NCBI RefSeq assembly: GCF_964204645.1
Contig: NW_027437436.1
Coordinates: 1-64,000, forward strand
Length of the DNA: 64,000 nt
Reading direction: 5' to 3'
Origin: Tubulanus polymorphus
Lineage: Eukaryota; Nemertea; Palaeonemertea; Tubulaniformes; Tubulanidae
Under the pieces are notes generated by a model. It searched no databases. It was not told where the DNA came from and was given only the letters and a program-made list of their open reading frames with translations. Position 1 is the stretch's first letter; every line of letters starts with the position of its first letter. The position numbers and the translations under genes were made by a program. Below are positions 1 to 64,000 of this stretch, in pieces.

Positions 1-402
1 GCACAACGTGACCATACAAGTAAGTGACAGTGTCTTATATTTAATTCGAGGAAGTAGCAGACCTAACAACAACCCGAAAGAACAAGAAAATCACATATAT
101 GGGAACCAGATACAGAAAGTCGGAACAAACATGGAATGTTCGAACAATAATGTAAAAATCTAAATTAAAATCTATAACTAACAACTTGTTTCCTTGCCTT
201 CCCCGTCATTCGAATTCAAATGAACACAATTTTCACCTTATTTTCCATGCATGTGACAGCATAAACCAGTAAGGAATTATCGCATTATCAGGCTCGGAGC
301 CAAATACATTTCTTTCATATATTTCATTTCCGTAGGACAACGTAACGCAGTCCCATTGCTGAAATATTCGCCCGTCGTCGGTATATACTATCATATACGA
401 AC

Positions 403-17783
<17,381 letters not shown>

Positions 17784-17789
17784 AATGAT

Positions 17790-19320
17790 CGTCGTATTTA
17801 TTAAGGTTTATTTATCTTCTCGGCGATTCAATCTCGCTACAAAACTTTGGTATCCTTCCAATCAGCCTGGATTAAGTTTCACTACGTTAACACCACTTTA
17901 TCTAATTTTACTAGTCAGGTATTCATACCAAAAATACTGTTGTCGGTATCAACTGCCTCCAACAATCCGAGGCTGGTCAAATCGTTTCAATGGTGGATGA
18001 AATAAAACCAGTGGTTAAAAACACGATAAAAACAATATTAAAGCGGTAGCGATGTCACTTATCTACGCTGAACTACCTAGAACAATCGAACGTTTGTACC
18101 ATGAACCCCATATGTACAATCTGCTGTTTGTGTATACTACGCTCCTGTGAAAACTTGTACTGTGAATACTTTGTTCATAACTGGCTTAATATACCTAACT
18201 ACCGCTAAATATACTGGACAATACCCAGAATAACTTCTAAGCGGCAAAGTTAGCTTACGTCACCATACGTCGCCGCTAGGCAGGAAACAACTGGGATTAC
18301 AAGTATGCGATTATTTCATGTACTATTTAAATTAATTTTGATTTCAATTTATTCATTTAAAAGAAAAGTTTATTCGATTTTTGGTGAAAGGTAGAAGGAT
18401 TGAACGGTAGAGGTTTGATTCCGATTATAAATTACTTACTTATTTAGCATCGATAAAACAGATGGATCACCGAACTAACTCAAGCTTTAGTCGTCACGTA
18501 CCCGTTCTGCGGTATTATGAAGTCTGCGTTGAGTCAAGTTCTCCACCAGCTGTTAATAAATTCCCATTTTCAAGTACGTTAAATATGCTTTCAGTTCTTT
18601 TATAAATATGGACGACGGATCGCGTTACTGCGTTATGCACGACGATTCCAACGGCAAAATATCGACCTTTCCCTACTCCAACCGATATAGAAATAATTAC
18701 AAAATATGTACTTTTGAACAACGGTTTCATCGAAATGCTTATATGTATATAAAAATATATAGTCGATATATTTTATTGAAATGCAAAAATACGATCAAAT
18801 TATTTTGCCACGAACGCTTCTTCAACAGAACTTCAATACTAATATATTATGGTGAACATGGTCCAGGTCGATCACCGAAATATTGATTTTAGACGTACCC
18901 ATTGCAACTACTCGCGCTAGTCAACTTATTTACAAATTTGGGCCGCACGGCAAGCTAAATCTGACGTCATCTCGGACAATGCGCCAAATAACCTACATTG
19001 ACAAAGCGAGGAAAAACATCTTAAAATAGTTGTTAAAGACGTCAATTAGCAATGATGACAGAAACTCCCAATATTGACTACCAAGTGGTAATTATCGCAT
19101 TGGATCATTCTATTTTGAAGTCAACGCTGGTAAAAAAAATACCATCTATAAAAATGCCACCAGGATAAAATTTAAGTTATTTACATTCATACAGTCATTT
19201 AAGCTGACTGCATTTATCATCAGTCATCTTGTCAAAGATTCCTATTCAATTTCCAACATCAACTACGCCTATGTTCGTGGCTCTTCAAATCACCGATTCG
19301 GTGACCAGACCGTGGTCTAA
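17790..19320. other. Upstream of lipoxygenase; no gene seen
   Basis: This should contain the lipoxygenase 5' UTR and promoter, but I cannot point to a TATA box or initiator with confidence. Short ORFs here show neither splice signals nor recognisable motifs. Confidence 0.4.
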
Positions 19321-19389
19321 AATTATACTCGTGTAAATACATGTTCAGAAAACGACACAGTAGCATCAGTCCGAGCGGCTGCATACGTG

Positions 19390-21270
19390 GAACCATAATT
19401 GACACGTTTATTCGGCAGGCCAAGACTAGGCTTACTCCGTTTATTCAGCTGGCCAACACTAGGGTAACTACATTTATTTAACAGGCCAACACTAGGGTAA
19501 CTGCGTTTGTTGAACAGGCCAACACAAAGGTAATCGCGTTTATTAAACATGCCAACACTAGGGTTACTACGTTTATTAATCAGGCCGACACTAGGGTAAC
19601 TGCGTTTATTGAACAGGCCAATACGAGGGTAATTGCTTTTATTAAACAGGCCAACACTAGGATAACTGCGTTTATTAAACAGACCGACACTAGGGTTGCT
19701 GCGTTTACTAAACAGGCCGACACAAAGGTTACGGCGTTTATTGATAAGGCAAACACTAGGGTAACTGCGTTTATTAAAGATGCCAACACTAGGATAACTA
19801 TGTTCATTAAACAGGCCGGCACAAGGGTTGCTGCGTTTATTAGACAGGCCAACACTAGGGTTACTGCGTTTATTAAACAGTCCAACACTAGGGTTTCTGC
19901 ATATACTAAACAGGCCGACACTTGGGTTGCTACATTTATTAAACAGGCCAACACTAGAGTAACTGCGGTTATTGAGCAGGCTCACACAAGGGCAACTGCG
20001 TTTATTAAACAGGCCAACACAAGGGTAATTGCATTTATCAAACAGGCACACACTTGGGTTACTACATTTATTAAACAGGCCAACACTAGAGTAACTGCGT
20101 TTATTGAGCAGGCCAAAACTAGGGTTGCTGCGTTTACTAATCAGGCCGACACTAGGGTTGCTACATTTATTAAACATGCCAACACTAGAGTAACTGCGTT
20201 TATTGGAGCAGGCCCACACAAGGGTAACTGCGTTTATAAAACAGGCCAACAAATGGGTAATGGCGTTTATCAAACAGGCCGGCACTAGGGTTGCTGCGTT
20301 TACTAATCAGGCCGACACTTGGGTTACTACATTTATTAAACAGGCCAACACTAGAGTAACTGCGTTTATTGAGCAGGCCAACAATAGGGTAACTGCATTG
20401 AATAAACAGGCCAACACTAGGGTAACTGCGTTTACTAATCAGGCCGACACTAGGGTTGCTACATTTATTAAACAGGCCAACACTAGAGTAACTGCGTTTA
20501 TTGGAGCAGGCCCACACACGGGTAACTGCGTTTATTAAACAGGCCAACAAATGGGTAATGGCGTTTATCAAACAGGCCGGCATTAGGGTTGCTGCGTTTA
20601 CTAATCAGGCCAACACTAGGGTTACTACGTTTATTGAACAGGCCAACACTAGGGTTACTGCGTTTATTGAACAGGCCAACACTAGGGTAACTGCGTTTAT
20701 TGAAGAAGCCAACTCGAGGGTTACTGCATACACTAAACACTCCGACACTAGGTTTGTTGCGTTAACTAAACAGGACAGCATAAGGGTAACTGCGGTTATT
20801 TAGAAGGCCAACACAAGGGTTACTACTTTTATTAAACTGGCCAACACAAGGGTAACTGCGTTGATTAAACACGCCAACACTGCCTTTATCAAACAGGCGA
20901 ACATTAGGGTTATTACGATTATAAAACAGGCCAACATAGGGTAACTGCGTTTATTAAGCAGGCCAACACTAGGGTAACTGCCTTTATCAAACAGGCGAAC
21001 ACTAGGGTTATTGCGATTAATCAACAGGCCAACACTAGAGTAACTGCGTTTATCAAACAGACCGACACCAGGGTTACGACGTTTGTTAAATAGGCCAACA
21101 ATAGGGTTGCTGCGCTTATTTAACAGGCCGACACGAGGGTTACTGCGATTATTAAACAGGCCAACACTAGGGTAACTACGTTTATTAAACAGGTCATCAC
21201 TGGGGTTTCTAAATTTATTAAACCGGCCATCACTAGGGTTACTGCGTTTATTAAACACGCCAACACTAGC
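19390..21270. repeat. 33-bp minisatellite
   Basis: About 55 copies of a 33-bp unit, ACTGCGTTTATTAAACAGGC plus CAACACTAGGGTA. The unit is 11 codons long, so both strands stay open for long stretches (NKRSYPSVGLF-type and AFIKQANTRVT-type peptides). Blocks are duplicated: 20,200-20,290 and 20,500-20,580 are nearly identical. The array ends in two CTCCGGGACCAC-type copies at about 21,275-21,385. Confidence 0.95.
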
Positions 21271-21399
21271 AACACTCCGGGACCACTTTCTACTCCGCGG
21301 AGTGGAAACACTCCGGGACTGCTCTCTGATAAATGGACAAGCAACATTCCGGGACCACATTCTACTCCGCAGAGTGGAAGCATTGTGGAGGGAAAAACT

Positions 21400-23565
21400 T
21401 ATACCACGGTTGATGACCTTAGCACACAGGCTGGGCGTAGACCTAACTCAGATCTGCTTTCCGATTCTGATCTAGACACATTTCTACCCCTATCGCTGAC
21501 GTCATGGGCAAAGGCAATGAGGCAAACTATGATCGGGCGGTTGTAATCAAGGACAATCCGATATCTAGTAATCCTTAATCTGCATGAATGTAAAAAACAT
21601 ACATTTGCAATACAATTCTCTCGCTTCGAACTTTCAGTACTACCTTCTATAGCGTTACTTTACTTTGTATACATCGACACGAATAAAGCGAAACGCTCGA
21701 AACAGCTAACAAGGAGATCGTTGGTTGCCGGGTGTCATCACATTGTAACAGTACATGACCCCACGATAAATTTATCGCACTTTCACAGATAGGTTATTAT
21801 GAAATGTTCTAGGACCCGTACATTACCGGCAAACAGTCCCTAATTCTTCGGCTATTACAAAGTTCGATTTTGGTAATTTCAAAGGACCAGAAGCACAACG
21901 AAATATGAGCAACGTTTAGGTCACTTAAAACGAGCTAATTAAGAAGGTGAGAGTTAATTAAAAGTTTACGTGGTACATCAATAGGCGCTCCTCCACGTTA
22001 ATCAGGATTTAAAATGATTCGAACCAACATCATAGAATGTCAACATTCCCCTAATATATATAACAAGCTGAGAAATGGTGAAAGTAAAATTAATTAAAAT
22101 TGAGTACCCGCAGTTGCTGCTGAGGCAATCAACGATTCCGCGTATGGTAGGTGAGGATCCACCAGGTTCGCGTGTAGATAGTTGGTCGTCCACATTCGAT
22201 TTTCCTACATTTCAATTCTGAATGATCAATAATCTATGAAAACCCCGCTGATATCCGAGTAGAAGAATATAAGCATTGTATATTTGGTGGGTGGTGTGGT
22301 TATATATAGATTCCTGAGTCTAAAACTTCTGTTCAAAGCTCATTGAAAATGAACTAATTTTGACAACGGGCGACCTACTGCTCGTCACGACATCTGGTCG
22401 GATAGCTGGTTATTCGGGTACCCAATTGATGAAATAAAACCATACTTGTGAATTAAATCAACGCGGTACCGGTGAGGCTGCTGATGGAAACGAGGATTTG
22501 GCGATAGTCCGCTTTATACTACTAAAGGATATGATCCGCCATTAACTATGTTTTTGATGAGCGAGAAACTCTCATGATCGCCACTTCGTTATATCGCCTA
22601 AAAATTGGTGGTGTTATATCGAGCTTTGACTGTATATTACACGTGACGATACAGATTCCTTTCTTACTGTGGAACTGGATTCAGAGTTTTTCATCGCTTT
22701 CAGACAATATCTAAATCATCATTAAAGGTTTCAATACTTCAAAATTTACGCGTTGATATCATTTGCAAAATTTAACGGAGAAATTCTAAGATGAAATTGC
22801 AGTGGTAAATACGTACAATGTATGTAGTTTATTCCCAATGTGTTTAACCAATAGATGAGGATTCTCGATCCACCCCGGCAGACGCTTCTAAAAATTCAAT
22901 CACCACTCCTCTCGAATCCCGATCATGCGGATTTCACTTTCATGTTCAGACGGCCTTATTTCTAGAACTGGTCTGTAACAAGTACCCGAAAACAAACATG
23001 TTCAGTGTGTGCAGCAGCGCTTCCCAGAAGAGAGGATATTACTAACACGTGTACTAGGAATTGAAACTTCAATAATCTTACCTTTATCAAGTTATCAACA
23101 AAGTTAACAACAAAGTGTCGCATTTCATTGGGGTCAGTAAACTGTAACACTTCCAACAGTTATAATTCATCTTCGCTCTATAAATCTACTAAAATCAATC
23201 CATTCTCCGCCATGCATAATGTTTATAACAGAGATTTCAATTTAACCATCAAATAATTTGAGAATTGAATACTGCATAAAATATATCAGTTTATATAAGA
23301 TGCTTTAAGTATTAGAATGTTAATCGATTTAAAACTCAAAAATATGGAATCAACTCAAAATGTAGAAATTGCAGGAATTGTGACTATTATAGCTCACAAA
23401 CGTTGAACCTCATCCAACCCGGGTGTATTCTACCCGGACTGCACTTGAAACAAGAAAGTATTTTCTTTCTATGGATAAATTATCTTTATTAAGCGAATAA
23501 AATATTTGAGCACGTTACATTATTAGCAATTTCTAGTACAAATCACATCAGAAAGTTGTTATTGT
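21400..23565. other. Intergenic; one possible exon only
   Basis: Unique sequence, without long ORFs. The only stretch with convincing splice sites is the 60-nt candidate at 23,082-23,141. Confidence 0.4.
23082..23141 (-). CDS. Candidate 20-codon exon
   Basis: The frame FTDPNEMRHFVVNFVDNLIK is flanked by GTTACAG and donor GTAAGA, phase 0-0. It weakly resembles another candidate exon at 31,835-31,962 (IRRFVIAFVEYLNEV). It could belong to the gene whose NACHT exon lies upstream, but the connection is a guess. Confidence 0.3.
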
Positions 23566-23569
23566 TGCC

Positions 23570-23765
23570 GAGTACCTCCCTGGCTTTACAAGGAACCTCC
23601 CTGGTTTTACCAGGAGCCCTTGATCTCTGTTTTACCAGGAGCCAGCGACCCTCCTAGTTTATCAGGTGCCCCCTACCTCACAAGTTTTACCAGGAGCCCA
23701 CGAACTCCTGGTTTTACCACGAGCCTAAGACCTTCCTGGTTTTACCAGGAGCCCACGTCTTACTG
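23570..23765. repeat. Palindromic CCTGGTTTTACCAGGAGCC repeats
   Basis: Six to seven degenerate copies, each able to form a small hairpin (CCTGG/CCAGG), spaced about 25-35 bp. They lie directly before the 48-bp satellite. Confidence 0.8.
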
Positions 23766-23889
23766 ATTTTACAAAGCGCATCAAACATCATTGGTTTCAT
23801 AAATTGTTATGTTTTACAAAACTTCTTCAAATGAAATAAAATTTATCACAGCTTTCAATAATACTACTTATCAAGAAGTAAATCAGTAA

Positions 23890-26050
23890 CACATTATCAC
23901 TACTTTCAATAATAATAATTATAAACTAAATCAGTAATACATTATCACTGCTTTCAATAATAATGGTTATCAAGTCAATCAGTAATATATTATCATTGCT
24001 TTCAATAACAATACTTATCAAGTCAATCAGTAATACATTATCACTGCTTTCAATAACAATACTTATCGAGTCAATCAGTAATACATTATCACTACCTTCA
24101 ATAATAATAATTATCAATTAAATCAGTAATACATTATCACTGCTTTCAATAATGATGGTTATCAAGTCAATCAGTAATACATTATCACTGCTTTCAATAA
24201 TAATGGTTATCAAGTCATTCAGTAATACATTATCACTGCTTTCAATAACAATACTTATCAAGTAAATCAGTAATACATTATCACTTCTTTCAATAATAAT
24301 GCTTATCAAGTCAATCAGCAATACATAATAACTGCTTTTAATAACAATACTTATCAAGTAAATCAGTAATACATTATCACTGCTTTCAATAATAACACTT
24401 ATCAAGTCAATCAGTAATACATAATAACTGCTTTTAATAACAATACTTATCAAGTAAATCAGTAATACATTATCACTGCTTTCAATAATAATAATTATCA
24501 ATTAAATCAGTACTACATTATCACTGCTTTCAATAACAATACTTATCAAGTAAATCAGTAATACATTATCACTTCTTTCAATAATAATGCTTATCAAGTC
24601 AATCAGTAATACATAATAACTGCTTTTAATAACAATACTTATCAAGTAAATCCGTAATACATTATCACTACTTTCAATAACAATACTTATCAAGTCAATC
24701 AGTAATACATTATCACTACTTTCAATAACAATACTTATCAAGTCAATCAGTAATACATTATCACTGCTTTCAATAACAATACTTATCAAGTCAATCAGTA
24801 ATACATTATCACTTCTTTCAATAATAATGCTTATCAAGTCAATCAGCAATACATAATAACTGCTTTTAATAACAATACTTATCAAGTAAATCAGTAATAC
24901 ATTATCACTGCTTTCAATAATAACACTTATCAAGTCAATCAGTAATACATAATAACTGCTTTTAATAACAATACTTATCAAGTAAATCAGTAATACATTA
25001 TCACTGCTTTCAATAATAATAATTATCAATTAAATCAGTACTACATTATCACTGCTTTCAATAACAATACTTATCAAGTCAATCAGTAATACATTATCAC
25101 TTCTTTCAATAATAATGCTTATCAAGTCAATCAGCAATACATAATAACTGCTTTTAATAACAATACTTATCAAGTAAATCAGTAATACATTATCACTGCT
25201 TTCAATAATAACACTTATCAAGTCAATCAGTAATACATAATAACTGCTTTTAATAACAATACTTATCAAGTAAATCAGTAATACATTATCACTGCTTTCA
25301 ATAATAATAATTATCAATTAAATCAGTACTACATTATCACTGCTTTCAATAACAATACTTATCAAGTAAATCAGTAATACATTATCACTTCTTTCAATAA
25401 TAATGCTTATCAAGTCAATCAGTAATACATAATAACTGCTTTTAATAACAATACTTATCAAGTAAATCCGTAATACATTATCACTACTTTCAATAACAAT
25501 ACTTATCAAGTCAATCAGTAATACATTATCACTACTTTCAATAACAATACTTATCAAGTCAATCAGTAATACATTATCACTGCTTTCAATAACAATACTT
25601 ATCAAGTCAATCAGTAATACATTATCACTTCTTTCAATAATAATGCTTATCAAGTCAATCAGCAATACATAATAACTGCTTTTAATAACAATACTTATCA
25701 AGTAAATCAGTAATACATTATCGCTTTCAATAATAACACTTATCAAGTCAATCAGTAATACATAATAACTGCTTTTAATAACAATACTTATCAAGTAAAT
25801 CAGTAATACATTATCACTGCTTTCAATAATAATAATTATCAATTAAATCAGTACTACATTATCACTGCTTTTAATAACAATACTTATCAAGTAAATCCGT
25901 AATACATTATCACTACTTTCAATAACAATACTTATCAAGTCAATCAGTAATACATTATCACTTCTTTCAATAACAATACTTATCAAGTCAATCAGTAATA
26001 CATTTTCACTGCTTTCAATAAAAAAAATAATCAAGTCAATCAGTAATGCA
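23890..26050. repeat. 48-bp satellite with higher-order blocks
   Basis: About 45 copies of a 48-bp unit containing AATCAGTAATACATTATCAC and CTTATCAAGTC. The minus strand is open for runs of 63-175 codons (SSDNVLLIDLISIVIE-type peptide). Variant units recur in fixed order: the stretch 24,502-25,029 is repeated almost exactly at 25,318-25,842, which shows amplification of multi-unit blocks. Confidence 0.95.
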
Positions 26051-27770
26051 TTTTGAAAATCTTAAACTTATATAAATATATAAACTTATAAATATACTGT
26101 AGTATAGTTAAACCTTATACGACTTACATTGTATTCAAATCAAAATACAGTTACACATTGTTTCAAGCACCTTTAAAAGCATTTTCCGTTTAGGAGTTCT
26201 TAAGGGATGAGGTTTAAGTGAAGTTTGAGTATATCCCCCTATAAGACATACCGCTGATAAAAAGCAATTTCAATTATATATATCACTCGCTATAGTTACT
26301 AACTTTATTTGATCTATTTTATGCTTGATGATCAGTTATATTGTATTCCATCTACTCTAGTAACGCTGTATATATTTCAGTAGTCAATGTAGCACATTTC
26401 AGAAGGCGACTGATAAAAGTAATACCACTCCACCTCCCCGTTCTCATCAAATTCTATGTCAGAAATTTCTGCATCGCTAGAGTAGCCCAACTATCAACAT
26501 ACGGAAATTGCCGAGTGCTGACGGATAACACTCGCGTATCGTATTACGTAACGAGCCCCACCAAATACGCTGATACGATCAATGACAGCTGACACGTTCA
26601 TACTCCACTCACTCCCACCCAGGTGATACAAACACATCTGAGGAGTTCTGAACCTCAACAGACTACAACAATAAAAAGGCAGGTTTTCTCTTACTAGCGG
26701 AAGAAAACAGATTAGATGCGGAAAACGACAAGTATATAATTCGTTCTTTTCCAATAGATAATAGCAGAAACATAGCAGTTTTAACGATCAACTAATGTAA
26801 TTAAAATTAATTGATTCATCAAATAAAATAGAGATTAAAAAGTGCAGAAATAACATTCAATTCTGAACAAAAACTACAATGATTGTATTTAAAAACACAT
26901 TCATCTCCTTTCGACGGATTCTTTTTCTTTTCGTATTAAATATCACTTGATTCAACAAGATTGATTTACAGCATCAATTATCCGTAATAGGAGTGGTAGG
27001 GGTTCGGGAGAGTTGCGAGTGGTTAATGATAGTACATCGAACTATAACCGCCAGTCTTTATATACAGAATTGACACACACAACCTAAATATTTTAAGATA
27101 CGAATTATTAAGATTTCCCATTTTTAAAGTTACCATAATTCTTGGGTATATAGGAAAATATAATATAAATCTTAATTGTCAACATCTCTGAGGATATAGA
27201 ATAATAATATATAGATTCAATCATCACAGTCCTATTTTTCTCCATAGTCTCACCCATAAGAACCGCTCACCTAAAATGTCACCTTACAAAAGATTATTCA
27301 TTTAACTAAATATACATAGTAACATACGATGAACCTCGAGCACGAGTTAAGGAGGGGGAAATACGTTTATAAAAAGTCAGAAAAGTGATCTACGTTTAAG
27401 TCCCAGTTACTTAAATGTCTGACGAGGAAGGCGAGGTTTAGTCATACCTGTAATACCCAGGGAAGACGTAAAGAATATGATATGAATTATTGTCATGTTA
27501 ATTGAAATGCATAAAATAAAATGTATAGAATGAATTGTTAAACTCGATGTTAATCAAACGGATCTAATTAGTATATTTGGGCAGTTGAATGTGTGTAGTT
27601 TCAATTTATTCCGGTTTGATCTCGGGCTATGTCATTTATTCAAAGAATACAGTTTGATATCAGTGCTGCAGTTCTGCTCTGCTCTGTTCTGTTCCGTTCC
27701 GTTCCGTTCCAGATTCAGGAAAATGACAGGCTCAGATGTACACAACGTTGTTTTTTTCATTCCTCTGCGG
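26050..27770. other. Intergenic; no gene seen
   Basis: Unique AT-rich DNA. A short GTTCC repeat lies at about 27,688-27,708. It may contain the 3' exons of the NACHT gene, because that exon ends in a donor site, but I could not place any. Confidence 0.35.
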
Positions 27771-27800
27771 AAACTAAGAAAACAATAAATGTACACTCAC

Positions 27801-30508
27801 TCTTTTATTGAGTTCGTTAAGTTCTGATTCGATGCAGTTTTTCATCCTAGCTCGGTCGCTGGCTCGGCAACGGAAATACAGGTGAGATAGGTGCGGAAGG
27901 TTTTTGATTAATTCGACGATTGATTTGACAAATGAATCGATATCGTCCTGTGTATCAAACCTCTCCTTGTAAACGTTGAACTGTAACATACGAAGCGATG
28001 AGACGTTTTTAAGTAGTCGTAAGATGGTCCGATGCTGTTCGGTGCTTTTAAGTGAGCTTGTGATACCGATATTTTTCAGCTGATTTACCGCATCTGATGA
28101 TAGATACCGAACAAGTGCTTGGTAATCAGCTTCTAACTTTACATCTACTGATAAAACCGTCAGCTGCGGCAGGTGAGGCAGAATGCGGCTTTTTTCTAGA
28201 CTAGATCTGTGACAAGAAAGAAGCTTTAGTTCCGACATTGAAGCGATACAATCACTGATTTTTGTCGATTGATCTTTGGTTAGTTGAATCAGATCAAGAT
28301 GAATTGTTTCGATCTTTGAAGATCGTAAGGCACTGTTAAAATCTTCCAATTCTGTATCGGTCAAATCTTCATCTAATATTCTCCCATAAGGCTTGGATTT
28401 TTCTCCGCCTCGAAGATGAATTTCTTTCAAGCGCGGAATTATGTTTGTCAGCCCTCTATATATATTTTCACTGGGAGGCACGCGGATAAACAAATGTTTT
28501 AGGGATGGATTAGATTTGTGAATATTGCCAAAGATTTTTGCACTAGCCTCCGTTTTGATATAGAGAATTTCCTCTTTATATTGTGTGGATGGATCACGAG
28601 TGATCGACTGAACGTCATCTTCAGATTCAATCAATCGACTCGTTTTTATCCATTCACAATCGAGTTTCTTGTAACCGATACGGAATTCTCCTTTTAATAA
28701 GTCCACAAGCCAGTTCGTACTGTTGCTTTTCTGACACAATACCAAGTACGGATCACTGTCTATTGAACAACACCTCTCTCGTGCGATTATCATACCCTGA
28801 AGACGAGTGTTACTCGCTATGGCTGTTTCTAATGCGCAGTATTCGCCAGTGCCGGGTTTCAGTTCGTTACTCATATCTCTTAGATAAACTACCTCGATCG
28901 GGCATTGTTTGTGTTCGAGTATTTTTGCGAGTACTTTTATTTGCACGTCGCTAGTTATATTTACAATCAACATTTTTCCGGTGTAGTGAAATATTTCGCT
29001 AATGGCGTCATCCGGACAGTCGGCTTCATTCAGGTAGACTGATAACCGATCAGATAACCAATAGCTTTCAGATTTAAGTTCGATGTAGCGTTCATATTCG
29101 GGAAGGGCCGCTATCTGGACATTTTGTTGATCGTTTATTATGTCATCGAAACCGTCCTCGTCTATTGTGACTGCTTTTAAATTCTCATCAATTAAAGTTC
29201 TGAAAAGTTCACCGAAGGCGTTATCATGCTTGAGACGATACAGCAGCCCTACCATGAATCTCGGGTATAATTCACCATATTTTTTCAGTTCGTCCGGTAG
29301 TTGTTCAAACGCACATTTTTTCCAGGGTATTTCACCACTGTTGTTGAATTGTACAACCGAGTGAAACGCCGCCAGAAATTCGTGCACAGATTTGAGTATG
29401 AATCTTAGCTGGACGAAGCGGTCTGAGTTCATTCCCGGCGACACCTCTTCGCATGTCAAAGCCGTCATCTTCGATTCGTCGAGTTTGAGATGATTTTCAC
29501 TGAAGCTGTTTTGACCCTTGATGAGCGTCTCATACGCGACTTGACAGATTTCTTTAAGTGCTTCTGAATTTCCGATATCGCGGAAAAAACATTCCGACGA
29601 CAAGTCGAAGCCCTCACGTTTACTGATCAGAAAACACGTCAAATCGATGTAGATATCGGTGAGTTTTGATGGTATCGTAATTTCTTTCTTGTCCATATAC
29701 AGAGAACAAAACATATGTAGTATCAACGGGTTGAAGTAGGTACTTTGAAATAAAGGTGGCGCCGCGACTTTAAACATGTTGAATAGCTGATCTGCATCGC
29801 GCTCGGGGAATTTTCTCTTCATTATATCGAAGACTCCTTCCTCTCTGAAGCCGTATATCGATACAACGGTGAATTTGGAATCAGTGGCGATCATGCTTCC
29901 CCTGGACTCACGTGTTGTTATGACGATGTGCGCTTTCAGTAATTCATTGGTCGCGCGTACGATTTCTTTCTTCGCTTTATAGTTTTTCAACTCGTCGAAG
30001 CCGTCTAGCAAAAATATCGCTTTTTCTGCATTTTCCTGTACAAATCTCATAAAACCATCATACGGCGCGTCTTTTTTTACTACTTGACTTAAAAGATTAT
30101 CGTAAATGTACGTATAAATACACGCGTTATCAGCGGGCAGTTCATTTAACGGTATATAGAATAACATGGGAAATCTTTCTAGAAACGGTGATCGTTCCCA
30201 TGACAACACTTGATTTATCACCTGTGTAGTTTTACCAATACCAGGATCACCTACGAGGCATATATGCTTCTTTTCGGGCTGTTCATAAGTGAAAAGCTTC
30301 TCGAAATCATCGGGTAAAATCACTGACTGCTCCTCACTTTCTTCATTTCCCCTCGGGTTTCGTTTTTGCGGCCGAATTCTCGCGTGTTCTGTGGTGAAGA
30401 TTTCGTTGAAATTGACGAATTCATCGCTCCACCAAACCTCTTTATAATTTTTATCATCAATCAGTTGTTTATACGTTTCTTTCAGATACTTCTGAACTTG
30501 AGTAACAT
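27801..30508 (-). CDS. NACHT/LRR (NLR-type) main exon
   Basis: A single exon of about 902 codons. Acceptor CTTTTTTTACAG at 30,509 (phase 1), donor GTGAGT at 27,800 (phase 0). The open frame runs on to a stop at 27,774 if not spliced. The NTPase domain shows Walker A GDPGIGKTT (nt about 30,230-30,260), Walker B IFLLDGFDEL (about 30,000-30,030) and IVITTRES (about 29,900-29,925). The C-terminal third has leucine-rich repeats (for example LKLLSCHRSSLEKSRILPHL). NLRs are cytosolic immune receptors that oligomerise on ligand sensing. The part before the P-loop is acidic and carries no CARD or death fold I can recognise. No damage seen. Confidence 0.85.
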
Positions 30509-31834
30509 CTGTAAAAAAAGAAATCAGTTTCGGACTTTTGAATGGTGGCTAACTTGGGCCACAAGATTTCCTATTTATTAAAAGAAAATTGTTTTGAAAA
30601 AGATTTTCTGTAGCACCTGCTAAAAACAACTGAGCTGATTTTAACAACCAATGAAAAAATCTTCTTTTATGACCTAAAATCTACTAGTTGATTTAAGTAT
30701 CATCTGAAATCAATGTTTTGGTTGAGAAAACAATATTTTAATACATGTAGTAGAAAACACGCAAATCAAAATCTTCATCATGATTAAATGATTTTATTTA
30801 CATGTTTCAATTGATTTTGACTAATCTTTAATCGACTTAATTCTAAACACAACTAGAATGAGGCAAAGCCATTGAAATTCACCGCCACATGTGAACTTAT
30901 GGGGTTTGGGGTAAATCCATTGGACATATCGAGACCACATGTACACACACACATGTGTCAAAGGTGTCAAAGATGACAAAAAGATGCGATTAGTAACTGG
31001 AAAGAAATTTTATGAGAGAAAAAATATGTCAAAAAGGACTTAATTTTGGTCAGTGATAACTGACATTTTAACGAGAACGAAATCTTTGAAAAATTGAATA
31101 TGGGAACTTTTGTCCTAACAAATTAATGTTCATAATCTTAATACATTTATAGAATTACATTACATAACAACTAAAACTATGGGTGACCCGGCAAATTGAG
31201 AGTCTGGGTTTCATTGGACAGAAGCTCCCATGTTTATGCAAATTTGAGGCCTGTGCCGTTTACTGACGAAATAAAGTTTATCGATTGATTAATAAATTCA
31301 CGATAGGATTGCTTTAAGTGGGCAGGCAAGCTTACATCTTCACTCAGATAAATCGTTGTTACGCGCGACCTGCACCTTGGCGCGCGTTATCTATAACTGA
31401 TATGTATATACACGCATAGCATCTAGAGTAATAAGGCAAAATACTGCCTACGCAACTGTACACTAATAATCAAGGTCGTTAATGCAAACGTCAATAAAAT
31501 GACTTCAATTGATAATGATAAAACAATTATTTCAGTCGTGTCAACATCAGACTCATATTAAAAATTTAGATGCTATCAGGTGATCGGTATCATCAGTGAA
31601 TCAGCCGTGTGGCGAACACATAAGTAAATATCCTCAATTTCAAACCAGAATTCCGTCATATACTTTGATGCAACGTTATCTTATGCACGGGATTTCAAAA
31701 CTAGATGAATCATTGAACACATCGCACACAATAAATCGTTATATCATACGCCTTGAGTATCAGTATTCGCGCCAGAATTGATGAATATGAACCTCTTCAA
31801 TTGTGCCACCATTTTGTTACGCGAAATATCGCAC

Positions 31835-31962
31835 CTGCTGATCCACCTCATTTAAATATTCAACAAATGCTATGACAAAGCGTCGGATCTTGGCGATATA
31901 AAGTTCTTTCGACACAAATAGCAATGAATTTTCACATGTGTAATTTTGGACAGCTAAAGATG
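31835..31962 (-). CDS. Candidate exon near NACHT gene
   Basis: Acceptor TTTTTTTATGCAG, donor GTGCGA; encodes SLAVQNYTCENSLLFVSKEL and IRRFVIAFVEYLNEV. The phase (1 to 0) does not fit directly onto the NACHT exon, so it may belong to an alternative transcript or be spurious. Confidence 0.3.
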
Positions 31963-32423
31963 CTGCATAAAAAAATTGCTCAAATAAATCGAATGACACT
32001 TTTTGGTTAATTTCTCAATAAATATGAAACCCACGGCTTTCAACTTTGCGCACCATCAAGAAAAACGAATTACGAAATATATTTTTTCTTATTCCGTTCG
32101 ATTCGCCAATTAGTAGTGAAATCAGAGGCTACTGAAATTGCGTTTGAGTGTGCTAAAAATAGCTTTGAGCGTAGTGTATTAAGCATACGAATGATAATCG
32201 ATCGGCCAGACCGTTGACATATGCTCGCAAACGGGAGCCAAAAATGTTGATCATGCATTTAACTGTTCAGTAGAGATTAGAACCACAAATACCATGCTCA
32301 TGAATTAAACCGGAAGAAAATGAATCTAAATTTCATTTAAATCTTGTGGATTAACTTTATCCCGAACTGTTTAATTTTGGTCCTGGATTAACCCAAAACG
32401 CAACTACTGTATAATTTACTTAC

Positions 32424-34486
32424 TCGACTCCTCTATCAGGAAACCTCTCGTTTTTAGTTCGCCTGAAAAGGAAATGATATTCATTAATCAGGAATATCAT
32501 GATAACACTAAAAAATCAACTTCAAACTTCAAAAATGAAGCTTCAACAGATATCATTGACTGTTCCTATACGTAGCGGCCCACATGGTATGAGTATTTAT
32601 GGTATACTAGGCAAAAATGCCAAATTTTTCGAAGTAGGTGGAAAATCCTTCCACCTTAGAATGTAGTGCAAGGATATCATGATCATACTAAGAGGGGCGC
32701 ATCCAGGTTGAGCGCAAGGTCACCTCATATCACAAGATGCTTACTTACTCGCCGAGTAGATTTTGAAAATCTAGGTAAAGCTTACGTTTTTATGCAATTT
32801 AAGTGCATATTACTGCTTAGGGATGTAGACCTTTGTCATAGATCAATGTCGGGTAAATGTTTTCACATGTGATTTTCAAAAGGGCACTTGATCGGGAAAT
32901 AATGGATCCGCCCCTGACTAAATATTGAACATTGCTACAAATTAACAGTTCATATACTTTAATCATTCTGAAAGTTACCTGCGCAATACATATATATATA
33001 TATCAAACTGGCTTGAATTTAAAACATTTCATATTAGAACTTCATTACTTCTAACTTCTCGCATCGTAATTTTCTCTAGTAGTCATTTGTATTGGTTCTC
33101 ATATGGGGTACTCATGAGAGGTACTCATGAAATGTACTCATGAGAGGTACTCATGAGGGATACAAATGATAGGTACTCACCAACACTATAACTCCTCACT
33201 GTTTCAATGCATTCACCCAAATATTCGTCAACTGAAATGAAAATAAATAGTTAAGTAAATATTTAAGTTGATACAAAATGTGACCAAAGTGTGATAACTT
33301 TAAACACATAAGTTTAACACTAAAAACATAGCACTGGATCAAGGCAGAGGACAGATACCTCTGAAGATCTGATTTTAATTGATGCTATATTTTTGTTTTA
33401 TTTTAATCTTTTTCATATTCACCTATATGCTGGAGTTCAGTTGTATCTGTTACACTGTCAATTTCATCTCCTATTCAAATAGAACAAACAATTATTTCAA
33501 CCCTAAAAATCGAATCATTAATACAATTCAGTGAAACAAGAATTCATCATTTACCGAAACTTTCTTTCACTCGTTTCCAATAACCTGTGCTAATCTTTAA
33601 AGTTGTACTGGCAAGTTCACTGAGTTTAGACACTATGTAATAAATACAAGATAATAGTTTTTATACGAAGAATTCTATTATAGATCACAATCTGATTTCA
33701 CTGTGAACTTACCCGCACGAGATATATCATATGCCCATTGTTGTGCTGATGACCACATACTGCTGCGAAACTTTTTACATTTCTCTTTTAAAACAGTCTC
33801 TAGTGAATCTATAATCACACATGTTAAATGTAACTAATGAGGAGCAAAGAAAACTTATCGACATTGTCGAAACGATTGTTATATTGGGTACAAGTACGTT
33901 CCTCTCTATCTGTCTTATCCCATCACCCACAGTGATTGCATGTTCTGAATTCAGTCAGGTTTATAATCAGGTTATCTGGTATATTAGATATTTTAAGACG
34001 TTCTAGTATAAAATCTTGCTTGAATGAACTGTAGAACGAGCCTTTGGAAGTGATAGAACCTATAATCAACTCCTCCATTCCAAAAAATGATCCTTTTATC
34101 TCTGGCGAAGAGATACCTAGCCAGTTTAGATTTGGGAATAATTGGCTAAGTATTGATAAAACCAATAGATACAAAGATTACTTTTCAGTAATTTCATTAC
34201 GTAAAATTTCTCATTTCCAGTGAAATTGTGTTGTTCCGGTACTTGGATAAATTCCCACGAACTAGGATAGTAAAATACAGTCGACCTTCACCCTTACTCG
34301 GCACCAGCCGACCTTCACCCTTACTCGGTACCAGTCGACCACCACCCTTACTGGGGACAAGTCCTCTCCACCCTTACTCTGTACCGGTTTCATTTGTCTA
34401 TTAAAACACCTCACAGTCAATACAATGTATTCATTCACCTTTGAATTTCGGAATTCTGTCTGCAATAATTGCTTTGATGTGAATCA
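32424..34486 (-). CDS. Cluster of six tiny phase-1 exons upstream of NACHT exon
   Basis: Exons on the minus strand: 34439-34486, 33713-33808, 33555-33632, 33423-33470, 33181-33231, 32424-32462. Each has an AG acceptor and a GTRAGT/GTGAAT/GTAAAT-like donor. Each begins with two bases and ends with one base of split codons (phase 1-1), so any can be skipped without a frameshift. They join in phase with the NACHT exon. Peptides include IHIKAIIADRIPKFK, SLETVLKEKCKKFRSSMW, SKLSELASTTLKISTGYWKR, DEYLGECIETVRSYSV and ELKTRGFLIEES. They look helical and charged. The shared phase is strong evidence for one gene; the protein family is unknown to me. Confidence 0.55.
33085..33180. repeat. Short GGTACTCATGAGA tandem repeat
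   Basis: Five degenerate copies of a 13-16 bp unit, ending at the donor of the exon 33181-33231. Confidence 0.7.
34270..34390. repeat. Four copies of a ~31-bp CGACCTTCACCCTTACTCGG repeat
   Basis: Copies of GACCTTCACCCTTACTCGGY plus ACCAG follow one another, the last ones diverged. They lie in an intron next to the exon 34439-34486. Confidence 0.75.
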
Positions 34487-35706
34487 CTGAAACAGAATAA
34501 ACACCATAGATTACTGCAGAGAGAGAGAGCGAAATATGTTCTACTTTCCTAATTCAATCAACAATTTAGTCGATTTAGGCCTTTTTAATGGCTGGCTTTA
34601 CGGGGTAAACATTTCAAAATATCATTCCAGAGGAGGAAATAAGAATTTTAAGAAAATTCCCTTAGTGAGACTAAATTCATGAACTGGGAACTGTCAAGAG
34701 GGCTGAATATACAAATGTCCAAATAAAATATGCATGGAAAGTTCGAATTCTGCACACTGCGATCAAAAAGGAACCACGCGGTTTTCAATTTGTTCATCAT
34801 TCAAGCCATGATTCTCATTCGGCGGAGGTGAAAGGCATTTCCTTGCTAATTTTTTCACTCAATTTATACACGAACGGGAACAAAAAATTATTTGTTTATT
34901 CTTCCAATTTATGGAGGCGGTTCCCATAAACCTAGCTATTAAAAAAGAGAATAGATATTGTCTGTTTATAAAAGGCCCGTAATATTGAAGATCAATGAGG
35001 AAAATTTGTTACTCTGACATTTCAAGTAGTATACTTTTATCCATCTTCAGAGATTTATTCAGGTTCGAAGTCACTACTACTGATATTCCCCAAAACTGTG
35101 AAACAAGCTGCAGTTCACCCTGTGGGCCATTTTCATGAAATTATGAAGCATTTCAGTTTTAAGTGTTCTGAACAGCTAAGCTGGATTAAGAGCTGCATAA
35201 GAACCACTACTTGTGTGAGGGCGCACCATCTCGTAAATAGTTGAGACTACTATAGCAAACCAATATTATTCATTTTTACAAAACGTACTTTCTGGATTTG
35301 GCAGTTTCATTTTTGGAATAACTATGTCATGGTAGACATAGATTTGATCTGCATAAATATAGCTTTTAAAATATCAGAGTTACATTTTTGAAAAATAACA
35401 TTTTATCAATCATTTTATATCTGAGATTATTTTCTTGTTTCTCTTTGTACCATTTATGACTGCCAAGCCTAGTTACTCTGGTCTGAGAAGCTTTGTTCTC
35501 ATAGTATCTTTAAGTCAACAAACCACAACATTTGCCTAGATACTTAATGGTGACACTAATTACAAAGTTTGTTTTCTTGGCAATCTGGCATCTATCCGTT
35601 GTCAGAGCCCAAGTACCTGGATCCTCCAATCAGATGAATCTTTGCTAGATTGGGTTTGTAGGTGGAGCCAGAGTCATCAAGGTCCAGCTCAGGCCTAGCT
35701 GGGTTA

Positions 35707-36261
35707 TTCTGACTTTGGATTTCATCAAATAAACCCAATCTGCAATTAAAGATTCACTCTCGTATTTTCATTGGATTTCCAGGTAAGATATTTAGTACAC
35801 TTTGTTATTCATAGTGTTTCCATTTATTACAACTTAGCTTAGGCCTAAAACAATAAAGTATAATTTGTCTGCTATATTCTCGCCTCCCCCGAGTGAAGTA
35901 TTCTACCGATCCTTATGGATCTCGATTATTAAAGAAATCGAATGTAAATTAGAATTACAAATAACTGAAATTAGGTTTTGCTTTAAACCATGCAAGACGC
36001 ATATATTTGAATTACAAACTAAAACTTAAGCTGGCAATTTGAGTACTCTGTATATATATACATATATATATTTATATAATTAGTCAACAAGGTGTTATGA
36101 CGATATGATATATAATCTCAGCAATTATTAGTATAATCATGTATATTCAAATGTATGAACTATGACTTTTAATATCTTATTATTCTGACTTTGGATTTCA
36201 TCAAATAAACCCAATCTGCAATTAAAGATTCACTCTTGTATTTTCATTGGATTTTCAGGAA
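35707..36261. repeat. Pair of ~78-bp direct repeats 476 bp apart
   Basis: 35,707-35,785 and 36,183-36,261 share ATTCTGACTTTGGATTTCAT through CACTC[TC]TGTATTTTCATTGGATTT with one or two changes. The first copy is preceded by a TCAGGCCTAGCTGGG stretch. The arrangement resembles short terminal repeats of a small non-autonomous element, but I see no target duplication or primer site. The rest of 34,500-36,620 holds nothing I can name. Confidence 0.5.
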
Positions 36262-36625
36262 TTTCAGGATCACAAAACATAATTATAACCGCGGTGGTTC
36301 ATCCCAAAAACCTCCGCATTAAACTACTTTCAGTCTTAAATGTCATGACGAGAGAAACCCATAATATTATATAGATCGAAAACAACAGCCCTTGTTTTTT
36401 TTTCTTGGCGCCGTTTCTTTCATCTGATTTTGTCCTAATAACATCCCTTCAGGAGAGGTTCCTAATGTGAGCTCTGGTGTGACACTCACTACTATTAAAC
36501 CTTATTTCAAATAATTCCACCTGGAACATTAGGAAACAACAAGCGGTTATTTTATATCTGCATTGTGGGGTTTTCTCTGCATGACATAATCATAATATGA
36601 GTTTAACGTGGAAGTTGATACTTAC

Positions 36626-36643
36626 TCGCTATTTCATCTTTAG
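36626..36643 (-). CDS. 18-nt phase-1 micro-exon beside Polinton
   Basis: TTTTTCAG, then 18 bases (KDEIA core), then GTAAGT. Phase 1-1 like its neighbours. It lies 78 bp from the left end of the complete Polinton, so the element is inside the intron between this exon and 53465-53500. Confidence 0.4.
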
Positions 36644-36714
36644 CTGAAAAACGGCAAACAACAATAACTAACAAATATAAATTAGTTAAGTAGATCTAAA
36701 CAGGTAAATTTATA

Positions 36715-36720
36715 CAGTTC
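36715..36720. other. 6-bp target-site duplication, left copy
   Basis: CAGTTC directly precedes the left terminal repeat. The same six bases follow the right repeat at 53347-53352. This is the product of integrase-mediated insertion. Confidence 0.95.
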
Positions 36721-36810
36721 AGTAATTAGAAGATGGCGTTTTCATACCAGAGTACTAGAGTACTAGACACCACTCATCACCACAAGTAATTTTTTTTCCT
36801 AATAAATGGG
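36721..36810. repeat. Left terminal inverted repeat (90 bp)
   Basis: 88 of 90 bases match the inverted right repeat. It contains a doubled AGAGTACTAG word and ends with the start codon and first glycine codon of the first gene, so both inward-reading terminal genes begin inside the repeat with the same TAAATGGG context. Confidence 0.95.
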
Positions 36811-37609
36811 GGAGAATGAACACCAGCCAGAAAACAATAATGTTAATGAAAATCAATATCATTGTCCATATTGTAAAAAATACATTGATAAGTCTAATAA
36901 ATCTAAACATGAAAAATCTGCAAATCATATAAAAAATGTAATACATTTTGAAACCCCAGAAAATTCCAATGAAAGAAAGGAACGATTAGATGATATGAAT
37001 GTGGATGAAATAAAATGTGAAGTTTGTTATGAATTTATAGTAAAAAGGAATTATAAAAGACATATCAAATCACAAAAACACCATCAAAATTTGAGTAATG
37101 ATGTTTTAGGAAAAGATTATTTCGATGATAAACCTCAAAAAGTAAAAAAACCAACTTCAAAAACTAAATCCATTTCAAATAAACCTTACATGGAAAATGT
37201 TAGAAATTATATTGATTCACTAGAAATAAAAGATACAATTGAAATTTTAGAAACATTACATAGTAAAATTGGTTCTGCGGCTATTATATTTAGATTCTTT
37301 AAAGGAACAAGAATAGAAGATTATAGTAAATTTAATGAAATAATAGAAAAAATACTAGATTTGATAACAGATGTTGAATATCCAAAAATTAGTATCTCTG
37401 GGAAAGTAAGTTTTATAAAGTCAGAAGATAAAATGGATTATAATATTCAAACACTCTCTGAAGAAATAATTTCAAAAACGCAAATAAAAGAGAAGTTAGA
37501 AAAAATATTTAATGAATTTAAACGTCATATTGAAGAGAGATATTTTGAGGGTTCTGGTTTAACATTGAATGGAATTATATTTTTAGATTTAAATGTTTAT
37601 AATACTTAA
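36806..37609 (+). CDS. Zinc-finger protein / N-terminal part of PolB
   Basis: 267 residues starting MGENEHQPENNN inside the left terminal repeat. Two C2H2-type fingers: CPYCKKYIDKSNKSKHEKSA (residues about 22-42) and CEVCYEFIVKRNYKRHIKSQ (about 71-92). A conserved region follows (PYMENVRNYIDSL; ISISGKVSFIK; YFEGSGLTLNG). In many Polintons this part is continuous with the polymerase; here a TAA at 37,607 and then a frameshift separate them, so it is either a separate gene or the broken front end of PolB. A decayed relative lies at 6,160-6,835. Confidence 0.75.
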   Translation: MGENEHQPENNNVNENQYHCPYCKKYIDKSNKSKHEKSANHIKNVIHFETPENSNERKERLDDMNVDEIKCEVCYEFIVKRNYKRHIKSQKHHQNLSNDVLGKDYFDDKPQKVKKPTSKTKSISNKPYMENVRNYIDSLEIKDTIEILETLHSKIGSAAIIFRFFKGTRIEDYSKFNEIIEKILDLITDVEYPKISISGKVSFIKSEDKMDYNIQTLSEEIISKTQIKEKLEKIFNEFKRHIEERYFEGSGLTLNGIIFLDLNVYNT

Positions 37610-39933
37610 AGGAATAAAACATCAAAAAGTAAAACAACGTTTAAAATGACTCAAACTTTACAACAGAAAAGGATATTAAAGCATCAAGTTATATTAAATT
37701 ACCATTTACAACAAAAGCAGTAATAAATGTTCAAAATGAATATAATAAATGTTTTCTATGGTCAATTATTAGTTGCTTACACCCAACAGAAGATATTACG
37801 CATAGTTTTAGAATAACAAATTACCGGAAATATGAAACATTATATAAAATTGATCAATATCCAGTAACTATAAAAATGATACCCAAAATAGAAAAATTAA
37901 TAAGTTAAAAATAAATGTATTCGAATTAATGCAATTACCAAACACAAAAGGTGAAAATATTAAAGATTATACATTGGAAGCTTTATATTTAACAGAATAT
38001 TATGATGATGAAAATGCTATAGATTTGTTATATTACAAAAAAGATGAAAATGAACATTATATGTGGTTAAAACAAATTGATTTATTCTTTAGAACAGAAA
38101 GTGATTTTAACAGTCATAAGATTTATCTATGTAGAAAATGTTTATCTAAATTTAGAACTGAGAATGCGTTACTAAAATATAAAGAATTATGTGATAATAA
38201 AGATTTTTGCAAATTAATAATGCCAACAGAAAAAGATTATAAATTGAAATTTACTAATCATAAATTTAAAAATATTGTTCCATTTGTAATTTATGGGGAT
38301 TTTGAATCGTTGAATAAAGAATTAACTGATCAAGATAGAAAAGAAATATATAACAAAAAGCAATTATTAAAATCAATGGATAAAGGAAATGAATTAAATG
38401 AAGACACAAGACCACCAATTATAAATACAATTAAAAAAGTTCATCAAAGAGCTGCTGCTTATGGAATTTATATAAAATCAAAGTATCCTGAATTATATGA
38501 AAGTCAATATATTTCTTTTAGAGGTGAAGATGTAGTTAATGATTTTTGTAACAAAATGATTGAATTAGAAAGTGATTTTGCAAAATTATTAAACAAAAAT
38601 AAAAGAATAGTTATGACAAAAGAAGATGAAATTGATTTTAATTATGCAACTCATTGTTGTTATTGTGAAAAACGTTTTTATTCATTTGATAAAAAAGTTA
38701 GAGATCATAATCATTAAATTCAAAATATCGTGGGGCTGCTCATGAAGATTGTAATTTACAAGCTAAAAAAGTAAATTTCGTTCCAATATTATTTCATAAT
38801 TTATCCGGCTATGATACCCATCTATTTATAAAACAATTATCAAGGAAATTGGGCGCAATTAATCAAGAAATAGAAGAATATAATGCTATGAATGGTGTAA
38901 ATGTAAGAACATATGATTTTAAACTATTAGCTAAAACATCTGAAAATTATATTTCATTTCAATTTGGTTGCATTAGATTTTTAGATTCTTATAGATTTCT
39001 AGCAAGTTCATTAGATAATTTATTAAAAAGTTTAGTTGATAATGATTTTGTTATAACTCGATATCATTATCCAAATGAACAAGATTCTAAATTATTGAGA
39101 TATAAAGGTGCAATTCCTTATTCATTTTATAAAACACACAATGATTTTAATGTAACAGAATTATTAAAAGATCAATTTTATGATCAATTAAAAGAGGAGT
39201 ATGTGAAAGATGAAGTGTTTAACAGAACATTAAATATTTGGAACCATTTTAAGATGAAAAATCATTGCGAATTAGTTGATTTATATTTATATTTATAAAA
39301 TCAGATGTTATGATATTGGCTGACATATTTGAAAAATTTAGAGAAGTTAATTTGAATCATTTTAATGTTGATCCTTGTTATTGCTACTCTAGTCCTGGTT
39401 TAACCTGGCAATGTGGTTTAAAATACACAAATGTAGAATTAGATTTATTAAAAGAACCAGTTATGGTTTTATTATTTTAAAAATCAATTAGAGGTGGAAT
39501 TAGTGGTGTTATGGGAGATATATATTTTAAAGCAAATGATGAATATAAATTATAATATATTGACGCCAATAATTTATATGGTTGGGCAATGATGCAACCT
39601 CAACCATATAAAAGTTTTATATTAACAGAAGTTGAAAATGATGATAAAACTGATTGGGAAAGCGCAATTGCGAGTTTAAAAGATGAAGCACCAATTGGTT
39701 ATTTCTTTGTAGTTGATTTAGAATATCCTGAAAATATAAAGTTTAAAACAAGAAACTTACCTTATTGCCCAGAACATTTAACCGTAGATGATAGTTATTC
39801 AAGTGAATACCAGAAGAAAATAAAACCGAAAGATCATGTTTTTACAGAAAAATTAATACTTACTCAAATTAATAAATACAATTATATTGTTCATTATAGA
39901 ATGTTAAAATTCTATCTAAAACAAGGAATGAAA

Positions 39934-40545
39934 CTCTTTCCATGCGACTTCCCTAAAAACCAGATCCTGAGATTTTGCGAACTTTTTTCAAAAAATATTG
40001 GGTTCTCAAACTTCTAGACGGTCTAATACGCTTCCCTACACTAAAATATGATGATTCAGCTTGTTTCTGATGATCTAGCTATTCTGGGGTCGTTAGGGGC
40101 CCCCAAAATGTCAAAAAAAAAAATTTGACCTACTTTCGGGTCATTCGGGTACCCCTACCCCTAACTGCAGCTTCATATTCTCTCTATATATCTTCATTAT
40201 ATCCACTGCGTCATGTATAGACACCGTATACCAGCCGCTGTGTCTATTTATAAAGCTTTCAATTTTGCCCTACTTTGTTTACACAACTTGACCTCAATTC
40301 ACCGATAATGACTTTCGTGACCTATATAGATTTTATTCATACACCCGCCAGCGAACTCGAACAAAAACAAGTCCCTGGGGTTGCCAGGACTACCAGGCAT
40401 ACATACAAGCCGTATAAGCTTTATACATTGCCATTTAGACAGTAAGGGGATAAGTAGGTCAAACACCTGTGACGTGGCGCCACACCGCGCAAAAACAAAG
40501 CGTTCTGGAGACTGTGTCGTCCGGTCACAGTTAGCATGGAAAGAG
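39934..40545. mobile_element. 612-bp insertion with 12-bp inverted ends in PolB
   Basis: Ends CTCTTTCCATGC (39934-39945) and GCATGGAAAGAG (40534-40545) are perfect inverses. The interior is far more GC-rich than the Polinton and non-coding; it separates two blocks of PolB that are adjacent in the family. I cannot find a clear target duplication, so the superfamily is open (a MITE-like DNA transposon is likeliest). Confidence 0.7.
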
Positions 40546-40964
40546 AGAAAGTACATAGATATATTGAATTTAATCAATCGAAGTGGTTAGAAAAATATAT
40601 AGATTTCAATACTCAACAGAGAACCATATCAAAAACAGATTTTGAAAAAGATTTCTTCAAATTAATGAATAATAGTTTTTATGGTAAAACATGTGAAAAT
40701 ATTAGAAATAGAAATGATATTGAATTAGTAAATAATTCTGAAAGATTAAGACATTTACAATCAAGTCCTAGACATTTAGGAAATAAAAGATTTGAAGATT
40801 ATTTAACAGCAGTTAAATTAAAAAGAACGTCAATGAAATTTGATAAACCTATATTCATTGGTTCAACTGTTTTAGAAGTATCAAAATTATTAATGTATGA
40901 TTTTTATTATAATGTTTTACAACCTTTTTTTGGGGAAAAGCATATTGAAATATTATATTTTGAT

Positions 40965-42029
40965 TCTGTAACAGCTGACGCCCCAATATTATTAAAATGT
41001 AATAATAAAATATTGATAAGAAGAATTTCAGAAATAATTCCAAAACAAAATGAATGTTATATTTCATATGGTGAAAAAGAATTAATACAAATAAATGGAT
41101 TAATGGATGTTTGGACAAGAAATGGATGGAAAAAATTAAAGAATATTATTAGGCATAAAACAAATAAGAAAATCTATAGAGTTAGAACTAAATTAGGGTT
41201 TGTAGATGTTACAGAAGATCATAGTTTAATTAAACGAAATGGCGATGAAATAAAACCAACTGATATAAAAATTGGAGATGAATTATTACATAAAAGATTT
41301 TTCCAAAGAATGAATCATATGTCATTTGATGAAATTATTGATAATTTTTATAACATAGAACCCGAAACATTAGAAGAAAAAGAATATTTTTTTAAAGGAT
41401 TTTTCATGGGAGATGGTTCAGCAGGTGTGTATAATTATGTTAATCGCAATCAATATTGCTGGTATTTATGCAATCAAGATTTGAAATTATTAGCAAGAAT
41501 TAAGAAATTCTGTGAAGAAGTTTATTCACATAAAACATTTAGAATCGTGGATCATATGAAATCAACAGCAGTTTATAGAATACTTGTAAATAACCATAAA
41601 GATTTTGCTACAAAATATAATGACGAATTCTATATCCATACAATAGTTAAAAGTAATACTTCAACTAAAGAAAAGATAGTTCCAGATTATGTATTAAATG
41701 CAAAATATAAATTAAGAAAATGGCTCTTCATTGGATTCTATGCTGCAGATGGTTCAAAAAAATATACGAGATCTCCAGTAATAACATTTGCGCAAAAAGG
41801 AAAAGTTGCTATATCAGGATTGAATATATTATGCAGTTCATTAGGATTTAATATGAATATAGAATTAATTAAATCTAAACCAAATTGTTTTAATTTAAGG
41901 CATACAGAAAAAGATTTAACTGAAGAAGTTATAGATTTATTTGAAATATATAACCCATCAGATTATGTTTATGATTTATCAACTGAAGATGGCACATTCA
42001 ACTGTGGATTTCCATTAATAGCCAAAAAT
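40965..42029 (+). CDS. Intein with LAGLIDADG homing endonuclease (355 aa)
   Basis: Inteins excise themselves from a precursor protein and ligate the flanks. This one starts with Ser (SVTADAPILLK, block A) and has TEDH (block B, nt 41,211-41,222). Two LAGLIDADG-like motifs, GFFMGDG (about 41,400) and GFYAADG (about 41,735), both keep the catalytic Asp. VYDLSTEDGTFNCGF (block F) is followed by PLIAKN (block G), with Asn last and Thr as the next residue. The usual penultimate His is Lys. It splits the DNA polymerase motif C between its first Asp and the following Thr-Asp, the known pol-c insertion site of B-family polymerases. No stop or frameshift in 355 codons, unlike the rest of the gene. Confidence 0.9.
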
Positions 42030-42481
42030 ACGGACGCCTACATACTAAAAATCAAGACAAATGATATAACAAAAGACTTAAAAACATTAAAACATCATTT
42101 TGATTTTAGCAATTATCCCAAAGATCATGAACTATTTAGCAATGATAATAAAAAGATTCCTAGTAAGTTTAAAGATGAATTAGAGGGTGATGAAATGATT
42201 GAATTTGTTGGGATAAGAAGTAAAATGTATAGTTACAGAACAAAAGATCATGAAGCTAAAAAGTTAAAAGGAATAACAAAACATGTGGTTGATAAACATA
42301 TAGAATTTCAAGATTATATAAAGTGTTTATATAACTCAATTGTAATGAAACATAAAATGAATTGTTTAAGATCAGAAGATCACGAGATGTACATTAATGA
42401 AGTTGAAAAAACTAGTTTGAATCCATTTGATGATAAAAGGCATATTTTAGATGATGGTATAAAAACATTACCTTATGGCCA

Positions 42482-43810
42482 TTAAAACATAAAATCAATA
42501 TCATCATACTCGAAATCACTATTGGCTTCTTCATTTTCATTTAATTGTTCTTGTATAATTTGTTTCGGTTCTTCCATTTCATTTTTCTCATTTAAATATA
42601 GTTCTATCTTGCGCCACATTTCATCTCGCTCTCTTTGTTTCTTTTTGTTTGTTAATTCATCAAATGGAATTATAATATCTATGTTTAAATTATTTACAAT
42701 CTTATTTAAAAAGAATTCATAATTTATTGAATCTGTTATTCTATTTTCCAAATGATACATTAATATTTGTTTAAATATTTTTTTTTTATTTTCCATATCT
42801 TCTTCTGTTAATTTAGGTTTTTCATAATAATCGTTAAATAATGAATATAAATACATTTTCTTTTGTTTTGTGTTAAATGTTGACGGAATAATTGTTTTTA
42901 TAATATCTTTTTTAGTTATTTCACCATTTTTATTTTCTATTATTTTCATTTTTTCAAGCCATTGCATATATTCTGGTGTATGATCTTCTATAGAAAATAT
43001 TTTAAAAATTTCATCTAGATAATTTAATTTTGGCTCTATGAGAAAATTTCTAGTTTTTTCTTCACCCCATAAATTCTTTTGCCATCCACAATCAACACAA
43101 AATAACACAGTACCTTCTTGTCTTAAGGTCGCATAACTACATTGTGGACATTTTCGTTTATAATTTATTGGTAGTAGATCTTCATTAAGCTCTTGGTATT
43201 TTCTTACGTTTTCTTTATGTTTTATTGTTCTATTATGTAGATTTGAATTACTTGTTGTAATAATCAATTTACAATATTTACAATAATATGTTTTTCTTGT
43301 TAATTCATTATATTGTTTTTCTAACTTTTCAACTGTTTCTTTATTATCTGGTAACGTTTTCTCATATTTTATTTTTTCTAATAAATTATTTTTTCTTTCA
43401 TTGAATTCAGTTTCAAATTTATTAGAAATTTTATCTATATGTACTTTACGAAATTGATGATTCTCCCAATCTTCTATATTTTCAGGGCTATATTTTATTC
43501 GACAAGGCTCGCAGAAATGATCTTTCATATTATCCTTATCATAGAATAAGAAAGGTCTTTTCCAAATAATTTCAGGTTCAACTTCAACAGAATTACTATT
43601 ACTTTCATTACTATCAACATTAGCCGTTGCGCCATTAATTTTACACTTCTCTGAATGTTTTTTAACATAATTTCTTGAGAATAATTTATTACATTTTGGG
43701 CAGTTTAGTTTAGGGGGTTTATAATTTTCTTCATGTTTTTTCATATGTCGAGCCATATTACTTTTTCTTAGAAGTTCACCACAAATTTCGCATGGTATCT
43801 TCTCATCCAT
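42482..43810 (-). CDS. Multi-zinc-finger protein with zinc ribbon (442 aa)
   Basis: Starts MDEKIPCEICGELL after TTTTTCCTTAATAA. N-terminal C2H2-type pairs (CEICGELLRKSNMARHMKKH; CPKCNKLFSRNYVKKH), then CEPC...H...H, CKYC...H..H and a four-cysteine ribbon CPQCSYATLRQEGTVLFCVD (residues about 238-258) followed by an all-helical region. A ribbon plus helical tail recalls VLTF3-like late transcription factors of nucleo-cytoplasmic viruses and virophages. That link is a suggestion only. Ends in an acidic tail (NSDFEYDDIDFMF). Converges on PolB with a 4-bp overlap. Intact. Confidence 0.7.
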   Translation of the reverse strand: MDEKIPCEICGELLRKSNMARHMKKHEENYKPPKLNCPKCNKLFSRNYVKKHSEKCKINGATANVDSNESNSNSVEVEPEIIWKRPFLFYDKDNMKDHFCEPCRIKYSPENIEDWENHQFRKVHIDKISNKFETEFNERKNNLLEKIKYEKTLPDNKETVEKLEKQYNELTRKTYYCKYCKLIITTSNSNLHNRTIKHKENVRKYQELNEDLLPINYKRKCPQCSYATLRQEGTVLFCVDCGWQKNLWGEEKTRNFLIEPKLNYLDEIFKIFSIEDHTPEYMQWLEKMKIIENKNGEITKKDIIKTIIPSTFNTKQKKMYLYSLFNDYYEKPKLTEEDMENKKKIFKQILMYHLENRITDSINYEFFLNKIVNNLNIDIIIPFDELTNKKKQRERDEMWRKIELYLNEKNEMEEPKQIIQEQLNENEEANSDFEYDDIDFMF

Positions 43811-43878
43811 TTATTAAGGAAAAATTTTATTAAAATTAATTTTTAGTGATGAGCGGTAATTTTTTTATGTTATAAATA

Positions 43879-44632
43879 ATGGTAGAATTAAAAGAATACA
43901 GAATATTTGTTGATTCTAGAAAACTTACAAATTATAAATCACATAATTTAATAGTTCAATTAGATAGAGAATTTAAGAATTGTGTTGATTTAAAATTAGT
44001 AAATATAAGTTTATGTAACTCATTTTACAATATATCGGAAAAAAGTCTAGAACATTTAATTTTTTCAATCTTTTACAAAAAAAAGGAATAAATGGTTTTT
44101 TATATATTTAAAACCAGGATTATATAATTTAGATACATTAGCACAAGAAATTAATAGAAAAGCTCGAGCTAAATTAGGAAGTGATTCCGGATTTAGTATT
44201 AGAATTTTAAAAAGTGATAGTTCTAATAAAATAAAGATTAGGTTAGCTAATGACGAACAATTTAAATTTACAGTAAGAAAACCTTTAGGTAAACTGTTAG
44301 GAATTAACCCAGGTATTGTTACAGCATACGCAGAAGGTAAATCAAACTTAATACCTTTTACACATTTTTATATTTATTGCAATTTAATTGACCCAACAAA
44401 AACATTTGAAGCAACTAAAGATACAATTTGTAATTCTGGTTTATTAAATATTTTACCATTAAAAAATGTCAAACAATTTGGAACTCAAATAAATTATAAT
44501 TTAACTGAATGTGATTTCAAACCTTGTATTCCACATTTTAATAATTTTAGATTAGAAATAAGAAATCATAATGGTTATTTAATTGATTTGAATAACTTTC
44601 CTGTGATATATGAATTAGTTATAAGATGTTAA
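43879..44632 (+). pseudogene. Probable small jelly-roll virion protein, one frameshift
   Basis: Opens MVELKEYRIFVDSRKL; LVNISLCNSFYNIS and later LKPGLYNLDTLAQEINRKA follow the pattern of small jelly-roll (penton or minor capsid-like) virion proteins. The frame breaks in an A8 run at 44077-44084: ORF 1 stops at 44,091 and the remainder is open to TAA at 44,632. The start lies after TAATTTTTTTATGTTATAAATA. The identity as penton/minor capsid is inferred from position and pattern. Confidence 0.55.
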
Positions 44633-44654
44633 GAGTAATTTTTTCACTATATAA

Positions 44655-45014
44655 ATGAATATAACTGTTGGACCGAGTATATGTTTTGGATTTGATTTTA
44701 AACGTGAGAAAGAAATGAAATTTAACATTAATGATGTAATTACACATATCAAAAATATAGCATTTTCTAATGAAACAACATTTGAGTATGAAACAACAAT
44801 AGATAAAGAAACTTTAAATGTAGAAAAGATTACTAATTTAATTAGAGAATCTTTAAGATTTTATGAATTAGATGAAGATTTTATCATAGATGATATTAAA
44901 AACATATCAACCAAAATATATGATAATCATAAAAGTAGTAATGAAATAAATGTTGAATTAATCATCACTAAGATAACTAAATATTTTGAAGAAAGTAATT
45001 TTTTTGATAAATAA
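44655..45014 (+). CDS. Unassigned 119-residue protein
   Basis: Starts MNITVGPSICFGFDFKR after TAATTTTTTCACTATATAA. Helical, acidic; no membrane span. The stop codon touches the ATG of the next gene. I do not recognise the family; the position within the virion-gene block suggests a structural or assembly role. Intact. Confidence 0.6.
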   Translation: MNITVGPSICFGFDFKREKEMKFNINDVITHIKNIAFSNETTFEYETTIDKETLNVEKITNLIRESLRFYELDEDFIIDDIKNISTKIYDNHKSSNEINVELIITKITKYFEESNFFDK

Positions 45015-45239
45015 ATGAGTGATAATAAGTGGATAATAACTGGATTATATAATGGAGCATTACTATCAGTTGGAACTGTTGGTTATTCAATGGTATTAAA
45101 AAAAGTATTCAAAATGGGAAGTGTTAATCTTGATAGATTTGATATAAATGATATTTTAAAATTAACATTAGCAGTTACTTTATCTAATTTAACTATTGAT
45201 TATTTAGAAAAAACAAAAATATATATTCCTCCCACATAA
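45015..45239 (+). CDS. Small Polinton membrane protein (74 aa)
   Basis: Starts MSDNKWIITGLYNGALLSVG. A hydrophobic segment in the first third and a second amphipathic one (ILKLTLAVTLSNLTIDYL). Short proteins of this pattern occur repeatedly in animal Polintons in the same block. Function unknown; a role in the virion inner membrane or core is a guess. Starts directly after the previous stop within a TTTTTTTGATAAATAAATG context. Confidence 0.6.
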   Translation: MSDNKWIITGLYNGALLSVGTVGYSMVLKKVFKMGSVNLDRFDINDILKLTLAVTLSNLTIDYLEKTKIYIPPT

Positions 45240-45263
45240 ATGCATAATTTTTTTGCTAAATAA

Positions 45264-45686
45264 ATGGCTTCTGCAATTATAACTATTATAGGATCGGCAA
45301 TTGTTAACGCTTTAGCATTTACTGGTGGTGGTTATTTATTTAAGCATATTGATAAAAATAGTTCATTAGGAGAACAAAGAAGACATAACTTAGCATTAGA
45401 GAAATACAATAAAGCAGCAGAAGAATACAGAGAAAAACGACAAAACTATATGGATTATATTAACAAGGAATTATATGATCAGAAGATTTCACATAGAGAT
45501 TTTCAATCAGTTGATGATGCTATGAGTTTATATAACGCAGTAACCAATAAAGAAAAATTACATCTATACAAACCTAAATTATCAGATTATTATACCCCAA
45601 GTAAAGAACAACAGAAATATGAAATAATATGGATTTTAGGTGGAACTGTTATTGTTATATTTGTAGCATATAAATTTACTAATTAG
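45264..45686 (+). CDS. Polinton protein with two TM ends and coiled coil (140 aa)
   Basis: N-terminal hydrophobic stretch (IITIIGSAIVNALAFTGGGY), then a charged helix (RRHNLALEKYNKAAEEYREK), the conserved LSDYYTPSKEQQ and a C-terminal membrane span (IIWILGGTVIVIFVAYKF). The middle helix plus LSDFY.PS signature is a recurrent uncharacterised Polinton family. Preceded by the TAATTTTTTTGCTAAATAAATG-type start signal. Intact. Confidence 0.65.
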   Translation: MASAIITIIGSAIVNALAFTGGGYLFKHIDKNSSLGEQRRHNLALEKYNKAAEEYREKRQNYMDYINKELYDQKISHRDFQSVDDAMSLYNAVTNKEKLHLYKPKLSDYYTPSKEQQKYEIIWILGGTVIVIFVAYKFTN

Positions 45687-45706
45687 TAATTTTTTTTTCT
45701 AAATAA

Positions 45707-46126
45707 ATGGAAGATAAAGTTGATAGTATTGATATTATTCCTCATGATATAAATAAAACTAAATTGAAAATATATTTAGAAAAACAAATATTAGAATTTG
45801 AAAGTGACTTAAAGATAAAAAAGAAAAAATATTTAAAAAGTAAAATTATATATTATCTTATTATTAGTGGTTCGGTTACAATTAGTTCTGTAATAACATT
45901 TCTAGCAATATTCAGTCCATTAACACCTTTAGCTATATCAATTGGTGTATTAGGATTAAGTTCAAGTGTTTTAACTGGTATAAGTTCAAAATTAAATATA
46001 AAAAGTAATAAAGAAAAAATTAAAACTAATATAAAAGAAATTAATAAATTAAAGAATACACTAGATTATATAATAAGTTTAAATGGTCATATAACAGTTG
46101 AAGAACAAGATTTAGAAAAGAATTAA
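45707..46126 (+). CDS. Two-span membrane protein with flanking helices (139 aa)
   Basis: Starts MEDKVDSIDIIPHDINK. Helical segment, two adjacent hydrophobic spans (IIYYLIISGSVTISSVITFL and SPLTPLAISIGVLGL), then a Lys-rich helix. Start signal AATTTTTTTTTCTAAATAAATG-like. No family recognised; the layout of paired spans between coiled segments suggests an oligomeric membrane protein. Confidence 0.55.
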   Translation: MEDKVDSIDIIPHDINKTKLKIYLEKQILEFESDLKIKKKKYLKSKIIYYLIISGSVTISSVITFLAIFSPLTPLAISIGVLGLSSSVLTGISSKLNIKSNKEKIKTNIKEINKLKNTLDYIISLNGHITVEEQDLEKN

Positions 46127-46153
46127 TAAATTATTAATTTTTTAATTATGTAA

Positions 46154-47557
46154 ATGGTAGATAGTTTTCCAAAAGCTTTCCAATATGATAAATCAATTAA
46201 ATATAATATTCCAGCAATAGATTTTAATAAAGATATTACATATAGAAATGAAGTTTTAGATTCATTAACTAATTTAGAAATTTATGTTACTGAAACTAAT
46301 AATTTTAATGCAAAGATGGAAAATATATTTCATGTATATTTAATTAATTTTAAAAAATTGAAAGATGAAAAACAATGGTTATTAAAATCTAATATGAAGT
46401 ATTGGCAGAACCAATTAAATTTTGCTGTTTATTGTGCAACAACAGGATGTGGAATTAGTTGGAATGATCATTTGAATAATTCTAAATATAAATTAATTCA
46501 AAGTTTATTTAGATTTCATACATACTTTCAAATCAGAATAATATTAAATGAATTAGAGTGCGCTTTACCAGGATCTAGGTATTTTAAAGAATTAGATAAT
46601 AATATTAATTTATCAAAGTTTAATACAATTTGTAATGAATTTAATATAGATATAAATAATTCTGATTTTAGAACAAAAATTGGAACAATAAGATCACGTC
46701 CTTGCCCTAAAAAGATTGCAGAATATTGTGCACTTCCCATACCATCTAATAGTTTGTATAATATCTATAGTAATAAATTAGGTTATGGTAAAATAGAAAC
46801 TAAGGATTTAGAAACATTAAATTTCAATAAATTACCGACATTTTATGATAATTTAAAACAAGAAAACAATAATGGTTGGGTTTATTTCATTTTAGAAAAT
46901 AATGAAGGTTTTACAAAATCAGGTATACAAAGAATAAATCAATCTATTAGAACTTATTTGATATGTATTTTAGGTGCGCAAGTTGAAACAAGATCCCCAA
47001 TAATTGGAAATTTAAATACATCATTTGATACACAGAAACAATTCAAAGTATTATTTGAAGATTCTATTCATAATGATAAAAATAGATCGATTCCAGAAAA
47101 CATTGTAAGATATCAAAATTATTTAGATAAATCTCATGTAAGACTAAATTATTGTATAGGCCCTAATCTATTAATTATTTCTAATGATTTAGTACTAAAG
47201 ATGGGAAACATAATTGGTTACAATAATCTAATTAAAACTGCAACAATAAATAATTCATTTGGATTAAATGATATAAATAAAAAGATTATTACCGCTCCAA
47301 AATTAATGGAAGGTGAAAAAAATAAAAAACACATTCAATCTACAGAAACTAAAACTAAAAATATTAAATTGCATAATGATTCTAAAATAAAAGATTACAA
47401 TACATCAGAAAATATAAAAACTGATAATATTCAACATGATATAATTAAAACTGATAATGATAATAAATTCCATGAAAATACTAAATTAGCTTTAACTTGT
47501 ACAGGAATTGTTATAGGAGGAATATTATATTTTAAATTTTATTTTTTTATTATATAA
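46154..47557 (+). CDS. Conserved Polinton protein with CATTGCGIS motif (467 aa)
   Basis: Starts MVDSFPKAFQYDKSIKYNIP. Contains WQNQLNFAVYCATTGCGIS, then SLFRFHTYFQIRIILNELE, a signature I associate with a large uncharacterised protein of animal Polintons. The C-terminal 100 residues are Lys/Asn/Thr-rich and low-complexity, ending in a membrane span (LALTCTGIVIGGILYF). Probably virion-associated, by position. The TAA is directly followed by the next ATG. Intact. Confidence 0.65.
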   Translation: MVDSFPKAFQYDKSIKYNIPAIDFNKDITYRNEVLDSLTNLEIYVTETNNFNAKMENIFHVYLINFKKLKDEKQWLLKSNMKYWQNQLNFAVYCATTGCGISWNDHLNNSKYKLIQSLFRFHTYFQIRIILNELECALPGSRYFKELDNNINLSKFNTICNEFNIDINNSDFRTKIGTIRSRPCPKKIAEYCALPIPSNSLYNIYSNKLGYGKIETKDLETLNFNKLPTFYDNLKQENNNGWVYFILENNEGFTKSGIQRINQSIRTYLICILGAQVETRSPIIGNLNTSFDTQKQFKVLFEDSIHNDKNRSIPENIVRYQNYLDKSHVRLNYCIGPNLLIISNDLVLKMGNIIGYNNLIKTATINNSFGLNDINKKIITAPKLMEGEKNKKHIQSTETKTKNIKLHNDSKIKDYNTSENIKTDNIQHDIIKTDNDNKFHENTKLALTCTGIVIGGILYFKFYFFII

Positions 47558-48993
47558 ATGGATGTAGAAGGTGGAGAAGATATTGGAATGGATCCTTTAG
47601 ATGAACCTGGTATAACTGATGAACAACAACCTGATTTTAGTGAAACAAGTTTTAATGACGGTAATGCGTCAGGATATAATAATAATTTAAATATGCCTGA
47701 TTATATTAGAAATGCAATTAGAATCACAATTAAATCCTGAAAATTTAGACCCAGATTTAGTAAATCAAGATTTAGATAATTTAAACAAAATACCTAAATT
47801 AGAAGATTTAATTGAAAAATCTAAACTTAACATAAATGATGAAGACGTTGGACTTTTAGCAGATCAATTAAAATTTTTAGATAATGGTAAATGTTACTAT
47901 CGTTTGAAAGGTGATTATTATATTGATATCACTTATAAAAATAATAAAAATAAAATATGATCAGAATCAACTTTAGAAAAATTAAAACCAGATAGAATTA
48001 AAAGAATAAGTAATAGTAATGAAATAACTGATGTTACACAAAAAGAAAGAGATGATAATATAGACGTATTTAAACAAAAAATTAATGAATTATTTGAAAT
48101 AATCAAAAAGAAATCAGAAACAGAAACAACTTCTGAACAGAATATAACTTCCAAAACTAGTAAACTTAAATCAAATAAAGTTTCAATTGAAAAACTTTTA
48201 CCGAATGGATTAATTGATGCAACAGATCAAGAATTAGAAGATTTAGATATATTTTCTGATAAAGCAATTAGAGAGATTATTAGTATAAGAAATGAAGCTG
48301 ATAAAATTGCGCATGATAAAAGTATAAGAGATTTAAAAATTAGAACTTTAGAAAAAGAATTAACTGATAAAAATATAGAAATAGAACAATTAAAATTAGA
48401 TAGAGATAATAAAGTTATTGAAGAAATTGAATTTAAAAAAAAGAAATGCATATTTAGAAAAAGAAATTGATGATTTAGAATATAACATAGAATTACAAAA
48501 AGAAGAAATAAAATTATTATTAAAATCATATGATTATAATATTAATAGATTAAAAGTTATTTTCAAAGATTTATTGATAAAACCAAATTCTGAAATATCA
48601 TTGAAAGATAGAATAAAGTTATTATTTAAATTAGAAGGAATAACAATTCTTTCAATTATAACAGCTGTAACTATGTTATTTACAACAATAGGTTTAGCAA
48701 TATCAAATGCTTTAAAATCTACTCCTACTCCCAATAAACCGGATAAACCCCCGAATGATAATTCTATACAAGATAAAGTTAAAGATGGTTTAAAGAAATT
48801 AGCAAAATATTTATGGGAACTATCTAAAAAATCTGCTGCAGCTTTACCAGGAATTATTGCATCAATTGTTGGTTTTATATTGAAATCTGCTGGGAACATT
48901 CTTAACTTTGCTGCTGAATATATTATTTTATTTTTAATTACGGTTGTAAGTGCTATTATTTTTGGGTTAGTGAATATGATTAAAAATAAATAA
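47558..48993 (+). pseudogene. Long Polinton structural-type gene, three lesions
   Basis: The N-terminus is acidic (MDVEGGEDIGMDPLDEPG). A coiled coil spans about 48,230-48,530, followed by ITILSIITAVTMLFTTIGLA, a proline linker (STPTPNKPDKPPND) and KSAAALPGIIASIVGFILKS with a final membrane span. This last module is a recurrent Polinton family of unknown function. Lesions: frameshift near 47,710, in-frame TGA at 47958-47960 and a shift in an A8 run at 48435-48442. The 191-codon 3' part is still open. Confidence 0.65.
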
Positions 48994-49013
48994 TTAATTT
49001 TTTTGTTAAATAA

Positions 49014-50261
49014 ATGAGTGGGAGTTATATAAGTCCTTCTAAGATTTCTAGAATATCTAATGCTATTAAAGCAGAAAGATCACATCATATAATTACTCAT
49101 AATCCTTCAAATATTAATCCCGATGAAACTTTATATGTTAGAATTCCTCGATTAACACAAAATACTTTTTATGTTCCAAATAGTATTTATCTATCAGCTG
49201 ATATAAAAGTAACTGGTCATGATAATAATTATGTTGTTGATAATGTTGGGAGATATTTGATTAAAAAATTAACTATAAAGATTGGTCCAGAAACAGTTTT
49301 CTCATTAGATGATTATAATTTATTTATGCATTATGAAGATTTATAGTTAACTAAAGAAAATAGAAATAATATGATATTTCAGGGTATTCAATCGGAAAAC
49401 CATAATAAATTAAGATCAGGAGCTAATGACGCAATAGTAACTCGTGCCACAGATAATATGATTAAAAAGATTTATGGAAGCAAATATGAAATTCCATTAG
49501 ACTTTGAATTGATAAATAATAATGCACCTTTATATAAATATTTAATTCAAGAAGATATTATATTTGAGATAACATTTGCTCCTGTAAATGAAATTGTATT
49601 ATCTAGCTTTGTTAAAGATATGGGTTATAAATTATCAAATATATGTTTAGAATATGACACAGTTACTAATGAAAATATTGCTAGCACAATTCAAACTCAA
49701 TACAATCAAGGATTTTCATTATTATATGATTATATTGATAAATTAAAAACTGTAACTATTAATGCAAATGATGAAATAATTAATGAGAATATTAACTTCC
49801 CAAGAAGATCTATTAAAGGTATATTAATATTTTTTACCATTGCAACATATTCTAATGGCGCAATAAAGGTAGATAATTATTATAATCCTGAAATAACAAA
49901 AGTAGAAATAACTATCGAAGGAATAGCATATAAAATATTTTGTCAAGGAATGAGAATGATAGATCAATGGCCAGAAATTAGAAAACATTTTATGAATGAA
50001 AAAGTAAAATCATTTGAAAATTGTAACATTAATCAAATTGATTATTATACCGGCAATAAATATGCATTATGGTTAGATTTAAGAACAACAGAGGATAATT
50101 CATTACATGGTTCTGGGAAAAAACTACAGAACACTAAAGATGGAATACAATTATTCATGGCGAAGAAAACAGGAGACAAAAATTTCAAAATGCAGATTTA
50201 TATTATATCTGACGCACAATTAAATATTGTAAATTCACAATTAGATAGTATTCAATATTAG
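49014..50261 (+). pseudogene. MCP: Major capsid protein (double jelly-roll), one internal stop
   Basis: 415 codons in one frame, interrupted only by TAG at 49344-49346. Conserved features: NPSNINPDETLYVRIPRL near the N-terminus, LIKKLTIKIG, and near the C-terminus YTGNKYALWLDLRTTEDNSL and GSGKKLQNTKDGIQL. These match the hexon-like major capsid protein of Polintons, which forms trimeric capsomers of an icosahedral shell. Start signal TAATTTTTTTGTTAAATAAATG-like. The rest of the frame is clean, so the stop may be a recent mutation. Confidence 0.85.
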
Positions 50262-50291
50262 AAATATAAAGTTAAAATTAAGGATATATAA

Positions 50292-51419
50292 ATGGGTGGT
50301 AAAAAAACTCCTAATACTATAAAACAATATTTAAGAAATTTATATTACAACCCCGAGAGTTCGGTTGCTTATTCTTCTACCAAAAATATATGGCGTCAAG
50401 TAAAACAAGATAAATTAGATAAGACAATCCCACAAAATTTAGTTAAATATAAAGATATAAATGAATTTATGTTAGAACAACCAGCATACACAACACATAA
50501 AAAAATTGTTAGAAAATATAAAACTCGTTAAACTATGGTAAGTTATGTAGATCAACAGTGGCAAGGAGATTTAATTGATATGAAAAATGTTAAGAAAGAT
50601 AATGATGATTATTGGTGGTTATTGAATATAATTGATATTTTTAGTCGTTATGTATGGAGTTTCCCACTTTATAGAAAAGATGCTGTACAAACATCAAATG
50701 TTTTAAGAAAATTTCTTTCGGATGATAAACTAAAACCAGAAAAAATACAATTTGATGATGGAAAAGAGTTTGATAATTCACTTGTTCATGAACTCTTAGA
50801 TAATCATAATATTAAATATTTTTCAACAAAATCGGATAAAAAAGCAGCAGTTGTTGAACGATTTAATAGAACATTAAGAACAAGAATGTGGAAATATTTT
50901 ACAGCAAATAATACTTTTAAATGGATTGATGTTTTACCAAAATTGATAGAAGGATATAATAATTCCTATCATTCTTCTATTGGAATGAAACCTATTGATG
51001 CTAAAAAACCTGAAAATGCTGAAATTGTTTGGAATAATTTATATGGAGCATTTCTTGTAGATGATTTTGGTGAACCTAAATTTAAAGTTGGTCAAAATGT
51101 TAGAATTTCTAAGTATAAAAAGATATTTGACAAAGGATACGATCGAAATTTTACTAGGGAAATATATAAAATAAAAAAGGTAATAACAACAAAACCACAT
51201 GTCTATAAATTAGAAGATTTAGATGGTGAAGAAGTTGATGGCTACTTTTACGAAGAAGAATTAAGTTTAACTACTGAAAATCTACAACAAGAATATAAAA
51301 TTGAAAAAGTATTAAAAACAAAAACTATTAAAAGAAAAAAATATTCTTTAGTAAAATGGGTTGGATGGCCAGATAAATTCAATGAATGGATATTATCAAG
51401 TAAAATTAAAAATATATAA
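50292..51419 (+). pseudogene. INT: Polinton integrase with chromodomain, one internal stop
   Basis: Retrovirus-like DDE integrase: first Asp in QQWQGDLIDM, second in IQFDDGKEF, Glu in AAVVERFNRTL. Spacing between the last two is about 33 residues. The C-terminus is chromodomain-like (YKIEKVLKTKTIKRKKYSLV, then WVGWPDKFNEW), which may steer insertion to certain chromatin. The frame is broken only by TAA at 50529-50531, between the N-terminal helical part and the catalytic core. The homologue at 61,903 is open there. The stop is followed four codons later by an ATG, so a core-only product is conceivable. Confidence 0.9.
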
Positions 51420-52028
51420 ATGAATAAGGAATTATTTATATTTGAGCCTCATAATATGTTAATTTCTGGTGTAACAAATTGTGGAAAAACTTATTTTATA
51501 TTAAATTTATTAGGAACTGTTTATAAAAACTATTTTGATAATATAGTATTATTTTGTCCAACATATGAATTTAATCAAACTTATGATAGTAATATTACTA
51601 GAAATAATAAATTTATTATATTAGATCCTAAAACAGTAAAAGAAAATTTAGATAATTGTATTAAAATAGCAATAGATATTTATAAAGGATCAAATACATT
51701 ATTCATTATAGATGATTGTGCAAATTTACATGATTCAAAAATTAGAGAAAGTGAGTTATGTTATTTAGCTTTTTCTGGTAGACATTTTGGGATAACAACA
51801 TGGGTTTTAAATCAAAAATATAATTCAATTGTTAAAGACTTTAGAGAAAACATTAGATTTCTAGTTTTATTCTACAATAAAGATAGAAAATCGATGAAAA
51901 ATGCACTTGAGGAAAATGATATTATTCCACATGATTTACATAATGAATATATGGATAAGTTGAAAAATATTAAAAGATCAAAATTACTATTTAGATTACA
52001 ACACCCATTTAAATATGAATTTATTTAA
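51420..52028 (+). CDS. ATP: A32-like DNA-packaging ATPase (202 aa)
   Basis: FtsK/HerA-type genome-packaging ATPase of Polintons and related viruses. Walker A GVTNCGKT (residues about 17-24), Walker B NTLFIIDDC (about 93-101) and the arginine-rich DFRENIRFLVLFYNKDRKSM later. Its ATG touches the integrase stop. Intact. It is almost identical in its second half to the ATPase at 62,984, although flanking genes of the two elements have diverged more. Confidence 0.92.
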   Translation: MNKELFIFEPHNMLISGVTNCGKTYFILNLLGTVYKNYFDNIVLFCPTYEFNQTYDSNITRNNKFIILDPKTVKENLDNCIKIAIDIYKGSNTLFIIDDCANLHDSKIRESELCYLAFSGRHFGITTWVLNQKYNSIVKDFRENIRFLVLFYNKDRKSMKNALEENDIIPHDLHNEYMDKLKNIKRSKLLFRLQHPFKYEFI

Positions 52029-52220
52029 ATTCAACTAGCTTGTTAATCTAGTTTAATTCTAGTTACATTCTAGTTGAATTCTAGTTGTTAGTAGTTGGAA
52101 CAAAAATCAACTAGATTTAACAAGAAATAAACAAAAACAACAATATTTCAACTAGCTTGTTAATCTAGTTGAATTCTAGTTACATTCTAGTTGAATTCTA
52201 GTTGCAACATCACAACTAAT
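52029..52220. repeat. Duplicated CTAGTTGAATTCTAG-rich block
   Basis: About 117-bp unit in two copies (from about 52,031 and 52,148), with TTCAACTAGCTTGTTAATCT and several ATTCTAGTT words that pair with each other. Similar TCTAG/ACAAGAAAT words occur in the 700-bp repeats of the decayed element (for example 6,968-7,040), so this non-coding module is shared between elements. Confidence 0.75.
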
Positions 52221-52235
52221 TTTTTTGTTATATAA

Positions 52236-52774
52236 ATGGGAGGTGAAAAGAAAATAAAATCTAAAAATGGTGATGTTCCAATTGAAAAAACTTTAGATGA
52301 TTTAGGAATAACAGAAAACAACTAATTCCAGATGATGGTGCTTTAAATAATGTTACAACAAATGATAATTATGAATATTATCTTTATTCTAAACATCAAT
52401 TAGAAATATTAATAGCATCTGGAAAATGTAAAAATTTTGTCGGTAAAAATTTAACTTATAATGAATTAGATACAATGAAATCAGATGAAATTATTAGATT
52501 ATTTAAGATTTATGAAACCGCGAGAACAGCTAGAATTAATGACGCGATATCAGAAAATGTAGTAAAAGGTTATAGTAAATTATGTAATTATATACTACCA
52601 ATTGAAGATGAAAATAGATTATATTCCGATTTAAAAAATGACTATTTAGTTATGACTGAATTAAATAAATGGATTGGATATTTATCATTTCAATGAGGTG
52701 GATTTATGACATTATTATCAACTGGGGTTATAACATTTTCAAATATTGAAAGTAAAAATATTTCTTTGGATTAA
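52236..52774 (+). pseudogene. Conserved Polinton accessory/virion protein, broken
   Basis: Homologue of the intact 200-residue gene at 60,945. It starts MGGEKKIKSKNGDVPIEKTL after CTAATTTTTTTGTTATATAA. A frameshift near 52,320 and an in-frame TGA at 52694-52696 break it. The conserved part reads IRLFKIYETARTARINDAIS and LKNDYLVMTELNKW. In the second element this gene lies before the integrase, here after the ATPase, so it has moved. Confidence 0.75.
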
Positions 52775-52934
52775 TATTTTAGAAAAAAAGCAAAAAAATA
52801 ATTTTTTTAATTAATTGAATATTAATTGAATATCTCACTACTTTTGTCTATCTATGCGGAGCAATTAAATTGTCCAGATAAGTCATTTCGGATTCTAGAT
52901 ATTCATTATTTTTATTAATTTATCTTTTTTAAAT

Positions 52935-53261
52935 TTAATCAACAATTTCTAAATCATGATGGCCATCTTCATTTTTTCCATGATAGATTATTTTAAATCC
53001 TTCTAAATCTTTTAATTCCTCTGTACTCAATGAAAACCATTTATCAGGTAAAAATACTTTAAATTCTCGTGATGTACTAACATTACAGTAGCTTAAATTA
53101 GCTGATACTTTCTCTCCATATTTAGTTTTTATCTTTTCTAATTTCAATATTTTATGTTCAATTTCTTTTGTAACATCAATTAACTTTTTTATTTCAAATT
53201 GTTTTTTTGCTGGTTTTATTCTGTTATTTATTGTTGCTAAGAATGCTTTTCTATCTCCCAT
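52935..53261 (-). CDS. Terminal small Polinton protein (108 aa)
   Basis: Starts MGDRKAFLATINNRIK inside the right terminal repeat and reads inward. Charged helix, then REFKVFLPDKWFSLSTEEL and a His/acidic end (GHHDLEIVD). Relatives: the pseudogene at 5,656 and the fragment at 11,214. Its position beside a replication end and its size would suit a DNA-end or single-strand binding protein, but that is inference. Intact. Confidence 0.65.
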   Translation of the reverse strand: MGDRKAFLATINNRIKPAKKQFEIKKLIDVTKEIEHKILKLEKIKTKYGEKVSANLSYCNVSTSREFKVFLPDKWFSLSTEELKDLEGFKIIYHGKNEDGHHDLEIVD

Positions 53262-53346
53262 TTATAAGGAAAACAAATTACTTGTGGTGATGAGTGGTGT
53301 CTAGTACTCTAGTACTCTGGTATGAAAACGCCATCTTCTAATTACT
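53257..53346. repeat. Right terminal inverted repeat (90 bp)
   Basis: Inverse of 36721-36810 with two substitutions and no indel. It holds the ATG of the terminal minus-strand gene (53,259-53,261). Confidence 0.95.
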
Positions 53347-53352
53347 CAGTTC
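53347..53352. other. 6-bp target-site duplication, right copy
   Basis: CAGTTC, identical to 36715-36720. Confidence 0.95.
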
Positions 53353-53464
53353 ACTTAAACAGTGTCTAAATAATTCTATATTACTCCTAGTTTTGATCTG
53401 AATCAAAAGTGGAATCAGAATTGGTTTATTTGCCCTTTGAAGTTCAACCTTGAATTCTACTCAC

Positions 53465-54406
53465 TTTTATAAGCTACGATTCCTCGTTGCTCCAATTCCT
53501 CTGAAATCACAAATAGAAAAGAACGTAATTTAGCAATGAAACAACGATGAAAAATCTGTTAAATTCATTCAATCATTCATTCCTTCATTCATTCATTCAC
53601 GTGGTCATTTGACATGAAAACTCGACATGTGACATGTGAATGCATGTGAATAATTTACGAACATGTCGATGAAGATGTTTTATCTAAGTAAATCAGCAAT
53701 TGACCCTATGAAACGGGTGTAACCACGTACCAGCACATTTTGCGTATAATTTGGAAATATGCACATGTGCTTGTTATATGTTTGTGCAAATGTAACATAT
53801 ATATGACCATTCTATATGTTAATACATTTTTACAAGCATGTGCAAGCATATTTACTTTCATTCATATCAGTGATATATTCAAACGCCTGACAAACTGAAT
53901 TGTGAATTATTCTGTTCATTTCCTCTTCATTTTTTCTCACTTCATTTTCCTCTTGTTTCAGTTTCTCTTTGAGTTCTTTCACTCTTTCCGCTCGTCCAGC
54001 GTACAATTCTAAGAAAAATTTGACTCAGGTTGAATCATTGAAAATGATCCTGCTGATTCTGATGCAATCCATGCATAGACATCTTACCTTTGGTAGATTT
54101 GAAAACTGCAATTCTAAATTTCATTTCTAAAAGAAAGAACATAATTCATGATTACAAGGCAGCATCCGCTACTGGTGACATCGATACTTCTATTTTAGTA
54201 GTCTATTCAAATATCTGAAAGAAATTCTGTGTCTGTTTCTGGCTAATCAGAAAATAGCGAGAAACGACTAGAAATGATCATCTAAAGTGTGTCGCTAATT
54301 GTTAGCTATTTGTTTTTAAGCGTCCGCTTTCATCCCGAGACCACAATAATCATTGGTTGTTACTATTAGTTCTTACCTAAAACATCTCGGCTTATTTCAT
54401 GAATAC
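53465..54406 (-). CDS. Three phase-1 exons right of the Polinton
   Basis: Exons 54377-54406, 53856-54008 and 53465-53500, each with AG acceptor and GTAAGA, GTAAAT or GTGAGT donor and all phase 1-1. The 153-nt exon encodes a clear coiled coil (RAERVKELKEKLKQEENEVR). The 36-nt exon (ELEQRGIVAYK) resembles the exon at 32424-32462 (ELKTRGFLIEE), as if duplicated. A further possible exon (54088-54125) has a non-matching phase. The Polinton separates this group from the micro-exon at 36626. Confidence 0.5.
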
Positions 54407-54940
54407 CTGTAAAATAGTTGAAACAACTAAATCAACGTGTCAGAAACTGATTTTCCCAAAATGCCACATTTTGACAGAAATCCACCCCATAAGGCCCCGA
54501 GCCTCCCTATCGCTTAATAAAAATGTTATTTGCGGATATTGTCAAAGAGCCACTGGAATCATTGGAATCCAATATACATGAACCAAAACATAGTTCTTTT
54601 CTCACGCTGTTATTAATTTTCAGAAAAAGATACAGCTCAACTTTCTTGGATGCTGCAGAAAAAGATACAGCTCAACTTATGGATGCTGCAATTTAGTTAT
54701 TTTTGGATCCACCCACTAGAGAAAGGTACGGCTCCTAATAACACGATTGATTTTGAACAGACAGTGGAACCAATGATGCTGCGTGGCTTTTTCGTTTAAA
54801 CATGACTGATTATAATAATCGATGAATTTCGTCGTCTGAAGAATATCGATACATATTGTGACCCAGGAAGAAAGACACTCTAAATATTTGGATGGATATA
54901 TGAAAGCTGTGGGTACTGGAGTGTGTAATGGGTAGCGTAG

Positions 54941-54979
54941 TGTGATCTGTGTGCATTTGTGGCCAGCACACAGATCACA
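54941..54979. repeat. Perfect 13-bp inverted repeat
   Basis: TGTGATCTGTGTG (54941-54953) pairs with 54967-54979 around a 13-base loop. No T-run follows; function unknown. Confidence 0.8.
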
Positions 54980-55553
54980 TTGTTACATGGGGTTTGGTCC
55001 AGGACTCGCGAGATTTTCAACAACAGAGAAGTAACGTGTAATAAATGATGACTTGAATTGCATGACTACCTACCACCCCTCATTATTGTTGGAAAACTAA
55101 ACGTTCGGCACTGACTAAAGATTAGTAATAACATTTTAGAAATGGCCAGAATTTCAACTTAGGTTCTATCTCATTTTTATTTTACAATTGCGATTGGTAT
55201 AATATTTTTTTAAACGGCCGTTAAGGCTTCATGTTTCGTCTGCAATTCACTGTAAATAGTTACGCAACTACGCACATTTCAGTGTTTTTGGCAGCTGTAC
55301 ACTCAATCGGCACCGTTCGTGACTAGCTTCACTGCGGAATTATCATTAATAAACATCGCCATATCACATCATCAACTTATATTGTGCCTTTAAACCCTAA
55401 CAGCCGAAATAATTGAAATGCACACACGATTTCTATCATTGGAAATTGAGAGAGTGGCCATGTTTGTGTTTGCTGCTTCGCGTAAATCCCGCGCGGTGGC
55501 GCAAGCGCGCGGAGTGGGGCCGATACGTCTAGAAAATCTTACTTTAACCATGG

Positions 55554-55662
55554 AACCATGGACTCTAAAACGATTTCGTCTTAGAGTCCATGGTTAAATT
55601 ATAGGTTATTGCACGGTTGAATTCGAAGCGCGTTAACGCCGAGATTTCCACCGTGCAATAAC
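55554..55662. repeat. Two adjacent perfect hairpins
   Basis: AACCATGGACTCTAA (55554-55568) is inverted at 55581-55595. GTTATTGCACGGT (55605-55617) is inverted at 55650-55662. Two independent palindromes 10 bp apart next to a CG-rich stretch (55,480-55,530). Confidence 0.85.
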
Positions 55663-55774
55663 ATACTTAATACGTGGCTCTGAACCAAAACAGATGCTTC
55701 TAACAATCTGATGATATGATCATGAAATGGTATCAAATAAATCAGCTGCAAGCACAAAGATTGTTCACACTTAC

Positions 55775-55843
55775 TTTTATCCCGTTCTGTAGAATGTTTG
55801 TTCCCGATTAATTTCTTCGAACTTGACTCCGATAAAACCGATT
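55775..55843 (-). CDS. Phase-1 exon (23 codons)
   Basis: ATTGTAG acceptor, GTAAGT donor, 69 nt, phase 1-1; encodes SVLSESSSKKLIGNKHSTER. It fits the pattern of the exons downstream toward the NACHT gene and is the most upstream one I can place. An ORF at about 56,180-56,364 (minus) may be a further exon but lacks clear splice sites. Confidence 0.4.
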
Positions 55844-55899
55844 CTACAATTATATGAGTGAAATAACACAGAAGCCCGATGGTACTAAGTCCCAAGTGG

Positions 55900-57629
55900 G
55901 CTCAATGGGTCCAGGGACACCACGCCAACTTAGGAAGTGGCATGGAATGCACAACAATCATAAAATCCTAACATTCAATGCCGTTGGTGATCGTATAAAG
56001 AAGTGAATGACCTAGAAACTCACCACACTGTCTCAAAATTGTGTTATGAGCTACAATCCTGCAATTGACTGGTATAAGTTGAGGTCGTACAGTTGTATGA
56101 ATCATGATCTAGATGTAGACGACCTTGAATGACCTTGAAACTCGATCAGGACGATCGGGGAAAATGTAAAGTTGCCTATATCGGATGGCTCAGGATCACC
56201 TTTACAATTCTCATTTCGGATATATCAGTTCTCAATTCATATTGAACCGCCGTTCCAGCATCAACATCGGCGGTCGATTCAACCGATTCCAGCAATCCGA
56301 TGAGGGCCGTTGAGGGTCCCCAGCGTGTTTTGGCATGGGCTTGTCGGGTTTGGGGAAGTGTCAAATTTTAAACAATCTGGTAATATACCGCATAAAAACA
56401 ATAACTCATATCTATCTGCTAGCAAATGCTATCATCCACAACACTCACACGTCATTATGTATGTGCTACTGCAGTATGTTTTTTTTTTCTCATTGGTTTT
56501 TAATAGCAGGTGTGTTTCTGTTTTTGACAACAATTAATGTTTTAACTAAACATCTTTCCTTTCCCGTACGATTGCCAATATGTTTGTAAATCATTCCCAG
56601 TTTTGATGGGACAAGAAAACAAGGTGTCAATGGGCACTGTTAGATTCAGCGCAGAAGTTATTGAATTGAAGGAGCTAATCATATCCATCCACCATACTAG
56701 ACCATACATTGGTTTAGTAAGGTACTCTATCAGCATATACTTGACATAAAAGGAAGTGCATGTTATAAAAGTATAAGGTAATTAGATTTTAAATAACAAA
56801 CAGTTGTTTATACAAGGAAGAGAAGGTAAAAGCATAACGCATTTTAAGTAGGCCTAATAGATTTTGAAATTAAAAACATGTAATTATCATAAATCATAAG
56901 CCTCCTAATAAGATAATAAGGTTTCGTTAAATCAAAAGCATCTCAGATGTCATATTTAAATTTTTGTTGTTGAAGCTGAAATCAAATCTAGCTGTATCAG
57001 GAAATGAGAAAGTATCCTAAGTTCCATACAAACTCTGCTACCCTGCTACGTAACCGTCTCATCATACATCTTAGCGTCAAGCAGTAGCGCGAAAGAGACG
57101 CAGAAGTCACCAAGACGAATCCACGCAATGACAGGATCGTAGCAGTAAGCCATTATGCGTTCGATTTCAAGTATATACTACACAATATTGGTCGACTTGT
57201 ATGGTGTTTTTAATGCGAATTTAAGTGTTTAAAATTCATCTGCATATCGATACAAACGTTTGTTTCGTTAAGATAACCCAAAATATTTCCAAACAAATCT
57301 TTTTCTATTAAGAGAATATCCTTTATCTAAAGATAAACGGCTCCGCTGATTTTGGTGAGCTTCACTTGTAACTAAAACGAGGGCTCTATCATCACAGCTG
57401 CACAGTAAATACTGCAAACTACGCCGCGCATCGACATGAAATTTTCAGCACAGCACATGAAAAATCCTCGTCAATTTTATTTCTTCTTTTGTAGTTTTCT
57501 TATTGAAGAATTTGATATAATGTATCAGTATATAAAAAGCCTGCTTGTAAATTCGACAGCAAATGTTGTACAATGCCGCTCATATTGATTGTGTCTACTT
57601 TATAGATCAAGATGACGTCACACTACATC
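55900..57629. other. Host DNA left of second element; no gene seen
   Basis: Apart from the doubtful ORF near 56,200 I see no coding signals or repeats. It ends sharply at the palindrome at 57,630. Confidence 0.4.
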
Positions 57630-58035
57630 AGTAATAGGGGTAATAGGCTTTCATACCAAAGGTCGAACGGTCGAGCCCATTAAAAAACAAAATATTAAAA
57701 GTAATTAAAAAACTATAATATATTTTCATAACCGCGTGCATTTTATATCAAAACTAAATATTTATTATAAGATATCAATAATATAAAAAGCATATTGTAT
57801 TAAATCAATTGGTCGCTCCACTTCGCTACCGCTCCGCTCCGCGACCAATTGATTTAATTACAATACACAAATTCAAATAATCAAATATATTCAAATGATA
57901 ATAATTATTCTATTATTCAACTGAAATGCACGCGGTTATGAAAATATATTATAGTTTTTTAATTACTTTTAATATATGTTATTAATGAACTCGATCATTA
58001 AACCTTTGATATGAAAGCCTATTACCCCTATTACT
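57630..58035. repeat. 406-bp terminal palindrome with nested arms
   Basis: Outer arm 57630-57664 is inverted at 58001-58035. A second pair contains CATAACCGCGTGCAT (57,708-57,744 with 57,926-57,959). An inner pair ATTAAATCAATTGGTCGC lies at about 57,798-57,816 and 57,841-57,860 around a CG-rich loop. Unpaired spacers would bulge. The order A-B-C-loop-C'-B'-A' followed by unique sequence is that of a parvovirus-type terminal hairpin. A short palindrome ATTCATATATATATGAAT follows at about 58,044-58,064. Confidence 0.85.
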
Positions 58036-58117
58036 CTTAAAATATTCATATATATATGAATAACATTTAAATCATTGAACTTCTAAAATCAATTTTAATA
58101 AAAAATATAGCATTAAA

Positions 58118-58354
58118 ATGGAAGCAAATAAGTACTACTGCCCAACATGTAATATCGATATAGATAAATCTCAAAAAGCAAGACACAATAAAACTATAAC
58201 ACATTTAGAGAATAAATTGAAACTAGAATATTTACAGTTATATTCAGAACAGTTAACAAAGGGAAAGAAATTCATAGAATTATGGAATAATGATCCAAAT
58301 AATAAACAATATGTTGAGGATACGATGTTTATACTAGAACATGATTCTATTTGA
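58118..58354 (+). CDS. Zinc-finger ORF with HNH-gene tail (78 aa)
   Basis: N-terminus MEANKYYCPTCNIDIDKSQK... is a C2H2-type finger (C..C...H....H) like the 39-residue ORF at 6,039. The C-terminal half (LQLYSEQLTKGKKFIELWN) is nearly the same as the tail of the HNH gene at 60,620-60,700 (LQLYLEQLIKVKKFIELWN). It looks like a fusion or deletion product of two element genes. The first gene inside the terminal palindrome. Confidence 0.6.
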   Translation: MEANKYYCPTCNIDIDKSQKARHNKTITHLENKLKLEYLQLYSEQLTKGKKFIELWNNDPNNKQYVEDTMFILEHDSI

Positions 58355-58890
58355 GCCTATATACATTCAATGTATAGAGCTATAGAATAAATCTATAAAT
58401 TCACAGCTGTTACAGTTGTTACTATAACGACGAGACATTATGACTCATAATATTACAAACTGTGCTGGAACTCTGAATAGAGATGACACATCATAATCAG
58501 AAACGTGTAGAATATTCTAGAAAGGCGCGCCGGAACTAGATGATGTGGTATAATCAACGACGTGTCATTCTAGAAATCGCCCCGGAAATGGACATACGCT
58601 GTAATATTGTGCTCAGGATATTCTATCTTTCGAAACGAAATTAGGAGTTTATAGTTTACAATTATAAATCTAAATGTAAGTACTGTTTGTTGTAGTTATT
58701 AAGGCTATTAAATATGAAACCTTTAAGTGCTTTTGACAACTACAACTTTATACAGTTAATTCTATTTTACGTTAGATAGATAATAACTTGAACTATAATA
58801 AGTTATAATAATTAGAAACGATAGACTTGAAAATATTTATATCATTTAATATCGCGGTTCCTGTTCTACCGCTGATATCTTTTAGTTGAA
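58355..58890. other. Non-coding spacer with diverged ~60-bp repeats
   Basis: Two related stretches around CGTGT...ATTCTAGAAA...GCCCGGAA (about 58,500 and 58,560) and AT-rich DNA. No ORF; probably the upstream region of the gene at 58,895. Confidence 0.4.
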
Positions 58891-58894
58891 TAAA

Positions 58895-59644
58895 ATGTCG
58901 TGTGTATCAAGAAGTACTCTTGATTCTCAGAGGACAACCGAAATGGAAGATGAACCAACCGAAATGGAAGATGAACCAACCGAAATGGAAGATGAACCAA
59001 CCGAAATGGGTGTTGAAGTAAAAGAATCTTTCGATATAGAAGATGAAACGTTAGAAGAAGTTAAAAAACATTTATATTACCATCAAGAAATGACATTAAT
59101 TTTAGAAAAAATTATAGAAAACCAGCAATCAAGCGTAACATCATTACCAAAAAAGCCAACAACCAATGTAGAAATATTGTTAAGACTAAAAGGAACAAAA
59201 ATTAAAAAGAAAATGAGCGGAAATGAGTTAAATGAGTTTTTTAAATCAAAATTATCAATTGAAAAAGATGTAAGTTTTAAAGAAATAGAAGGTATAACAT
59301 CATTTAATGAAATAACTGTTTTATTGAAAAAAAAATATAGAACCTTGTTATTCAAAAAAGCAAAGCATTTATGGGATTATATCATTTTCGGGGATTGTTT
59401 AAATAGGGGATTTTTAATGTTTAATAAACAAACTGCGGGGATTCCTTGGGCTTCTTGGGTTAAAAAATATATAGGTATCAGTGTTGGGCATGAAAGAAAA
59501 TTAAGGAGCGTAGGGAGATTAATTACATATAAAAGATTCAAATTATTAAGTTTGTCATTTAGTGAAGTAATCAGATATATGCCAGAAATTGAAAAAATGC
59601 TTGTCAATGATCCAGAAATTGAAAAGTTCTGGTTGGAATTATAA
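58895..59644 (+). CDS. Unassigned protein with TEMEDEP repeats (249 aa)
   Basis: Start chosen at ATG 58,895 (MSCVSRSTLDSQ). Residues about 13-36 hold three 7-residue TEMEDEP repeats from a 21-bp tandem repeat. Acidic first third, then a conserved-looking globular part with GIPWASWVKKYIGISVGHER and KLRSVGRLITYKRFKLLSLS. The last part resembles helix-turn-helix-like domains seen in virus-like elements, but I cannot name a family. Intact; lies between the finger ORF and the HNH gene. Confidence 0.6.
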   Translation: MSCVSRSTLDSQRTTEMEDEPTEMEDEPTEMEDEPTEMGVEVKESFDIEDETLEEVKKHLYYHQEMTLILEKIIENQQSSVTSLPKKPTTNVEILLRLKGTKIKKKMSGNELNEFFKSKLSIEKDVSFKEIEGITSFNEITVLLKKKYRTLLFKKAKHLWDYIIFGDCLNRGFLMFNKQTAGIPWASWVKKYIGISVGHERKLRSVGRLITYKRFKLLSLSFSEVIRYMPEIEKMLVNDPEIEKFWLEL

Positions 59645-59774
59645 ATCAAATTATGTACAACGACTGAACAACTTGTATAATGTATTGTGTAAATCTGTTT
59701 GGTGAATTTTTATGTTCGGTCGTTTCTATTTCTAGAATGAATATATAATTATGATTAGCGCATGCGCATTGATC

Positions 59775-59800
59775 AAAAGCGCGCACGAATGCGCGCTTTT
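59775..59800. repeat. CG-rich 10-bp hairpin
   Basis: AAAAGCGCGC and GCGCGCTTTT are perfect inverses around six bases, followed by no T-run. It lies 3' of the gene ending at 59,644 and could act as a transcript end signal; unproven. Confidence 0.6.
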
Positions 59801-59945
59801 GCCCAGTGGTATTATTTAGATATCAGGAAATCGAAACTGACTTATCAAAAGCAGCGAGGAATGAAAAAGGATGACGTTGGTTGGTTGAAGAAATGGAAGA
59901 GGATTATAAAATGTTAATCAATTTTAATAAAAATATATATTATAA

Positions 59946-60720
59946 ATGGAGGAACAATCACAAGCTATAAATATAAACAATGATGGTGTAATAAATATAT
60001 GCTATAAGAAATGTAATAAGTGTGAATTGAATAAATCATTAACAGAATTTCATAATCATAAAAAAACTAAAGATGGTAAAAGTTGTTATTGCAAAACTTG
60101 TTATAAACTATATAATAAACAATATCAAGCAAATAATCCAAATTATTCAACACAATATTATATGGATAATATTGAAAAATTCAAAGTTAGAAATAAACAA
60201 TGGAGAGAAAATCACTCAGATTATATAACAGAATATATGAGAGAATGGAGGGATAATAATAGAGAATATTATAAAGCGTATCAAAATAATTATCAAAATG
60301 AAAAATATCAAACAGATTTTAATTACAAATTGAAAAAATGTTTAAGATCTAAAGTATCAAAATTATTCAGTAAAGAAAACCACTCAGTTACACTAACACA
60401 TTTATTGGATTGTTCAGATAAATTTTTTAAATCATGATATAGAATATAATGATAAAATGAATATAAATAATTATGGCAATTATTTTCAAAAAGACCATGT
60501 TTTACCAGTTTCAAAATTTAACATGAATGATGAATACAATAAAAAGTTAATTTGGAATTGGAAGAATTTAAGACCTCTTGAAAAGAAGGAAAATATGATT
60601 AAACATGACAAACTAGATTTACAGTTATATTTAGAACAGTTAATAAAAGTAAAGAAATTTATTGAATTATGGAATTCAACACATAATGAACAATACGTTG
60701 AGTCTTTAATGAGTGGTTAA
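59946..60720 (+). pseudogene. HNH endonuclease, one frameshift
   Basis: ORF 1 (59,946-60,437): zinc-binding CNKCELNKSL...CKTC and a Tyr/Asn-rich repeat region. The frame shifts near 60,425-60,435. ORF 2 continues with KDHVLPVSKFN and WNWKNLRPLEKKENMIKHDK, the His-His/Asn signature of HNH nucleases found in giant viruses and phages. Such enzymes nick or cut DNA and are often mobile themselves. Start context ATATATTATAAATGG. Its tail recurs in the ORF at 58,118. Confidence 0.75.
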
Positions 60721-60944
60721 AGAATAATATATCTCAAATAAAATATAATAAAAATTACATACCTTCAACTATCTACCATTTCTATTATATTTTTAATATT
60801 TTCTTTTCAAAAGAGAATACTTTATATCACAAATAAAAAATACTTAAAAAACAATAACTAATACTAGAATTCTTTAACTTTAACTATCTAGTATCATTTG
60901 AAGAATACTTATAATATTTTTCTTATTAAATTTCTCTAATATAA

Positions 60945-61547
60945 ATGTCAAAGAAATCTAATAAGAATAGTATTGATATTGAAAAAACATTCGATGATTT
61001 GGGTATAAGTGATAATAAAGATACAGTTGTAACTAATTCTATTCAAGTTAATAACAATATAGATTATGAATACTACTTATATTGTAAGCATCATCTTGAA
61101 TTATTAATTGCTGGCGGGAAATCTAAGGACTTCTTAGGAAAAATAATAACTTTTCAAGAACTAGACTCTATGAAACCCGATAAAGTAATAAAATATTTTA
61201 AGATTTATGAAGAGTCAAGATTAGCTAGAATAAATGATTCTATTTCAGATGGTATTGTCAAATGTTATTCAAAATTATGTAACCAGTTAATACCAATTGA
61301 TGATGAAAATAAATTATATAATGATTTGAAAAATGATTATTTAGTTATGACTGAATTACAAAAATGGGTTGGATATGCTTCATTTCAATTAGGATCGGTT
61401 ATGACGTTGATTTCTACTGGAGTTATAACATTTTCGAACATCAAACCTATGGAATATAAATCAGGTAAGAACGAAACAGATATACTACAACAAAACATCG
61501 AAACAGAAAATGAATCAGAACAAAAATTAACTAAAATAAATGAGTGA
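60945..61547 (+). CDS. Conserved Polinton accessory/virion protein (200 aa)
   Basis: Starts MSKKSNKNSIDIEKTFDDLG after CTCTAATATAA. Conserved: VIKYFKIYEESRLARINDSI and LKNDYLVMTELQKWVGYASF, with a hydrophobic SVMTLISTGVITFSNI near the end. Intact homologue of the broken gene at 52,236. The KYY.iYE.R...tDs pattern is widespread in animal Polintons; its function is not established. Overlaps the next gene by 8 bp (ATGAGTGA). Confidence 0.7.
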   Translation: MSKKSNKNSIDIEKTFDDLGISDNKDTVVTNSIQVNNNIDYEYYLYCKHHLELLIAGGKSKDFLGKIITFQELDSMKPDKVIKYFKIYEESRLARINDSISDGIVKCYSKLCNQLIPIDDENKLYNDLKNDYLVMTELQKWVGYASFQLGSVMTLISTGVITFSNIKPMEYKSGKNETDILQQNIETENESEQKLTKINE

Positions 61548-61899
61548 TGGAGTTAAGAAAAAGGCTAGATCCGAGAAACAAATTAAATGGGCAAGAGAAT
61601 TAGGTAAAAGATCATCAGAATTAAAAAAAGCTAAGAAAAAGAAATTAACTGATATAAATGAATCTGATATTGATTCAAATAATAATCCATCTAATTCTTC
61701 TAATGCTGGAAGTAATTATAAATTATATATTACAATTGGATTAGTAACAGTTATTATATTATCCGGTGTAATATATAAATCAAAATTCAAATCTGATGAT
61801 AAAGATGATTCCAATGACAATCGGAAACATATTATACCAGAAAATAAGTCAAATCATAAAGTCATTGAAAATAAATCTAAAATATTATTAATGGATTAA
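61540..61899 (+). CDS. Basic single-span membrane protein (119 aa)
   Basis: Starts MSDGVKKKARSEKQIKWARE; Lys/Arg-rich N-terminal 40 residues, Asn/Ser linker, one membrane span (LYITIGLVTVIILSGVIY), charged tail. The EKQ..WA+ELG+RS..+KK pattern recurs in Polinton proteins. It could contact DNA on one side of a membrane. No counterpart found in the complete element at 36.7 kb. Confidence 0.6.
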   Translation: MSDGVKKKARSEKQIKWARELGKRSSELKKAKKKKLTDINESDIDSNNNPSNSSNAGSNYKLYITIGLVTVIILSGVIYKSKFKSDDKDDSNDNRKHIIPENKSNHKVIENKSKILLMD

Positions 61900-61902
61900 A
61901 AT

Positions 61903-62991
61903 ATGATGAAAAAAGAACAATATTTAAGAGAGTTATATTATAACCCAGAAAGTGAAGTATCATATTCAAGTGTTTCGGAATTATGGGATAAAATTAAATC
62001 TGATAAAGAAAAAATAAAATATAGTGAATTAAAATCATGGTTACAAAATCAACCAACATATCAAATTCATAAAAAGATGGATAAAAAATATTTAACAAGA
62101 AAAGTAATGGTTTCATATATTGACCAACAATGGCAAGCAGATTTAATTGACATGAAAAACTTAGAAGAATATAACAAAGGATATTTCTGGATACTGAATG
62201 TTATAGATATATTCAGTAGATACGCATGGAGTATCCCGATTAAAAATAAAACTGGTATAGAAGTAACAAATGCTTTTAAATCTATATTTAAAGAAGCTAT
62301 CCCAGATAAGATACAATTTGATGAAGGTAAAGAATTTTATAACAAACATTTTAAAAAACTATTAACTGATAACGATGTAGAATATTTTTCAACACATTCA
62401 GATAAAAAAGCATCTGTTATAGAAAGATTTAATAAAACATTGAAAACTAGAATGTGGAAATATTTCACCGCTAATGAAACATATAAATATATCGATGTGT
62501 TAGATGATTTAGTTAAAGGTTATAATAATTCTAAACATAGTTCTATAAATATGAAACCTATACAAGTTAGAAAAGAAGAAAATTCAGAAATAGTTTGGAA
62601 TAATTTATATGGAGCATTTGTTACACACGATTTTGGAGAACCTAAATTTAAAATAGGACAACATGTTAGAATTTCTAAATATCGAAAAACATTTTATAAA
62701 GGTTATACCCCTAATTTTACAGAAGAAATATTTAAAATTAAAAAGATAATATTAACTAAACCATTTGTTTATAAATTGTTTGATTTAAAAGATGAAGAAA
62801 TATTAGGTTATTTTTATGAACAAGAATTATCATTAGTACCAAATCCAGATGAAATAGAATACAAAATAGAAAAGGTATTGAAAACAAAAACTCTTAAAGG
62901 AAAAAAGTATTCTTTGGTCAAATATAAAGGATATGATGATAAATTTAATGAATGGATTTTATCTAGTAAAATTAAAAGAATAAATGAATAA
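61903..62991 (+). CDS. INT: Polinton integrase with chromodomain, intact (362 aa)
   Basis: ATGATG start. Helical N-terminus (EQYLRELYYNPESEVSYSSV) without an HHCC finger. Core residues: Asp in QQWQADLIDM, Asp in IQFDEGKEF, Glu in ASVIERFNKTLKTRMWKYF. Chromodomain-like end (YKIEKVLKTKTLKGKKYSLV, then YKGYDDKFNEW). The homologue at 50,292 has a stop where this one reads lysine. Overlaps the ATPase start by 8 bp (ATGAATAA). Confidence 0.93.
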   Translation: MMKKEQYLRELYYNPESEVSYSSVSELWDKIKSDKEKIKYSELKSWLQNQPTYQIHKKMDKKYLTRKVMVSYIDQQWQADLIDMKNLEEYNKGYFWILNVIDIFSRYAWSIPIKNKTGIEVTNAFKSIFKEAIPDKIQFDEGKEFYNKHFKKLLTDNDVEYFSTHSDKKASVIERFNKTLKTRMWKYFTANETYKYIDVLDDLVKGYNNSKHSSINMKPIQVRKEENSEIVWNNLYGAFVTHDFGEPKFKIGQHVRISKYRKTFYKGYTPNFTEEIFKIKKIILTKPFVYKLFDLKDEEILGYFYEQELSLVPNPDEIEYKIEKVLKTKTLKGKKYSLVKYKGYDDKFNEWILSSKIKRINE

Positions 62992-63598
62992 AGATTTATT
63001 TATATTTGAACCACATAATATGTTAATAACTGGAGTTACAAACTGCGGTAAAACACACTTCATATTAGACTTGTTAGAAACTATTTATAAAAATCATTTT
63101 GATAATATAATATTATTCTGTCCTACTTATGAAATGAATGAAACGTATAATAGAGATATAGTTTTTAAAGATAAAAAGTTTATTATATTAAATTCTAAAA
63201 CAGTAAAAGAAAATTTAGATAATTGTATAAAAATTGCATTAGATATTTATAAAGGATCTAATACATTATTTATTATTGATGATTGCGCAAATTTACATGA
63301 TTCTAAAATTAGAGAAAGTGAGTTATGTTATTTAGCTTTCTCTGGTAGACATTTTGGGATAACAACTTGGGTTTTAAATCAGAAATATAATTCAATTGTG
63401 AAAGATTTTAGAGAGAATATAAGATTTCTAGTTTTATTCTACAACAAAGATAGAAAATCTATGCAACAATCATTGGAAGAAAATCAAATTATACCTACTG
63501 AATTACATGATGAATATATGAATAAATTAAAAAATAATAAAGGTTCAAAATTACTTATGAGATTACAATTTCCATATGAATATAAATTTATAAAATAA
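62984..63598 (+). CDS. ATP: A32-like DNA-packaging ATPase, intact (204 aa)
   Basis: Walker A GVTNCGKT, Walker B NTLFIIDDC, and the same long identical second half as the copy at 51,420. Drives genome entry into the capsid in related viruses. Translationally close-packed with the integrase. Confidence 0.93.
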   Translation: MNKDLFIFEPHNMLITGVTNCGKTHFILDLLETIYKNHFDNIILFCPTYEMNETYNRDIVFKDKKFIILNSKTVKENLDNCIKIALDIYKGSNTLFIIDDCANLHDSKIRESELCYLAFSGRHFGITTWVLNQKYNSIVKDFRENIRFLVLFYNKDRKSMQQSLEENQIIPTELHDEYMNKLKNNKGSKLLMRLQFPYEYKFIK

Positions 63599-63604
63599 CT
63601 ATTT

Positions 63605-63690
63605 GTATACCTATGTATTAGATACCCTAATACCTGATACCCTAATACCTGATACCCTAATACCTGATACCCTATTAGATACCTTAAATA
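63605..63690. repeat. 15-bp GATACCCTAATACCT repeat
   Basis: Four to five copies after the ATPase stop, between convergent genes. Confidence 0.9.
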
Positions 63691-63757
63691 ATTTAATCCC
63701 CCTTTTTTATTTACTATTATTTTATACAATTTTCAACCTTTATTATTCGAGTTTTAG

Positions 63758-64000
63758 TTAATCAATTTCTGAATCACTTTCACTATAAGACGCTAACAAT
63801 TTATTTAAATGCTCTACCGAATCTTCTTCAATATCTTTATAATTTTTTTTCACCTTTTTCACCTTTTTTACCTTTTTCATATTTTTTACTAAATCATCAA
63901 TAGTTGTTTCATTTTTAAACTTATTCTTCCAATCAAATTTATTATTATTTTCTACTTTAAGTTTTATAGAATCTTTATTATCAATATGTTTAACTGTAAC
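63758..64000 (-). CDS. C-terminal 80 residues of a gene entering from the right
   Basis: Open minus-strand frame from the window edge to TAA at 63,758. Contains a Lys-Val run (MKKVKKVKKVKKNYKDIEED) and an acidic end (SYSESDSEID). Highly charged; too short to classify. Converges with the ATPase gene. Confidence 0.6.
   Translation of the reverse strand, partial: VTVKHIDNKDSIKLKVENNNKFDWKNKFKNETTIDDLVKNMKKVKKVKKVKKNYKDIEEDSVEHLNKLLASYSESDSEID

What the first reader, a model, noticed from the sequence alone, without database searches (positions are those of the whole stretch)
40965..42029. Intein with homing endonuclease inside the catalytic motif of an animal-genome Polinton polymerase
The sequence shows all splicing blocks (Ser1, TEDH, VYDLSTEDG..., terminal Asn, next residue Thr) and two LAGLIDADG motifs with their Asp residues. 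The insertion point lies within motif C. That site (pol-c) is an established intein position in archaeal and giant-virus B-family polymerases. An intein in a metazoan-integrated Polinton is, as far as I know, not described. It means a selfish protein element nested in a selfish DNA element nested in a host gene's intron. The penultimate Lys instead of His is also unusual.
Basis: partly seen in the sequence, partly recalled or inferred. Interest (0 to 1): 0.92.

Follow-up and report, generated by a model that had tools for sequence, protein, structure and literature searches.

The report
Self-splicing intein in animal Polinton polymerases
A self-splicing protein parasite (an intein carrying a homing endonuclease) sits in the active site of the DNA polymerase of virus-like Polinton elements, and one animal genome holds hundreds of copies with it and hundreds without, although a published survey held that animal genomes have no inteins.

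Summary
Window 40965-42029 (355 codons) is a canonical Ser1...Asn355/+1Thr intein with a two-motif LAGLIDADG endonuclease, inserted at YFD|TD in motif C of a Polinton polymerase, the pol-c site of Mimivirus and archaeal PolB. Profiles, PDB sequence, an AF2 model (pLDDT 86) and fold searches agree. The element is a real 16.6-kb Polinton with 93-nt TIRs and a 6-bp TSD. The host is an animal: Wnt is present. The window's own polymerase gene is broken, but the intein frame is open. The same 268-Mb genome has at least 268 intein left junctions and 234 empty sites (controls 0), two polymerase families, and two intein lineages about 72% alike over their last third. In 48 unbroken copies dN/dS is 0.21 and the main splicing residues are invariant. 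Polinton inteins form one clade; their host polymerases do not (p 1e-6). So this is a selected, old, multicopy intein family in animal Polintons. Splicing and homing are inferred, not shown. The 'host intron' claim is unsupported.

The parts
36721..53346 (+). Polinton/Maverick element, 16,626 bp
   Evidence: TIRs 36721-36813 and 53254-53346, 97% over 93 nt; ends start AGTAATTAG; 6-bp duplication CAGTTC at 36715-36720 and 53347-53352
38918..42482 (+). Polinton DNA polymerase gene (extent at least this), broken in this copy: frame changes near 39.29 and 39.47-39.55 kb, and one at about 38.71 kb just upstream
   Evidence: tblastn pieces of P0025, P0022, P0002, P0004, P0006; frames
39934..40545 (.). 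612-bp insertion with 12-bp terminal inverted repeats CTCTTTCCATGC/GCATGGAAAGAG, a likely non-autonomous DNA transposon interrupting the polymerase
   Evidence: homology contiguous on both sides in relatives, ends
40596..40964 (+). N-extein piece used here, ending in motif C ...YFD
40965..42029 (+). Intein, 355 codons, Ser1 to Asn355
40965..41309 (+). N-terminal Hint (splicing) part, Thr83 and His86 of block B
   Evidence: invariant columns; AF2 strands; boundary approximate
41310..41921 (+). LAGLIDADG homing-endonuclease part; catalytic Asp150 codon 41412-41414, Asp262 codon 41748-41750
   Evidence: fold matches to I-DmoI; boundary approximate; catalytic role by analogy
41922..42029 (+). C-terminal Hint part, block F Asp337 and terminal Asn355
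42030..42482 (+). C-extein, +1 Thr of motif C (TDAY)
50535..51419 (+). Polinton integrase (rve; chromodomain match under its cut-off)
51420..52028 (+). A32-like packaging ATPase

Best explanation
A LAGLIDADG intein of the pol-c allele type lives in the DNA polymerase of animal Polintons. Proposed mechanism: the polymerase is translated as one precursor of about 1,690 residues. The Hint fold activates Ser1, passes the N-extein to +1 Thr, cyclises Asn355 and leaves a polymerase with an uninterrupted YFDTD motif C. Because the insert splits motif C, the polymerase should not work unless the intein splices, so the intein is protected from inexact deletion. The endonuclease part cuts the empty motif-C site of other Polinton copies, and repair from a filled copy spreads it. 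The intein also multiplies with Polinton transposition. Shown: anatomy, predicted fold, site, copy number, presence/absence in one genome, purifying selection on both domains, one intein clade over non-monophyletic hosts. Inferred: splicing, cutting, homing. The confidence given is for a splicing intein kept by selection; I put past or present homing at about 0.6.
For: Profiles and PDB. AF2 pLDDT 86.1, pTM 0.86; top PDB folds TliVMA intein, PI-PkoII, PhoVMA, PI-PfuI; top viral folds include phycodnavirus and pandoravirus polymerases. Same site as Mimivirus YGD|TDS (PMC549080 passages). 268 filled left junctions and 234 empty sites by exact pattern, controls 0. 48 unbroken inteins of 81 filled loci examined: Ser1, Thr83, His86, Asn355 48/48; Asp150, Asp262, Asp337 47/48; +1 Thr in 60 of 60 unbroken C-exteins. 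dN/dS 0.213 whole, Hint 0.182, endonuclease 0.229 (48 copies). 11 of 114 scored intein matches lie in open frames of 1,686 codons or more (hand count). 15 Polinton inteins form one clade 100/100; 11 host N-exteins rejected as one clade, AU p 1.1e-6.
Against: No splicing or cutting was observed. Penultimate His is absent in all 48 unbroken copies. Pfam Intein_splicing is just under its cut-off. The window copy's polymerase is broken, and 35 of 114 scored intein matches hold stops. P0001, a Polinton relative, has Ala at +1 and should not splice. Block-to-block linkage among 39 copies showed no intein-specific shuffling once outliers were dropped, so homing between copies is not demonstrated. The C-extein is less diverged between copies (mean dS 0.14) than the intein (0.205), which simple homing does not predict. 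2 of 60 C-exteins read TN instead of TD. PMC11071308 (section 10) notes active pPolBs that lack the first Asp of motif C, so a split motif C need not be absolutely inactivating.
Confidence: 0.85

Rival explanations
1. The intein splices, but its endonuclease no longer drives; it merely rides on Polinton transposition, and empty copies are losses or a separate lineage. (This differs from the best explanation in the homing step only.)
For: 19 of 20 sampled empty sites are family B, and the 80 other fetched loci, all with intein, have window-like (family A) exteins where exteins are present (loci were chosen by intein, N-extein or empty-site match, which favours this split). Divergence of the intein lineages (about 72%) roughly matches that of the two families' exteins (76-80%), as in vertical descent. 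No robust intein-specific recombination.
Against: Endonuclease dN/dS 0.229, with Asp150 and Asp262 each in 47 of 48. Presence/absence inside both families (L130; L160-L167). Host exteins are not one clade.
Confidence: 0.35
2. An in-frame nuclease insertion without protein splicing, like the HNH and VSR nuclease inserts that I recall from nematode, oomycete and mollusc Polinton polymerases.
For: Homing-endonuclease inserts exist in Polinton pPolBs (PMC11071308, section read; the HNH and VSR details are recalled from Jeong 2023, paper not held).
Against: A complete Hint domain with invariant splicing residues and Hint dN/dS 0.182. The insert splits motif C, so an unspliced enzyme should be impaired, yet extein dN/dS is 0.036 and 0.109.
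Confidence: 0.05
3. Assembly chimera or giant-virus contamination.
For: Closest non-Polinton inteins are in PF00136-type polymerases, among them giant-virus ones.
Against: Exteins are Polinton type with TIRs and TSD. 268 left junctions, with scored copies spread over the 12 largest contigs seen, in a genome with Wnt genes.
Confidence: 0.01

Closest known systems
pol-c inteins of giant-virus PolB (Mimivirus) and archaeal PolB
   Same: Identical insertion point between Asp and Thr of motif C (PMC549080 passages); same sequence family, 31-40% identity to the 13 inteins of PF00136-bearing polymerases in alignment A1
   Different: Host enzyme is the Polinton polymerase, integrated in hundreds of copies in an animal genome; Polinton inteins form their own clade; penultimate residue K/V/F here, H in P0002-P0004, P0006 and P0008
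Nuclease insertions in Polinton pPolBs (Jeong 2023, recalled; cited in PMC11071308)
   Same: Selfish nucleases inside Polinton polymerases
   Different: Recalled as HNH and VSR nuclease domains; here LAGLIDADG plus a complete splicing domain at motif C
Eukaryotic nuclear inteins (Prp8, VMA1 and others; PMC5784728 passages)
   Same: Intein encoded in nuclear DNA
   Different: Known ones are in fungi, choanoflagellates, amoebozoa and apusozoa (figure legend); [quoted passage not shown]
TliVMA, PI-PkoII and PI-PfuI inteins (solved structures)
   Same: Two-domain Hint plus LAGLIDADG fold
   Different: 12-18% sequence identity in the fold alignments

Membership tests
Intein (class 1) | N-terminal Ser/Cys, block B TxxH, C-terminal Asn, +1 Ser/Thr/Cys | tested here: met
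   Ser1, Thr83, His86, Asn355 48 of 48; +1 Thr 60 of 60
Intein (class 1) | Penultimate His (typical, not universal) | tested here: not met
   K 34, V 8, F 6 of 48; P0002-P0004, P0006 and P0008 have H; not a strict requirement (recalled)
Intein (class 1) | Hint fold | tested here: met
   (prediction)
Intein (class 1) | Precise in-frame insertion relative to intein-free homologues | tested here: met
   113 of 120 listed homologues uninterrupted at motif C, 7 without a pattern match; L130, an empty same-family copy, aligns to P0062 over 386 residues with no net gap
Intein (class 1) | Protein splicing occurs | not testable with these tools
   needs a reporter or peptides
LAGLIDADG homing endonuclease | Two motifs with catalytic Asp, fold | tested here: met
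   LAGLIDADG_3 above cut-off; Asp150 and Asp262 47 of 48; I-DmoI fold matches
LAGLIDADG homing endonuclease | Cuts the empty site and homes | tested here: inconclusive
   presence/absence and host non-monophyly fit; linkage test negative after trimming
pol-c intein allele | Insertion between Asp and Thr of YxDTDx | tested here: met
Polinton/Maverick | TIRs, 6-bp TSD, rve integrase, A32-like ATPase | tested here: met
Polinton/Maverick | Protein-primed (pPolB-type) polymerase | tested here: inconclusive
   No Pfam polymerase hit on the window's own pieces or on P0002, P0005, P0006, P0062, P0063; the type rests on homologues, one of which carries PF03175 (P0124)
Polinton/Maverick | Capsid and protease genes | tested here: inconclusive
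   No Pfam match for ORFs 46154 and 49371 and only a weak one for 48418; ORF 49371-50258 looks MCP-like by eye (recall only)

The most novel reading that the evidence does not exclude
An intein gene drive running inside one animal germline genome: the endonuclease of filled Polinton polymerase genes cuts hundreds of empty sister copies in the same nucleus, so a protein parasite homes across a multicopy DNA-virus-like element family, with repeated gain and loss and rapid change of the target codons at the junction.
Probability: 0.4. Interest if true: 0.87.

Novelty: new variant of a known kind. Interest (0 to 1): 0.77.

Why it matters
[quoted passage not shown] Here an animal genome holds at least 268 intein junctions in Polinton polymerase genes. 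The mix of hundreds of filled and empty alleles in one nucleus makes it possible to test homing, loss and target-site escape directly from existing genome data. It also suggests that the pol-c allele moved between two very different polymerase types, giant-virus-type PolB and Polinton polymerase; the direction was not tested.

Tried and rejected
Homing from linkage: distances in N-extein 1-62 and C-extein 1-50 correlated across the intein (r 0.54, 0 of 500 permutations). This came from outlier copies such as L108 and L117 and fell to 0.06 when 9 of 39 copies were dropped, so I do not claim it. L108 itself has odd exteins around an ordinary intein; this is one suggestive case only.

Viral-contig searches with P0003 and P0062 found no relative. 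Alignment A2 gave 41 viral loci, not examined one by one. Of the three earlier viral loci I looked at two, L001 and L003: both have, by eye, a polymerase with a related intein.

A mitochondrial COX1 search meant to narrow the phylum did not complete. The NLR-like protein against PDB gave nothing. The key prior paper (Jeong 2023) is not held; what I say of it is recalled.

Rows dropped: in the intein tree 15 of 60 proteins whose boundaries my pattern could not find; in the N-extein tree 84 of 124 rows, all empties at least 75% identical to a kept row, and 4 of the 14 other Polinton intein proteins (P0001, P0003, P0009, P0010), which have too little N-extein; in dN/dS all broken pieces.

Full report
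What is there. The 355-codon segment 40965-42029 lies in an open ORF (40536-42482) and matches Pfam Intein_splicing (2.1e-8, 34.5 bits against a 35.8 cut-off) and LAGLIDADG_3 (26.5 against 22.5), and NCBIfam intein_Nterm (29.4 against 24.5). Its best PDB sequence match is PI-PkoII. An AF2 model from a 20-row alignment has pLDDT 86.1 and pTM 0.86. Its top PDB folds are the TliVMA, PI-PkoII, PhoVMA and PI-PfuI inteins; I-DmoI follows lower down. Among its top viral folds are polymerases of a phycodnavirus and of pandoraviruses.

Site. The N-extein ends ...YFD and the C-extein starts TDAY. Mimivirus has YGD|TDS at the pol-c site (PMC549080 passages). In the window and the 14 other Polinton proteins of my set, every left boundary present reads D|S and every right boundary present reads N|T, except P0001, which has Ala at +1. 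Of the 120 listed (of 1,865) closest N-extein homologues, 113 have an uninterrupted motif, 7 no pattern match, and none an intein by my pattern. The nearest intein-free protein, P0062, is 93% identical over 123 N-extein columns.

Element and host. TIRs of 93 nt (97%) and the 6-bp duplication CAGTTC bound a 16,626-bp element with integrase and A32-like ATPase. Its polymerase gene changes frame near 38.71, 39.29 and 39.47-39.55 kb and holds a 612-bp insertion with 12-bp inverted ends, so this copy is broken. That the polymerase is protein-primed rests on homologues (P0124 carries PF03175), not on a Pfam hit of its own. The genome is 267.8 Mb in 77 contigs, at least 12 of them 11.5-32 Mb long. 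A Wnt search gave 39 matches (exons), none in the tool's 14 control genomes, whose kinds were not shown; Wnt is animal-specific (recalled). The window is the first 64 kb of contig C19. I saw no host gene spanning the element but did not test for one systematically.

Copies in the genome. The intein query gave 114 scored matches of 624 candidates (a lower bound), at 85-92% identity apart from the window itself. By hand count of the listing, 79 of 114 have no internal stop and 11 lie in open frames of 1,686-1,690 codons; only the best candidates are scored, which favours intact copies. Exact patterns gave 268 left junctions (control 0), 234 empty sites (control 0) and 93 right junctions with penultimate Lys (control 6). 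These count junctions, not whole inteins, mix both families, and miss copies with other codons (AGY serine among them). I fetched 60 of the 114 intein places, 20 of the 150 N-extein places that had no listed intein, and 20 of the 234 empty sites. All 80 of the first two sets hold intein sequence; in the second set 18 of 20 have it in pieces or incomplete. None of the 20 empties has intein homology. Nineteen of them belong to a second family B (N-extein pieces 59-90% identical to the window, mostly 73-79; C-extein pieces 58-83%, mostly 75-80). One, L130, is a family-A copy (97% on both sides) without intein. All 8 of the 93 right junctions that have the B-type flank were fetched; all 8 carry a second intein lineage (ten aligned pieces, 59-83%, seven of them 70-75%; only the last third of the intein was fetched) before B-type C-exteins. 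So both families are polymorphic for an intein within one genome.

Selection. Of 81 filled loci (window, 60, 20), 48 had an unbroken full-length intein, 70 an unbroken N-extein, 60 a C-extein, and 39 all three. Mean dN/dS on the 39: N-extein 0.036, intein 0.214, C-extein 0.109. On the 48: whole intein 0.213, Hint 0.182, endonuclease 0.229. Ser1, Thr83, His86 and Asn355 are invariant, and each endonuclease Asp is kept in 47 of 48. Both domains have thus been under selection during the spread of these copies. Only unbroken copies were used, which favours intactness but does not by itself give a ratio of 0.2.

History. In a 46-row intein tree (45 of 60 proteins plus the window) the 15 Polinton inteins are one clade, 100/100, apart from 31 others, 30 in PF00136-bearing proteins and one (P0030) in a protein with topoisomerase-type domains. 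In a 40-row N-extein tree the 11 intein-bearing hosts fall in three places, and a single clade is rejected (p 1.1e-6). One entry into Polintons followed by losses, and transfer by homing, both fit. The roughly equal divergence of intein and extein between the two families argues for long co-residence.

Mobility. The synonymous divergence of the N-extein (mean dS 0.41) exceeds that of the intein (0.205), as expected if the intein spread among older polymerase lineages, but the C-extein is lower (0.14). Junction codons +1 to +3 and intein codons 352-354 are strikingly variable, while C-extein codons 4-11 agree in 58 or 59 of 60 copies each. Linkage tests did not isolate the intein's history after trimming. 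Homing is therefore plausible but not shown.

Literature. [quoted passage not shown] PMC11071308 (passage, abstract and outline, section 10 and the first part of the references) notes homing-endonuclease insertions in Polinton pPolBs and suggests intein invasions, citing Jeong 2023, which I could not read. I recall its inserts as HNH and VSR nucleases. PMC12220804 (passages and section 12) describes in that section GIY-YIG and HNH genes in Polinton-like viruses of protists, no LAGLIDADG intein. Searches listed no title or abstract start describing a splicing intein in an animal Polinton; the library holds open-licence papers only, and I read inside only a few.

Noticed in passing
C-extein codons 1-3 and intein codons 352-354 across family-A copies: Codons right at the junction are hypervariable (ACT/ACG/ACC, GAC/GAT, GCC/AGT/GCG; penultimate K/V/F), while codons 4-11 of the C-extein are nearly fixed. 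The third residue is AGT or GCN in 60 of 60 family-A copies and TCT in 11 of 11 sampled family-B empties, but those empties were picked by a pattern that excludes AGT.
   Followed up: partly
window 58886-63598: Part of a second Polinton with integrase (65% identical) and ATPase (82% identical) to the first; the seven polymerase queries printed matched nothing outside 38.9-42.5 kb of the window.
   Followed up: partly
window 39934-40545: 612-bp insertion with 12-bp inverted ends inside the polymerase gene, probably a small non-autonomous transposon.
   Followed up: partly
L045 3685-7677: Lokiarchaeota MAG polymerase with a pol-c intein 35% identical to the window's over nearly full length.
   Followed up: no
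P0030, P0183: Relatives of this intein in proteins with topoisomerase/gyrase-type Pfam domains (domain names recalled from the accessions), so the same intein family also occurs outside polymerases.
   Followed up: no
window 27777-30323 (-): Single-ORF NACHT-domain (NLR-like) gene, E 7.6e-17.
   Followed up: no
G000:C2:12002236-12002256 (L130): Family-A polymerase copy without intein, flanks of A type: either an ancestral empty allele or an exact loss.
   Followed up: partly
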